In this document: in pieces, positions 1 through 45,160 of the stretch | Layout: each line of letters starts with the position of its first letter | How positions within the stretch are numbered: position 1 is the first letter of the stretch | From: a virus | Virus record (IMG/VR): IMGVR_UViG_3300013138_000011 | Coordinates: 1-45,160 of that record | Strand: one strand, 5' to 3' | Length of the DNA: 45,160 bases | The notes under the pieces: generated by a model | Told to the model about the DNA's origin: nothing | Databases searched by the model: none | Seen by the model: the letters and a program-made list of their open reading frames with translations, nothing else | Position numbers and translations under genes: made by a program

Positions 1-1
1 A

Positions 2-3000
2 GATGTATCTGTATTCAATCCATCTCCTACTAATTCACAAGCAATTGCAGATGTAGTTATTAACTTCCCTGATTCTTCAGATTTCATGTACCCTGGTGCT
101 ACTTATGTTGGTGCATTATTCTTAGATCCAATTTCACAAGGACTTGTTGAAACCGAACATTTAACAATACTTGAAGAAATTTCAACAAATATATTTGTTA
201 CTCCATATGATACTTCTAATTCAACTTTGATATTCAGAATGGTTGGAGAAGAAGATGTTATACAATTCTTTGATGTAGACCCACATTCACAAGAAGTTAT
301 ATGGACAGATGAAATAATTTATGACGTTAGCCAATATCAATTAAATCAAGGAATTCAATTAAACATTGGATTTAGATCAGATGACGAGGGTGTTTATGAA
401 AGAAAAATCGTTGCATATCATCGTATTGGAGATACTGATATGCCTCTTTTAGAAATTATTGTAAATGCCCAATCAATAGGACAGGATGAACGTTTCGATA
501 CATTACTCGAAAACTTTGGATTATTTAAACCTAAATCAATACCTACATTATTTAAAGAAGCTGACATTAACGAAGATATGCCTGATTGGCAATTATTAAA
601 TTATAAAGCAAAACATATCATATTAGAGCATGATAAGATCATGCCATTTATTGGAACGTACAAAGGGCTTATAAATGCTATCAAATGGTTAGGATATGAT
701 GACATTTATGTGAAGGAATGGTTTAAAGATGTAAAGGAAAGCAAACGAATTTCGCTTTATGTTCCTTATGATGCAGATGGAAGAAAAAGAACAATAAAAT
801 ACTTTACTCCAGAAGAAAGAAAGAATCTTAAAAAATTAAACCAACTATCTCTATGCTATTGTATTACAAGAGAAACTGGTGAAGTTGATGAATGGGGAAA
901 TCCTATTACTGAGAATTGTTATGAATATAATTTGAATGAAATTCTAATTAAGCTTTATTCACTTAAGGTTTGGTTAGAGAAAAATATTATCGGAGTTAAT
1001 GCCCGCATATATGACTTAACTGGTGAAGGTGTTTATTTTGAAATATATAGAAACCTAATCTATGGTACTTCAAATATCGGAACAGAAGCTCTTTATGAAC
1101 AATCACTAACACCAACATCAGTTAATCCAGATTCTGAATTAGTAGCTGGAGATGCAAGTATGTTGTTAACTTTAAAGGAGTACAACCAACTGAATACTAT
1201 TCAAGATATAAATTGTACATTATTAGAATTAGCAAGATTTGGGTGGGATCCATGCAATGGATTATTTTCTCCGGTAGATTATTATGATTTACCTTATGTG
1301 GATCCTTCAGCAGTGTTCTTTGGGTCTCCATTTATTGCTCCATTTAAAGATCTTTATGATATTCAATGGAAAGTTACTGTTGAAAAACAATACGGGGTTT
1401 TAACTAGCCATTTTGTAACTAATCCATTATTCATTTACGAAAATGAGATAAAATTCTATAATACATATGATACATCAACCATATTTAATGATGATGCAAT
1501 AGTTCAAATAAATCAAGGATTTTTAAGAGATCCAAGTATAGATGAATGGGTGAATTCAATTGCGTATTCCATTTATCAATCTGACCCATCAGTTAATTCA
1601 TCATTGGGGTCATTTGTATTTGAATCTTCAATGGGAATAAAACAATACACTTGGCAATTTACATTAATGCCAGATGTAAATCCATTAATACAATATGCTT
1701 TTGACGAAAACTATAAAGCCCCATTATTAACAATTAGTGGGTATAAATGGACAGATGTATCAGGAAATACACACCCATTAGATAAACCATATTATTTGGA
1801 CATAATAGATGGCGGAATATTTATGTCAGTAGATGCATCATCAATTCCTGGTGGTTTATTGATTGGGAATGAAATTCCTATCGGTGATACATCAATTGAA
1901 TATACTACAATTAAAGCAGGATTAGATTTCAATTACGATACATCATTAGATGAACAACAAATAAAATTAAGTGTCATTTATATTGGGCCAAGACTTCCAA
2001 TATTCAATTATGATCCATCAGATGCAGAGATGTTGTATTATGATCCTGCTGCTCCTATTACAGTTGTAGAAGATAATAGCGTTTATCAAATGAATGTTAA
2101 TTATACTGGAGATTACGAAATTCAAATTTATGGATGGAATGGACAAAATAATATGTTCTTCAATATTGGAACTAAACGTTATCCAGTGTGGCAAAAATAC
2201 CCAACCATATTTTCATATCAAGATACATCATGTCTAACAAAATGTTCAAGCATTTTAATTCCTCTTGATGAAGCAAGTACATTAATATATGAAAATCAAT
2301 TTCCTATATTTGATCGTCAAATTCCTCTTCAAGGATTAGAGGTTAAATATGATACTGGGGGAAGACCTTATATTTTAGTTCCTTCAATTACATATTTCCA
2401 AGATGTTCCGGAGCCTGGTTCAATTGCTAGGTTCTATAATTTAACTGAGAGAATATCAAGCATTACACCGCCTAATGTAATGGATATTGACCAAGATTTC
2501 CAAAGATTTTATGAAGGTGATGATATTCGTGTAGTTCATTTTGATAAAGGAAAATATTCATTTATTACAGAATCAAGTGCAAAAATTACATCAATTTCTT
2601 ATGCAGGTGATGTTGCCACTTGTACGATTGATAACCCCCCATTAGATTTTGTCATCGATGTATCAACAGAATGGTACGCGTTAAATGATACACAAAGAGG
2701 AGTTATAAATGGTGTCAATGATATAATTAATAAAACATTCACATGCGATATTTCGTCATATCAATTTGAAGTTGGACAAATAGCCGCTATTCTTATTTTC
2801 GATCATAGTACTGGATATACATATGGATCATCATTTAAAGTTTTAGATGTTGATGGATCAACACATGAATTTGAAGGAGTTGTTCCTGAATTTGTCATTG
2901 ACAATCCAGGAAAATATACCTTAACAGTTAAACATGCTTACTCAGCATTTGGAGATTTCCAAATGGATGTAAGTCATGCACTTGAAAGTGGAAACAATTT

Positions 3001-3409
3001 CCATATTTATTTAGATGACACATATTGTCACCAATATTTCTTAGATGATACATTTGTTTTTGTAAATATTTTATTTGATCAAGATCGTGTTCTAAGACAA
3101 TGGTATGACTCATCAGATAATTTATTAAATTCCGATTTATATGGATTTAATCAATCTATTGAATTAGATATAAGCACATTAGTAATATTTAGAGCTGAGT
3201 ACGATTCCAGCAGTTATATGCTTAATCAAAAAAATATCTGGGAAATTAGAAATCATAATACAAATGATTTGATTATGAGAGTCTATAATCCTATTGTTCC
3301 TTATGTATTCAATGAGGCTGGAGATTACGACATTAAAGTCGAAGCATATGATAAATATGGTAACTTAAAATCGCAAGTATTCGAAGGACTTGTTAAAATA
3401 AATGGATGA
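2..3409 (+). CDS. Large baseplate/tail protein with P2 gpI-like region (5' truncated)
   Basis: The reading frame is open from the left edge, so the N-terminus lies outside the window; the first ATG (86) is internal. Over 1130 residues are visible. About 200 residues in, the stretch FIGTYKGLINAIKWLGYD resembles the tail-protein-I family (P2 gpI, a baseplate wedge protein), where a conserved helix precedes the LGY motif. The rest is beta-rich and repetitive in style. The C-terminus has two PKD-like segments, each with a Gly-x-Tyr core (PGKYTLTV and AGDYDIKV), typical of fibre or adhesin modules. It probably links the baseplate to a fibre or host-contact structure. The last 8 bp overlap the next gene. 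The family call rests on motif resemblance only. Confidence 0.75.
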   Translation, partial: DVSVFNPSPTNSQAIADVVINFPDSSDFMYPGATYVGALFLDPISQGLVETEHLTILEEISTNIFVTPYDTSNSTLIFRMVGEEDVIQFFDVDPHSQEVIWTDEIIYDVSQYQLNQGIQLNIGFRSDDEGVYERKIVAYHRIGDTDMPLLEIIVNAQSIGQDERFDTLLENFGLFKPKSIPTLFKEADINEDMPDWQLLNYKAKHIILEHDKIMPFIGTYKGLINAIKWLGYDDIYVKEWFKDVKESKRISLYVPYDADGRKRTIKYFTPEERKNLKKLNQLSLCYCITRETGEVDEWGNPITENCYEYNLNEILIKLYSLKVWLEKNIIGVNARIYDLTGEGVYFEIYRNLIYGTSNIGTEALYEQSLTPTSVNPDSELVAGDASMLLTLKEYNQLNTIQDINCTLLELARFGWDPCNGLFSPVDYYDLPYVDPSAVFFGSPFIAPFKDLYDIQWKVTVEKQYGVLTSHFVTNPLFIYENEIKFYNTYDTSTIFNDDAIVQINQGFLRDPSIDEWVNSIAYSIYQSDPSVNSSLGSFVFESSMGIKQYTWQFTLMPDVNPLIQYAFDENYKAPLLTISGYKWTDVSGNTHPLDKPYYLDIIDGGIFMSVDASSIPGGLLIGNEIPIGDTSIEYTTIKAGLDFNYDTSLDEQQIKLSVIYIGPRLPIFNYDPSDAEMLYYDPAAPITVVEDNSVYQMNVNYTGDYEIQIYGWNGQNNMFFNIGTKRYPVWQKYPTIFSYQDTSCLTKCSSILIPLDEASTLIYENQFPIFDRQIPLQGLEVKYDTGGRPYILVPSITYFQDVPEPGSIARFYNLTERISSITPPNVMDIDQDFQRFYEGDDIRVVHFDKGKYSFITESSAKITSISYAGDVATCTIDNPPLDFVIDVSTEWYALNDTQRGVINGVNDIINKTFTCDISSYQFEVGQIAAILIFDHSTGYTYGSSFKVLDVDGSTHEFEGVVPEFVIDNPGKYTLTVKHAYSAFGDFQMDVSHALESGNNFHIYLDDTYCHQYFLDDTFVFVNILFDQDRVLRQWYDSSDNLLNSDLYGFNQSIELDISTLVIFRAEYDSSSYMLNQKNIWEIRNHNTNDLIMRVYNPIVPYVFNEAGDYDIKVEAYDKYGNLKSQVFEGLVKING

Positions 3410-3743
3410 TAGAAAACCACATGAATTTTCTCCAGAAGAAAGTTTGGGAGATATTTTCTTTTCAATTGAATCTAAGAATTGGAGACGCCCACACACGTTA
3501 ACTCTTCAAAATTTAGGTGGCATTTTAAGTATTAAAATGTCTGAAGAAGTATTGGGTGAAAGAAATGTGACTGCTGTTGAATATGTTAATCAAGAACAAA
3601 ATCCTGATTTACCTCCAAATACATTTAGAGTTAATACAAGAACACATATAGCTGTAGATGATAATTACATTTATGTGTGGGTTCCGTCATTAAATAGATG
3701 GAAAAGAGCCTTGTTGTCTACCTGGGATATTGAAGTTCAATAA
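3402..3743 (+). CDS. Small protein coupled to the baseplate gene
   Basis: 113 residues, starting with ATG inside the last codons of the preceding structural gene (8 bp overlap), so probably translationally coupled. No family recognised. It is beta-rich in its second half, with several Trp/Tyr residues near the C-terminus (VWVPSLNRWKRALLSTW). It ends 26 bp into the convergent minus-strand gene. Its place at the end of a baseplate transcript suggests a virion accessory or fibre-attachment protein; this is inference. Confidence 0.7.
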   Translation: MDDRKPHEFSPEESLGDIFFSIESKNWRRPHTLTLQNLGGILSIKMSEEVLGERNVTAVEYVNQEQNPDLPPNTFRVNTRTHIAVDDNYIYVWVPSLNRWKRALLSTWDIEVQ

Positions 3744-4086
3744 TAAATCTTTGATGGCCATCTCGAAATGTTTTGGAAGTTATAACAAACTTATCACTCC
3801 ATCCCATTGCCTGCAAAATTTTAATCATTGAGACTGCCATTGCCTTTGATTCAACTGGACCATATTCGTTATGATTTTTAAATGATCTTGTAACACCTTT
3901 AATGGATATTTGAGGGAACTTTTGTAACTCCTTAAATATTTTATTGAATGTATCTTCATTATTGTCATAGTAATAAATCAAATACTCACGATTCTTGTAA
4001 TCGCTTGTGGCAATGCTTTCGAGTATTTCTTCTCTTGATTTTGGTTGAAATAAAGACACCTTACAAATTTTTGCTAAAATAAACAA
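3718..4086 (-). CDS. Hypothetical protein with a degenerate LKPKS module
   Basis: About 122 residues with no ATG start: the frame opens after the upstream stop, and the usable starts are TTG (4086) or a GTG nine codons later. The N-terminus reads SLFQPKSREEIL, recognisably the D-I-L-K-P-K-S-x-E-E-I module found in neighbouring genes, but the basic leader and the xE-S junction are missing. This looks like an N-terminal deletion or a diverged copy. The body is a mixed alpha/beta domain of unknown function ending FIIELQYPR. The 3' end overlaps the plus-strand gene by 26 bp. Start uncertain. Confidence 0.6.
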   Translation of the reverse strand: MFILAKICKVSLFQPKSREEILESIATSDYKNREYLIYYYDNNEDTFNKIFKELQKFPQISIKGVTRSFKNHNEYGPVESKAMAVSMIKILQAMGWSDKFVITSKTFRDGHQRFIIELQYPR

Positions 4087-4107
4087 AAACTTTGAATAAT
4101 AAAAATT

Positions 4108-4323
4108 CTATCCTTTTAGTATTGAAATAATTTGATAGTAATTGCTTCTTTCATGAGGAAACGTACAATTCTTACAATTTTGATAATCCTTATACTTTTT
4201 ATGAATACATAATTTCCTGCCATAAAGTGGGCAATAACAAAAAAGACAATTAATTTCTTTCATGTTTGGATGACAAGGATAATATTGACACTGTCTATTT
4301 TCGAAAAAATTATAATTATTCAA
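4108..4323 (-). CDS. Cysteine-rich small domain protein (PF04071-like)
   Basis: 71 residues with nine Cys and several His. The order FFENRQCQYYPCH, then NCLFCYCPLYG, then NCKNCTFPH matches the cysteine-rich small domain family (PF04071), usually a stand-alone bacterial or archaeal metal-binding protein or a fusion in cobalamin-related proteins. The full domain fits, so the gene is not truncated. It overlaps the start of its upstream neighbour (4320) by 4 bp and so is in the same operon. A metal-binding role is inferred from the cysteines; its job in a phage is unknown. Confidence 0.85.
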   Translation of the reverse strand: MNNYNFFENRQCQYYPCHPNMKEINCLFCYCPLYGRKLCIHKKYKDYQNCKNCTFPHERSNYYQIISILKG

Positions 4324-5291
4324 TTTCTTCTTCTAAATGAATGAGCAGGCCTCGGTTTTTTCAAAACATAATTTCTAGCTTCCAAATAATCTAAAAATAT
4401 TTTTTCTGGTCTATATGAGTATTCTTGTTTAGTATAATCTAAATTTTTCATAGCATCAGAAAGCTTTTTAGCATCTTTTTCTGTTAAAACCCTTATAATG
4501 CCATTATTTCCTCTAAAAACATAAAATCCATAAACTATATACTCTAGGCTCCGACGAAACTGTTTTCTACCGTCATCATTATCTCCTGTTTCAAACCTTA
4601 TAGCTGTTTGAGTTCCTATTATGTTTACACCAAGATTTTTTAATTGTTTCCATGTGTTTAAAAATTGTTTAGATGTTACATCCCAATCTTCAGGCCAATT
4701 TTTCTCAATTTCTTCTTTAGATTTAGGTTTCAATATGTTCTCAATTCCTTCATCAATTTTTCTTTCCTTTTCTCTATTAATCCATTGTTGAAGTTCCCTA
4801 TCCCGAACAACTTTTCCTTCAGGAGATTCTCTCCAAGCTATATATTCCGGATTGTCCCATTTAATGGTGGTTCCTCCATAATTTGCATCATGAAATTCAG
4901 GAGATTGTTTAATCCCCATTCGTAATCTAAAAACTAAATCTCTAACGGTAGATGGGTATAAATAAGCATGATCTTCGCTAATATGATAATCATGTTGTTC
5001 ATATGAATATTGTTTGTGTGTTTGTATCATAGCCATCGCGTCTCTCTTAGTTAGCACTTTTCCAATTTCCCAATTACCAGAAAACACTGCATATACTTTA
5101 ATGGTCATTTCATTAATACTCAAACTATAAAGCTCAAGAATTTCAACACCATGTGATTCTAATTCTTCAGCATATTTTTTGTATTTTTCCCATGACATTT
5201 TATGCCTTTCTCGAAATGCCTCTTGTATTTCTTCTTCGTTTTTAGGTCTTAAAATATCTTCTATAGATTCATATACTTTTTTAGCCTTCAT
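4320..5291 (-). CDS. Two-module protein with head-protease-like junctions
   Basis: 323 residues. The leader MKAKKVYE is followed by SIEDILRPKNEEEI, and a second junction KIDE-GIENILKPKSKEEI sits at residues 178-195, splitting the protein into halves of about 173 and 142 residues. Both halves contain a related motif late in the domain (VLTKRDAMAM / VLTEKDAKKL, then an aromatic-rich stretch), suggesting internal duplication. The junctions fit the [LI]-x-E|[AGS] rule of T4-type prohead proteases. The enzymatic function is not recognised. It overlaps both neighbours by 4 bp. Confidence 0.8.
   Translation of the reverse strand: MKAKKVYESIEDILRPKNEEEIQEAFRERHKMSWEKYKKYAEELESHGVEILELYSLSINEMTIKVYAVFSGNWEIGKVLTKRDAMAMIQTHKQYSYEQHDYHISEDHAYLYPSTVRDLVFRLRMGIKQSPEFHDANYGGTTIKWDNPEYIAWRESPEGKVVRDRELQQWINREKERKIDEGIENILKPKSKEEIEKNWPEDWDVTSKQFLNTWKQLKNLGVNIIGTQTAIRFETGDNDDGRKQFRRSLEYIVYGFYVFRGNNGIIRVLTEKDAKKLSDAMKNLDYTKQEYSYRPEKIFLDYLEARNYVLKKPRPAHSFRRRN
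4707..4751 (-). repeat. Internal DILKPKS module (residues 181-195)
   Basis: Second copy of the E-[SG]-I-x-[DN]-I-L-K-P-K-S-x-E-E-I motif within the 323-residue protein, preceded by a charged linker. It lies between the two half-proteins, where a processing site would be expected. Confidence 0.7.
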
Positions 5292-5704
5292 TTCTTTAGC
5301 TTTGATAATATTTTTAGTGCATCTGTATTTGATACATACAAGCAGTAATATGATTGCTTAACCTCATATTGAAATTCGTGTCTCGATCCAATATCTAATC
5401 GAGGTTTTAAAAATTCAACAATTTCATTAGCTAATTTTTGAGTCACAACCGTCACTATGACTTCCCATTGATAACCATTTGAAGATTTTTTAACTTCCCA
5501 TGGGGCAATGGCAATTACATCAGCCTCTCCCATAATAGGAATAGCGAAATGTTCAATTTTTGCAGAAATATCTTTATCATGCAATCTTTTTAATGTTTTT
5601 TGCAAATCGGAATAAGATATTCCAAATTGATTCTTAAAATCAGAACGAATTTGTTTTTGGGTCTTTCCTTTTAATATATCGTCTATGGATTCGTTTACGA
5701 ACAT
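5288..5704 (-). CDS. Single-module protein (leader MFVNE)
   Basis: 138 residues. A very short leader MFVNE is followed by SIDDILKGKTQKQIRSDF, the same module as in the next gene with LKPKS changed to LKGKT. The rest is a small alpha/beta domain of unknown function. Its stop overlaps the ATG of the following gene by 4 bp. Upstream is an A-rich leader of AATAAA repeats and no Shine-Dalgarno sequence, so it probably starts this small minus-strand transcript, or has its own translation signal after the 1152-residue gene. Confidence 0.8.
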   Translation of the reverse strand: MFVNESIDDILKGKTQKQIRSDFKNQFGISYSDLQKTLKRLHDKDISAKIEHFAIPIMGEADVIAIAPWEVKKSSNGYQWEVIVTVVTQKLANEIVEFLKPRLDIGSRHEFQYEVKQSYYCLYVSNTDALKILSKLKK

Positions 5705-5708
5705 CTAT

Positions 5709-5744
5709 CGATTTTATTTTATTTATTTATTTTATTTATTTATT
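5709..5744 (-). repeat. AATAAATAAAATAAA low-complexity leader
   Basis: Between two minus-strand genes, the minus strand reads as a run of AATAAATAAAA units, about 35 bases of only A and T with period 4 to 5 bases. Similar shorter runs precede the genes starting at 10623, 19539 and 21721. It may act as a late-promoter-like element or as an unstructured A-rich translation leader. Confidence 0.5.
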
Positions 5745-5747
5745 CAA

Positions 5748-8700
5748 TTATCCAACAGGATAAGGGCTAAATCCAGGAAATCCATATGTCTTAGCTCCAG
5801 TAGGTGTAAAATCTTTAAATAGGAATGCAACCCAAGGCAAATTAGTCGGTTTAAGATTCTGATATTTTGGAAATGGATCCTTTGTAACTATTGTAGGCAT
5901 TGCAACTTTTAATGCTGCTTTATATTTTTTCCAGTTCACAATTGAATTTTGCATTTTACTATTGAAATTTTTGGACATAAAATCGTCGCTTTTTATTTTA
6001 AACTTTTCAACAATTGGGTTTAAAACTCCTGTGTTTATATTGTCGTTTAATTCGTCCTTTATTAAAATAACAGGTTTTGGGTTCTTAATAGTTAATGCAA
6101 AACTTGCCGAATTTGGTTTTGTAGATATAGGAAGAGGAGCCAACATAGGATCTATTTTTGCAATCAGCTGATCCAATTTTTCGAATTGTTTATTTATTGT
6201 TTCTTCAGATTTTTGTATAGCCTTTATTGTTGGATCTGGAAAATCCTTAACCTTTCTTCCTGAATACGCGTCATAAACAATTTTATATTTGGTCTCTAAT
6301 GTAAATCGATTCAATTTAATTGTAGCGATTCGTTCTGTTAAAATTAAATTTTGTTCAGTCCATGCAGCAAGTTGTTCAACATAAACCACTTCGCTATCTT
6401 CCAAAGTTCTATCTCTCTTTGGCTTTTCTTCTTTATGTTCACGTTTTCTTTTAGACACTTCATCTAATTCAACAGTTAAATTGTCTATTTCGGCTTTAGT
6501 TTTATCTAAATACCCCTTTAATGTAACCTGTTTAAATTCTTTTAGCCCCTTAGTTAAAGGTTTCTTTAAAGCCTCGACATTTTTTCTAATAATTGTAGCT
6601 GGATCTGCAACAGGGACGTGATGTTCAGAAGATAAATTTCCAAATAAAACCCAAGGGAATGGATAAATTCCTGTAATAGAGATACCTAAAACAATAAATC
6701 CCCAATTTAACGCAAATGCTTTAATAGGAATATAAACAACCGGAAATGGAATCGGACCTATTGGTGGAGGTACACCAGTGGACCATGATTGAGCTGGGTT
6801 TGTTATCCCAATTAATGTTGCAAATGCACAATATTTTAACCAATATTTCATATCTCCGAATCCATGTTCTGACACAGTAAAATCATCATCGTCTGATTCA
6901 GGACATGTTCGTTCTTTTCCTATTCCATAAAATCTATATTTGTCATTATCAATATCAATAATGGAATACGTTGTAAGAGAATTTCCAAGATCATCAAGTT
7001 CTTTCATTACTTGATCTATTTCTTTTGGAACTTCATTATATTGCTTCCATAAATTGTTGCAAAAAGTTTGTATGTAATTTCCTTCTGTTTCTGTAGCCTT
7101 ATATTTGTTTAATTTTGTTTCGTATTTATTTTCTACCATTTGTTTTATTTCAAGAGAAAAATTAAACATGAACATTATTCGTTTAACTAATGATGTTTTG
7201 TCAGTTTCATTTAAATCTTTATTTTTCTTCCCCAAAGATGTTACATAAGCTTCAACTTCAGAAACTTGATTATTGGATTTGTATCGATTATTCATTTCCT
7301 TAAAAAAATCGGGAGTGACATGAAAGAAAATTCCCTTAGATAATTTTTTACAATAATCATTGATTCTTCCTGTTAATTTCTTTTCATCCCATTTATCCAC
7401 AAAATATCTTTCAACCATGAATTTATAAATCTCATCTCTAAATGGAATTAAGGTCTTACTTTGATCGAAATTGTCCATAAGTTGGCCATAAAGATCGAAA
7501 TAATATTCTAATAAAGCAAATTCTGACTCTTTTGGGAGTGTAACTTCAGATTGATTTATAGCTGTTTTTGCAATAGTATTTAATTGGCCATAAAATTTAT
7601 CATCTTCTTTATCTACTTCTTCTTTTATTTTGTAAAGCTCTTCATTTTTAGCTTTCTTTTTAACATTATCTTCCCCTGTTATTTTTTGAATATTTTTATC
7701 ATAACTTTTTTTAGCATTCTCTAAATGTTTTTGAGCAGCATCCCATCTTCCACTTATTCCACCTGTAGAAAATAATATTTTTAAACGTTCTGCTGCGCTT
7801 ATAGAAGCATCAATAAGTGGAGAACTCTTTAACATTACAGGAAATAAAGAATTGACATAATAATCTTTCAAAAAATATTTTGTATCATTTAGCTCTTGAT
7901 ACAAGTCTTGACTCTTTTGCATTAGTTCTTCAAGATAAGTGCTCTCAGGATCACTTATATCATCCAAGTAAATCTGATTGTTTAGTGTTTTGGCCACTAT
8001 TCCATCGACTGGGGAGTAAACCCTAGAGCCTCCAAGAGTCCCCAGAGGGGTTCTAATTGTAACCCTTTGGTCCTTAGTTACAAGTATATTAAAATTCTTT
8101 GAAGATTGATTGTCAATTATGGCTTTTGTTGCAATTTCATTACTATCTTTTGCATCAATAACCAATTCTTCTGCAGTAGGTTCTAAATCACAATTTTCTA
8201 ATCTTGTAACATCAAGTTTAAGTTCAATAGGTTCGTGAACAACAGCAACATCATCAGGATCTACAGGACAATCAAGCGAAATTTCAAATGGCTTAGAAAT
8301 AATACTTACATCAGCAGTCTCAATTTGCACATCACATAATAAAGACCCCACATTTTCAGAAAAAGCTTCTGTTGAAGATTTCTGATATTTTTTTCTATTT
8401 GCAATATAAACTGAAGCAGCAAGTAAAGCTGCAACAATGATTGCATCTAAAAATTTTAAAGAGGCAATCATTACATCTATTTGTTGCCCTATTTCTTTTA
8501 TTCCTTCCTTAGATTCTGTTTTTAAATTTTGTAGTGCTGCTTTTTCTTCTTCTAAATTTGGCTTTAGATTTTGAAGTTTTTGTTTCTCTTGTTGCAAAAT
8601 AGCCGCAACAACTCTTAATTCTCGTTGAAGATATTTTCCTCTATAAGGAGAAGGATGATCATTTTGATTTAAGAATTCTTTTACTTTAAGTACTATGGAA

Positions 8701-9206
8701 TAAACCATAAAAACCCAAGGAAGAGTTCCTTTAATCTTATTTAATGTTTCATTAAGTTGGCTTAGATTGAATTTTTTTATTTTACTATCAAAATCACTTT
8801 GTTGCTGAACAATCTTAAGAAAATCATCACCTTCTAACTGATCTAATAAAGGAGAATTTTGAAAATAATCAGGATCTTCACATTCTAAAACAATCTCCGA
8901 AACTAAAGTATTGTCTAAATCATTCGAAGCAAACTTTGGTACTCTTCTTAAAAGCCTATCATTTTTAACGTATTCTAATATGTCATCATCTGTAAAATCC
9001 TTAGAGAATTTTTTATCTAAAAGAGATACTGCTTTCTTTTGAAGTAGAGATTTAAGTTGATTTAATAAGGGATTTAAAATAGCAAGCAAAGCAGTTCGTA
9101 AAAGTACTAAAGCTTTTGGTTTACTGAAGAACTCTTGGTCACTTTTAACTGCTTTATTAAAAACTCCATAGATGAATTTTTTTATTATATCTGATATTTT
9201 TCCCAT
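5748..9206 (-). CDS. Large membrane-active virion protein of the baseplate block
   Basis: 1152 residues. An amphipathic N-terminus (LLRTALLAILNPLLNQLKSLL) is followed by a coiled coil around residues 200-245 and a hydrophobic helix near 255-270 (FLDAIIVAALLAASVYIANR). A compact beta segment near 395-415 (SRVYSPVDGIVAKTLNNQ) resembles a biotinyl/lipoyl-type or M23-adjacent hairpin. A long helical part follows, then a Pro- and Gly-rich hydrophobic stretch near 795-865 and another coiled coil near 900-1030. No catalytic motif was found. Size, membrane segments and position between hub genes suggest a protein that is ejected or that contacts the envelope; the function is inferred. It overlaps the start of the GNAT gene's 3' end by 22 bp. 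Confidence 0.7.
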   Translation of the reverse strand: MGKISDIIKKFIYGVFNKAVKSDQEFFSKPKALVLLRTALLAILNPLLNQLKSLLQKKAVSLLDKKFSKDFTDDDILEYVKNDRLLRRVPKFASNDLDNTLVSEIVLECEDPDYFQNSPLLDQLEGDDFLKIVQQQSDFDSKIKKFNLSQLNETLNKIKGTLPWVFMVYSIVLKVKEFLNQNDHPSPYRGKYLQRELRVVAAILQQEKQKLQNLKPNLEEEKAALQNLKTESKEGIKEIGQQIDVMIASLKFLDAIIVAALLAASVYIANRKKYQKSSTEAFSENVGSLLCDVQIETADVSIISKPFEISLDCPVDPDDVAVVHEPIELKLDVTRLENCDLEPTAEELVIDAKDSNEIATKAIIDNQSSKNFNILVTKDQRVTIRTPLGTLGGSRVYSPVDGIVAKTLNNQIYLDDISDPESTYLEELMQKSQDLYQELNDTKYFLKDYYVNSLFPVMLKSSPLIDASISAAERLKILFSTGGISGRWDAAQKHLENAKKSYDKNIQKITGEDNVKKKAKNEELYKIKEEVDKEDDKFYGQLNTIAKTAINQSEVTLPKESEFALLEYYFDLYGQLMDNFDQSKTLIPFRDEIYKFMVERYFVDKWDEKKLTGRINDYCKKLSKGIFFHVTPDFFKEMNNRYKSNNQVSEVEAYVTSLGKKNKDLNETDKTSLVKRIMFMFNFSLEIKQMVENKYETKLNKYKATETEGNYIQTFCNNLWKQYNEVPKEIDQVMKELDDLGNSLTTYSIIDIDNDKYRFYGIGKERTCPESDDDDFTVSEHGFGDMKYWLKYCAFATLIGITNPAQSWSTGVPPPIGPIPFPVVYIPIKAFALNWGFIVLGISITGIYPFPWVLFGNLSSEHHVPVADPATIIRKNVEALKKPLTKGLKEFKQVTLKGYLDKTKAEIDNLTVELDEVSKRKREHKEEKPKRDRTLEDSEVVYVEQLAAWTEQNLILTERIATIKLNRFTLETKYKIVYDAYSGRKVKDFPDPTIKAIQKSEETINKQFEKLDQLIAKIDPMLAPLPISTKPNSASFALTIKNPKPVILIKDELNDNINTGVLNPIVEKFKIKSDDFMSKNFNSKMQNSIVNWKKYKAALKVAMPTIVTKDPFPKYQNLKPTNLPWVAFLFKDFTPTGAKTYGFPGFSPYPVG

Positions 9207-10510
9207 GCAAATTCAACCTTTTTAATAGATCTTAGTAATTGAGGATAATCAAAAAATATTATATTCATTCCATTAAAATCTGTTGGATAACCCCATGCCA
9301 ATTTTGCAACAGGATTTACACGATATGACATATTTTCGTATGTTAGAGGATGTTCAGCTCTTGCAACACTATTCCTTTGTGAATGGGATTTTTCGTCTAT
9401 TATGTTTGTTAATTTTTGAATTTCTTCAAATCCATGAGATTCCTCAATTATAAATTCTACATTTCCAGGATCTGACCCCATAGCCGCACATAAATCTTCT
9501 AATTCTTGGCATACTTCGCCATCTTCGTCGCTTGTTTGATCTATAAACTCTGCAGCATTTTGAGTTTCTTCTAAGTTTTCAACAAGTTCAATAACTGATT
9601 GTTTAATATCTTCTATCGATTTTGGTTTTAAAATGTCCGAAATAGATTCATTTACACCAAAAAACTTTTTAATAAAATCATCTGGAACTATAAATAGAGC
9701 AAACCCATCCGAATTTCCTAAGTAAGAATATTCTTTCCCTTCATAAATCCATTTAAATGCATCATTATCCCCCATATGTTTCCATAATGGGTTATCTCCA
9801 TTTACACCATTTTTAATATTCATATCGTTAAAGAATCGTCGAAGACTATCTAAATCTCCAAAATTGGCCCAATTAAATTGCAATGCCTTTAATGGTTTTT
9901 TTGTTTTAATATTTTTCGTTGATTGAATAATAGTTTCCTTAGCTTCTTTTGTTATATCAATTGTTTGATAATCACGAGGTAATGATCTAGATTGAAGATA
10001 GTCTGCCCCTTGTGTGGCATATTTAGACCATTTAGTATTTTTAACATAAAGATCTTTTTCAAAATAAAAGTCCTTAAAGTATTCATCTAAATAAGGATAT
10101 GTTAAAAATTCTGTTTGTAGTACATTGAAATTATATTTCTGTTTAAAATGCGACATAATAGATTGAGGATCTTTGGGCTTTAAAACATCTTTAAGACTTT
10201 CTTTAAGAATATCGGACATTCCTTCATCTAATCCTATTTCTTTATGAACAAATTTTGCACCTAATTCTGTTTTCAAAGAAGGTTTATAATGATAATCAGG
10301 ATTCTCTTGTTGAATATACTTCATGAGTCTTGAACCAAACCCCTGTCTACGGAATGCTGGACGAACAAAAATGTCGCTTATTGTTAGCTCATCATCATAT
10401 AAAACATATTGAGCTACACCGACAATTTCTCCATCTACAAAAATTCCAGCCTCACAATTTATTTGGCCTGAATACGCATTTAAAACCTCATTTGAATAAG
10501 TTATCTTCAT
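9185..10510 (-). CDS. GNAT acetyltransferase fused to two DILKPK modules
   Basis: 441 residues in three parts. Residues 1-90 form a GNAT N-acetyltransferase domain: the core strand ISDIFVRPAFRRQGFGSRLM contains the acetyl-CoA loop R-R-Q-G-F-G-S. At 94-113 a first junction (LDE-GMSDILKE-SLKDVLKPKD) contains two xE-[GS] sites, and at 286-302 a second (VNE-SISDILKPKS). Each junction precedes a separate domain of unknown function. If a prohead-type protease cuts here, it would release a free acetyltransferase and two further proteins. The substrate is unknown. A 38-codon gene overlaps the start (ATGA). Confidence 0.8.
   Translation of the reverse strand: MKITYSNEVLNAYSGQINCEAGIFVDGEIVGVAQYVLYDDELTISDIFVRPAFRRQGFGSRLMKYIQQENPDYHYKPSLKTELGAKFVHKEIGLDEGMSDILKESLKDVLKPKDPQSIMSHFKQKYNFNVLQTEFLTYPYLDEYFKDFYFEKDLYVKNTKWSKYATQGADYLQSRSLPRDYQTIDITKEAKETIIQSTKNIKTKKPLKALQFNWANFGDLDSLRRFFNDMNIKNGVNGDNPLWKHMGDNDAFKWIYEGKEYSYLGNSDGFALFIVPDDFIKKFFGVNESISDILKPKSIEDIKQSVIELVENLEETQNAAEFIDQTSDEDGEVCQELEDLCAAMGSDPGNVEFIIEESHGFEEIQKLTNIIDEKSHSQRNSVARAEHPLTYENMSYRVNPVAKLAWGYPTDFNGMNIIFFDYPQLLRSIKKVEFAWEKYQI
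9605..9649 (-). repeat. Internal DILKPKS module (residues 288-302)
   Basis: VNE-SISDILKPKSIEDI within the GNAT fusion, close to the consensus seen at protein N-termini elsewhere in the window. It separates the second and third domains. Confidence 0.7.
10172..10225 (-). repeat. Internal DVLKPKD module after the GNAT domain (residues 96-113)
   Basis: LDE-GMSDILKE-SLKDVLKPKD looks like two overlapping copies of the junction. It lies right after the GNAT fold ends. Confidence 0.65.
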
Positions 10511-10623
10511 GCTTTAAAATTATGTCCTAACCATAATGCTTTTTTGATCAATTGAATCTCTTCCCACGGAGTTTCATCTAATGGATAATTTTGTTTTTCA
10601 AATTCATCTAACATTCTATCCAT
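10507..10623 (-). CDS. Very small protein (38 aa) before the GNAT gene
   Basis: ATG at 10623; the product begins MDRMLDEFEKQNYPLDETPW and ends KALWLGHNFKA. The stop overlaps the next ATG as ATGA, the arrangement typical of coupled phage genes, and the sequence is protein-like rather than low complexity. The frame stays open upstream to the stop of the previous gene (residues include YIPWGQNTEL), so a non-ATG start further up is possible. No family recognised. Confidence 0.5.
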   Translation of the reverse strand: MDRMLDEFEKQNYPLDETPWEEIQLIKKALWLGHNFKA

Positions 10624-10663
10624 CAATTCCGTGTTTTGCCCCCATGGGATATAGTGTTTTATT

Positions 10664-11434
10664 TTATTTACTTATTAAAACATTGGTTGATGTGGCTGCT
10701 TGTTTTGCTTGTTCTACTAAACCTACATTCACTCCAGGTGTTGCAGGCATCTTTGCATCTATAGCAGTGGCCATTGTTGAAAGTAGTGGAAATAAAACTT
10801 CTGCTAAAACCGCATGACTGTAAGGACCTGGCCCTACTTTTGTTGTTTGATTTCCCGCAACTTTTACTTCATCTGCTACAACTTCAACCTTAGCTGCCGC
10901 TGAAATATTTATTTCATTTTTTGTAACTATGCGTAATTTATCTCCTTCAAGTTGTATTAACGAATCCTGATTTGCGTGTTGAATTGTAATCATTGAATCA
11001 GGAGAAATTTGTATGAAAGATTCGCGATAATAAATTTGAAACCCACTATTTCTCTGATAAATCATAGTCAATTCTTCATCCGGATCATAAAGTATTACAT
11101 GAGTTCCATCATAATCATCTTTAATTCTTTCTATTAATTGTGTATCAATGTTTTGTATAGTTGTATACTCAGGTGCATAAATGTCACCGTTGTTAAATTG
11201 AACACGAACTATTTGTCCTATTTTAGGAACAGAAAGAGATCCCGCACCATCACCTGCAAAAATAGTAGAGTTAACAGGAACTGCCCATGGTAAATCTTTA
11301 GAATCTATTTCATCCAATAGGCTAAATGGTCTTACTTGACATCTTCCTGAAAATAATGGATCAGAATTATTAACTACAACAGCAATCCAGTCATTATCTC
11401 TTAAGTTTTTTATTAAAAAATCAGGTGTTTTCAT
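10664..11434 (-). CDS. Baseplate hub spike protein, gp5 OB-fold type
   Basis: 256 residues. The N-terminal half has the gp5-type OB-fold signature: SGRCQVRPFSLLDEI, then DLPWAVPVNSTIFAGDGAG, then KIGQIVRVQFNNGDIYAPEY. A short beta-helix-like tail follows (repeated I-x-I and V-x-V strands) and then a C-terminal alanine-rich segment. There is no lysozyme domain, unlike T4 gp5. It should sit at the tip of the tail tube on the gp27-like hub. It overlaps the 830-residue gene by 4 bp. Confidence 0.85.
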   Translation of the reverse strand: MKTPDFLIKNLRDNDWIAVVVNNSDPLFSGRCQVRPFSLLDEIDSKDLPWAVPVNSTIFAGDGAGSLSVPKIGQIVRVQFNNGDIYAPEYTTIQNIDTQLIERIKDDYDGTHVILYDPDEELTMIYQRNSGFQIYYRESFIQISPDSMITIQHANQDSLIQLEGDKLRIVTKNEINISAAAKVEVVADEVKVAGNQTTKVGPGPYSHAVLAEVLFPLLSTMATAIDAKMPATPGVNVGLVEQAKQAATSTNVLISK

Positions 11435-13923
11435 GCATTATCAATTTTGTTTCTAGTTGCTTGACTAGGATTTGGTTGATTTAATTTTTCTTTTACTGCA
11501 TCTCCATCAGTTGCTTCTGAAAGTATATCGGTTTTCATCATATTTCCCCCAACATAATCTCCGTCGGTTGCTTCTGAAGAAGGACCAATCTTCTTACCTG
11601 CAAGTGTATCATTTGTTGCCTCAGATAATATTTTAGTTTTTTGCATATCTCCAACTACTTTATCTGCATGATGTCTATCTCGTGTTGCTTCTGATAATTG
11701 ATCTGTAGTTTGCATATCTCCTTTTATCATGTCATTAGTAGCTTCCGAAAGAATATCTGATTTTTGCAATCCTCCTTTAACAAAATCTTTATCTGTTGCT
11801 TCTGATATTATTAGAGTTTTTGATAAGTCTCCACTAATTAAATCACCATCAGTTGATTCAGAAATAATAGATGTTTTTAGTTGATTACCTTTTAGTTCAG
11901 CTTTCATTGTTGCCTGTGAAATAATAGGAGTTTTATAAAGATCTCCTTTAACCGAATCTCCATCTGTTGATTCTGAAATTTCAGATGTATATTGTTGATC
12001 TCCTTTAATAGGATCTTCATCAGTTGATTCAGATATAATATCTGTATTTGGCCCCTTATCATTTAAGTTAGCACCTGTAGCTGTAGAAAGTACCCCTGTT
12101 TGTTGTAGGGTTTCATCTTCAAGATTTCTTCCAGCAGTAGCGGAACTTGGAGTTCCTTCCATAACATATCCTGTATTTTCAAGATCTCTATCAGTAGCCC
12201 AAGAATAATCATTGACTGCTGGTTCAATCGCTCTCTCAACGATATTTTTATATTCTCCACGTCCTTCTACTCTTACAGGAATATTCATTTCTTGTGGTCC
12301 TCTTAAATCAGTTGCATATGATAAATCTTTAACAGCTTCCCATTGCCCTTGATTGGATAGTATCTGATTAGCTGCTCTAATAAACTCTAATTGATCTTCA
12401 TCAGTTGATTCTGATTGAGAAACACCAATTAGAAATTGCTTAAATGTATTATCTATTTTTTTATCTAATTGAGAAGAAGGAGCATTAGTTCCAGATTGAG
12501 CTTCTACAATAGCTCTTCTAATTAAACCAAAAACTTGATTAAAATCTTTTGATTCAATAGCTGCAACAGCTTGATTAAATGAAAATCCAAGACCAGGAAT
12601 TTTCATCATTTTGCCTTTATTATCTGCAGATGTTACAAAATTAACGGCAAATGACTTTCCAAATGTTATTGCATTTCCAACCCATGTTGCTGGATCCATT
12701 GGATCAGGATCAGTAGTTTCTTCTCCTCTTTGAGATTGAACTAAATAAGCACCAGGCCCCATTCTTTCTCCAAAAAAGGTTTGTTTATTTGTTTGTTGAT
12801 AATACGGAGTACCTGAAACGTGATCATCTTGAAAATAAGTATCTCCTTGGGCTTTTTGGTCCATATCGGCATATCGTAAATCACCGCTTCTTGATGATGC
12901 ATAATCTTCCTCTCTTGGAATTTCAACACCTCCAACGGTATCAGTAGCATTTGTTACTCTACCATTCATGTCTTTTGTTAATCCCTTTTCTTTAGAACGT
13001 TCAAGACCATTTAATCTATAATCATCTAAAATAAAATGAGTGAATATTGGATAAGTCAGAACTTCATTTACGTTTCCTACTTTTATTTTAAATTCTACGT
13101 TAACTTGATTCATTCCGCCTTCACCAGCAGCTGATAATAAATCTCTGTATGAAAAGTTAAATGAATTTATGTCAAATTCACACATTTGACATTCAATTAA
13201 ATATGTTGGTAATATTCCATTTAAAACTTGCAAATAAACGGGCTCATCAGATTTAGGACTTACCATTGATTGATGAAAAGTTCTAAATTCAGTAATATAA
13301 ATTTGAACATCAAAAAATCTCATTAAATCAGGTAACACCCATCTTTGATATGTGTCATCCCATACTATTTTTCTATATAGGTTTAATAAATAACTAACTC
13401 TTTGATCAATACCTTCTAACATTCTAAATGTTAATCTAACATCTTTTCCAACTCTTTGTCCTCTTTCAGGAACGACTCTAAGTAAATCTGATAATCCTTC
13501 TACAACTTGAAAATACCATTGAAAATTATCTTGAAGATCGTTCCATAACGTAATAAATTCCTTAAGCATTTCTGCTCTGGTAAATTCGTTACCATCTCTT
13601 AAATAATCAATTGAGGAATAAACATCTCGATTAAATTCAACAACATTTCTTCCACTATCCCCTGATCTTTGTTGCGCATCCACCTGATCAGGCATAAATA
13701 ATGGCATTGGCATTCTGTCATAATCTGTGTTGGTAAGAAGAACTCCATTAAAATGTCTAGACTTTTGACCAAACAATACGCGAAATGTTGCATATGTTGG
13801 TTCATCATATCTTTTGTCGAGGTAATTTATTCTCTGATCGATGGTTCCATATGTTGTATCTACAGGACCTACGACATTGTTAACTCCTCTAAAAAACTTA
13901 TATTGATTTGGTGTATTCGCCAT
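11431..13923 (-). CDS. Baseplate/tail structural protein with C-terminal SEAT repeats
   Basis: 830 residues. The first about 330 form a folded domain with a tube-protein-like pattern (VQIYITEFRTFH, then LIECQMCEFDINSFNF, then VEFKIKVGNV), which could be a gp48/gp54-like junction or initiator fold. A low-complexity middle follows. Residues from about 625 to the end are about eleven imperfect copies of a 17 to 23-residue unit with consensus [IL]-[IL]-S-E-[AS]-T-[DN]-G-D, then G-D-[LM]-x-K-T. It lies between the hub and spike genes, so baseplate is likely. The role of the repeats is unknown. Confidence 0.75.
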   Translation of the reverse strand: MANTPNQYKFFRGVNNVVGPVDTTYGTIDQRINYLDKRYDEPTYATFRVLFGQKSRHFNGVLLTNTDYDRMPMPLFMPDQVDAQQRSGDSGRNVVEFNRDVYSSIDYLRDGNEFTRAEMLKEFITLWNDLQDNFQWYFQVVEGLSDLLRVVPERGQRVGKDVRLTFRMLEGIDQRVSYLLNLYRKIVWDDTYQRWVLPDLMRFFDVQIYITEFRTFHQSMVSPKSDEPVYLQVLNGILPTYLIECQMCEFDINSFNFSYRDLLSAAGEGGMNQVNVEFKIKVGNVNEVLTYPIFTHFILDDYRLNGLERSKEKGLTKDMNGRVTNATDTVGGVEIPREEDYASSRSGDLRYADMDQKAQGDTYFQDDHVSGTPYYQQTNKQTFFGERMGPGAYLVQSQRGEETTDPDPMDPATWVGNAITFGKSFAVNFVTSADNKGKMMKIPGLGFSFNQAVAAIESKDFNQVFGLIRRAIVEAQSGTNAPSSQLDKKIDNTFKQFLIGVSQSESTDEDQLEFIRAANQILSNQGQWEAVKDLSYATDLRGPQEMNIPVRVEGRGEYKNIVERAIEPAVNDYSWATDRDLENTGYVMEGTPSSATAGRNLEDETLQQTGVLSTATGANLNDKGPNTDIISESTDEDPIKGDQQYTSEISESTDGDSVKGDLYKTPIISQATMKAELKGNQLKTSIISESTDGDLISGDLSKTLIISEATDKDFVKGGLQKSDILSEATNDMIKGDMQTTDQLSEATRDRHHADKVVGDMQKTKILSEATNDTLAGKKIGPSSEATDGDYVGGNMMKTDILSEATDGDAVKEKLNQPNPSQATRNKIDNA
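11440..12045 (-). repeat. Tandem repeat array encoding about 11 SE[AS]TDGD units
   Basis: Units are mostly about 60 bp, varying from about 51 to 69 bp in multiples of 3. Each carries a GCTTCTGA or GATTCAGA core (plus-strand reading) that encodes S-E-[AS]. Variable unit lengths and synonymous differences suggest protein-level selection rather than a recent DNA expansion. Confidence 0.85.
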
Positions 13924-13937
13924 GTTATTATTTTATT

Positions 13938-15551
13938 TTAAACTTGAACATTACTTGCTTGAACAGGAATAGGATCTGTAGGTATTGGTGTAGGCCATTC
14001 TCTTCTTGTTAGAATGAATGATTGCGAAAAATTTGAAATCATCGATCCAACAGATTCTTTTGTCCATGACAATGAAAATCCTTTTACCATATACCAACCA
14101 CTATAAAAATCATTTTTACGATCTCTTCCTTGCGCTTCTGGATTAACCAATTGATTTTCAATTGGGTCCATTCCAATTATTGCTATAGGTATTTTGTCTC
14201 CTCTAATTATGTTCATGTTAGCTCCTTGAACATTTATTTCGACATTTAATTTTTCTAATTCGGCTAAATTTATAGCATTATGTATTTGCGCTCTCAAATA
14301 GTTTGGATGATGGTTTCCTGTCCACTTAAGATTATCTTCGTTAGTATTGGCTGCTGTATATTGTATTCCCATCCAAGGGGCTCTTTGATATAAATTTGTA
14401 TAATCATAATTTGCTTTGGCTAATTCTCCTTCATTAATAGAAGGATCGTATTTAGCACGTCCTCTTAACAAAATATGACTATTTAGTTTCTCCTGATCAT
14501 AAGATGGAGATATTTTAAAATTCCAATATTTAGTACTCTTTGGATCTTTGTAAAGAGAATTCATATGTTCAAAAAATGAAGCATTCATAGATGCTCCATA
14601 TGTAAATGTCGTTGCAGAAGATTTGTTTACTGGTTTCCATTCAGTAATATAAAATGATGTAGTTCTATATCCGACATAGTTTGAAAATACTTTAGGCATT
14701 GTATTTGCTTTGTCTTGGGCTGTATCAGCACCCCAAGTCCATTGAGCATCAACGTTGTCTAATGAAATACCCTCATCTACATCATCTTCGGCACTCAATA
14801 ATTGTTTTTGAATGTTTACAAAATTTAAATTATAATAAATGTCAATCCAAGAATCATAAAAGGAATTTTCATTTTTCCAAGATCGAGATGTTAAATGATT
14901 AACAAAATCTTCTGGCGAATCTACAGAAAACCATATTTGAGAATCATCTGTGTCTTCGTCGTTTGTGTTAAATCCTAATGATAATTCTTTGGCAACACTT
15001 TTCATAACTTGTAAAGCAGTTCCTTTATAGGCTTCAGATCCGATATAACTTCTTAATCCTGGGACAAATAATTCTCCAAAAAATGTTACACTTACCGGTC
15101 TGGTTCCTGAGGCTACCCTGCGTCCTGGGGTGACTCCAGTGATGACGTAATCGTTTCTTATAATATTCAATGCATCCGACTTACTTCTTATCGCAATAGA
15201 AATAACATCTCCATCTTTTGGCATTTCTTTATCCATAAATTTGTCACTTATGAATGTTACTTGTAATGTAATTGTTGGAAGAAAATTTCGACAATCAATG
15301 TTCATAAAATCTAATTCCTGATGAGAGATAAAATAATTATTTATCTTTATCAATGGATATTCCATTGAGGCAATATCTTCCATCTTCTTTGAATCACTAT
15401 CTGTGCTCTTAGGAAGCGATAATTCATCCAATACAATTGAAGGCTTAAATATGTTATAAATGCGATATTTAATCCCCTTTTGAGAATTAGATGGATTAGC
15501 TGTTAAGCTTTCCTTTGATGGTGGAGTATATATGTAAGTAGGTGTTGGCAT
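13938..15551 (-). CDS. Baseplate hub protein, gp27/gpD-like
   Basis: 537 residues. Strings of beta strands typical of the late-control gpD/gp27 hub family are visible: an early strand set around ITLQVTFISDKF, a KDGDVISIAIRSKSDALNIIRNDYVITGVT segment, then the GTALQVMKSVAKELSLGF helix seen in these proteins. A later strand set ends at FYSGWYMVKGFSLSWTK. It should form the hub on which the adjacent OB-fold spike sits. Its stop is just upstream of the 830-residue gene, and its ATG overlaps the stop of the upstream neighbour by 1 bp. Length is normal for a hub with an insert. Confidence 0.8.
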   Translation of the reverse strand: MPTPTYIYTPPSKESLTANPSNSQKGIKYRIYNIFKPSIVLDELSLPKSTDSDSKKMEDIASMEYPLIKINNYFISHQELDFMNIDCRNFLPTITLQVTFISDKFMDKEMPKDGDVISIAIRSKSDALNIIRNDYVITGVTPGRRVASGTRPVSVTFFGELFVPGLRSYIGSEAYKGTALQVMKSVAKELSLGFNTNDEDTDDSQIWFSVDSPEDFVNHLTSRSWKNENSFYDSWIDIYYNLNFVNIQKQLLSAEDDVDEGISLDNVDAQWTWGADTAQDKANTMPKVFSNYVGYRTTSFYITEWKPVNKSSATTFTYGASMNASFFEHMNSLYKDPKSTKYWNFKISPSYDQEKLNSHILLRGRAKYDPSINEGELAKANYDYTNLYQRAPWMGIQYTAANTNEDNLKWTGNHHPNYLRAQIHNAINLAELEKLNVEINVQGANMNIIRGDKIPIAIIGMDPIENQLVNPEAQGRDRKNDFYSGWYMVKGFSLSWTKESVGSMISNFSQSFILTRREWPTPIPTDPIPVQASNVQV

Positions 15552-16315
15552 TACGAAATATGATCTTTAATATAACTTCTAATTTCTTTAACTGTTTGAA
15601 CAGTTCTATTATGATAGAAAACTCCTGAAATTTTATCATCTGCATGAGATGTATCTAAAAAAGATATTTGTGGAAATTTATGATGGTGGCTCTGTGATAA
15701 AAGGAACTTTCCGGTTTTTCCTTTGTTTGTAACAGTAAAAAATACTCTTGCATCCGCCCACCCTTCTCCTATATCGAGTTGATATTCTTGATCAGGAAAC
15801 AAATCATAAAAAATCTTTACAAAATCTGGATATGTTTTTTCAAATTGCATTTTATTCCAAATTCTACGATGTCCAGGTATTAGGTCCTTTATTTCTTCTT
15901 TCGATTTTGGTTTGAAAATATCTTGAGTACTTTCAACTAACCCTTCGTGTTCCATACCTAAATAATGTTTTAAATCTTCGAGATCTTCTAAGTGATAATC
16001 AGATCCTCCATTATCAAAAACAATATAAACATCATTTTCTTCAGCAATAAAACCTAGAGTAAACTCTCCAATTTCCCCTGTATGATAAATAGATTCCTCT
16101 TTTGTCATTGGTGATGTTGTTTCAAATTGAAAGCCAAACATACCAGACATAAAACCCAAATCTGATATAATATCATATTTACCAGAAGAACGAACTAATT
16201 CATAACAGTCTTCTACAAATTTCATTTTGTCTTGTGGAATTGCTCTCGATATTTCGTCTTCTGTCTTAGGTTTTAAAACATCACTTAAGGCTTCATTTAT
16301 TGTTTTAGCTTTCAT
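15551..16315 (-). CDS. Two-module protein (leader MKAKTINE)
   Basis: 254 residues. The leader MKAKTINE meets ALSDVLKPKTEDEI at residues 9-22, and a second junction GLVE-STQDIFKPKSKEEI lies at 125-142. Two small domains of about 110 residues each would result if both were cut. The first has IYHTGEIGEFTLGFI, the second a VFFTVTNKGKTGKFLL strand pair; neither fold is recognised. Both neighbours are baseplate genes with 1 bp overlaps, so it is expressed with the virion block. Confidence 0.8.
   Translation of the reverse strand: MKAKTINEALSDVLKPKTEDEISRAIPQDKMKFVEDCYELVRSSGKYDIISDLGFMSGMFGFQFETTSPMTKEESIYHTGEIGEFTLGFIAEENDVYIVFDNGGSDYHLEDLEDLKHYLGMEHEGLVESTQDIFKPKSKEEIKDLIPGHRRIWNKMQFEKTYPDFVKIFYDLFPDQEYQLDIGEGWADARVFFTVTNKGKTGKFLLSQSHHHKFPQISFLDTSHADDKISGVFYHNRTVQTVKEIRSYIKDHIS
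15890..15934 (-). repeat. Internal DIFKPKS module (residues 128-142)
   Basis: LVE-STQDIFKPKSKEEI, the internal copy of the junction in the 254-residue protein. Confidence 0.7.
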
Positions 16316-16911
16316 TATACTTTACGTGATTTTATAACTTTAGTTAAAAATTCGCTTGAACTCATTCCATTTTTTAAACATGCACTCTCTCCAATTCCTT
16401 CGCCAAAATAAACTCTACCATTTCTTTCAACTATTTGTGATACACCTTCTTGTGCAATATTAGGCGGAAGGGCACCTTCTTGAATAGTTTTACTTAAGTT
16501 TCTTTTACTGAATTTAGCTTCGTCGGCATCTTTCTTAGGAATTTTTGTAGGATCGATGTATTTATAAGCATCTCTAAGTTTCTTAGACGGATCATCTACA
16601 GAGCTTCCTTGTGTTCTTACATTCTTCTTAGCACTTTCAAGGTTTGGAATTAAAATCACATCTCCTTCTTGAATAGAGAATGGGTTTGAGATTCCATTAT
16701 ACTTCAATATGAATTCGGCATAAAGAGTGTTATTATAAACAGCCTGAGAAATTAAATCAGGGCGCATTATATAATCTCTTGATACTTTAAACGCGTTGAA
16801 TGAAGTATAATTATTAGAGCTAAAATCGAACATCGATTTAGTAAGATCTCTAACTATTGTACCATCATCCCTTTTAAATAGGGGTTTTTTATCTAAGGAG
16901 TTTAGGAACAT
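16315..16911 (-). CDS. Baseplate wedge protein, gp53-like with LysM-type fold
   Basis: 198 residues. The N-terminal half has ISQAVYNNTLYAEFILKYNG, then NPFSIQEGDVILIPN, the LysM-like pattern used by the T4 gp53 wedge protein (P-x-L-I at the start, then hydrophobic strand, N-G-I, then G-D-x-I-x-I-P). The C-terminal half is charged and ends GESACLKNGMSSSEFLTKV. It would connect wedges around the hub. Between hub and tube-junction genes the context fits well. Confidence 0.75.
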   Translation of the reverse strand: MFLNSLDKKPLFKRDDGTIVRDLTKSMFDFSSNNYTSFNAFKVSRDYIMRPDLISQAVYNNTLYAEFILKYNGISNPFSIQEGDVILIPNLESAKKNVRTQGSSVDDPSKKLRDAYKYIDPTKIPKKDADEAKFSKRNLSKTIQEGALPPNIAQEGVSQIVERNGRVYFGEGIGESACLKNGMSSSEFLTKVIKSRKV

Positions 16912-16950
16912 CGTGAGTTTTTATTTTAGCTAATAAATCTTTTATTTCTA

Positions 16951-19539
16951 CTATTTAAGTGATTTTAATGCAACCCAGTCTACAGCTCTATAAGAACTTC
17001 TAAATAATGGATTGTCTTTAGTTCTTAATATTTGATCAGAGTTTGGAGATACTGCCGTATACTGCATTCTATTCCAAACACTAACATTTCCCGCCATCGC
17101 ATTATCAACAACTTTAGATGTACCATATTTTCCACCAACTGTTCCACTATTTGCAATAGGAACTTTATAGTAAACAGGATTTCTTCCTGTAGAAGGTGCG
17201 TTTCCTGTAACATTATCAATTTTCGATTCTCCTTCTGCAGAACCTCTGAAACTATCTGGAAGATCGTAAATTCTACCCATACCTCTATTGAATATTGATT
17301 GAATAGCATCACGGTCTCTTGCCATACCATGGGCTAACTTAACTGTAATTCTCATTTCCAATGGGAAATCATCAGGTCCTAATTCATTTCCAAATTCAAC
17401 CTCAACAGATTCACAAACTAAATTACCAATCATTGCAATAGGGTTTAATGGGTTTCCAATTGTAATGTGCCATTCTCCCACAGGTTCTCCAATTAAAAGG
17501 GCTTTTAATGTTTGAAGATATGGAATCTGTCCATTGGATTTTTCTGCTGCATATTGTTTTATTAAGTTTCCAGGAATTGGACTCGAACTATATGCACTCA
17601 TTAAACTTCCGTATAAATCTCCTGTACAACCAGGTTTACTAAACATCGAGTTAAAGAAATTCTTAGCCATTTCAAGCAAATTACTTCCAGCAGTCGCGCT
17701 TTTTCCTAAGAAATCGTGAATAGTAGTAGCACCCCATTCAAGTGGTTTACCCGAATACCATTGTTGAATACCTTTATCGCCGCCTAAGAATGGATATGTC
17801 TGAGGATTTCCCATAAATCTATGTTGACCTCCCCAGAATACAGCCGCAGTGGATCCCAAAATTAAAAAGTTAGAAAGAATATCTAATAAAACTGCCTTAG
17901 AGTTTACACCACCAATAGGGCGTGCAACATAATCAAATTTGAGTTCAATATTGTTCATTTCAAATTTGATTCCAGGCTTACGCTTCTTAACTTTGGTAAT
18001 ACGGTTCACTGGTCCGATAATTCTATTTTCATATGGACCGTCAACATATGGATCTGGTGGTAATTGTCCTTTATTAAGAGCAGCATCCTGGTTCCAGTTT
18101 CCAAGAGCCACGTTCAATGATTTAGCTAATGAAGTAAATCCAGGCCAAAGAGCACCTGGTCCTTGTTCAGCATTTGGTGTTTCTGTTGGCGTAACTTTCC
18201 ATACATCTGCTTCGGCTTCATCCCACTCAAATCCAGTTGTGAATTTTAAAATATCACCAAGTTTGTTATCAGTTTCATCTCCAAAATATGTTATAGCCGA
18301 TGCCATAGGAGGAAATATTATTTTTTTAGCTGATCCGCCATCTGCTATTCCACTTGCTGTTGTTTCAATAACATTTCCGTTTTGATCTACCTTTGGTTCG
18401 TTTCCATTAGATTCAAGCACTGCTGGAGTTCCTGTTGATTGAGTTCCATCCATTCCTGGAAATTTTAAGTTATCCACGATTGGAGCAGCATATCTTCTTA
18501 AAGTAATCAAGCGGTTATTTGGAACTTTATTCCAATGTTTATTAAATACAAAATCTGTAAAATTATATGGGGTTCTTCCATAAGGGTCGCCATTACCCCA
18601 TGATATAAGAGAAGAAGTAGTTGGGTTCTGTGAAAAGTTTAAAATAGATTCTGGACCAACAGTTTGGTCAACTTCATACCATTTTCTCTTTCCTTTTAAA
18701 TTGACAAGGTATCTTCCACCTTTGGATCCATATAATTTAACATATGCATAGTTGTTCATTAATGCAGGAACACCAACGAAGAAGTCATCATTCTGCATTT
18801 GTGCTACATCTTTTCTAACTTTTTTTTCAATAAGTTCTTGTTGTTTTTGAACTTTAGAACTACGTATAAAAGCTTCAGAAACTGTATATCCTATTGTTCC
18901 TGCTTGAGCATATACTGTACTAATAGGAATAATACCATAAGCATTATCACCATCAATAACTAATCGATCTAATCTTCTATCGAATGGAGAAATAAATGGC
19001 GTTTCTGGATCAGGTAAATCTGCAGTTAATTTTCCATAATCTATATTCGGAGTTCTATTTTCTAATGTTTTATTTTTTCGTAAACAATCCTCTAAAGCTT
19101 TTTGAGCTTCTGCCAACTTACTATTATGCACCATTATAGGGGCCAATAAACGTAAATCTTCAGGTTTTATAGCATCAGCATTACATTTTGCATGGCAATC
19201 TCCAGTTCTTGCAAATTTTTCAAGTAAGTAAGCTTTATAAAGCATATTTACTTTTCCTCTAAAACACAAGTCTTGAATGTACCAATATTCAAATCTTGCT
19301 TTATCAACAATACTGGCAACTACTTTTTTAACCTCATCTTCTGTTGGTTTTAAATCATCTACACCTTTTTTCAACCCTTCGACTAACCCCTTACCTTGCG
19401 ACCTCATATCCTGAATCTTGCCAGATACTTGATCTTTTATAGATTCTTTTGGATCTGTGGTTCCACGATCATTGTCCTTTTTATAGGGGTTCTTTCTAAA
19501 CAAATAGATACGGTCTTCCTTTTTATCCTGCTTTGGCAT
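16951..19539 (-). CDS. Tail tube-baseplate junction protein, gp48/gp54-like
   Basis: 862 residues. Near residues 695-765 a tube-type domain reads GEWHITIGNPLNPIAMIGNL, then VEVEFGNELGPDDFPLEMRI, then LAHGMARDRDAI, which matches the gp48/gp54-like tail-tube initiator family in phages with contractile tails. The N-terminus is highly charged (KESIKDQVSGKIQDMRSQGK) and a helical region with several Cys lies near 90-140. It is the first minus-strand gene after a divergent promoter region with a TATAAATA element 18 bp upstream. Confidence 0.75.
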   Translation of the reverse strand: MPKQDKKEDRIYLFRKNPYKKDNDRGTTDPKESIKDQVSGKIQDMRSQGKGLVEGLKKGVDDLKPTEDEVKKVVASIVDKARFEYWYIQDLCFRGKVNMLYKAYLLEKFARTGDCHAKCNADAIKPEDLRLLAPIMVHNSKLAEAQKALEDCLRKNKTLENRTPNIDYGKLTADLPDPETPFISPFDRRLDRLVIDGDNAYGIIPISTVYAQAGTIGYTVSEAFIRSSKVQKQQELIEKKVRKDVAQMQNDDFFVGVPALMNNYAYVKLYGSKGGRYLVNLKGKRKWYEVDQTVGPESILNFSQNPTTSSLISWGNGDPYGRTPYNFTDFVFNKHWNKVPNNRLITLRRYAAPIVDNLKFPGMDGTQSTGTPAVLESNGNEPKVDQNGNVIETTASGIADGGSAKKIIFPPMASAITYFGDETDNKLGDILKFTTGFEWDEAEADVWKVTPTETPNAEQGPGALWPGFTSLAKSLNVALGNWNQDAALNKGQLPPDPYVDGPYENRIIGPVNRITKVKKRKPGIKFEMNNIELKFDYVARPIGGVNSKAVLLDILSNFLILGSTAAVFWGGQHRFMGNPQTYPFLGGDKGIQQWYSGKPLEWGATTIHDFLGKSATAGSNLLEMAKNFFNSMFSKPGCTGDLYGSLMSAYSSSPIPGNLIKQYAAEKSNGQIPYLQTLKALLIGEPVGEWHITIGNPLNPIAMIGNLVCESVEVEFGNELGPDDFPLEMRITVKLAHGMARDRDAIQSIFNRGMGRIYDLPDSFRGSAEGESKIDNVTGNAPSTGRNPVYYKVPIANSGTVGGKYGTSKVVDNAMAGNVSVWNRMQYTAVSPNSDQILRTKDNPLFRSSYRAVDWVALKSLK

Positions 19540-19556
19540 TCTAATGGATTTTTATT

Positions 19557-19564
19557 TATTTATA
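19557..19564 (-). promoter_or_regulatory. TATAAATA, T4-late-promoter-like
   Basis: On the minus strand TATAAATA lies 18 bp upstream of the 862-residue gene, in the divergent gap with the plus gene at 19614. T4 late promoters use exactly this octamer as their sole core. The gap is AT-rich, so chance is possible. Confidence 0.4.
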
Positions 19565-19613
19565 TATTCAATAGAGTTAATAAGTGTGCTAAGATAAATA
19601 AAATAAAAATCAT

Positions 19614-20372
19614 ATGAAATTAGTTAAAGAATCGGTTGAAGATATTTTAAAGCCTAAGGATCTTGATTTAACACAAAAATGGTTGTGGACATTTAAACAT
19701 TCAACAAGTGATCATCATGCTATGCGAATTTATCAAGAGGCTAAAAAACAAGGAGTAAAATTACCAGCAAAGGAATTATTAGAATTTGCACATAGAATAA
19801 AAAATTTATCTCTATTTAAAGAGGCTGTCGATAGATTAACAACAAATCCTGATAAAAAATTAAATTTAGCAGCTCAATACGGAGATTTAAATTATTTTAA
19901 AGAGATCATTGAACAAGGTGGGCGAGTTAGTTTTGGATTAGTAAGAAAACTTTCTAATGATTATCATTATAGTAGATCTAAAAATATAGAAGAGTATGTG
20001 CGCCAAAATATAGATTCAATTGTCAAGGAAGAAGATTTAGAAAAAGTTCATGATGCGCTAGATGCAAAAGATCAGCCATATAAAAGTTATCCCAAAGGTT
20101 ATAAACAATATAGAGTGTTAAAGTATATTAATGATAATAAAGTAACTAGACGTTTAGAACTTATTAAATTGATATATGAAATGGGATATGGTCCTGGATC
20201 TTTTAATAAAATAAGAAGCGCCTCATATTGGAGTGCCTCATTCAGACAAATAATTGGCCAATATTACGATATTGGTGATGACGGATATTTTGTATTAAAT
20301 GATGATGGTAGAGATAAATTAAGAGAACTCTCCGCTAAATTTGCCGGCAAAAAAATAGACTCATACGTTTAA
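19614..20372 (+). CDS. Single-module protein with ankyrin-like helices
   Basis: 252 residues on the opposite strand to its neighbours. Leader MKLVKE, then SVEDILKPKDLDLTQKW. The centre is helical with an ankyrin-like signature (KKLNLAAQYGDLNYFKEIIE). The C-terminal about 75 residues, from YKQYRVLKYINDN onward, look like a winged-helix: three helices and a wing ending DDGYFVLNDDGRDKL. It may bind DNA or protein; inferred. The upstream region shares an AATAAAATAAAAA leader. Its stop overlaps the convergent gene by 4 bp. Confidence 0.75.
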   Translation: MKLVKESVEDILKPKDLDLTQKWLWTFKHSTSDHHAMRIYQEAKKQGVKLPAKELLEFAHRIKNLSLFKEAVDRLTTNPDKKLNLAAQYGDLNYFKEIIEQGGRVSFGLVRKLSNDYHYSRSKNIEEYVRQNIDSIVKEEDLEKVHDALDAKDQPYKSYPKGYKQYRVLKYINDNKVTRRLELIKLIYEMGYGPGSFNKIRSASYWSASFRQIIGQYYDIGDDGYFVLNDDGRDKLRELSAKFAGKKIDSYV

Positions 20373-20803
20373 AGCTTCCAGTTAATTTTATCTCTAATTG
20401 ATTTACATTCAATTAGTCTTATCTTTTTAATTGAAGGAAAGAATATTATCTCAGTAAACATTGGATAATATTGTTGTAATCTAGGTAAATTATATTCGTC
20501 GATTAAAACAAATTCCGTTATTTTGGGATTTTTTTCAACTCTTTCTCGTAAATTTAAAATGATTTCATCGTTTAAATTTGGATTGGAATATATGATTCCT
20601 CGTATACGTTTAGATCTACTATAGTTTTTTATTTGGGACATGATGGTTTCATTCACGATAAATGAACCGTACTCATCGATATTGTTATAGTTATAACCAC
20701 AGTCCAATATGATTTGCTGGACATTAATTATCGAAAAAAGCTTCAAATTTAAAAAAGAGCGCTTAAGTTTAGGCACCCCCTCTATAGTAACATAAAATTT
20801 CAA
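20369..20803 (-). CDS. Hypothetical protein
   Basis: 144 residues, convergent with the module gene at 19614. Alternating strands and helices (RIRGIIYSNPNLNDEIILNL, then TEFVLIDEYN, then FTEIIFFPSIKKIRLIE) suggest an alpha/beta nucleotide-binding-like or Toprim-like fold, but no motif is conclusive. It stands alone, followed by an 83-bp non-coding gap on its upstream side. Confidence 0.6.
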   Translation of the reverse strand: MKFYVTIEGVPKLKRSFLNLKLFSIINVQQIILDCGYNYNNIDEYGSFIVNETIMSQIKNYSRSKRIRGIIYSNPNLNDEIILNLRERVEKNPKITEFVLIDEYNLPRLQQYYPMFTEIIFFPSIKKIRLIECKSIRDKINWKL

Positions 20804-20886
20804 GCAGCTATGATTTTAAATTTACATTTTTCACCATGATATTTGAGCGTCAACAATTTTATTACAAAATATACATGTTCTATTAT

Positions 20887-21180
20887 TCAATTTTCTAATT
20901 CTTTTTGGTAAAGTTCTTTTGCTTTTTCAAAAGCATCAATATATGACATGCTTTCTTTAATCATTAAATCAGTGGTCATTGATGCAATTTTATTATTATC
21001 TACTTTATCTTTGTCTACACCTTGTTGAATGCGAACATGTTCTCTCATTTCTTCTTCTTTCTTCTTACCCTCGATAATATTTTGTCTCATTCTTTCGAAT
21101 TTTTTTTTGCAGGTTAAGGTCTTTGCATATTTCTGTAAACCTAATCTCTTCTCTAAGTTTCTTCTTTCTCTTCTATTCAT
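20887..21180 (-). CDS. Small basic protein with NRRERR N-terminus
   Basis: 97 residues, strongly helical and charged: MNRRERRNLEKRLGLQKYAK at the start and a lysine/glutamate-rich centre. The Arg/Lys-rich N-terminus is suited to nucleic-acid binding. ATG overlaps the end of the 182-residue gene (8 bp), so the two are co-translated. No family assigned. Confidence 0.7.
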   Translation of the reverse strand: MNRRERRNLEKRLGLQKYAKTLTCKKKFERMRQNIIEGKKKEEEMREHVRIQQGVDKDKVDNNKIASMTTDLMIKESMSYIDAFEKAKELYQKELEN

Positions 21181-21721
21181 TTTTGTTTTGATTTAATGAT
21201 TTAACATAAAAATAATTGAATAATCGCAAGTATGCGGCTAGGAATAAGATGTCATCTGTTTGGATAACTTTTGCTGTGTCCATCAAATTAAACATCTTAC
21301 GTTTTTCTTCTTCTTCAACGGTTTCTTCAGTTTTTATTTCAATATTCGTAATATCTACGGCATAAACTTTTATAGGAGAATCTGACATCATATTGCTAAA
21401 AAGATCTCCAAGGTATAACCATAAGTCAGCATCAGCTATATTGACCCCAAGGACCTCAAACAATATCCTATTAGCGGCTACAAGGTCTGTTTCATCATCG
21501 TCATAGGCGTAATCATTAAGAAGAGTTAAAACTTTTTCTTCTTCGATATAATTCCAGTCCTTTATAACTCCAATTTTATCCAAAAGACCATTTGTTGCAA
21601 TCGTATAAGGAAGAACACAAATCTTATCTTTCTTATCGACAAGATAATAATGTTGTTCTATCTCTACAATGTCCTCAAAGGGGCCTTCAAGGACTAATTT
21701 TTTATTGATCTTTTTCTCCAT
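21173..21721 (-). CDS. Hypothetical phage protein of about 180 aa
   Basis: 182 residues, acidic, with a mixed fold. The N-terminal half reads VLEGPFEDIVEIEQHYYLVD, the C-terminal half is helical with AKVIQTDDILFLAAYLRLF. No catalytic motif is seen. It lies directly downstream of the 285-residue virion-like protein and upstream of the small basic protein, all on the minus strand. The leader is an AAATAAATAAAA run. Confidence 0.7.
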   Translation of the reverse strand: MEKKINKKLVLEGPFEDIVEIEQHYYLVDKKDKICVLPYTIATNGLLDKIGVIKDWNYIEEEKVLTLLNDYAYDDDETDLVAANRILFEVLGVNIADADLWLYLGDLFSNMMSDSPIKVYAVDITNIEIKTEETVEEEEKRKMFNLMDTAKVIQTDDILFLAAYLRLFNYFYVKSLNQNKNE

Positions 21722-21729
21722 CGTTTTAT

Positions 21730-22587
21730 TTATTTATTTTTCAATTCAGGAGGCTGAGGGGGTTCCTTTCCTTCTCTTAATATTCTCGGTGGCGGGGGAG
21801 GCGGAGGAGGCTGAACTTGTTTAGCTTCCCCAACTACAGGTTCCTCAACTGTTTCAGGAGTATAATATTCCCCAAATGTAGTTGTTCTTGTAGATGTAGG
21901 TATATTATAAGTGGATAATAAAGCTTGACGTAAGCTTTCTTTTATTTTAGTATCATCAAGATTGTCAATTATGTAATCGATAACCTTTTTACCACCATCT
22001 TCAAAGGATTCGTTTGCAACATCATATAAAGATTTTGCAGGTAATGAAATAACTAATTCCAAAGAAACAGGAGTATCAAATTTCTTTGCTTTCTCCATCA
22101 TTAACCACACAGGATCATTAGTATTCTGTTGTTTTTTCTGAGGTGCATTCTGAACTGGTTGATCTAAATCAGCAGATGTTATTTTTCCAAATGCATTTCT
22201 AGTTGGTCTTGGAGGAATTAATTGAATCTTTTTTAATTTTGGTCTAGGTTTGACTTCTCCTCCAGTTCCAGTTAAATCAGCATTAGCTATTTCATCTGCT
22301 GAAGGAATTTCATATTCAATTTGGGATTCCCAATCTTTTTCAACTCTTGGACGATCATCCTCAGATTTTTCTTCCTGAAATTTCCAAATATTACTGGGGC
22401 TTTCAACCTCAGCCATCATTTTGCCTGTAAGATCGCGTGTGTTTATTTCCGCAACCAATTCAGAATTTATTCTGGAATTGTCTTTAAAAGCTAAATAAAC
22501 TATTCCATCTTCTTCTTCAATTTTATCTAAAACAAGAACGTCACCTCGTCTTTGTCCAGCTACCCATTGAAAATACCTGTTAGCCAT
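21730..22587 (-). CDS. Acidic virion-like protein with polyproline tail
   Basis: 285 residues. An SH3-like N-terminus (FQWVAGQRRGDVLVLDKIEEEDGIVYL) has a basic-to-acidic turn. A Pro/Lys-rich linker follows, then a conserved helical block near 175-235 (VSLELVISLPAKSLYDVANESF, then DDTKIKESLRQALLS). The C-terminus holds a run of eight prolines. The layout suits a virion or assembly scaffold component, but no family is certain. A 48-aa gene lies immediately upstream. Confidence 0.65.
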   Translation of the reverse strand: MANRYFQWVAGQRRGDVLVLDKIEEEDGIVYLAFKDNSRINSELVAEINTRDLTGKMMAEVESPSNIWKFQEEKSEDDRPRVEKDWESQIEYEIPSADEIANADLTGTGGEVKPRPKLKKIQLIPPRPTRNAFGKITSADLDQPVQNAPQKKQQNTNDPVWLMMEKAKKFDTPVSLELVISLPAKSLYDVANESFEDGGKKVIDYIIDNLDDTKIKESLRQALLSTYNIPTSTRTTTFGEYYTPETVEEPVVGEAKQVQPPPPPPPPRILREGKEPPQPPELKNK

Positions 22588-22591
22588 TATA

Positions 22592-22738
22592 TTATTGTTT
22601 AATAGTTATCTTTTTTATTTTAACTTCCTTTATATCAACAATTAAATTAATTGATGAGTCTATTACTTGAGATTTCTCTGTATTTTTATATATATCATTA
22701 AGTTTGTTCTTCTTCCAGAACTTCTTTAAAATGTTCAT
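22592..22738 (-). CDS. Small basic protein (48 aa)
   Basis: ATG at 22738, preceded by AAGAGG 0-2 bases upstream, one of the few Shine-Dalgarno-like signals here though unusually close. The product begins MNILKKFWKKNKLNDIYK and ends VKIKKITIKQ: amphipathic and highly basic. It ends just before the 285-residue gene in the same direction. No family recognised; short but protein-like. Confidence 0.5.
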   Translation of the reverse strand: MNILKKFWKKNKLNDIYKNTEKSQVIDSSINLIVDIKEVKIKKITIKQ

Positions 22739-22787
22739 CCTCTTAATTATGATATATATTTTATATAAATGAATGAATTAAAGTTTT

Positions 22788-23453
22788 ATGAATAAGAAAA
22801 AATCTAAATCGTATTATTTTATTTATTTAACTAGCAATTTAATTGATAATAAGAGTTATGTAGGGTTTCGATCTACTGATAATATTGATGACGATTATTT
22901 AGGAAGTGGTTTGCTATTAAAATACAAAATTCGTAAATACGGGCGTCAATCATTTAAAAAACAAATTTTAGAATTTTGCAATGAAAATAATTGGCAAGAA
23001 AGAGAAAAATATTGGATAAAAGAAAAAAATACATTGTTTCCTAATGGATATAATCTATCAGAAGGGGGAGATGGGGGAAATTTAGGAAAAATTATTAATG
23101 ATAAAATATCTTTAAAAAATAAAGGTAGAATTCTTTCAGAAGAAACAAAAACAAAAATAAGTCAATCAGAAAAAGGAAAGGTTTTATCTTTAGAAACTAA
23201 GAAAAAAATGAGTGAATCTCATAAAGGATTAAAACAATCAAAAGAAACTATTTTAAAGCGTGTTAAAAAAATAAAAGGGAAAAAAGTATCGGAGGAAACT
23301 AAAATAAAAATTAGTAAATCAAATCGCGGACGAGGCTTTGGAAAAAACTTAAAAAATAAACCACTTAAACAATGTCCTTACTGTGATAAAATATTAGATA
23401 TATCTAATTACGCTAGGTATCATGGAGATAGATGTAAATTTAAATCTGTATGA
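22788..23453 (+). CDS. GIY-YIG homing endonuclease with NUMOD3 repeats
   Basis: 221 residues. The N-terminus carries the GIY-YIG nuclease core in variant form (FIYLTSN, then KSYVGFRS, the Arg region LLKYKIRKYGRQSF and the helix with E-R-E-K-YW). This is followed by four NUMOD3-type DNA-binding repeats (SEETKTKISQSEKG, LSLETKKKMSESHKG and others). The C-terminus has a possible zinc knuckle, CPYC, then H and C. It sits alone on the plus strand within minus-strand genes, typical of a free-standing mobile intron-type endonuclease. The upstream leader has TATAAATG. Confidence 0.9.
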   Translation: MNKKKSKSYYFIYLTSNLIDNKSYVGFRSTDNIDDDYLGSGLLLKYKIRKYGRQSFKKQILEFCNENNWQEREKYWIKEKNTLFPNGYNLSEGGDGGNLGKIINDKISLKNKGRILSEETKTKISQSEKGKVLSLETKKKMSESHKGLKQSKETILKRVKKIKGKKVSEETKIKISKSNRGRGFGKNLKNKPLKQCPYCDKILDISNYARYHGDRCKFKSV

Positions 23454-23769
23454 ATTTTTCAAATTCGTTTTGGTATTCTTTCATCCAAGGAGTAAAAAAA
23501 TTATCATTATACCATGATACATAATCTTCTCTGAATCCTTCTAAGGCTTCTTCAAAGTGAGATGAATATTCTCCATCACTTAAATAATCTATTCTCAAGA
23601 TTGGAATAATAAAAGTGTGTTTTGTTCCTTTGATTCTCCAATAATATGATATAATTTCTCCATGATAACCAACCCCATATTCAATTATTAGTGGATTTAC
23701 CCATCCTTTGGGATTTACTATCAACTCTTTTAAATTTTCTAACTTCGAAAAATCATAAAAATTAGGCAT
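23440..23769 (-). CDS. Hypothetical protein (109 aa)
   Basis: ATG at 23769 lies one base past the upstream gene's TAG, giving 109 residues. A longer frame would extend into the upstream gene and is rejected. The protein is acidic and aromatic-rich (GYHGEIISYYWRIKG, then EDYVSWYNDNFFTPWMKEY). It is probably a small alpha/beta protein of unknown role. The 3' end overlaps the homing endonuclease gene by 14 bp. Confidence 0.65.
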   Translation of the reverse strand: MPNFYDFSKLENLKELIVNPKGWVNPLIIEYGVGYHGEIISYYWRIKGTKHTFIIPILRIDYLSDGEYSSHFEEALEGFREDYVSWYNDNFFTPWMKEYQNEFEKFIQI

Positions 23770-23770
23770 A

Positions 23771-24124
23771 CTATTTAGGTGTCTCTGTTCCTTCTCCATA
23801 ACGTCTATCGCGATGCCCATGATCTACATCATCTTCACCACCATCATCTCCATCTACGGAAGTCTTGCCGTTTTTACTCATAAAAACACCACTAATTTTT
23901 CTAACTCCCATTAAACCAGCAGATAACATTCCTAATTGAAGAATCTTTTCAAAAATTTCTAATACATCAGGTTTTCCTAACCACCATCCAACTAATACAA
24001 CACAAAATGCTGCTGTAGTAGTTAACCCCATAATAACGCCAACAAATCCGGACCCTGAAGTCTTTCCGTTGGCGTTATTAAAGGTTTCACTGAATCTAAA
24101 TTTAGACTTGTTATACATTGCCAT
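23771..24124 (-). CDS. Small membrane protein with acidic tail
   Basis: 117 residues. One clear membrane helix lies near 27-48 (GFVGVIMGLTTTAAFCVVLVGW) and a weaker one near 60-77. The C-terminal about 35 residues are highly acidic with His (DGDDGGEDDVDHGHRD). One or two membrane spans plus a charged tail resemble small holins, but there is no lysis neighbour, so this is only a possibility. The ATG follows a leader with TAAAATTAT and no Shine-Dalgarno sequence. Confidence 0.65.
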   Translation of the reverse strand: MAMYNKSKFRFSETFNNANGKTSGSGFVGVIMGLTTTAAFCVVLVGWWLGKPDVLEIFEKILQLGMLSAGLMGVRKISGVFMSKNGKTSVDGDDGGEDDVDHGHRDRRYGEGTETPK

Positions 24125-24171
24125 GACAAATAATTTTAGCTATATAATTATTATTCATGACCCCTAAGTCA

Positions 24172-24378
24172 TTAATCGAGAACCGATAAGATCTTAGTAA
24201 GAACAATAGACACTATTTCAAATTCTCCCGTTCCTTCCATTTCTTTATTGATCTTAGCTTCAACATCAGTAGGGTTTACCGCATTTACAAGATATTCTTC
24301 TTTGCGATATTTAACTCTTCCTTTATTGTCTTCGTACTCGACTTTGACACTTGCCTTATAAAACTGCTTTTCTGACAT
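24172..24378 (-). CDS. DUF4494-like small protein
   Basis: 68 residues. The pattern FYKASVKVEYED, then EEYLVNAVNPTDVEAKINKE, resembles DUF4494, a short family mostly from Bacteroidota and their phages. It is the main sequence hint that the host is a Bacteroidota. Function unknown. It stands in a run of minus-strand small genes, each with an A-rich leader. Confidence 0.7.
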   Translation of the reverse strand: MSEKQFYKASVKVEYEDNKGRVKYRKEEYLVNAVNPTDVEAKINKEMEGTGEFEIVSIVLTKILSVLD

Positions 24379-24398
24379 AAATTTGTATTTTAGTTATT

Positions 24399-24710
24399 TT
24401 AATCTTTTACTAATCTTAACGTTGCATCTGCTACAGGTGAATCTGTAAGGATTGCTTTTAATTCTTTTGGGATTACATTCTGAGGATCAAAAACTGCTGG
24501 AATTAAACCACATTTAGAACATACCATAACTGGCATAGGAATAGTTTCCTCTTTGCCTGATGGAGAAAGAATTGCTGAAAGTTTTTTGAAAATAATCTTT
24601 TCTTCAAACAGCATTCCTCCGCATTCACATGTTATGGTTTTTGAATTTCTAATCATTTCAGGTGTAATACTTGGTGCTTGAACACCTGCTGTTTTAAATT
24701 TGTCTGTCAT
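24399..24710 (-). CDS. Zinc-ribbon conserved phage protein
   Basis: 103 residues. Two Cys pairs, C-E-C-G-G at about 28-32 and C-S-K-C-G at about 67-71, surround an IIFKKLSAILSPSGKEE strand-loop, typical of a small zinc ribbon found in many large phages. The metal ligands are intact. The role is unknown; a protein or nucleic acid contact is plausible. A terminator-like hairpin lies between it and the gene upstream. Confidence 0.75.
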   Translation of the reverse strand: MTDKFKTAGVQAPSITPEMIRNSKTITCECGGMLFEEKIIFKKLSAILSPSGKEETIPMPVMVCSKCGLIPAVFDPQNVIPKELKAILTDSPVADATLRLVKD

Positions 24711-24735
24711 AATTACTTTTTAATTATTATATTAA

Positions 24736-24766
24736 AGAGAAAGAGAGAGTTTTGCAACTCCCTCTT
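24736..24766 (-). terminator. Rho-independent terminator
   Basis: On the minus strand GAGGGAGTT, loop GCAA (a GNRA tetraloop), AACTCTCTC, then TTTCTCTTT. The nine-pair stem has a single G-U. It follows directly after the 123-residue gene's stop at 24771. Confidence 0.75.
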
Positions 24767-24770
24767 TATT

Positions 24771-25142
24771 TTACTTCTTAACCTCAACTTCTTTAGGTGT
24801 ATACACAGATTGGAACGTTGCTAAAGGTCCGGCAACTTCAAGATATGAAACATAAAATTTGTTTTCGTCCATATCGAATTTCTTTACATCGTCTTCAGCA
24901 TAAACTTTAATGTAATAGCCTTTAGTAATGTACATGTTCCATTTAACGCCGAGAATTTCTTCTCTTGTAACTCTATGAGCTTCCTTAAGGAAGTATAACT
25001 TTAGCCTTTCGCTAAAGATTTTTTCGTTAACCAACATAGGTGATGTAACTTTTTTGTCATCAATCGAAATGATGTACAAATTAGAAATTTTTCTAATGTC
25101 TGTAATAGTCACATCTTTGTGTGTCCAATCCATTTTCTCCAT
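24771..25142 (-). CDS. Hypothetical protein (123 aa)
   Basis: 123 residues, mostly beta with a helical centre: an N-terminal strand pair (TITDIRKISNLYIISIDDKK), a helix VNEKIFSERLKLYFLKEAHR and a C-terminal set (YIKVYAEDDVKKFD). No family recognised. It is the last gene before a clear terminator and probably shares a transcript with the VWA gene, 7 bp upstream. Confidence 0.65.
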   Translation of the reverse strand: MEKMDWTHKDVTITDIRKISNLYIISIDDKKVTSPMLVNEKIFSERLKLYFLKEAHRVTREEILGVKWNMYITKGYYIKVYAEDDVKKFDMDENKFYVSYLEVAGPLATFQSVYTPKEVEVKK

Positions 25143-25149
25143 AATTTAA

Positions 25150-25806
25150 TTATTTTTTATTTTTATCGTATAGTTTTTCCATCTCTTCCTTAACCTGATC
25201 ATCACATAATGAGAAATTGCTGGTTGAGAAGTTAGCACTACCTGTACGATAATTAGCAGTATAGTATGACATTTTACTCATATTGCTAAACATATCATCT
25301 TTGCTCAAAGAAACGTTGCTGTGAATACCGATTTCTTTACCCCATGCGTCGATGTCAGCTCCTAAGAATAAAAATTCCCAATTATACTTGGTTTTCTGAT
25401 GAGTAACCATTTCGGAAACTTTTTTTCTTTTGAACTCTTTTGATGCATTTTCGTAACCATCAGTAATAACAACAAAGATAACTTTCTCTGGTCTCTGATC
25501 TTCAGATAGTGATTCTAATCTGTTTCCAACAGAATTAATAGTTCTTCCTACAGCATCCAATAATGCGGTTGAGTAAGATGGAGTGTAATTACTTTCATTA
25601 AGAGGAGATACATGTTCAAGCGCAGTTCCGTCGTTAACAACCTTATAATAATCGGAAAATTTAACAAAGGTAACGTTTGCTTCTCCTTTAATTTTTTTCT
25701 GAGTACTTAAAAACTCATTGAATCCACCAATAGTGTCACTTTTACAGGAACTCATTGATCCTGATTCATCCAACACAATAACAATTTCAGTCAAATCCTT
25801 TTTCAT
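25150..25806 (-). CDS. von Willebrand factor A domain protein
   Basis: 218 residues, almost entirely one VWA domain. The MIDAS motif D-E-S-G-S-M-S sits at residues 13-19, the second metal ligand lies in the STALLDAVG segment near 80, and ITDGYENAS carries the third (near 115). The domain is intact, so Mg-dependent ligand binding is expected. No partner ATPase (MoxR-like) is next to it. The role in the phage is unknown. Confidence 0.85.
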   Translation of the reverse strand: MKKDLTEIVIVLDESGSMSSCKSDTIGGFNEFLSTQKKIKGEANVTFVKFSDYYKVVNDGTALEHVSPLNESNYTPSYSTALLDAVGRTINSVGNRLESLSEDQRPEKVIFVVITDGYENASKEFKRKKVSEMVTHQKTKYNWEFLFLGADIDAWGKEIGIHSNVSLSKDDMFSNMSKMSYYTANYRTGSANFSTSNFSLCDDQVKEEMEKLYDKNKK

Positions 25807-25858
25807 AACAATAAATTATTTTAGTTTAAAAATTATATGAACAAAACATAAAAAGTTT

Positions 25859-26176
25859 TCAATCATCATTTTGACAATTCCACCATAATTTGCGGTTACC
25901 ATTTACTTCAACTGCACCCCAATTTGATGGTGTGTTTACATTTCCAAAAGTCTTTTCAATGAACGCATCCACTTCTTCTTTTGTCACACTTGGATGAGTA
26001 TGTATGTAAACTCCTTTATGCGGTTTTAGAACTTCAATGCGTGGCATTCCTTTGAAATTCTTATAACAGTCTAAACATTGTGTTTTCCAATGTTCGTCAT
26101 CTTTACAATAAAACTCTTGATGGCATGTTTTACAAACAAGCTTCATTATATCTATCTTAGAATCCTCTAAAATCAC
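25859..26176 (-). CDS. Zinc-ribbon protein
   Basis: 105 residues if the GTG at 26176 is used (GTGA overlap with the upstream gene), or 95 if it starts at the ATG at 26146, just before MKLVCKTCHQEF. Cys pairs C-K-T-C and C-L-D-C form a zinc finger in the first half. The second half (PHKGVYIHTHPSVTKEEVDAFI) includes a His-x-His. No family known. I lean to the GTG because of the overlap, but the zinc domain favours the ATG. Confidence 0.65.
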   Translation of the reverse strand: MILEDSKIDIMKLVCKTCHQEFYCKDDEHWKTQCLDCYKNFKGMPRIEVLKPHKGVYIHTHPSVTKEEVDAFIEKTFGNVNTPSNWGAVEVNGNRKLWWNCQNDD

Positions 26177-26601
26177 TCTTGGCCCACAATTTGGTGAGCA
26201 TTTTTAAATATCCCCCCACCTAAATTCCAAAGCATATCTATTTTGTAGGCATCACAAAACGTTTTCTCAGGAACGTTTTGTGGAGTTGTTTGCCCCCCAT
26301 TTCCAAACGCTAAATAACATTCAGGATATAAATTTTTTATTCTAAAAATCAAGTCCATTGCTGTACCATCTGTATCGTCAAAATTCATAATTTGATCAAC
26401 ATATTTAATAGCTCCCAGAATTTCAGCACGCTCAGCGTAACTCATATTGACTTGTCCTTTCTTTTTGACAAGCCATTTGTCTGAATTTAATCCAACTATC
26501 ACTTTGTAACCCATACTTTTAGCCGCCTTAAAAAGGCGTATGTGTCCTTTGTGAATGGGGTCAAACCCCCCTGAAACAATTACAATGTCATATTTTTTCA
26601 T
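26173..26601 (-). CDS. Cytidylyltransferase-like nucleotidyltransferase
   Basis: 142 residues. The adenylyl/cytidylyltransferase motifs are present: SGGFDPIHKGHI (the HxGH motif is H-K-G-H), then VGLNSD near 40-45, then an RAEILGAIKYVD helix. It resembles RfaE C-terminal domains and glycerol-3-phosphate cytidylyltransferases that activate sugars or alcohols with CTP or ATP. It could supply an activated sugar for the nearby glycosyl enzymes; substrate not determinable. Confidence 0.8.
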   Translation of the reverse strand: MKKYDIVIVSGGFDPIHKGHIRLFKAAKSMGYKVIVGLNSDKWLVKKKGQVNMSYAERAEILGAIKYVDQIMNFDDTDGTAMDLIFRIKNLYPECYLAFGNGGQTTPQNVPEKTFCDAYKIDMLWNLGGGIFKNAHQIVGQE

Positions 26602-26879
26602 AGTGTTAAATTTGATCCTTTCATTAAGATGTTAGTTAAATATTTTTGAAATGATAATTTATCTTTTTGTTGTTTAAATTTTTGTATGTAATCCAACTTC
26701 TTTTCATCAGAAACAATTGTATCTTCTAAATTTAATATTTCAACAGCCTTTTCATTTAATTCTTGCAATGTACACTTATGATATTCAGGGGTTAAAAGAA
26801 TTGATAGTCTTTTAGTTGCACTACGTGCTTGAAGAAAAAGATCAGGATATTTAGGAATATTTTTCTTAAGTGGTATCAT
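26598..26879 (-). CDS. Hypothetical helical protein (93 aa)
   Basis: 93 residues, mostly helical and charged: PDLFLQARSATKRLSILL, then NEKAVEILNLEDTIVSDEKK. No motif recognised. It overlaps genes on both sides by 4 bp (ATGA), so it is part of a tight operon with the nucleotidyltransferase and the putative endonuclease-like protein. Confidence 0.65.
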   Translation of the reverse strand: MIPLKKNIPKYPDLFLQARSATKRLSILLTPEYHKCTLQELNEKAVEILNLEDTIVSDEKKLDYIQKFKQQKDKLSFQKYLTNILMKGSNLTL

Positions 26880-27319
26880 AAGGAATCAAAAAAATCATCA
26901 ATAGTCATTACTTCTAATATACCTTGGTGCTGTGCTGAAATAATTTGTGGATATTGAATACCATTGTCTCCAGATAATTTCATACCTTGATTATAATTAA
27001 ATTTTAATTGTTTTAATTTAGAAGCATTAATAACAATTCCATTCAAAAAGTTTTCATTTGAACTTTCATATAGAATAAAGTATTCTCCGATAAAACTTTC
27101 AAGAGATCTTTGCGAAATACCCCCTCCCTTAACATCAACGCGTATAATTAAATCCTTAGGAAAAATTATATAATCTCCATGTCGTAAATCAAAATCACTA
27201 CTCCATTTGTATGCATTTTTAGTACTTAAATAGATAATGTTTTTTGATCGACACTTAGACTCAAATTTTTCGCAATTGTTGTCACCTATATTATTTCTTT
27301 CTTGAAATGATAAACTCAT
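26876..27319 (-). CDS. Possible PD-(D/E)XK nuclease-like protein
   Basis: 147 residues. An N-terminal helix (NNCEKFESKCRSKNI), a strand with a GDY acidic core (FDLRHGDYIIF), then D-V-K in LIIRVDVKGGG are arranged like a PD-(D/E)XK nuclease: acidic residue, then D-x-K. The order and spacing fit loosely, but no flanking domain supports it. Alternatives are an unrelated alpha/beta protein. It shares the operon with the dCMP hydroxymethylase-like gene. Confidence 0.5.
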   Translation of the reverse strand: MSLSFQERNNIGDNNCEKFESKCRSKNIIYLSTKNAYKWSSDFDLRHGDYIIFPKDLIIRVDVKGGGISQRSLESFIGEYFILYESSNENFLNGIVINASKLKQLKFNYNQGMKLSGDNGIQYPQIISAQHQGILEVMTIDDFFDSL

Positions 27320-28197
27320 TATCTTAGTTTTTCAAAACACCAATTTAAAAGATCATTATCAGTATTGACATTATAATCAGGCATCATTCCAGTTCTTATC
27401 TGACTAAATATAGAAACATACTTATCTTTGATAGTACCATCTTCATTTATAATAGTTTCATTTAAAAGAGGAATTGATTCATTTTCAAATGGTTCATCTA
27501 TCATCTTTGAAACTAATTCATAATGTCTTTCATACAAATGCATCGAGTGACTTATATGCGTATAAGAACCCATTTCAAGCTCAGGATAATATTTCTTCAT
27601 ATCTAAAAATACATGATAGTGAAGAATGCTAAAGAAAGCCCAGTCAGTCATAAAACCATAAATGACGTCATTGCTTCTCATTGTAATAGTCATATAAAGT
27701 TTATTATTTCGAATATGAAATAACGCTTGAAGTGTACAAACTTGGTCTTTATTTCCAAACCATTGATGTTTTGGTTTATTGAAATGCATGAAAGCTTGGC
27801 GACTATCCTTATCCTTCTTAAGGGATTCAATCACCCATTGATATTGGGTGATACTATGTTCATTCTTATCTTCAAACAATAGATTCCCATATGCGCTGTT
27901 TATAGTGCCATCAGGGTTATGTATGCCTTTCCAGAGTGAAGCATAATTCTCAATATATGCTGGATTATTTGTTCCAGAAAAATACCACAATAGTTCAGCA
28001 GCAATATATTTTGTTGGAGAACCTCTATGTTTATTAGTATAAAGATTGATCATTGGTTTATCAATTTCTAATGAGCAATCTCTTATTTCACGAACTTCCA
28101 TTCCTCTTGGAGATGTGATAAAATCGGGAAATGTCCAAAGATCTCTTAATACTTGTCGAAAAGCATCAGAGATATGTGTTGTTTGATAAAGTTTCAT
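27319..28197 (-). CDS. Thymidylate synthase-family enzyme, dCMP hydroxymethylase-like
   Basis: 292 residues, full length. The family core is intact: catalytic Cys164 (VCTLQALFHIRNNK), then MRSNDVIYGFMTDWAF at 183-198 and SMHLYERHYELV later. At the position of the Asn that binds dUMP in thymidylate synthase (E. coli Asn177), this protein has Asp (Asp195), as in T4 dCMP hydroxymethylase (Asp179); the MRSNDV-x(2)-GF-x(2)-D block also matches T4 gp42. It would convert dCMP to 5-hydroxymethyl-dCMP with methylene-tetrahydrofolate. A thymidylate synthase role cannot be excluded. Confidence 0.85.
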   Translation of the reverse strand: MKLYQTTHISDAFRQVLRDLWTFPDFITSPRGMEVREIRDCSLEIDKPMINLYTNKHRGSPTKYIAAELLWYFSGTNNPAYIENYASLWKGIHNPDGTINSAYGNLLFEDKNEHSITQYQWVIESLKKDKDSRQAFMHFNKPKHQWFGNKDQVCTLQALFHIRNNKLYMTITMRSNDVIYGFMTDWAFFSILHYHVFLDMKKYYPELEMGSYTHISHSMHLYERHYELVSKMIDEPFENESIPLLNETIINEDGTIKDKYVSIFSQIRTGMMPDYNVNTDNDLLNWCFEKLR

Positions 28198-28457
28198 AAT
28201 ACATCATATGTTTGTTCAAAAATATCTTTCTTACAGGGGTAATACTCTCCTTTAATACCGCGAATTATAACATCAATTTCTGCAGCTATTGCATATGATG
28301 TTCCTTCTAATGTTTTCACAGATAAGGTTCCCATAGATTCATTAACAAAATGATCATCAAAATTATCTCCAAAAGATGCAACCCAATCTCGAACAGGTTG
28401 TTTAAAACCATCATAGTAAATAAAATCGATAATTACCGGTTTCTTTTGTGCTTTCAT
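28194..28457 (-). CDS. Small conserved phage protein (PGDYG-like)
   Basis: 87 residues. The start MKAQKKPVIIDFIYYDG and the end IIRGIKGEYYPCKKDIFEQTY match a short protein common in phages and related to the PGDYG family; the role is unknown. It overlaps both neighbours by 4 bp and lies between the dCMP hydroxymethylase-like and GDP-fucose synthase genes. Confidence 0.75.
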   Translation of the reverse strand: MKAQKKPVIIDFIYYDGFKQPVRDWVASFGDNFDDHFVNESMGTLSVKTLEGTSYAIAAEIDVIIRGIKGEYYPCKKDIFEQTYDVL

Positions 28458-29398
28458 TTTCTTATTTTTTCATAATTTTCAACAAACCATTTATATGTTT
28501 CTTTAATTCCTTTTTCGAGATCAATCTGTGGTTCCCAACCTAATTTTTTTATTTTAGAACTATCCATAAGTTTTTGCATAGTTCCATTTGGGTAAGATTT
28601 ATTCCAAACAACTTCTCCTTTATATCCTACAATGTCCTTGATCATTTTTACAAGAAAACTAATTGGAACATCATAACCAGCTCCAACGTTGATATGTCCT
28701 GGTTCATTATAGTTATGCATTAGAAATATCAAGGCTTCGGCCAAATCATCTACATACAGGAATTCTCTTTTTGGAGTTCCATCACCCCATACTTCAACTT
28801 GAGGAATTCCATTTAGTTTTGCGTCATGAAATTTTCGAATTAAAGCTGGCAAAACATGTGAATTCATTAGAGAAAAATTGTCACCAACTCCATATAAATT
28901 ACAAGGCATCGCAGAAATAAAATTACAACCCCATTGTCTACGATAAGATTTGCACATTTCTATTCCAGCAATCTTAGCTGTCGCATATCCACTATTAGTA
29001 ATCTCTAGTGGAGCAGTCATAAGATATTCTTCTTTAATTGGTTGTGGGCATTCTTTAGGATAAATGCAAGATGATCCTAAAAATAAAAGTTTTTTAGTAC
29101 CATATTTTCTTGCAGATTCTATCACATTTGATTGAATCATAATATTTTGATAGAAGAATTCTCCTGATTGTGTATTATTTGCATGAATACCACCTACCTT
29201 TGCAGCCGCCATAAAAACATATGAAGGCTTGTAAAGCCTAAACATTGTTTCGGTTACATTTTTATCAGTTAGATCTAATTCGTCATGAGAAAAGGTCATA
29301 ATATTTTTATGACCATTATCCTTCAATTTTCGAATAATAGCAGATCCAACTAAACCATTATGGCCGGCAACATAGATCTTACTTGTTTTCCTCATCAA
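28454..29398 (-). CDS. fcl: GDP-L-fucose synthase
   Basis: 314 residues, normal for the Fcl/WcaG family. The NAD(P)-binding loop is GHNGLVG at 12-18, the start of the active-site region is SSCIYPKE near 109-116, and the catalytic Y-x-x-x-K is Tyr138/Lys142 (SGYATAK). VGGIHANN and MPCNLYG are further family signatures. It converts GDP-4-keto-6-deoxymannose to GDP-L-fucose in the cytoplasm. No GDP-mannose 4,6-dehydratase is seen in the window; the phage may carry one elsewhere or use the host's. It links to the GT10 fucosyltransferase at 44203. Confidence 0.9.
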   Translation of the reverse strand: MMRKTSKIYVAGHNGLVGSAIIRKLKDNGHKNIMTFSHDELDLTDKNVTETMFRLYKPSYVFMAAAKVGGIHANNTQSGEFFYQNIMIQSNVIESARKYGTKKLLFLGSSCIYPKECPQPIKEEYLMTAPLEITNSGYATAKIAGIEMCKSYRRQWGCNFISAMPCNLYGVGDNFSLMNSHVLPALIRKFHDAKLNGIPQVEVWGDGTPKREFLYVDDLAEALIFLMHNYNEPGHINVGAGYDVPISFLVKMIKDIVGYKGEVVWNKSYPNGTMQKLMDSSKIKKLGWEPQIDLEKGIKETYKWFVENYEKIRK

Positions 29399-29633
29399 TT
29401 GTTTGCTTTATTTTGTTGAATGTGTCAATACCACTAAATCCAGCAATTATTGATACAACTTTTTCCCATTTAATATGTGAATCACTTTCCAAGATTGGAT
29501 CGTCATCTACAATAAATCCCATTTTAAATTTATTGTCATTTAACAAAATCATAAAAGAATCATCTTTTCTTAAAGGATCAAAAAATAAATTAACATTATC
29601 TATCTTTCCTAAACTTTGAATTTTTGTTTCCAT
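29379..29633 (-). CDS. Hypothetical protein (84 aa)
   Basis: 84 residues, acidic, with strands KIDNVNLFFDPLRKDDSFMI and FKMGFIVDDDPILES and a C-terminal helix KIKQTIDEENK. No family recognised. It overlaps the GDP-fucose synthase start by 20 bp. Its ATG lies 11 bp downstream of the stop of a probably frameshifted small gene. Confidence 0.6.
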   Translation of the reverse strand: METKIQSLGKIDNVNLFFDPLRKDDSFMILLNDNKFKMGFIVDDDPILESDSHIKWEKVVSIIAGFSGIDTFNKIKQTIDEENK

Positions 29634-29644
29634 TTCTTATACTT

Positions 29645-29825
29645 TTAATTCGTGTTCAACCATTTAATAAGATCTTTAAATTTAGTTTTAGGCCACCAAT
29701 TGTTGTTGAAAAAATGGATTTTTCAGTGGGTGGGGCTTATCAGTTATTTTTTGTTTATCTGATGTAAATACTATCCAATCATTACCTTCTTCTCCTGTTA
29801 TTCCCGTTATAAGAGCTTTCTTCAT
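29645..29825 (-). pseudogene. Small gene broken by a frameshift at a T6 tract
   Basis: From ATG at 29825 the frame gives MKKALITGITGEEGNDWIVF onward for 45 codons, stopping at 29688. In another frame the downstream sequence continues sensibly (NNNWWPKTKFKDLIKWLNTN, stop at 29645). Changing one base in the T6 tract joins them into about 58 residues. The TAATG overlap with the gene upstream and the 11 bp gap to the next gene fit normal packing. This may be an assembly indel or real decay. The start resembles NAD-binding proteins but is too short. Confidence 0.5.
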
Positions 29826-30023
29826 TAATTTAATTTTGGAAGATATGTTGATTCAGGAGCTGGCACATTTATAACTACCCCATTGTATCATGATTATAAA
29901 TCCAAATAACCCTATTTGCAAATATTTTCGATGATCAAAAGGAAACATTATTTCATAACGATACCATAGTCCGTTATCAAAATGTCTTTTTACTTTTCTA
30001 TTATTTAATATCGATATTTTCAT
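29825..30023 (-). pseudogene. Small gene broken by two homopolymer frameshifts
   Basis: ATG at 30023 opens a frame reading MKISILNNRKVKRHFDNGLW and then YRYEIMFPFDHRKYLQ before diverging. Adding one A in CAAATAGGG and one G in ATGGGGTAG would continue it through RVIWIYNHDTMG and VVINVPAPESTYLPKLN to a TAA that overlaps the next ATG by one base (TAATG). Uncorrected, the first frame ends at 29853 (56 codons). About 66 residues if restored. The start overlaps the kinase gene's end by 23 bp and is less sure. Confidence 0.45.
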
Positions 30024-30615
30024 CTTTCAAAAAATCTAAAACATCATTTAAAATCTCTTCTTTTCCTCTAAAAGAACCATTCTTATCTACTTTGATTCGT
30101 ATTCTTTTATCAATAGATGAATTATGATATGCTTCGTCGAATAAGTTTAATTCTCTGGTTTTTTGATCCATACTCTTTGAAAAAGAATGACCATCTTCTT
30201 TACTATAAAAGAATTCGGGGTCTGCTGTCAATAATATTAGATAAACTTTTAAATCATCATACATTAAGAATCTTTCTTCAAAATTTTTTAACATATTTTG
30301 AATTCGATCCGGATCCATTCCTCTAAACATTTGGCCATAAACCCATTCACCTAAATGCGCACGATTCCATATGACAATATTTTCATAATAGTTATACTCA
30401 TCTCCTTCCATTTGTAAAAGATTTTCAACTAAATATCCTTCGCGATCAAAACATTCAGCTTGAAATGATAGCGGGTCTACACCTTCAGGAAAAACTTTTG
30501 GTGGTTTTCCAAAATGCCTAATCACGACATTATCATAGTTGAAATGTTCTGCTAATTTACCAATGAGTGTAGATTTTCCTAATCTATCTCCTCCTTCAAT
30601 TATTATTAGTTTCAT
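30001..30615 (-). CDS. Deoxynucleoside monophosphate kinase-like P-loop protein
   Basis: 204 residues from the ATG at 30615, which is just before the P-loop and 23 bp clear of the upstream gene; a longer frame would run into that gene. Walker A is G-G-D-R-L-G-K-S-T at residues 8-16. The EFVIWNRAHLGEW region carries the base-binding segment and a lid-like segment with several Arg follows. It resembles phage thymidylate/dNMP kinases. With the dCMP hydroxymethylase-like enzyme it could phosphorylate hydroxymethyl-dCMP, as T4 gp1 does; the substrate is inferred. Confidence 0.75.
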   Translation of the reverse strand: MKLIIIEGGDRLGKSTLIGKLAEHFNYDNVVIRHFGKPPKVFPEGVDPLSFQAECFDREGYLVENLLQMEGDEYNYYENIVIWNRAHLGEWVYGQMFRGMDPDRIQNMLKNFEERFLMYDDLKVYLILLTADPEFFYSKEDGHSFSKSMDQKTRELNLFDEAYHNSSIDKRIRIKVDKNGSFRGKEEILNDVLDFLKDENIDIK

Positions 30616-30637
30616 GATATTTGTATATTTGAATTTG

Positions 30638-31447
30638 TTATAAGTTTTCTGGTAATTGGAATCCATAATCCATTGCACAAGTACCGAATTTATTTTTTGC
30701 GTATGGATCTAATCCCATTTCTAAAAACAACTCGGCAATTTTCATATTTCCAAATTTTATGGACTGTAATAGAAGATTGTTTTCTTCATTATCGACAATA
30801 TTAATATTAGCTCTTTTTTCTATTAATAGTTTAACATTTTCTATGCGATTGTTTGCAATGCTCGCAGTTAGTGGGGTTAATGGAAACATTGTGTCGTTAT
30901 ATTCATAATTAACATCAGCCCCATATTCAATTAAAAGTTTAGTTATTTCTAAGTAACCACTTATACAAGATTGAATAAGAGGTGATAGTTTGCCAATATT
31001 TGGATCTGCACCATGTTCTAATAATAATTGAACAATACGTTTTTTTCCAAATTGAACAGCATTAAATAGAGCAGTTTCTCCTTCATTGTTTTGAAAATTT
31101 ATATCTACATTTCCATTCAATATTAAGGTAAATAATTCTCTAAAATCTATATCATCACCTTGTCTTTTTGCTAAACTAGTTAATAAGTTTTCTCCTAACG
31201 AATTAACATAATTTAAATCGATATTGTTTTTAACAAATTTTTCTAAAATACTATAATCATTGACCAGAAATATTGTATCAGAAAATTGTTTAGGATCTTT
31301 GGCTGATTTTAATATAACATCAACCATTACTTCATCATCAATATGCTTCGCTAAAAACGCCCGTTTCTCCTTATCTGGTAACTCGACTATTGACTGATAA
31401 ATTTGATCTTGAGTTTTAGGAACTAATATTCTACTAATCGACGTCAT
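30638..31447 (-). CDS. Ankyrin-repeat protein with degenerate N-terminal module
   Basis: 269 residues. The start MTSISRILVPKTQDQIYQSI is a version of the D-I-L-K-P-K-S-x-E-E-I module without the xE-S junction. Ankyrin repeats run from about residue 70 to 260, with typical units such as ALFNAVQFGKKRIVQLLLEHGADPN and LTASIANNRIENVKLLIEKRANIN. Ankyrins bind protein partners. If delivered to the host it could be an effector; that is inference. Confidence 0.85.
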   Translation of the reverse strand: MTSISRILVPKTQDQIYQSIVELPDKEKRAFLAKHIDDEVMVDVILKSAKDPKQFSDTIFLVNDYSILEKFVKNNIDLNYVNSLGENLLTSLAKRQGDDIDFRELFTLILNGNVDINFQNNEGETALFNAVQFGKKRIVQLLLEHGADPNIGKLSPLIQSCISGYLEITKLLIEYGADVNYEYNDTMFPLTPLTASIANNRIENVKLLIEKRANINIVDNEENNLLLQSIKFGNMKIAELFLEMGLDPYAKNKFGTCAMDYGFQLPENL

Positions 31448-31757
31448 CTTTTAAACGATTTAAATAAGAAGTAGCACCAGTATCCCCACTCATGTACCAC
31501 TCAAGCTCTTTTGCTCTGACAGAGCATCTTCTTAAATCTTTTATTAGGGATTTTATTTCTTCAAGTATAATTGCTCTTTCCTCAGGAGTCGCATCTTCTA
31601 AACGATCATATTCTTTATCAGGTCGTTTTCCGTAAAAATCCATTTCTGCTGACCAGTCTTCACCAGTAAATTTTCCATCATTAATAAAATCTCCTTCAAT
31701 GTAATCAGCCAATTCATCTAATCGATGGTATAGGTAATCATAATGCCCGCCACTCAT
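31434..31757 (-). CDS. Conserved small phage protein (MSGGHYDY-type)
   Basis: About 107 residues from ATG at 31757; a longer frame would start in non-coding DNA through the terminator hairpin. The start MSGGHYDYLYHRLDELADYI matches a widely distributed phage protein family of unknown function. The stop overlaps the ankyrin gene start by 14 bp. It lies directly downstream of a strong hairpin, so it probably begins a new transcript. Confidence 0.7.
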   Translation of the reverse strand: MSGGHYDYLYHRLDELADYIEGDFINDGKFTGEDWSAEMDFYGKRPDKEYDRLEDATPEERAIILEEIKSLIKDLRRCSVRAKELEWYMSGDTGATSYLNRLKDDVD

Positions 31758-31781
31758 AATATATTGTTTTAGATTATATAA

Positions 31782-31812
31782 GTAAAAAGGCCAAGAGTTT
31801 TTCTTGGCCTTA
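31782..31812. terminator. Bidirectional-looking terminator hairpin
   Basis: Perfect 10-bp stem AAGGCCAAGA / TCTTGGCCTT with a five-base loop (plus-strand reading GTTTT). T-runs follow on both sides: on the minus strand CTTTTTAC, on the plus strand AACTTTTTT. It follows the minus-strand gene ending at 31819. Confidence 0.8.
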
Positions 31813-31818
31813 ACTTTT

Positions 31819-32097
31819 TTAGCGTACAAAATGCGGTTGAGTACTATCAACTTCCCATTTTAATTCCCTCCATCCAGCTGGAATGTAATGAGAAATTCCT
31901 TGACCATCCCATACTTTATGACCACCAGATGAATAATTTACATTTAAAGCAACTGGATGTTCAATTCGAACGGTGTAATCAGGAAAAATGTATTCACGAT
32001 ATTTTTCAGAGGAAATATCCTCAAATCGATACGGAGTAGCATTTCGAAAATCCTTGAAGCCTAGTTTTTTCATAGCTTCTAATCTTTCATTTTCCAT
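31819..32097 (-). CDS. Hypothetical protein (92 aa)
   Basis: 92 residues, with an N-terminal helix (MENERLEAMKKLGFKDFRNA) and beta strands, then SSGGHKVWDGQGISHYIPAGWRELKWEV. No family recognised. It ends just before a perfect hairpin. Upstream lies a 170-bp gap containing the tRNA-like element. Confidence 0.6.
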   Translation of the reverse strand: MENERLEAMKKLGFKDFRNATPYRFEDISSEKYREYIFPDYTVRIEHPVALNVNYSSGGHKVWDGQGISHYIPAGWRELKWEVDSTQPHFVR

Positions 32098-32176
32098 AAC
32101 AAATCATTATTTTAATTCAACACAAACAAAACAATATATAAATTATATGATATTTTTTCTTCAAGTTTTAAAGATA

Positions 32177-32246
32177 TGCGCCCGGTGAGGCTTTAACCCA
32201 CTTCCAGCTTGGCCACTGCGCTTTTTTCACGTTAAGCTACAGGCGC
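32177..32246 (-). tRNA. tRNA-like element, possibly tRNA-Gly(GCC), anticodon arm defective
   Basis: On the minus strand: 7-bp acceptor GCGCCTG/CGGGCGC with one G-T pair, TA at positions 8-9, a D-arm GCTT...AAGC and a T-arm GTGGG/CTCAC with loop TTAAAGC (canonical TTCRANN is lost at the third base). Only 18 bases lie between the D-arm and T-arm, 4 to 5 short. The segment GGCCAAGCTG resembles the anticodon-loop side of tRNA-Gly, but the 5' anticodon stem does not close. It could be a degraded, unusual or mis-sequenced tRNA. No encoded CCA. Confidence 0.45.
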
Positions 32247-32269
32247 ATTCTTATAAGTTGAAAGGAGGA

Positions 32270-32506
32270 TTATTTAGTAAGTACCTTATCGTTTGCTAAT
32301 ACAGTAAATGGAATTCTATACTTATTTAAAATAAATTCCAAGTCGGCTGCTTCTTTTTGTTTGTCTATTGTAATTGTAAATGGCTTGTCTACTTGTATTG
32401 TTTTACGAAAATTTCGTTGATTATACACTGCATCTGTATAGCTAGAAATAGCTTTCAAATTGCCCGGATCATCAAAGACCCCCTCATTTACTTTTTTAGC
32501 TCTCAT
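32270..32506 (-). CDS. Small protein with leader MRAKKVNE
   Basis: 78 residues. The leader MRAKKVNE meets GVFDDPGNLKAI, matching the [VI]-N-E-[SGA] junction of the module family but lacking the LKPKS part. The mature part is a small beta-rich domain (FRKTIQVDKPFTITIDKQKE, then LNKYRIPFTVL). Its start overlaps the upstream gene by 4 bp. Candidate head-packaged protein. Confidence 0.7.
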   Translation of the reverse strand: MRAKKVNEGVFDDPGNLKAISSYTDAVYNQRNFRKTIQVDKPFTITIDKQKEAADLEFILNKYRIPFTVLANDKVLTK

Positions 32507-32877
32507 TCGGTTTCTACAGTCATTTTTATGAATTCTTTTAGGGGATCTACGTCTTTAGCCCCGTATTTTTCGATGTCACTAAGAACAGTTAGTTCTATAG
32601 AATTATCTATCTTTGTTCCATCTTCAAATGTAAACCAAACACCAACACTGTCAATTAAAACATTATCTATTTTAGTTAATAACTCATTGTATATTATTGA
32701 AGAAGATTGCAATATAAAATCATCATATTGCTCTTCGGCTACTGAATGTTCTTTGACATATTTTTCAATATCTAAAGAAGCAGAACATTTAACCATAAAA
32801 TTTGATTTACCTTCTTCTTGCGAATCGCCTTCTTTTTTCATAAGGCTCATTTTTAATTCTTTTACCTTTTTCATCAT
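32503..32877 (-). CDS. Hypothetical protein (124 aa)
   Basis: 124 residues. A lysine-rich N-terminus (MMKKVKELKMSLMKKEGDSQ) precedes an alpha/beta body with VGVWFTFEDGTKIDNSIELT. No module junction at its start. It overlaps both neighbours within a tight cluster of module genes. No family recognised. Confidence 0.6.
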   Translation of the reverse strand: MMKKVKELKMSLMKKEGDSQEEGKSNFMVKCSASLDIEKYVKEHSVAEEQYDDFILQSSSIIYNELLTKIDNVLIDSVGVWFTFEDGTKIDNSIELTVLSDIEKYGAKDVDPLKEFIKMTVETE

Positions 32878-33518
32878 TACATATTTTTAATCATCTCAAA
32901 AGTTTCATCTCCCCAAAAGAAATTTAGTATAGGTTCTATTGCTCCTACAGATGTACCATAAAAACTTATTCCTGAACCATCATTCCAATCTACAGAGCTT
33001 TCTTTATCTGTATTAATTTTAGCCAAAGTCATATTCTGAAAATCATTCTCATATTTCTTGAAAAAATGTTCAAGAAATTCGATCACTTCTTCTTTAGTTT
33101 GAATAGGCATAAATTCTAAATCCCATGATTTATCATCAAACACCATCATTATGGAGTAAAATCCAGGACCCTTAAATAATGAATCCTTTATTTGATCTGA
33201 TGATTTTGGTTTTAAAATTTCTGCTCCTTCATTCAATGAACTAATATTTCGCTGCACCTGTATTATCATTTGTATGTGGGGTTTGGAAACCAGTTTTCCA
33301 GTTAAGGCATATTTATCATTTATTGTTCCTATCTTTTTAAACCCATATATTTTATGTGTGTCCCAGTTCCACTGAAAGTTGTATAAATTAGAATTACGGA
33401 CAGCATCATAAGATCCATCTCTGTTTTGATAGATTTTTAAACGATTATCTGATTCATTAATTTTTATTGCTCTCACAACACCACCATCTAATTCTATTTC
33501 TCGTAATATAGCTCTCAT
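32877..33518 (-). CDS. Module protein with two junctions
   Basis: 213 residues. Near the start VRAIKINE-SDNRLKIY (residues 15-23) and at 95-110 a second LNE-GAEILKPKSSDQI. The ATG at 33518 is favoured by a 4-bp overlap, but a GTG at codon 15 would create MRAIKINE, matching leaders of neighbouring genes. A domain with strands SIMMVFDDKSWDLEFMPI follows the second junction. Function unknown. Confidence 0.75.
   Translation of the reverse strand: MRAILREIELDGGVVRAIKINESDNRLKIYQNRDGSYDAVRNSNLYNFQWNWDTHKIYGFKKIGTINDKYALTGKLVSKPHIQMIIQVQRNISSLNEGAEILKPKSSDQIKDSLFKGPGFYSIMMVFDDKSWDLEFMPIQTKEEVIEFLEHFFKKYENDFQNMTLAKINTDKESSVDWNDGSGISFYGTSVGAIEPILNFFWGDETFEMIKNM
33189..33230 (-). repeat. Internal EILKPKS module (residues 97-110)
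   Basis: LNE-GAEILKPKSSDQI in the 213-residue protein, a copy of the junction with one residue fewer than usual between E-G and ILKPK. Confidence 0.65.
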
Positions 33519-33970
33519 GAGTTTAAATAAATATATGCTCTAAGATCCTCGACAATACTATTTGTATTCGGTTTTCCTGGAGACCACCCCAGCAGTGGCC
33601 ATTTTTGAGTTCCAATATGCCAAGAAAAAGATGGTAGTTTTCTAAATTGTGCTACAGAAGGCGCACCCGCATCATATAAATTTGTAGCCTTATAATCATA
33701 AATTGTTACTATATTTCCTAAATCATCTTCTAAAACCCATTCTGATGAAACTTTATACTCATCTCCTTCACTATTTGGCTTACCAAATAACTTAACTAAA
33801 GTTTTATAAGATGTTTCTATTTCTCCGCTTAAGGAAGTTCCATAATCTTTTTTAGGATCAGTTGGTCTGAATGTAGCATCTTTTCTTCCTTTTAAAGAAG
33901 CCAAAACATCTTCTCTAGATTTAGGTTTGAGTAAATCTTCTATGGATTCATAAACTTTTTTAGCTATCAT
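33515..33970 (-). CDS. Single-module protein (leader MIAKKVYE)
   Basis: 151 residues. MIAKKVYE meets SIEDLLKPKSREDVLASL, very like the gene at 5291. The body holds TDPKKDYGTSLSGEIETSYK, then EWVLEDDLGNIVTIYDYK and a strand FSWHIGTQKW, resembling a small beta domain of unknown function. It overlaps genes on both sides by 4 bp. Confidence 0.8.
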   Translation of the reverse strand: MIAKKVYESIEDLLKPKSREDVLASLKGRKDATFRPTDPKKDYGTSLSGEIETSYKTLVKLFGKPNSEGDEYKVSSEWVLEDDLGNIVTIYDYKATNLYDAGAPSVAQFRKLPSFSWHIGTQKWPLLGWSPGKPNTNSIVEDLRAYIYLNS

Positions 33971-35235
33971 GATTGTCCAGTTCCTATTATTGCAACTCCA
34001 CTAATTACGGGATTTGCAGGATTATTTGGTGATGACATTTGTCTTATGTTATCTTTATTCGCCATATCGGCTGCGTTTGGTTGTGATTCGCTTTCATTCT
34101 TTTTTATAGCTTTTCCTGATATAACTGGCATTCCTTGATTTTGATCTGTCCTCTTAATATCATCAGTGACAGTATTGAATGTCATTCTTTCCATCCAATA
34201 ATTCTGACCATAATTTATCATCAATTCTTCACCTTGTTTAATAGGTTGTTTGGTGATAAAATACATTTGTTTTGTAAGCTTATTAAAAGCATAATCAACA
34301 TTTGGTTTTTCAGAGTGTCTGTAAAGAGATCCATAACCTAATACTAAAGCCCACTCATTAGAATCACGATCTATTTCAAAGATCATATCTTTTAATTTAT
34401 CAATGGTTTTGGCCTCTTCTCCTAAAATAACTACTGGGCAAATTTCGATAATTTCACCTCTTGCGAATTGGGTTTTTGCTAAAACTGTACTTTCACCTCC
34501 AGGGCGTTTTGAATATTCAATACGAGCTAAGTTAAAAGTTTCTTTTCTTAAAGCTAAAGTTCCCCCCTTATCTGAAATATGAACAGGCTTTTTGTCTTTA
34601 AACAATTCATCTTCATCAAAAGGATTAAAAAAGTCCTCATTTAAATATTTCATATATTCTTCAAATGTTGGTATTTTTCCTTCACGTAATTTTTTAGGTG
34701 CACTTATCATTTTATGTCTAATCACATCAAAAATTCTATTAAATTCTTTTTGAGTCATGGTTCCCAATATCATTCTCTTTATAGCATTTTCATACTCAAG
34801 AACATTTTCATTATGAGTTATGGATCCTATAAATTTTCTCGCTACTTTTCGTATAGATCCGCCAAATTTTGCTATAGTGTGATCCTCTAGATTTAATCCA
34901 GGAATATATTTATCATTTATAGGTCCTTTTAAATCCATTGCATATTTAGCGCCTAAGAAAAATCTTTTCCAATAATAAGTTGCTTCGATGATAACTTCAA
35001 GATTCTGTTTAACTACCTGTATTTTTTCTTCAGGAAAATTTCCCTTTAAATCATCAATATTTATGCTTCTTAAAGAAGTAATTTTTGATAACTGATTTAC
35101 TTTTTCAAGTAATTGATTTAATACAAATTCAGTTTCTTCAATTTGTTGTCGTTGAAGATCATAAAACTTATTATCGATCTCAGTGAAAAGGACTTTTGCC
35201 CTTTTATAATTTTCAACTGTAGTTTTTAAGCTCAT
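33967..35235 (-). CDS. SET-domain protein (lysine methyltransferase fold)
   Basis: 422 residues. Residues 1-200 are helical. A SET domain lies at about 238-347: TVLAKTQFARGEIIEICPV, then ALVLGYGSLYRHSEKPNVDY (300-315) and GEELMINYGQNYW (335-347). These are the two knot-forming signatures of SET methyltransferases; the usual NHS is RHS here, a change that might affect S-adenosylmethionine binding. A low-complexity Asn/Ser-rich tail follows. The substrate may be a phage virion or host protein; inferred. It sits upstream of module genes in a cluster. Confidence 0.8.
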   Translation of the reverse strand: MSLKTTVENYKRAKVLFTEIDNKFYDLQRQQIEETEFVLNQLLEKVNQLSKITSLRSINIDDLKGNFPEEKIQVVKQNLEVIIEATYYWKRFFLGAKYAMDLKGPINDKYIPGLNLEDHTIAKFGGSIRKVARKFIGSITHNENVLEYENAIKRMILGTMTQKEFNRIFDVIRHKMISAPKKLREGKIPTFEEYMKYLNEDFFNPFDEDELFKDKKPVHISDKGGTLALRKETFNLARIEYSKRPGGESTVLAKTQFARGEIIEICPVVILGEEAKTIDKLKDMIFEIDRDSNEWALVLGYGSLYRHSEKPNVDYAFNKLTKQMYFITKQPIKQGEELMINYGQNYWMERMTFNTVTDDIKRTDQNQGMPVISGKAIKKNESESQPNAADMANKDNIRQMSSPNNPANPVISGVAIIGTGQS

Positions 35236-35249
35236 ATCTGTGATTTAAA

Positions 35250-36275
35250 TTAATCAGTTAGTTCATCACCCGCTTTTAAAATCTTTTGTGGTGTTTCAGA
35301 TGTGTCATCTCCTTCATCTTCAAGAGATTTTCTAATTCTTACTATTTCTCTCTCTGTGAATTCATCTGCTAATAAAGCATATAAAGGAGCTCTTTCATCT
35401 CTATTTAGTTTCTTGATGTCTTTGATCAGTAAAGTAATTTTATTCGATAATTCTTTACGATCGTATTTATCTTTTTCAGCAATTAATTCTTTGATATTTG
35501 ATTCAACCTGCTGAGCACCTGTTTTTTCAACTTTCTTTTCAGTAGTACCTTCTTCACCTGGTTTCTTTTCTCCTTCTTCACCTTCAGGTTTTTCACCTTT
35601 CTTTGCAGATTTTAAAAATCTTTCGGTTTTTTCTTTAGCTTCTTTTAAATCTTCTTTTAAATCTTGATTTAATTGAGCCATTAATTCTTTATCGGTAATA
35701 ATTCCATCCTTAATTAATTGATTAAATGCATTTAATCTAATATGAGGAATTTGTGTTTCCCAATAGGTTTTTAGTGCTGTTTTTTGACTATCTTTTAATT
35801 TTTTGATCTCATCTATTTTTTCATAGATTTCTTTCGATTTAGATGTAGAAATCTTAGAAATGAATTCATTAGTTTCACGAATGAATCTTCTTTCATATTC
35901 GCGTTTTTGATTTATTAATGCATCGAGTTCGGCTTTTGATTCTTCACCTTCTTGAGATCTTAATTGTTTTTCTTTTTGAACTAATTGTTGACGTATCTGA
36001 ACAGTTTTCTTTCCTAATTTTGAAGCATTTTCGACGATTATTTGTTCAAATTTTTTGGCAATTCCATTTATCTTAGTCAAATAGATTTTTTTGATACCAG
36101 CTCGTAGAAGAGATTTTCCAAAAAATCCAACAAGACCACCAAGGGTTACTATTCCAGTAAGTACACCCAAAAGGCTTACTTCATTTAAAACTTCTCTATT
36201 TTCTTTTACATCATCAATAGTGAGATTGTGCTCGATGAGAACCTCATTTAGTTCTAAGAATTCACTGTATTTCAT
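35250..36275 (-). CDS. Coiled-coil protein, possible prohead core/internal protein
   Basis: 341 residues. A hydrophobic stretch at 34-52 (LLGVLTGIVTLGGLVGFFG) follows a leader with two x-N-E motifs. Long charged coiled coils cover residues 70-230, and a Lys/Glu/Gly-rich linker (PEGEEGEKKPGEEGTTEKK) precedes a final helical segment. The build resembles scaffold/core or internal head proteins. Known T4 core proteins (gp22, gp67, gp68) show no detectable sequence match. Divergent from the gene at 36392. Confidence 0.55.
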   Translation of the reverse strand: MKYSEFLELNEVLIEHNLTIDDVKENREVLNEVSLLGVLTGIVTLGGLVGFFGKSLLRAGIKKIYLTKINGIAKKFEQIIVENASKLGKKTVQIRQQLVQKEKQLRSQEGEESKAELDALINQKREYERRFIRETNEFISKISTSKSKEIYEKIDEIKKLKDSQKTALKTYWETQIPHIRLNAFNQLIKDGIITDKELMAQLNQDLKEDLKEAKEKTERFLKSAKKGEKPEGEEGEKKPGEEGTTEKKVEKTGAQQVESNIKELIAEKDKYDRKELSNKITLLIKDIKKLNRDERAPLYALLADEFTEREIVRIRKSLEDEGDDTSETPQKILKAGDELTD

Positions 36276-36367
36276 AATTTTATACTAATTTTTTTATATA
36301 TATCCCTTAATATATAAAATAAAATCAATGAATCAACGCAGAGAACCTGCCGCGGAAAATTAAAATA

Positions 36368-36375
36368 TATAAATA
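36368..36375 (+). promoter_or_regulatory. TATAAATA, T4-late-promoter-like
   Basis: TATAAATA ends 17 bp before the ATG of the charged protein gene, in the divergent gap 36276-36391. The octamer equals the T4 late core. AT-richness makes chance plausible, but the location is right. Confidence 0.4.
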
Positions 36376-36391
36376 AAAAATAAGAACTGCT

Positions 36392-37051
36392 ATGAAATTA
36401 CACGAAAGTTTGAGCGCTTATAGAGATTATAAATTCTTTTCTTTGTTAGAAGAAAAAGAAAAAGCTAAGAAGGATTTCTTCCAAAAGAAAGACGATAAAA
36501 AAGAAGGCAAAAAGGAAGATAAAAAGAATCCTAAAAAAGGAGCTAAAGATCCAGAAAAAGCACTTCAGGAAAAAGAAGCTGCCCAAGCTGCAAAAGATGC
36601 TATGGACATTGTAAAAAAAGTTCGTGACAACTTTGCAAGATTTAAAAGCTTTGCAGGTAACCAAGTTGGTGAATACAAGAAATTTTGGGATATGCAAACT
36701 AAAGCTACTCAAGCTGTTTGTGCAAAAGATCCTGCATGCAAAGTATGTTATGCATTATTTGTTGATGGAACTTCAGATAAGTATAGCCCAAGTTATTTAA
36801 TTTGCTTAAGAAACGTTGAGGGAAACCTATCTCTTTCAGTCTATAAAACCCATCTTGAAGAAGGTGAAGAAAACCCAACATTCACTGTATCAAATGATCA
36901 AGCTGAAAATGAATTTAAAACTTTCTTTGCAGAACTTAAAAAAGAATTAGCTGATGTTAAAACAAACTACATTAAGAATATAGAGACTAAGAAGAAAGAA
37001 GAAGAACATCAAAAGAAAAGAGAAAAGCTTGACAAATTCTTAAAAGCATAA
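36392..37051 (+). CDS. Highly charged internal-protein-like gene (leader MKLHE)
   Basis: 219 residues. MKLHE-SLSAYRDYKF fits the xE-S junction. Then comes a strongly basic-acidic stretch (KKDDKKEGKKEDKKNPKKGAK), a helical core with four Cys (AVCAKDPACKVCYALF) and a final lysine-rich helix. Charge and leader fit an internal head protein. Starts a plus-strand operon with the next gene, overlapping by 1 bp. Confidence 0.7.
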   Translation: MKLHESLSAYRDYKFFSLLEEKEKAKKDFFQKKDDKKEGKKEDKKNPKKGAKDPEKALQEKEAAQAAKDAMDIVKKVRDNFARFKSFAGNQVGEYKKFWDMQTKATQAVCAKDPACKVCYALFVDGTSDKYSPSYLICLRNVEGNLSLSVYKTHLEEGEENPTFTVSNDQAENEFKTFFAELKKELADVKTNYIKNIETKKKEEEHQKKREKLDKFLKA

Positions 37052-37563
37052 TGCGTGCTAGATTTATAAATGAAGCAAAGTATTGGGATGAATCATCCCC
37101 TTACATGGCAGAATATCAAGAATTTTGGGAAGAATTAGTTCCTCGTGAAGGAGAAGCTGACACACTTCAAGGAGAATTACTCCGCATGATTTCTCGTATA
37201 TATTTTTCGTATGATTATTATAATAATGGCTTTGGCAACGATAGATCTGAAGAAGCCGAATTTTTAAATCAACATGCTAATTTATTTAAACCTCAAATGA
37301 GAGATCCCAATGTATGGGACACTTTTTACAATCTTTATGAGGATATTGCTTTTGGAAATGATACAGAATTTTATAAAAAGGTTGAAGACGAATATGGAGC
37401 CGATTATGATGATGAAGATGATTTTGACCCATATTCAATGGATTCAATTGAAGATTATATAAAAAGAAACCACTGGGATGTTGAAAAACATCTAGATGAA
37501 ATAATGGATGGTGTTGTAAAATACATCCGTTTAACTAGAGAAAAACTAGAACCTTTACATTAA
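37051..37563 (+). CDS. Acidic protein with leader MRARFINE
   Basis: 170 residues. MRARFINE-AKYWDESSPY has the basic leader and I-N-E-A junction found elsewhere in the window, but without LKPKS. The rest is very acidic and helical, with a D/E-rich patch (YGADYDDEDDFDPY). It may be a mature head-internal or DNA-mimic-like protein; inferred from composition. It ends just before a hairpin terminator. Confidence 0.7.
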   Translation: MRARFINEAKYWDESSPYMAEYQEFWEELVPREGEADTLQGELLRMISRIYFSYDYYNNGFGNDRSEEAEFLNQHANLFKPQMRDPNVWDTFYNLYEDIAFGNDTEFYKKVEDEYGADYDDEDDFDPYSMDSIEDYIKRNHWDVEKHLDEIMDGVVKYIRLTREKLEPLH

Positions 37564-37592
37564 CTCATTGGCCAAGTGTCAAAGGAGTAACG

Positions 37593-37622
37593 AAGTCGTC
37601 CGCAAGGCGACTTTTGTTTTTT
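37593..37622 (+). terminator. Rho-independent terminator
   Basis: AAGTCG-T-CC, loop GCAA, GG-CGACTT, then TTGTTTTTT. A GNRA tetraloop and 8 bp with one bulge. It follows the acidic protein gene by 30 bp. Confidence 0.75.
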
Positions 37623-37668
37623 ACAAAACTTTTTGATTTGACCCGTGTATAATAGTCAAACAAATGAC

Positions 37669-37899
37669 ATGGATGTAATATCATGGGTAGCAACAATTAT
37701 TTCAATAATAGGAATCATTTTAAATTCGAAGAAAATAATTTATTGTTGGCCTGTTTGGGTTATCAGTAATATATTGTGGATCATATACTTTGCTTCATTG
37801 GGTATGATCTCTTCTGTTATTTTATGGGTTGTTTTCACAATATTCAATATCTATGGATGGAGAGAATGGTATAAAGATATAAATATAAAAAGAAAGTAA
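37669..37899 (+). CDS. Small membrane protein, PnuC-like
   Basis: 76 residues from the ATG at 37669; a GTG at 37645 would add 8 residues but overlaps a TATAAT-like element. Two or three membrane helices are visible (WVATIISIIGIIL, then CWPVWVISNILWIIYF, then SSVILWVVFTIFNIYGWREW). The pattern with YGW-x-x-W near the end resembles PnuC nicotinamide transporters but covers only about a third of one, so it may be a half-length member or an unrelated small membrane protein. It is followed 3 bp later by the epimerase gene. Confidence 0.6.
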   Translation: MDVISWVATIISIIGIILNSKKIIYCWPVWVISNILWIIYFASLGMISSVILWVVFTIFNIYGWREWYKDINIKRK

Positions 37900-37901
37900 A
37901 A

Positions 37902-38891
37902 ATGTCAAAAGTATTAATCACAGGTGTAGCAGGGTTACTTGGAACCCATTTATCAAGACACTTATTATCACAGGGTCATACTGTGATAGGAATAGATAAC
38001 CTTTTTGGTGGATATAAAGATTTTGTAGATCCTCGAGTACTATTTTTTGAAGTGGATCTTGCAGATCGTCAAAAAGTTGCAGCAATATTTAATGCTGAAA
38101 AACCAGATTACGTTTATCACTTTGCAGCTTATGCTGCTGAAGGACTTAGCCCATTTATTCGTAACTTTAATTATACGAACAACGTTTTATGTTCAATTAA
38201 TGTTATCAATGAATGTTTGAAGAATGATGTTAAAAAATTAATATTCACTTCTTCTATGGCTGTTTATGGTGTTGGTCGACTCCCTTTTACTGAAGATCAG
38301 TTACCTTCTCCAATAGATCCTTATGGTATCGCTAAGTTTACTGTTGAACAGGATATTAAACAAGCTCATAATCAATTCGGATTAAACTTCACGCTTGTTA
38401 GACCACATAATGTTGTGGGTGTGTATCAGAATATTTGGGATCGTTACCGTAACGTTATTGGAATTTGGACTCGTCAAATTCTTAATAAACAGCCAATCAC
38501 TATTTTTGGTGATGGAATGCAGAAGAGAGCATTCTCAGATATTTCATTTTATATGACTCCATTCACAAGATTAATGGAAGAATATGGTGGAGAAACCTTT
38601 AACATTGGTGCCGATAAAGAATATAGAATAATCGATGCTGCGATGTTATTAAATAAAGTAGCTCAAAAATATGGATTTAAAAGCGATATAAAACATCTTG
38701 AACCAAGGCATGAAGTTAAAGATGCGTTCTGTGATCACTCTAAAGCTAAGAAAATGTTAGACTTTGTTGATGGAACAGATCTTGAAAAAGTTATGCATGA
38801 CATGTTTACTTGGGGAATGATGCAGCCTGAAAGAATAGTGAAGACAATCCCTTATGAAATTGAAAAGGGAATGTATTCATTCTGGAAGTAA
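37902..38891 (+). CDS. NAD-dependent sugar epimerase/dehydratase (SDR)
   Basis: 329 residues, normal for extended SDR enzymes. NAD-binding G-V-A-G-L-L-G at 8-14, S-S-M-A-V-Y-G near 117-123 and the catalytic Tyr141-x3-Lys145 (PYGIAK). It resembles UDP-glucose 4-epimerase-type enzymes, but substrate cannot be read from sequence. In this context it may make a UDP-sugar for the glycosyltransferases. Followed at 38905 by the SiaC-like gene. Confidence 0.85.
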   Translation: MSKVLITGVAGLLGTHLSRHLLSQGHTVIGIDNLFGGYKDFVDPRVLFFEVDLADRQKVAAIFNAEKPDYVYHFAAYAAEGLSPFIRNFNYTNNVLCSINVINECLKNDVKKLIFTSSMAVYGVGRLPFTEDQLPSPIDPYGIAKFTVEQDIKQAHNQFGLNFTLVRPHNVVGVYQNIWDRYRNVIGIWTRQILNKQPITIFGDGMQKRAFSDISFYMTPFTRLMEEYGGETFNIGADKEYRIIDAAMLLNKVAQKYGFKSDIKHLEPRHEVKDAFCDHSKAKKMLDFVDGTDLEKVMHDMFTWGMMQPERIVKTIPYEIEKGMYSFWK

Positions 38892-38904
38892 AATAATTAT
38901 AACT

Positions 38905-39273
38905 ATGGAAGTTTTAAGATACTCAGCTCAAGATCGTACTCCTTATCTATTTTTTGATGGTGATAAAGGAGAGCTTGTAATAAGAGGAAGATGTATTCCG
39001 GAAGATGCAAAAGGATATTTTGCAGATCTTCATAATTTGCTGCAGGAATATGAGAAAAATCCTCAAGAAAAGCTAGAAGCAACATTCGATCTTGAATATT
39101 TCAATACAGCCACAGCTAAAGAATTAATGAGCTTGATGGATCGATTTAAAAAATTCCCATCTCATGTTACTTGGTGTTATGAATTAAAAGATCGCGACAT
39201 GATTGATGCTGGAAAAGATTTTGAAGAAATTTTGCAGACAGTTCCATTCACCTTTCAAGAAGTAGAACGATAA
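38905..39273 (+). CDS. SiaC/DUF1987-like regulatory protein
   Basis: 122 residues from the ATG at 38905, just after the epimerase stop. The family pattern is complete: TPYLFFDGDKGELVIRGRCI then PEDAKGYFADL, then FDLEYFNTATAKELMSLM (where SiaC is phosphorylated on a Thr/Ser) and DMIDAGKDFEEILQTVPFTF. In Pseudomonas SiaC partners with a SiaD diguanylate cyclase and is controlled by kinase SiaB and phosphatase SiaA. It is unusual in a phage, which might use it to alter host c-di-GMP signalling; inferred. Confidence 0.8.
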   Translation: MEVLRYSAQDRTPYLFFDGDKGELVIRGRCIPEDAKGYFADLHNLLQEYEKNPQEKLEATFDLEYFNTATAKELMSLMDRFKKFPSHVTWCYELKDRDMIDAGKDFEEILQTVPFTFQEVER

Positions 39274-39309
39274 TGTTAAAAGTAAAAACTTTAGTAAAGA
39301 CAAATTAAA

Positions 39310-39618
39310 ATGAAAGAAGACAGATTAGGAATGGGAGTAATGCTTTGCATGATGGGTGGCAATGAAGAAACTGTAAATGCTATCAAAGAATCAGTAGACG
39401 ACGGAACTCAATTGGCCATATGGGATGGTGGGCAAAGTTGCTGCGAACATCGCTATATGAGAACAGATGATGACCTCAATGAATATTGTGGTGCTATTCT
39501 ACAAGATTTTGAATTAAAAGATGCGCCTGATATTGAAGATGAATGGGGCGAAGTGCACGAAGTTCAATTTCTTGATGTAAAGACAGACAAAGGAATTTTT
39601 CAAATGGGCAAATCATAA
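39310..39618 (+). CDS. DUF7448-like small protein
   Basis: 102 residues. IWDGGQSCCEHRYMRTDDDL and the D-C-C-like centre with an acidic tail resemble DUF7448, a common phage and plasmid protein of unknown function. The two Cys in a row are typical. It lies 36 bp after the SiaC-like gene. Confidence 0.7.
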   Translation: MKEDRLGMGVMLCMMGGNEETVNAIKESVDDGTQLAIWDGGQSCCEHRYMRTDDDLNEYCGAILQDFELKDAPDIEDEWGEVHEVQFLDVKTDKGIFQMGKS

Positions 39619-39626
39619 CGAACACA

Positions 39627-40034
39627 ATGGCTACTATGGTGGATTCTGGATTGAAGCCAGAAAGGATCAAATTTGACCTTCACGATATTCAGAAAAATTT
39701 TAGAATTAGTTTAAGTAAGCGAACCATTTTTATGGGTCGTGGTTATTATGGTGGCGGATCATCTACTACTATGTGGGCTGGTTGGGGAGCAACCGCCATG
39801 ATTAATGTTGGCCAATGCGACCGCTGCATAGGTATGCAAGGTCCACAAGGCATGGACGGACCTATAGGAGTTGTAGGAATTCAAGGAGTTCAAGGTCAAC
39901 AAATTATTCCACAACAATTTGAAGATTGGCAAATGATGCCACCTCAGCAAGTTCATGCGGTAATCACTGAAGAAATGATTGAACGTGAAATGAGAACACC
40001 ATTTCAACGATTTATTCATATGCTTGGTTTCTAA
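39627..40034 (+). CDS. Small protein with a short collagen-like stretch
   Basis: 135 residues. After an N-terminal about 55 residues (RTIFMGRGYYGGGSSTTMWA) comes a C-x-x-C pair, then about eight Gly-x-y triplets (GMQGPQGMDGPIGVVG and following) and a C-terminal helix. The triplets are too few for a stable triple helix alone and may oligomerise with a partner. The start could also be the second ATG. It overlaps the next gene by 1 bp. Confidence 0.65.
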   Translation: MATMVDSGLKPERIKFDLHDIQKNFRISLSKRTIFMGRGYYGGGSSTTMWAGWGATAMINVGQCDRCIGMQGPQGMDGPIGVVGIQGVQGQQIIPQQFEDWQMMPPQQVHAVITEEMIEREMRTPFQRFIHMLGF

Positions 40035-40261
40035 TGAATGCAAAGGAACATATAGAAACATGGGAAAAAATTCAAGAATTACGTCTTGCTCTTGAAGACG
40101 TTGTAAAAAAGAAAATGGAAGCAATAAATGAACAAATGTTTGAAAGGGCTGCTTCTTGTAGAGATAGAAAAAAAGATATTTTGGACCAATTAGATACATT
40201 TGGATTAGTAACACAAGAAGAATTTGAAAAACACAATTACAAATGGAGCAAATCAAAATAA
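40034..40261 (+). CDS. UVR-motif protein
   Basis: 75 residues. The centre KMEAINEQMFERAASCRDRKK matches the UVR motif (K-x3-M-x3-A-x8-A-x3-R-D) of UvrB, UvrC and McsA, a helical hairpin that mediates protein interaction. No nuclease or helicase domain is attached. It may bind a host UvrC or McsB partner. It overlaps the next gene by 19 bp. Confidence 0.75.
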   Translation: MNAKEHIETWEKIQELRLALEDVVKKKMEAINEQMFERAASCRDRKKDILDQLDTFGLVTQEEFEKHNYKWSKSK

Positions 40262-40938
40262 ATAATGTTCATCTTGTGTCATCTCAAAATTTAACTGAAA
40301 TACAAGAAAATGAATGGGAAATAATTGCTAAACAAAAGCATTCATTTTTTCTTTCCGATACAAACGATATTGAATATTTAAGATTTCCTGGTTTTGTTTT
40401 TTCTAATATTGAAGCTCAAAATAATTATTTAAAAATCTATAAGGATTTTGTAGATAATAATATATACACCCCATCAAGAGGAAATTTATCCAAAAACAAT
40501 AATTATATTTTCATAGGTATTCGTCCAGGCCATGTATATGCTCATTTAAGTAAAGCAGATACAGCATGGCTTTTTGGGCCTAGCAGCACATTGCTTCATA
40601 AGTTATTGATCGCTACAAACATTTATCCTTATTTCACAAACATTTATAATGAGCCAGATAAACCATTTAATAAAGATTTTAACTTCATTTTCAAAGAACT
40701 TGTAGTTATCTTCTACATATATAAAATAGTATATCAAATAAATGAAATGAATTTGGTATTTATGGGAAACTACGAAGAATACCCATTATTTAGGGAGTAT
40801 TTACTTAATCATCCTATAATTAAAAAATTCAATATGAAGATTAATTTTCGATCTATTTGGCATCCTGGATTTTTAGCAAGAGGATATGATGATCGTAAAT
40901 TTGAAACCTGGAAAAACCAATTAAGATGCAACCAATAA
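40243..40938 (+). CDS. Uracil-DNA-glycosylase-superfamily-like protein
   Basis: 231 residues. FIGIRPGHVY at 90-100 is like the G-x-x-P-G motif of family 4/5 UDGs, followed by LFGPSSTLLHKLL (110-122), like the V-G-x-A-G-x-L-L helix, and near the C-terminus SIWHPGFLARGYDD, like the H-P-S motif. The order fits a UDG-like fold, but the catalytic loop is not exact. It might act on modified or deaminated bases; the substrate is unknown. Confidence 0.55.
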   Translation: MEQIKINNVHLVSSQNLTEIQENEWEIIAKQKHSFFLSDTNDIEYLRFPGFVFSNIEAQNNYLKIYKDFVDNNIYTPSRGNLSKNNNYIFIGIRPGHVYAHLSKADTAWLFGPSSTLLHKLLIATNIYPYFTNIYNEPDKPFNKDFNFIFKELVVIFYIYKIVYQINEMNLVFMGNYEEYPLFREYLLNHPIIKKFNMKINFRSIWHPGFLARGYDDRKFETWKNQLRCNQ

Positions 40939-41136
40939 AAAGGGTCTCGTTTTTTTAACTAGATGTATTGATAGTCGATACTGGTATCATGGAGATGACT
41001 GGAAACTAGAATAGTCATAAGTGATACTCTTTATAGAGGAAGTGCATTAGTTTATTTTTTACATAGCGGAAATGTCGTTGGAAGACAAGCATATGATCAG
41101 GTTGCTGATTTAGTTAAGAACATGGAGTATCAATAG
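40926..41136 (+). pseudogene. Small gene broken by two homopolymer frameshifts
   Basis: ATG at 40926 opens MQPIKRVSFF, then stops after a T7 tract. If one T is added there and one A in GGAAACT, the frame reads LTRCIDSRYWYHGDDWKT, then RIVISDTLYRGSALVYFLHS and GNVVGRQAYDQVADLVK to TAG at 41134-41136, about 70 residues. The pieces in the three frames share codon usage with neighbours. The most likely cause is assembly error, though decay is possible. Confidence 0.5.
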
Positions 41137-41149
41137 AAGAGTTTGATTT

Positions 41150-42340
41150 ATGAAAATAGCCGTTATTAAATTAGGTGGAAGAATAGCCAACGAAGGACAC
41201 GGAGTGACTTCTTTTGAAGCTGTGTCAGTAAGTAAAATGCTTAGTATAGGTGGAGCAAATCAAGTGGATTGCTTCACAAAAATTTCTGATAAAGATATTC
41301 CTATTCCTGAATTAAATGTTTTAGATATTTCAAAATACTATGATCATATTTCAGGAAATTATGAGGCTCTTATAGTTATAAATGGAAATATTAATTTTTA
41401 TGGAGGTGCTGAAACACCTGAACAGCTAATGAACCTCCACATCATAAATAACTTTGATGGAGGCCCTGTTTTCTATATCTTTATAGACACATTGCTTCCA
41501 CTAAAGAATGTATGGGATAGCATTAAAGCTAAGCCCTGGGGTAAGAATTATAGAGAGAAAGATATGCTGATAACTCGTGATGATATTATTTATATCACGA
41601 TGTGTTATGATACTGAAGCAGTATTTCAAATAACACAAAAAACGGGTATAAATCCAAAGAGTGTAGTTTATTTTCCATTTGAAAAATATCCATTCTTTGG
41701 AGAAAGATTAAATTACTTTGGTAAGAAAACTGTTGATCTTATTTATGGAGCTAACAGCTTTAGAAATAAGAGAGAAAAGAAAATGGTCAAATATTACTTT
41801 GATATGCCAACCGACATTAATACAGTCTTCTACGGTAAAATGAAACTTGAAGATTTTAAACCTTCATTAGTTGCAGGAAAATTATATCCAAAATTCGAAG
41901 GACCCATTCAGTATAAAGAAAATCTTGAAAAAATGAATACTGCTATCGCAACTGTTAACATAAGCGATACATTCAATGAAGGAAGGCAATTAAATCCAAG
42001 GGTTTATGAAACGGTTTTAGCAAATGTAGTTTCATTAATGGATATTGATTATGATCCACAAAAGCGTGCGTTTTCTGATCCATTCTTACAGGATTTCTTG
42101 TATGTTAAAAATCAAAAGGAAGTTGTTGAAAAAATTAGACAACTTAAAGATGACGAAGAATTAATGATCGAAGTTCTTAAAGCACAATATGAAGATTCAT
42201 ATATTTCAAAGGAAAGTCTAAGTGCCCATTTTTGTAAGTTAATAAGTGACTTATATTTAGAGAATGTAAAAGAAATTCCGACAATAAATAATATAGAAGT
42301 TGTTGATGTTAAACCATTAAAATCCAAAGCATTATTCTAA
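41150..42340 (+). CDS. bgt: DNA beta-glucosyltransferase, T4 BGT-like
   Basis: 396 residues, close to T4 BGT (351) plus insertions. Motifs match along the length: MKIAVIKLG at the start; Glu23 in TSFEAVS (T4 Glu22); INFYGG near 81-86; Asp113 in FIDTLLPLKN (T4 catalytic Asp100); YFPFEKYP near 174-181; IYGANSFRNKREKKMV near 198-213 (T4 Arg191/Arg195 region); NPRVYETVL at 282-290 (T4 Arg269 and Glu272, UDP binding). It would move glucose from UDP-glucose to hydroxymethylcytosine in phage DNA. It overlaps the next gene by 1 bp. Confidence 0.85.
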   Translation: MKIAVIKLGGRIANEGHGVTSFEAVSVSKMLSIGGANQVDCFTKISDKDIPIPELNVLDISKYYDHISGNYEALIVINGNINFYGGAETPEQLMNLHIINNFDGGPVFYIFIDTLLPLKNVWDSIKAKPWGKNYREKDMLITRDDIIYITMCYDTEAVFQITQKTGINPKSVVYFPFEKYPFFGERLNYFGKKTVDLIYGANSFRNKREKKMVKYYFDMPTDINTVFYGKMKLEDFKPSLVAGKLYPKFEGPIQYKENLEKMNTAIATVNISDTFNEGRQLNPRVYETVLANVVSLMDIDYDPQKRAFSDPFLQDFLYVKNQKEVVEKIRQLKDDEELMIEVLKAQYEDSYISKESLSAHFCKLISDLYLENVKEIPTINNIEVVDVKPLKSKALF

Positions 42341-43146
42341 TGGAGACTTATGTAAGCCAATTGATTGATTGGATTTATCAAAATTCTTCTCTGAATCCAT
42401 TTTTAAAAATAATAGAGGCTCCAGGACCTGTGTTTAAATTTACTACATTGACGGGGCTTCATGATATTTCATTACAGAATTATCGTGAAGACATTGTCGT
42501 TATAAAAGCACCAGAGGTTCAGCCATCATTAGACGTTGTAACAAAAAAGGTTTTATTAGGTTTGGAGAATCAATTCAGACAATTTATCGATAATAATTGT
42601 ACATTAGAAAGAATTTCTTTTTATAAGGACAATCAATCTTCAACCAAATATTTTAGAGTAAATACAAGATTCCATTTAAATTCTAAAAAAGCCGAAGTAA
42701 ATCATGGCGAAAATATAATTGGAATCATAGAACAATGTCAAAGAGAACTTTATGATTATTATTATGATGAAACTTTCTATGTTATTGTGTCAAGAGAAAT
42801 AGCTAACTTTATAGGACATGCATGCTGTTACATGCCTAGTGCGTTTAGCACGTTTAAAATCGATACTATGAAAGCAGACCCTGTATTTATACATCCTTTT
42901 GCTGTATTTCAAGATCTACGTATTTTTGTAGATCCTAACATGAATCAAAACACGATGATTTTTGGAACTAATAAAAGATTTGATCATGGAAATATAATGT
43001 TCTATTATAAAGCAGACAGATCGTTTTTTGAATATGCATCAGTTGGTTATTTAGATGTCGATAAGAAGTTATGTGTAAATTTATTTCATACAATTCAACC
43101 AATAGATTACGAACCAAAATTTAAAAAAATAATATTAGACGTATGA
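42340..43146 (+). CDS. Hypothetical protein (268 aa)
   Basis: 268 residues, mixed alpha/beta, with a Tyr-rich segment (QRELYDYYYDETFYVIVSRE) and a strand region PVFIHPFAVFQDLRIFVDPN then NTMIFGTNKRFDHGNIMFYY near 205-230. A weak resemblance to the end of capsid-fold proteins was considered but is not convincing. It is coupled by a 1-bp overlap to the beta-glucosyltransferase gene. No family assigned. Confidence 0.6.
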   Translation: METYVSQLIDWIYQNSSLNPFLKIIEAPGPVFKFTTLTGLHDISLQNYREDIVVIKAPEVQPSLDVVTKKVLLGLENQFRQFIDNNCTLERISFYKDNQSSTKYFRVNTRFHLNSKKAEVNHGENIIGIIEQCQRELYDYYYDETFYVIVSREIANFIGHACCYMPSAFSTFKIDTMKADPVFIHPFAVFQDLRIFVDPNMNQNTMIFGTNKRFDHGNIMFYYKADRSFFEYASVGYLDVDKKLCVNLFHTIQPIDYEPKFKKIILDV

Positions 43147-43448
43147 CACCTATAGATCTTAGAATTAAATTTAAAATGGAAACGGGCGAATATCCTGTTT
43201 GGAATGAAAAAAATGAATTACGTCCTTGGGGCGGATGGATTCTTATTGGAGATAAAGCTATTATTAGAGGAATCCCCAAATCTATTTATGGATTGTGGCT
43301 AGAAGAACAACTTGGTATCAAAGAAATTCGCGACATTTATCATTGTGATACTTCTTATTATGCAACATATCCAAAAACAAATAGAAAGGGACCAGATAGA
43401 CTATCTTCTGAATATACTTTGTGGCTTGAATATCAAATGTGTGGTTAG
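43143..43448 (+). CDS. Hypothetical protein (101 aa)
   Basis: 101 residues, Trp-rich, with LRPWGGWILIGDKAIIRGIP and SSEYTLWLEYQMCG. It overlaps the previous gene by 4 bp. No family recognised. Confidence 0.6.
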   Translation: MTPIDLRIKFKMETGEYPVWNEKNELRPWGGWILIGDKAIIRGIPKSIYGLWLEEQLGIKEIRDIYHCDTSYYATYPKTNRKGPDRLSSEYTLWLEYQMCG

Positions 43449-43481
43449 AAAACTATCAATCAATAACTTCATAAAAGATAT

Positions 43482-44210
43482 ATGAGTCTAATTAACGAGA
43501 AATATAGTAAAGTTGTCTGCATTTGTTTGAAAGAACGAGATGACAAATATAAATTTATGTTATCCCAGTTTATTAAGCATGATATTGAAGTAGAATGGTT
43601 TAGACCAGTTATCCCTGGGTATGCGGCAAGATTATTAGAACCGTATTGTCAAAAACATAATATAGTAAATAAAAAGGTTTTATTTAATCCTCAATTTCCT
43701 AATGAACTAGGAGCAATGCAATCTCATTATCACGTTATTAAAACTGCTTTGTTAGAAGGAGCAACAAGTTTATTCATATTTGAGGATGATTGCGCTTTCC
43801 ATAGAGATTTTGATAATCTTATTGTTAAATATTTCAATAATGTTCCTGATGATGCAGATGGAATTCTATTGTATTCATATATGGCAAAACTCGAACCTCA
43901 AAATATTCGAGTGAAACCAAGATGGACTAAAGGATTTGCAAGTTGGTCGATATTAGCATATGGAATGAATAGAAAAGCTATGGAGCGCTATATTCAGATA
44001 GCAGATACTCATCCAATGATTGCCGATATAATTACTCTTCATATGATGACAAACGAGAAGTTTAATTTTTATGTGGCAACTCCTCCTCTTGTTATTCCAA
44101 CCAAAATGTTGAGTTCAGATATACGAGGTAAAAATAAGAATTATGACCAAGCACAATTCTTAGGTGGAAATGTTTTTATGCTTGGTATTAATGAAAATGA
44201 TTATGAATAA
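43482..44210 (+). CDS. GT25-like glycosyltransferase
   Basis: 242 residues. NELGAMQSHYHVIKTALLEG, then SLFIFEDDCAFHRDF, is the GT25 (LPS galactosyl/glucosyltransferase) pattern with the E-D-D metal site near 101-103. A helical C-terminal region follows. It would transfer a hexose, typically from a UDP-sugar, to an acceptor such as a glycan or sugar on DNA or protein. It overlaps the fucosyltransferase gene. Confidence 0.8.
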   Translation: MSLINEKYSKVVCICLKERDDKYKFMLSQFIKHDIEVEWFRPVIPGYAARLLEPYCQKHNIVNKKVLFNPQFPNELGAMQSHYHVIKTALLEGATSLFIFEDDCAFHRDFDNLIVKYFNNVPDDADGILLYSYMAKLEPQNIRVKPRWTKGFASWSILAYGMNRKAMERYIQIADTHPMIADIITLHMMTNEKFNFYVATPPLVIPTKMLSSDIRGKNKNYDQAQFLGGNVFMLGINENDYE

Positions 44211-45057
44211 GCCCGATTTAAAAATATGGTTTACAGATTTTTGGCCCGAATGGAATGTCGAAGATTTTATAACCCCGATATTAAATGGACACTTTAACGT
44301 TACTCTTTCTAAAAGCAACCCTGATGTTTTGTTTCATTCTATTTTTAATAGGATGGCTGAAACGCCGAAATTCAAATGCAAAAAAGTTTTAATACTTGCA
44401 GAAAATTGGAGACCACATCAATTTGGTTCTGATTATTCTATTTCATTTGATCCTCATTCTAAAACAAATTTTAGATTGCCGTTATGGCAAATATACTGGT
44501 TAATGAAACCAGAACTAAAAGATAGGTTATTTGAAAGAAAGAGATTAGATACCTTTAAAAGATTCTGTGCATTTACAGTTTCGAATCCATCTAATATGTT
44601 GAGAAACAATCATTTTGATTTAATATCATCATATAAGAGGGTTGATTCTTATGGAAAAGTAAGGATGAATACATTCGAATTGAAAAATGCTACAGAAGGA
44701 AAATATTGGAGAGATGCTAAAGATGAATTCTTTTTAAAACATCCTCATAAGTTCATGATGGCTTATGAGAACTCTTCGTATCCATATTATTCTACGGAAA
44801 AACTTATGGATGCTTTCTTAGTTGGTTCACTGCCAATATATTGGGGTGATCCTAAGATAGAGCAAGACTGGAATCCAAAAGCTTTTATTAATGTGATGAA
44901 ACATCCTGATTGGTTAGATTGGATTAAAACAGCAGATCAAAATCAAACTTTTTGGGAAGAAATGTACTTAGAACCTGTATTTACAGAGGAACAAAAGAAC
45001 AAACATATTGAAAATTTATTTAATTTTGAAAAATGGTTGGTAGAGATAGTATCATAG
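44203..45057 (+). CDS. GT10 alpha-1,3/4-fucosyltransferase
   Basis: 284 residues from ATG 44203 (in ATGAATAA, overlapping the GT25 stop); two other ATGs 12 and 39 bp upstream in the same frame are possible starts. The GT10 core is present: KFMMAYENSSYPYYSTEKLM (183-202), the Y-x-T-E-K motif, then VGSLPIYWGDPKIEQDWNPK at 207-226. It would transfer L-fucose from GDP-fucose. Together with GDP-fucose synthase at 28454 it forms a fucosylation pathway. Acceptor unknown. Confidence 0.85.
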   Translation: MNKPDLKIWFTDFWPEWNVEDFITPILNGHFNVTLSKSNPDVLFHSIFNRMAETPKFKCKKVLILAENWRPHQFGSDYSISFDPHSKTNFRLPLWQIYWLMKPELKDRLFERKRLDTFKRFCAFTVSNPSNMLRNNHFDLISSYKRVDSYGKVRMNTFELKNATEGKYWRDAKDEFFLKHPHKFMMAYENSSYPYYSTEKLMDAFLVGSLPIYWGDPKIEQDWNPKAFINVMKHPDWLDWIKTADQNQTFWEEMYLEPVFTEEQKNKHIENLFNFEKWLVEIVS

Positions 45058-45160
45058 AACTTTGGGAAGACAAAAACGAAGCAATTTCGTTATGGGAAGA
45101 TTTAGTTACTAAATCTATGCCCGATTTAAGTTATGATGATTTAGTAAGAGTTTCTTGTTA
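45033..45160 (+). CDS. Truncated gene at the right edge
   Basis: ATG at 45033 opens MVGRDSIIELWEDKNEAISL then WEDLVTKSMPDLSYDDL and runs to the window edge. It overlaps the GT10 gene by 25 bp in a different frame. At least 42 residues, helical and acidic. No family recognised. Confidence 0.55.
   Translation, partial: MVGRDSIIELWEDKNEAISLWEDLVTKSMPDLSYDDLVRVSC

Follow-up and report, generated by a model that had tools for sequence, protein, structure and literature searches.

The capsid-targeting sequences (CTSs) of phage T4 and the N-terminal packaging signal of the P1 protein DarB are each experimentally sufficient for packaging (PMC9026906; PMC9024508). The polyvalent proteins of phages and conjugative elements are also thought to be packaged and injected, and their processing has been proposed (PMC5512222). 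In phiKZ and SPN3US, the prohead protease cleaves after Glu with few other determinants (PMC5694885). Our search of open-access full texts turned up the CTSs, DarB and the polyvalent proteins, but neither a common tag occurring in repeated copies nor dialects of such a tag. Here we describe a tag of this kind in a viral record from IMG/VR. We refer to the full 45,160-nt stretch of IMGVR_UViG_3300013138_000011 as the window; coordinates are those of the window unless another contig is named, and genes are simple longest-ORF calls.

The 441-aa ORF at 9185-10510 had been predicted to carry an N-terminal GNAT acetyltransferase domain (motif RRQGFGS) joined through protease-like sites to two further domains (Table 1). 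The GNAT domain is as described: it matches Pfam Acetyltransf_1 (1.6e-9) and Acetyltransf_7 (7.2e-9), both above the cut-off, and motif A (Q/R-x-x-G-x-G/A) lies within the Pfam match as R54-R55-Q-G-F-G-S60. The AlphaFold2 model of aa 1-93, with a mean pLDDT of 83.6 and a pTM of 0.72, confidently predicts a GNAT fold, and its best Foldseek neighbours are bacterial GNATs (RibT, RimI, AAC; probability 1.00, E only ~2e-3). Because the domain is minimal (93 aa, with strand 1 of the model passing directly into strand 2), acetyltransferase activity is a prediction. Domains 2 and 3, which bring the protein to at least two effector-like domains, have no match in Pfam, PHROGs or PDB sequences, and the structure prediction suggested as a check on them gave nothing usable: the model of the whole protein, made from four sequences, has a mean pLDDT of 39.5. 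IMG/VR holds two relatives of the protein, in G001 (259,840 bp; 84% identity) and G002 (34,137 bp; 38%), and the adjoining tail gene has only distant relatives among named phages (Lak, PTm1, PAU). No peptidase family scored above the Pfam cut-off in the ORF or in 20 tagged proteins of G001.

Both junctions named in the original prediction, LDE↓G (aa 94-97) and VNE↓S (aa 286-289), are present, and a third, LKE↓S (aa 102-105), had been overlooked; the first join reads LDE↓GMSDILKE↓SLKDVLKPKD. The junctions do resemble head-protease sites, and they are part of a tag, but as four-letter sites alone ([LIVMF]xE[SAG]) they are near chance, with 5 in the 441-aa protein against 2.5 expected. The protein starts with MKITYSNEVLNAYS and has no N-terminal leader, and GNAT is its sole domain with neither leader nor tag before it.

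Table 1. Tagged genes, domains and late-like promoters in the window (nucleotide positions; arrows mark predicted cuts)
Feature	Position	Strand	Remarks
441-aa ORF	9185..10510	-	GNAT - tag scar - domain 2 - tag - domain 3
GNAT acetyltransferase domain, aa 1-93	10232..10510	-	Pfam, AF2, Foldseek; leader/tag absent in front
Tag 1, aa 94-117, LDE↓GMSDILKE↓SLKDVLKPKDPQS	10160..10231	-	two tags fused into one
Domain 2, aa 118-285	9656..10159	-	last domain in relative G002
Tag 2, aa 286-306, VNE↓SISDILKPKSIEDIKQ (join also given as VNE↓SISDILKPKSIEDI)	9593..9655	-	tag HMM 37.6 bits
Domain 3, aa 307-441	9188..9592	-	absent from G002
Leader + tag of ORF 4320-5291, MKAKKVYE↓SIEDILRPKNEEEI	5208..5291	-	N-terminal; tag HMM 47.7 bits
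Internal tag of ORF 4320-5291, KIDE↓GIENILKPKSKEEI	4686..4769	-	tag HMM 34.1 bits
N-terminal tag of ORF 5288-5704, MFVNE↓SIDDILKGKTQKQI	5630..5704	-	tag HMM 41.1 bits
T4-late-like promoter TTGAATAAATAAATAAAATA	5728..5747	-	upstream of tagged ORF 5288-5704; PWM score 19.2
Leader + tag of ORF 15551-16315, MKAKTINE↓ALSDVLKPKTEDEI	16232..16315	-	N-terminal; tag HMM 42.5 bits
Internal tag of ORF 15551-16315, GLVE↓STQDIFKPKSKEEI	15875..15955	-	tag HMM 35.2 bits
T4-late-like promoter TTGAATATATAAATAAATAA	19552..19571	-	heads baseplate gene run with GNAT ORF; PWM score 17.9
N-terminal tag of ORF 19614-20372, MKLVKE↓SVEDILKPKD	19614..19691	+	tag HMM 34.1 bits
Short form (module 2 without leader), ankyrin-repeat ORF 30638-31447, MTSISRILVPKTQDQI	31400..31447	-	
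Internal tag of ORF 32877-33518, SLNE↓GAEILKPKSSDQI	33186..33236	-	
Leader + tag of ORF 33515-33970, MIAKKVYE↓SIEDLLKPKSREDV	33887..33970	-	N-terminal; tag HMM 43.7 bits
Leader only, no ILKPK module, ORF 37051-37563, MRARFINE↓A	37051..37077	+	

The junction sites open a module of ~20 residues, [hydrophobic]xE(S/A/G)xxD(I/V)LKPKSxEEI, that is common to otherwise unrelated cargo proteins. Searched with the regular expression [LIVMFYT]xE[SAGTN]xx[DEN][ILVMF]LKPK, the window contains 9 copies against 0.005 expected from shuffled proteins, and G001 contains 28 against 0.05. A tag HMM finds 10 copies across seven window proteins, with an N-terminal tag on five genes, and in G001 it finds 62 copies in 52 of the 331 genes, 38 of which have an N-terminal copy. 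The tag mostly stands at the N-terminus behind a leader (e.g. MKAKFVYE↓), and otherwise between domains. At its end the leader has a site of the gp21 type (hydrophobic-x-Glu before Ala/Ser/Gly), as a T4 CTS does. The N-terminal leader pattern is found in 34 G001 genes, compared with 1.8 in random windows, and a search of bacterial and archaeal genomes gave three scattered matches in unrelated taxa. Internal copies retain the hydrophobic-x-Glu and the xE↓(S/G) and have lost the MKAK part, which is expected if targeting happens once per protein and cutting at every join.

The Glu site also recurs when copies are selected only by the part of the tag that follows it (module 2, DILKPKSxEEI in the window phage). 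Among 111 distinct module-2 copies, 84 have E(S/A/G/N/T) at most 8 residues upstream (13% expected by chance), and the distance from Glu to module 2 is identical in 70. The other 27 have no E followed by S/A/G/N/T, and several of these are direct-start forms or have a different residue after the E. The spacing can shrink while the Glu remains, as in MKAKKVYESSILKPKT and SLNEGAEILKPKS. We rejected recent DNA duplication as the origin of the copies in the window because their DNA identity is only ~60%, which indicates that they are held by constraint at the protein level and not by recent copying.

We found 11 further contigs by the tag DNA pattern and 10 more by the leader pattern, not all of them independent because some share near-identical stretches. 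In related phages the sequence DILKPKSEEEI is replaced by HLAPRSEEEL or NFERGxDPKxxMxIG, so that the tag exists in dialects: after the leader, G015 and G019 have IKHLAPRSEEEL, and G022, G024 and G026 have NFERGxDPKxxMxIG, with up to four tags per protein in G026. In no contig are dialects mixed, and homologous cargo domains bear different dialects in different phages. G024, which comes from the same sample as G001, was considered as the missing part of G001 and rejected on its FERG dialect. The exact ILKPK DNA pattern had no match in PAU, PTm1, Lak-B5 or LR756500, and neither a synthetic tag peptide nor ORF 4320-5291 matched the named phages. Short forms, with the start codon at the would-be cut, exist in all three dialects (MSIGDILKPKS, MSIKHLTPRS, MNFERGKDPK). 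Module 2 is also found, with neither leader nor Glu, on a conserved protein of G001 (194397-196172 of that contig) whose homologs in PAU and PTm1 are named DNA helicase; module 2 itself therefore need not mean packaging.

Sites of the kind that ends the leader are found in the head proteins of related phages. The MCPs of G014, G024, G025 and G026 contain ALNE↓A(A/E)MGG, aligned with FLTE↓AEIGG of T4 gp23. G014, G024 and G025 have scaffold-protease proteins that similarity identifies as gp21-like; such sites are ~2.5-4 times more frequent in them than expected (11 vs 2.7 in G025), and the PTm1 protein has 21 vs 2.2. The ILKPK dialect co-occurs with MCP and protease only in G025. Neither an MCP nor a gp21-type prohead protease was found in the window or in G001, both of which are incomplete; Pfam gp21 (PF03420) gave no match, and a weak fragment of Pfam gp23 (PF07068) in G001 was judged to be chance. 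In Sphingomonas phage PAU, a leader family MKT(L/I)(S/T)xL(Y/F)E(S/A) occurs on genes around the portal, protease and MCP, and depositors named two of these genes 'internal capsid protein' and one 'scaffolding'. PTm1, which is also a relative, has no clear leader family. T4 gp24 starts with MAKINELLRES, and the helicase-Eco57I methylase of G001 has the leader-like start MIVCES.

The T4 late promoter consensus is TATAAATA. A promoter matrix (PWM) built from five virion genes of G001 gave TTGAATATATAAATAAAA, which contains TATAAATA. Leader-tagged operons have a virion-type late promoter at their head 2.5 times as often as untagged operons (30/50 vs 73/305, P = 7e-7), in a comparison whose matrix rests on five sites and which was made after the idea arose. 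For short forms, 7 of 23 operon heads have such a promoter (long vs short, P = 0.018). An earlier comparison under a loose definition of the tag was not significant (P = 0.10), and the stricter definitions were. In the window, ORF 19614-20372 has a late-like site upstream with a PWM score of 10.6. The PWM scan of the window found no late promoter belonging to the GNAT ORF itself, which depends on the upstream gene run for one, across a gap of 153 bp.

We consider it moderately probable that the tag is a modular, phage-wide signal for capsid targeting and prohead-protease cleavage from which injected polyproteins are built. The first part, the leader M(K/R)AK(F/L)(V/I)xE, would act like a T4 CTS and end at a predicted prohead-protease cut before Ser/Ala, and the second part, the phage-specific dialect, would be retained on the product. 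Late in infection, the prohead would take up the tagged proteins, and a gp21-type protease would cut them there after Glu, at Glu↓Ser/Ala/Gly sites. Multi-tag proteins would enter the head as polyproteins, be split into separate domains and be injected with the DNA, and ORF 9185-10510 would yield three pieces, one each for GNAT, domain 2 and domain 3. That the proteins are packaged, cleaved and injected, and that host proteins are acetylated, we infer from these sequence patterns. The comparison with delivery of T4 Alt made in the original prediction is a sensible one. The tag comes with a T4-CTS-like leader, late-type promoters on the operons, and MCP and scaffold sites of the same kind in relatives. 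The least supported part of the prediction is the proposed entry of a ready-made acetyltransferase with the DNA, because no leader precedes the GNAT domain. Expression only late in infection had been counted against delivery, together with absence from virions; a packaged protein, however, should be expressed late.

We regard as rather unlikely the alternative that the tag acts within the infected cell as a signal for docking or sorting, its partner being a compartment built by the phage, an adaptor shared by the tagged proteins or some target in the host, and that it is unrelated to the capsid, with the conserved Glu-Ser forming part of a helix and not a cut site. Such a signal would fit the maintenance of module 2 as one dialect per phage and its occurrence without a leader, including on the DNA helicase, as well as the lack of a late-promoter excess among short-form genes. 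However, it gives no reason for the leader to share its xE(S/A) ending with the MCP and scaffold sites, for the Glu to persist where the spacing to module 2 shrinks, or for PAU to have similar leaders around its portal, protease and capsid genes. Within the capsid-targeting interpretation, module 2 may either contribute to the packaging signal or serve for docking in the host, and the short forms together with the tagged helicase suggest a docking role. It is possible, and we propose it tentatively, that effectors exist in two versions ending up with the same N-terminus, a long one targeted to the head by the leader and cut at E↓S, and a short one made in the cell. In that case the dialect module would be what effectors need for docking within the host, and the leader would be a detachable signal for packaging.

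Units consisting of a domain and its tag are gained and lost among the relatives. Compared with G001, in which the counterpart of the GNAT gene is split into two ORFs, the window is missing ~317 bp between two separate tags; the missing stretch comprises the end of a domain together with a stop and a start codon, and the join lies at TTAAAG. In G002 the ORF stops at the position of the second tag. Similarly, ORF 15551-16315 is without one zinc-ribbon-like domain plus tag that is present in G001, and homologs of a stand-alone, leader-tagged 159-aa protein of G001 (67927-68406 of that contig) lie within larger proteins of G002 and G009 (560 and 704 aa), beginning at the tags of those proteins. 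This gain and loss, and the origin of tag 1 in the window as a fusion of two tags, would also be expected of a structural linker or N-terminal cap that is spread by recombination and aids domain shuffling, being neither cut nor recognised. We find this explanation improbable, because the ~60% DNA identity of the window copies points to constraint at the protein level, most tags are N-terminal, where a linker is needless, and dialects separate by phage though the cargo families are shared. Finally, it is very improbable that ORF 9185-10510 encodes an accessory protein of the baseplate or tail whose GNAT domain modifies or assembles tail parts: the ORF does lie within a baseplate gene run, directly after a spike-like OB-domain protein, and it overlaps the beginning of a gene for a 1152-aa protein that is conserved in this place in G001 and G002, but its architecture varies among close relatives (split in G001, domain 3 absent in G002), which is unusual for a structural subunit, and many genes in other parts of the genome carry the tag.

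Should the leader indeed direct packaging, the set of proteins injected by an uncultured giant-phage group could be read off the sequences. One incomplete 260-kb genome would then encode ~50 injected proteins, most of them without an assigned function, as a ready list of candidates for counter-defence and takeover, and injected polyproteins would be assembled from interchangeable domain-plus-tag units. The tags may also be useful as simple signals that can be moved between proteins to load them into phage heads, and the dialects raise the question of what in each phage reads its own version.

Several described systems share parts of this pattern. The jumbo phages phiKZ and SPN3US also have many head proteins among their inner-body and ejection proteins; however, their propeptides are mostly long and do not share one leader, and a dialect-type module after the cut is not described (PMC5694885). 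Polyvalent proteins are similarly multidomain and combine GNAT with other conflict domains, but they often carry their own peptidase domain (PMC5512222), whereas here there are short Glu-Ser/Gly tags suited to a head protease. In the P1 Dar system the signal lies within the N-terminal 30 residues and the cargo is injected, and the leader-like start of the helicase-methylase in G001 is comparable, although no common sequence was found among the Dar proteins (PMC9024508) and the signal here is shared and repeated. PAU has an N-terminal leader family on many small genes, with another leader sequence and no ILKPK pattern. The T4 CTSs (of IPI, IPII and IPIII, and the Alt and gp24 propeptides, cut by gp21) are, like the leader described here, short N-terminal sequences on unrelated proteins (PMC9026906); they end in a hydrophobic-x-Glu site before Ala/Ser, and the proteins that carry them are delivered with the DNA, as the tagged proteins here probably are. 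In contrast to T4, tens of proteins are tagged in each phage, polyproteins carry internal repeats of the tag, and beyond the cut site lies a second conserved, phage-specific module that would stay on the product. This putative phage-wide modular cargo tag, with its dialects, is a variation on the T4 capsid-targeting principle.

Of the two-part tag, a leader followed by a second module and read as a putative capsid-targeting and prohead-protease signal, a conserved DNA helicase of G001, the 259,840-bp relative of the window, has the second module (MGMTDILKPKSKDEL), which lies in an 18-residue N-terminal extension; homologs in the related contigs G014, G018, G020 and G021 are without this extension. 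In the window, the N-terminus of the ankyrin-repeat protein is a short-form tag, and tagged cargo in this phage group often consists of ankyrin repeats. The SET-domain gene, encoding a domain unusual for phage, adjoins two tagged genes.

Features in the window and in G001
Feature	Location	Strand	Remark
Tagged 138-aa protein	window 5288-5704	-	Immunity protein 51, weak (Pfam 6.2e-5, below cut-off)
830-aa protein, baseplate region	window 11431-13923	-	
Thymidylate synthase family	window 27319-28197		
Ankyrin-repeat protein	window 30638-31447	-	Short-form tag (MTSISRILVPKTQDQI)
SET-domain protein, 422 aa	window 33967-35235	-	Pfam 1.4e-11
Glucosyltransferase family	window 41150-42340	+	PHROGs
Glucosyltransferase family	window 43482-44210	+	PHROGs
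Conserved DNA helicase	G001 194397-196172 (L013:14397-16172)	+	Second tag module
Helicase and Eco57I-type methylase, 1425 aa	G001 212950-217227 (L014:12950-17227)	-	N-terminus MIVCES

The C-terminal part of the 830-aa protein repeats (I/L)SE(S/A)T(D/N) at least eight times, a Glu-Ser/Ala pattern like the one in the tags, and the protein as a whole holds 12 Glu-Ser/Ala sites against 4.6 expected; these repeats are conserved in G001. The two glucosyltransferase-family genes suggest that the phage DNA is glucosylated.

Operon heads in G001, a phage of the Lak/PTm1/PAU kind, carry a T4-late-like promoter, TTGAATATATAAATAAAA (e.g., at 40721, 78133 and 248831), and a second promoter type (TATATTTG) lies upstream of some other genes.

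Lak-B5 (L131-L150) also has families of N-termini common to sets of proteins and closing in E-S, with the patterns M(N/K)KxxKxLYESIMKSxSK... and MNKxIKRLxESLFDDD. Many function-unassigned PAU genes (L119, PAU 100-121 kb) share the N-terminal pattern MKT(L/I)(S/T)xL(Y/F)E(S/A), which closely resembles the T4 capsid-targeting sequence. The helicase-methylase of G001 is reminiscent in concept of P1 DarB, an injected anti-restriction protein.

What the first reader, a model, noticed from the sequence alone, without database searches (positions are those of the whole stretch)
38905..39273. SiaC-like (DUF1987) protein encoded by a phage
The full family pattern is present including the YFNTATAK region where SiaC is phosphorylated. 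SiaC controls a c-di-GMP-producing cyclase in Pseudomonas. A phage copy might act as decoy or activator of host surface-lifestyle signalling.
Basis: partly seen in the sequence, partly recalled or inferred. Interest (0 to 1): 0.6.

Follow-up and report, generated by a model that had tools for sequence, protein, structure and literature searches.

The report
Phage-carried copy of SiaC switch protein
A large virus of Bacteroidota bacteria carries one piece, the SiaC switch protein, of a bacterial phosphorylation switch without its controlling enzymes, probably to set the host's own switch; because its likely hosts almost never have c-di-GMP-making enzymes, the effect is probably not c-di-GMP as first guessed.

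Summary
ORF 38905-39273(+) encodes 122 aa of the SiaC family (PF09345, E 1e-26). AlphaFold2 (pLDDT 95.8) matches Pseudomonas SiaC structures at TM about 0.9. The phosphorylated Thr68 sits at the same place. The gene is under purifying selection (dN/dS 0.07-0.13 against an 89% identical copy in a 260 kb phage). That relative has no SiaB kinase, SiaA phosphatase or GGDEF cyclase, so this is an orphan SiaC.
New here: orphan siaC recurs in six lineages of viral contigs, from at least two apparent acquisitions. All seven copies keep Tyr65, Asn67, Thr68, Trp90, Asp96 and Asp98, and none has siaB beside it. In cells 51 of 66 siaC loci do.
The reading 'SiaC in a phage that may act on host signalling' is supported. 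The c-di-GMP part is not. The phage's relatives infect Bacteroidota, and in the matching bacterial class 212 of 395 genomes have SiaC but only 5 have GGDEF. There siaC usually sits beside siaB. The protein also fails NCBI's biofilm-SiaC equivalog cut-off (47.7 of 150 bits).
Most likely role: surplus unphosphorylated SiaC that holds a host SiaABC switch on. Target and output are unknown.

The parts
38905..39273 (+). orphan siaC gene (122 aa, PF09345)
   Evidence: Pfam E 1e-26; AF2 model TM about 0.9 to SiaC; dN/dS 0.07-0.13
39106..39108 (+). codon for Thr68, the residue aligned with the SiaB-phosphorylated Thr68 of P. aeruginosa SiaC, at the N-terminus of helix 2
   Evidence: alignments; helix 68-83 in the model
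37902..38891 (+). upstream neighbour: NAD-dependent nucleotide-sugar epimerase, 13 bases before siaC
   Evidence: PF01370 2.7e-48; phrog_540; same order in L001
39273..39308 (+). 11-codon remnant of a SET-domain gene, overlapping the siaC stop as in L001, where the gene is whole (119 aa)
   Evidence: sequence comparison; SET PF00856 3.3e-12 in L001
39310..39618 (+). downstream neighbour with DUF7448 domain, shorter than its L001 counterpart
   Evidence: PF24240 7.6e-8

Best explanation
The gene makes a working SiaC-type switch protein that the phage uses in trans on a host SiaABC-type phosphorylation switch. In the known system, unphosphorylated SiaC binds the coiled-coil stalk of an output protein and turns it on, SiaB phosphorylates Thr68 and turns it off, and SiaA removes the phosphate. 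The phage brings SiaC alone, so extra SiaC should outrun the host's SiaB, both by occupying it and by adding unphosphorylated SiaC. That would hold the output on during infection. In the likely Bacteroidota hosts the output is probably not a diguanylate cyclase but another stalk protein (histidine kinase, SpoIIE phosphatase or membrane-anchored coiled coil). Shown: family, fold, conserved switch residue, selection, absence of partners in the 260 kb relative, recurrence in other viral contigs, scarcity of GGDEF in the candidate host class. Inferred: expression during infection, binding to host SiaB, SiaA or stalk, and the direction of the effect.
For: SiaC fold and Thr68 kept. Purifying selection. 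No SiaB, SpoIIE or GGDEF in the 260 kb relative, and no SiaB or SiaC-binding-stalk motif by local HMM and motif search in it or in four other viral records. Seven viral copies in six lineages, all without an adjacent siaB, against 51 of 66 cellular loci with one (Fisher p 3e-4, and 5e-4 after collapsing near-identical loci). At least two apparent acquisitions, which points to repeated usefulness. Hosts of related phages are Bacteroidota, and 212 of 395 genomes in that class carry SiaC. Several cellular siaC genes are followed by stalk proteins carrying a motif like the one SiaC grips in SiaD, with different output domains (contact residues from PMC8457831). Phosphorylation logic: PMC7647112, PMC7278518.
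Against: No experiment and no host assignment for this phage. The direction (on or off) is not settled by sequence. Residues at the SiaD contact differ from Pseudomonas (D29R, Y31I, S69A, I71A, R103D), though most of these are also the Bacteroidota norm. Orphan siaC genes also occur in some Bacteroidota chromosomes, so lack of siaB next door is not by itself a sign of hijacking. The 'one clade' test did not reject a single viral origin (p 0.107).
Confidence: 0.45

Rival explanations
1. Dominant-negative decoy: the phage SiaC occupies the stalk of the host output protein, or the SiaA phosphatase, without activating, and so shuts the host pathway off.
For: The fold and the Thr68 region are kept, but several stalk-contact positions differ from Pseudomonas SiaC, and four viral copies have lost the otherwise near-invariant Pro32 (L034, L035, L039, L135).
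Against: Every residue invariant in cellular SiaC is kept in the window copy, including Pro32. An inhibitor would not obviously need to keep Thr68, which all seven copies do.
Confidence: 0.25
2. As first proposed: it raises or lowers c-di-GMP in the host by acting on a SiaD-type GGDEF cyclase.
For: SiaC activates SiaD in P. aeruginosa (PMC8457831). SiaC with an adjacent GGDEF gene exists in some phylum-level relatives (G140 and G148).
Against: GGDEF in 5 of 395 genomes of the class, 3 of them among the 212 with SiaC, and in 0 of 8 siaC-bearing Bacteroidota tested. Sequence is far below the NCBIfam cut-off for the biofilm SiaC. The phage clade is not near the GGDEF-linked SiaC clade.
Confidence: 0.08
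3. Passenger gene with no role in infection, picked up from a host and kept by chance.
For: The adjacent SET gene is deleted in the window and present in L001, so genes here come and go.
Against: dN/dS 0.07-0.13; recurrence in several viral lineages with the switch residue kept in all.
Confidence: 0.1
4. It regulates a phage protein, not a host one, as a small STAS-like binding partner inside the infected cell.
For: SiaC resembles SpoIIAA/RsbV-type STAS proteins that serve many partners (weak PDB matches to RsbV and SpoIIAA).
Against: No stalk motif or SiaB-like kinase found in the phage records searched. Neighbour genes differ between phages.
Confidence: 0.12

Closest known systems
SiaC of Pseudomonas aeruginosa (PA0170; PDB 6kko, 6k4f, 6kkp, 7e6g), part of SiaABCD
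   Same: Same fold over the whole length (TM about 0.9), Thr68 at the start of helix 2, Tyr65, Asn67 and Trp95 (Trp90 in the phage) kept
   Different: About 22-24% identical; encoded by a phage; no siaA, siaB or siaD with it; contact residues D29, Y31, S69, I71 and R103 changed; likely hosts almost always lack GGDEF cyclases
SiaC paralogues of Bacteroidota paired with siaB (PF19788)
   Same: Family signature GRSIPED / DLEYFNT / WxY / DDxDM; up to 42% identity
   Different: The phage copy has no siaB beside it and groups with other viral copies and a small Bacteroidales pair, apart from the main clade
Anti-sigma-factor antagonists SpoIIAA and RsbV (STAS) of partner-switching systems
   Same: Similar overall fold and a phospho-acceptor at the start of helix 2 (PMC7647112; weak matches)
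   Different: No sequence-level membership; no sigma or anti-sigma partner known for SiaC

Membership tests
SiaC family (PF09345 / DUF1987) | Profile score above Pfam's gathering cut-off over the full domain | tested here: met
   93.4 bits against 24.5; profile 3-119 of 120
SiaC family (PF09345 / DUF1987) | SiaC fold | tested here: met
   pLDDT 95.8; TM 0.86-0.92 to all SiaC entries, next-ranked fold at 0.46
SiaC family (PF09345 / DUF1987) | Thr at the phospho-acceptor position in a Y-[LF]-N-T motif | tested here: met
SiaC family (PF09345 / DUF1987) | Thr68 phosphorylated by SiaB and dephosphorylated by SiaA | not testable with these tools
   needs biochemistry
SiaABCD biofilm / c-di-GMP module | Score above the NCBIfam equivalog cut-off for biofilm SiaC (NF038265) | tested here: not met
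   47.7 bits against 150
SiaABCD biofilm / c-di-GMP module | siaA, siaB and siaD in the same operon or genome | tested here: not met
   PF19788, PF07228 and PF00990 absent from the 260 kb relative; neighbours of siaC in the window are other families. The window itself is a fragment.
SiaABCD biofilm / c-di-GMP module | Host has a GGDEF output enzyme | tested here: inconclusive
   Host unknown; 5 of 395 genomes of the candidate class have GGDEF

The most novel reading that the evidence does not exclude
Large Bacteroidota phages have repeatedly taken the central SiaC switch protein, without kinase, phosphatase or output, to override a widespread, unstudied SiaABC partner-switching network whose outputs in this phylum are stalk-bearing proteins other than c-di-GMP cyclases: a kind of host takeover not described before.
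Probability: 0.4. Interest if true: 0.7.

Novelty: new variant of a known kind. Interest (0 to 1): 0.5.

Why it matters
No phage SiaC was found in 50,697 phage records, in the PHROG families, in the viral structure library or in the papers searched. If it works as proposed, it points to SiaABC switches as something phages need to control in Bacteroidota. It also gives a tool to find out what these abundant switches do: 212 of 395 genomes of the class have SiaC, often several copies, with almost no GGDEF. The observation that a SiaC-binding-like stalk is fused to several different output domains makes a testable wiring scheme.

Tried and rejected
Phage relatives by tblastn in INPHARED: no match for SiaC. 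PADLOC: no defence-system match for SiaC or its neighbours. A phage-encoded SiaB or stalk partner: none found by Pfam search, own HMM or motif. One search had no positive control within it, but the same model found SiaB in all eight Bacteroidota genomes. Single viral origin of all copies: not the best tree, at least two acquisitions favoured, but the constrained tree is not rejected (p 0.107). The longer start at 38854 was set aside because it overlaps the upstream gene and is not the start in L001. TAG recoding in the tRNA-rich relatives L034 and L035, which carry a CTA-anticodon tRNA-like gene: coding density rises by 0.06 and 0.035 when TAG is read as sense, against 0.01-0.02 in the other records, but TGA gives as large a rise in L035 and TAG is still used as a stop, so not pursued. 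Literature on SiaC in Bacteroidota found only an unrelated sialidase of the same name.

Full report
Observation. The ORF exists as described: ATG at 38905, stop at 39271-39273, 122 aa. It matches Pfam SiaC (PF09345, formerly DUF1987) with E 1e-26 over nearly the whole profile. phmmer against the PDB finds only P. aeruginosa SiaC with significance (E 6e-6). The AlphaFold2 model (24-sequence alignment, mean pLDDT 95.8) matches the eight SiaC chains first, at TM 0.86-0.92, and the next fold, a SpoIIAA-like protein, at TM 0.46. Thr68 of the phage protein aligns with Thr68 of SiaC, the residue SiaB phosphorylates (PMC7647112, PMC7278518), and begins helix 2 in the model as in SiaC.

Setting. The window is a 45 kb fragment of a phage: baseplate and tail families, a T4-type beta-glucosyltransferase, thymidylate synthase. 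A viral contig of 259,840 bp carries the same region with an 89% identical siaC and has terminase and baseplate genes. Between the two copies differences sit mostly on third codon positions, dN/dS 0.07-0.13. siaC follows a sugar epimerase by 13 bases. In the relative it is followed by a SET-domain gene overlapping its stop codon; in the window that gene is reduced to 11 codons.

No partners. In the 260 kb relative, searches for SiaB (PF19788), SpoIIE/SiaA (PF07228) and GGDEF (PF00990) found nothing, while SiaB and SpoIIE were found in all eight Bacteroidota genomes searched alongside. A SiaB HMM built here and a motif for the SiaC-binding stalk also found nothing in the five viral records searched.

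Other viral copies. Scans of viral contigs gave further siaC genes in L034 (52% identical), L035/L036, L037, L038/L039 and L134/L135, all above the Pfam cut-off. With the window and L001 that is seven copies in six lineages. All seven keep Pro13, Gly28, Arg29, Glu64, Tyr65, Phe66, Asn67, Thr68, Trp90, Asp96, Asp98 and Gly103. None has siaB beside it; 51 of 66 cellular siaC loci do. Phage nature of the carriers: clear for G001; supported for G015 (terminase match, weak sheath-like match, structural PHROGs); plausible for G010 and G011 (dense tRNA clusters, TROVE) and for the L135 record (helicase and PHROG matches); weakest for G013, which rests mainly on IMG/VR's own classification plus PHROG matches. 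Trees place L037 and L039 inside the main Bacteroidia SiaC clade (97/89), and the window, L001, L034, L035 and L135 with a Bacteroidales pair (98/96 without L135, 93/90), so at least two acquisitions are favoured, though a single origin was not rejected (p 0.107).

Hosts. The large protein at 86-3409 is most similar to proteins of Prevotella Lak, Tenacibaculum, Chryseobacterium and Flavobacterium phages, and all cellular hits of the siaC scan are Bacteroidota, so the host is very probably in that phylum; its species is unknown. In 395 genomes of the class of one such bacterium, 212 have SiaC and 5 have GGDEF, three of which are among the 212. This is the main evidence against the c-di-GMP reading. 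In a wider phylum sample GGDEF is common, and there siaC with a GGDEF gene beside it is seen in two genomes.

What cellular SiaC acts on. In P. aeruginosa SiaC grips a stalk helix of SiaD through residues that include R80, I81, S82, D83, R84, Y85 and Q86 (PMC8457831). Downstream of cellular siaC I found ORFs with a like motif (for example LTRIADRNQ, VKVSDSNQ). Its continuation is a GGDEF domain (L042), a histidine kinase (L043), a SpoIIE phosphatase (L048), or only a membrane helix (L005-L015 group). That the motif is the SiaC-binding site in these proteins is inferred from resemblance.

Mechanism. Given these facts, the most likely role is supply of SiaC in trans to a host SiaABC switch. Surplus unphosphorylated SiaC would both act on the output and load the kinase SiaB, so the expected effect is 'on'. 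A decoy acting the other way cannot be excluded. Confidence in host-switch modulation of either direction is about 0.7; in the 'on' direction about 0.45.

Membership. It is a member of the SiaC family by sequence and fold. It is not shown to be a member of the SiaABCD biofilm module: it scores 47.7 bits against the NCBIfam equivalog cut-off of 150 and has no siaA, siaB or siaD. Literature and database searches found no earlier report of a phage SiaC; absence there is limited to those collections.

Noticed in passing
L034:11781-14270 and L034:16324-18057 (contig IMGVR_UViG_3300013126_005437): A viral contig with 15 tRNA genes encodes a major-vault-protein homologue (MVP shoulder and vault repeat; E 8e-25 to vault structures) near a TROVE-domain protein; eukaryotic vaults contain both MVP and a TROVE-bearing protein (the latter from general knowledge).
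   Followed up: partly
window 28454-29398 (-), 44164-45057 (+), 43482-44210 (+), 41150-42340 (+): GDP-L-fucose synthase, an alpha-1,3-fucosyltransferase-like protein, a family-25 glycosyltransferase and a T4-type beta-glucosyltransferase: the phage may fucosylate its DNA, virion or host surface.
   Followed up: partly
window 4754, 5270, 5695, 9652, 10201, 19629, 33949 and others: A recurring short motif, ESxxDxLKPKS, near the N-terminus or inside many unrelated ORFs; 14 hits in the 260 kb relative, 1 in G011, none in 224 kb of bacterial loci.
   Followed up: partly
window 39273-39308; L001:8369-8728: A SET-domain gene just after siaC in L001 is lost by a deletion in the window, leaving its first and last codons; a second SET-domain protein is at 33967-35235 (-).
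   Followed up: partly
L005, L006, L042, L043, L048: Proteins encoded after cellular siaC share a SiaD-like stalk motif but carry different output domains (GGDEF, histidine kinase, SpoIIE, or membrane helix only).
   Followed up: partly
L034:15275-15350; L035:14092-14166: tRNA-like genes with CTA anticodon; no clear sign of TAG recoding in coding density.
   Followed up: partly
L077:2775-3190: A tmRNA-like gene (tag GEQFNEYRIAA) predicted in the 260 kb phage relative.
   Followed up: no
window 37645-37899: An 84-aa ORF matching only the C-terminal part of the nicotinamide mononucleotide transporter family (PnuC); a nicotinamide phosphoribosyltransferase PHROG hit occurs in G011 (L088:1120-2289).
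   Followed up: no
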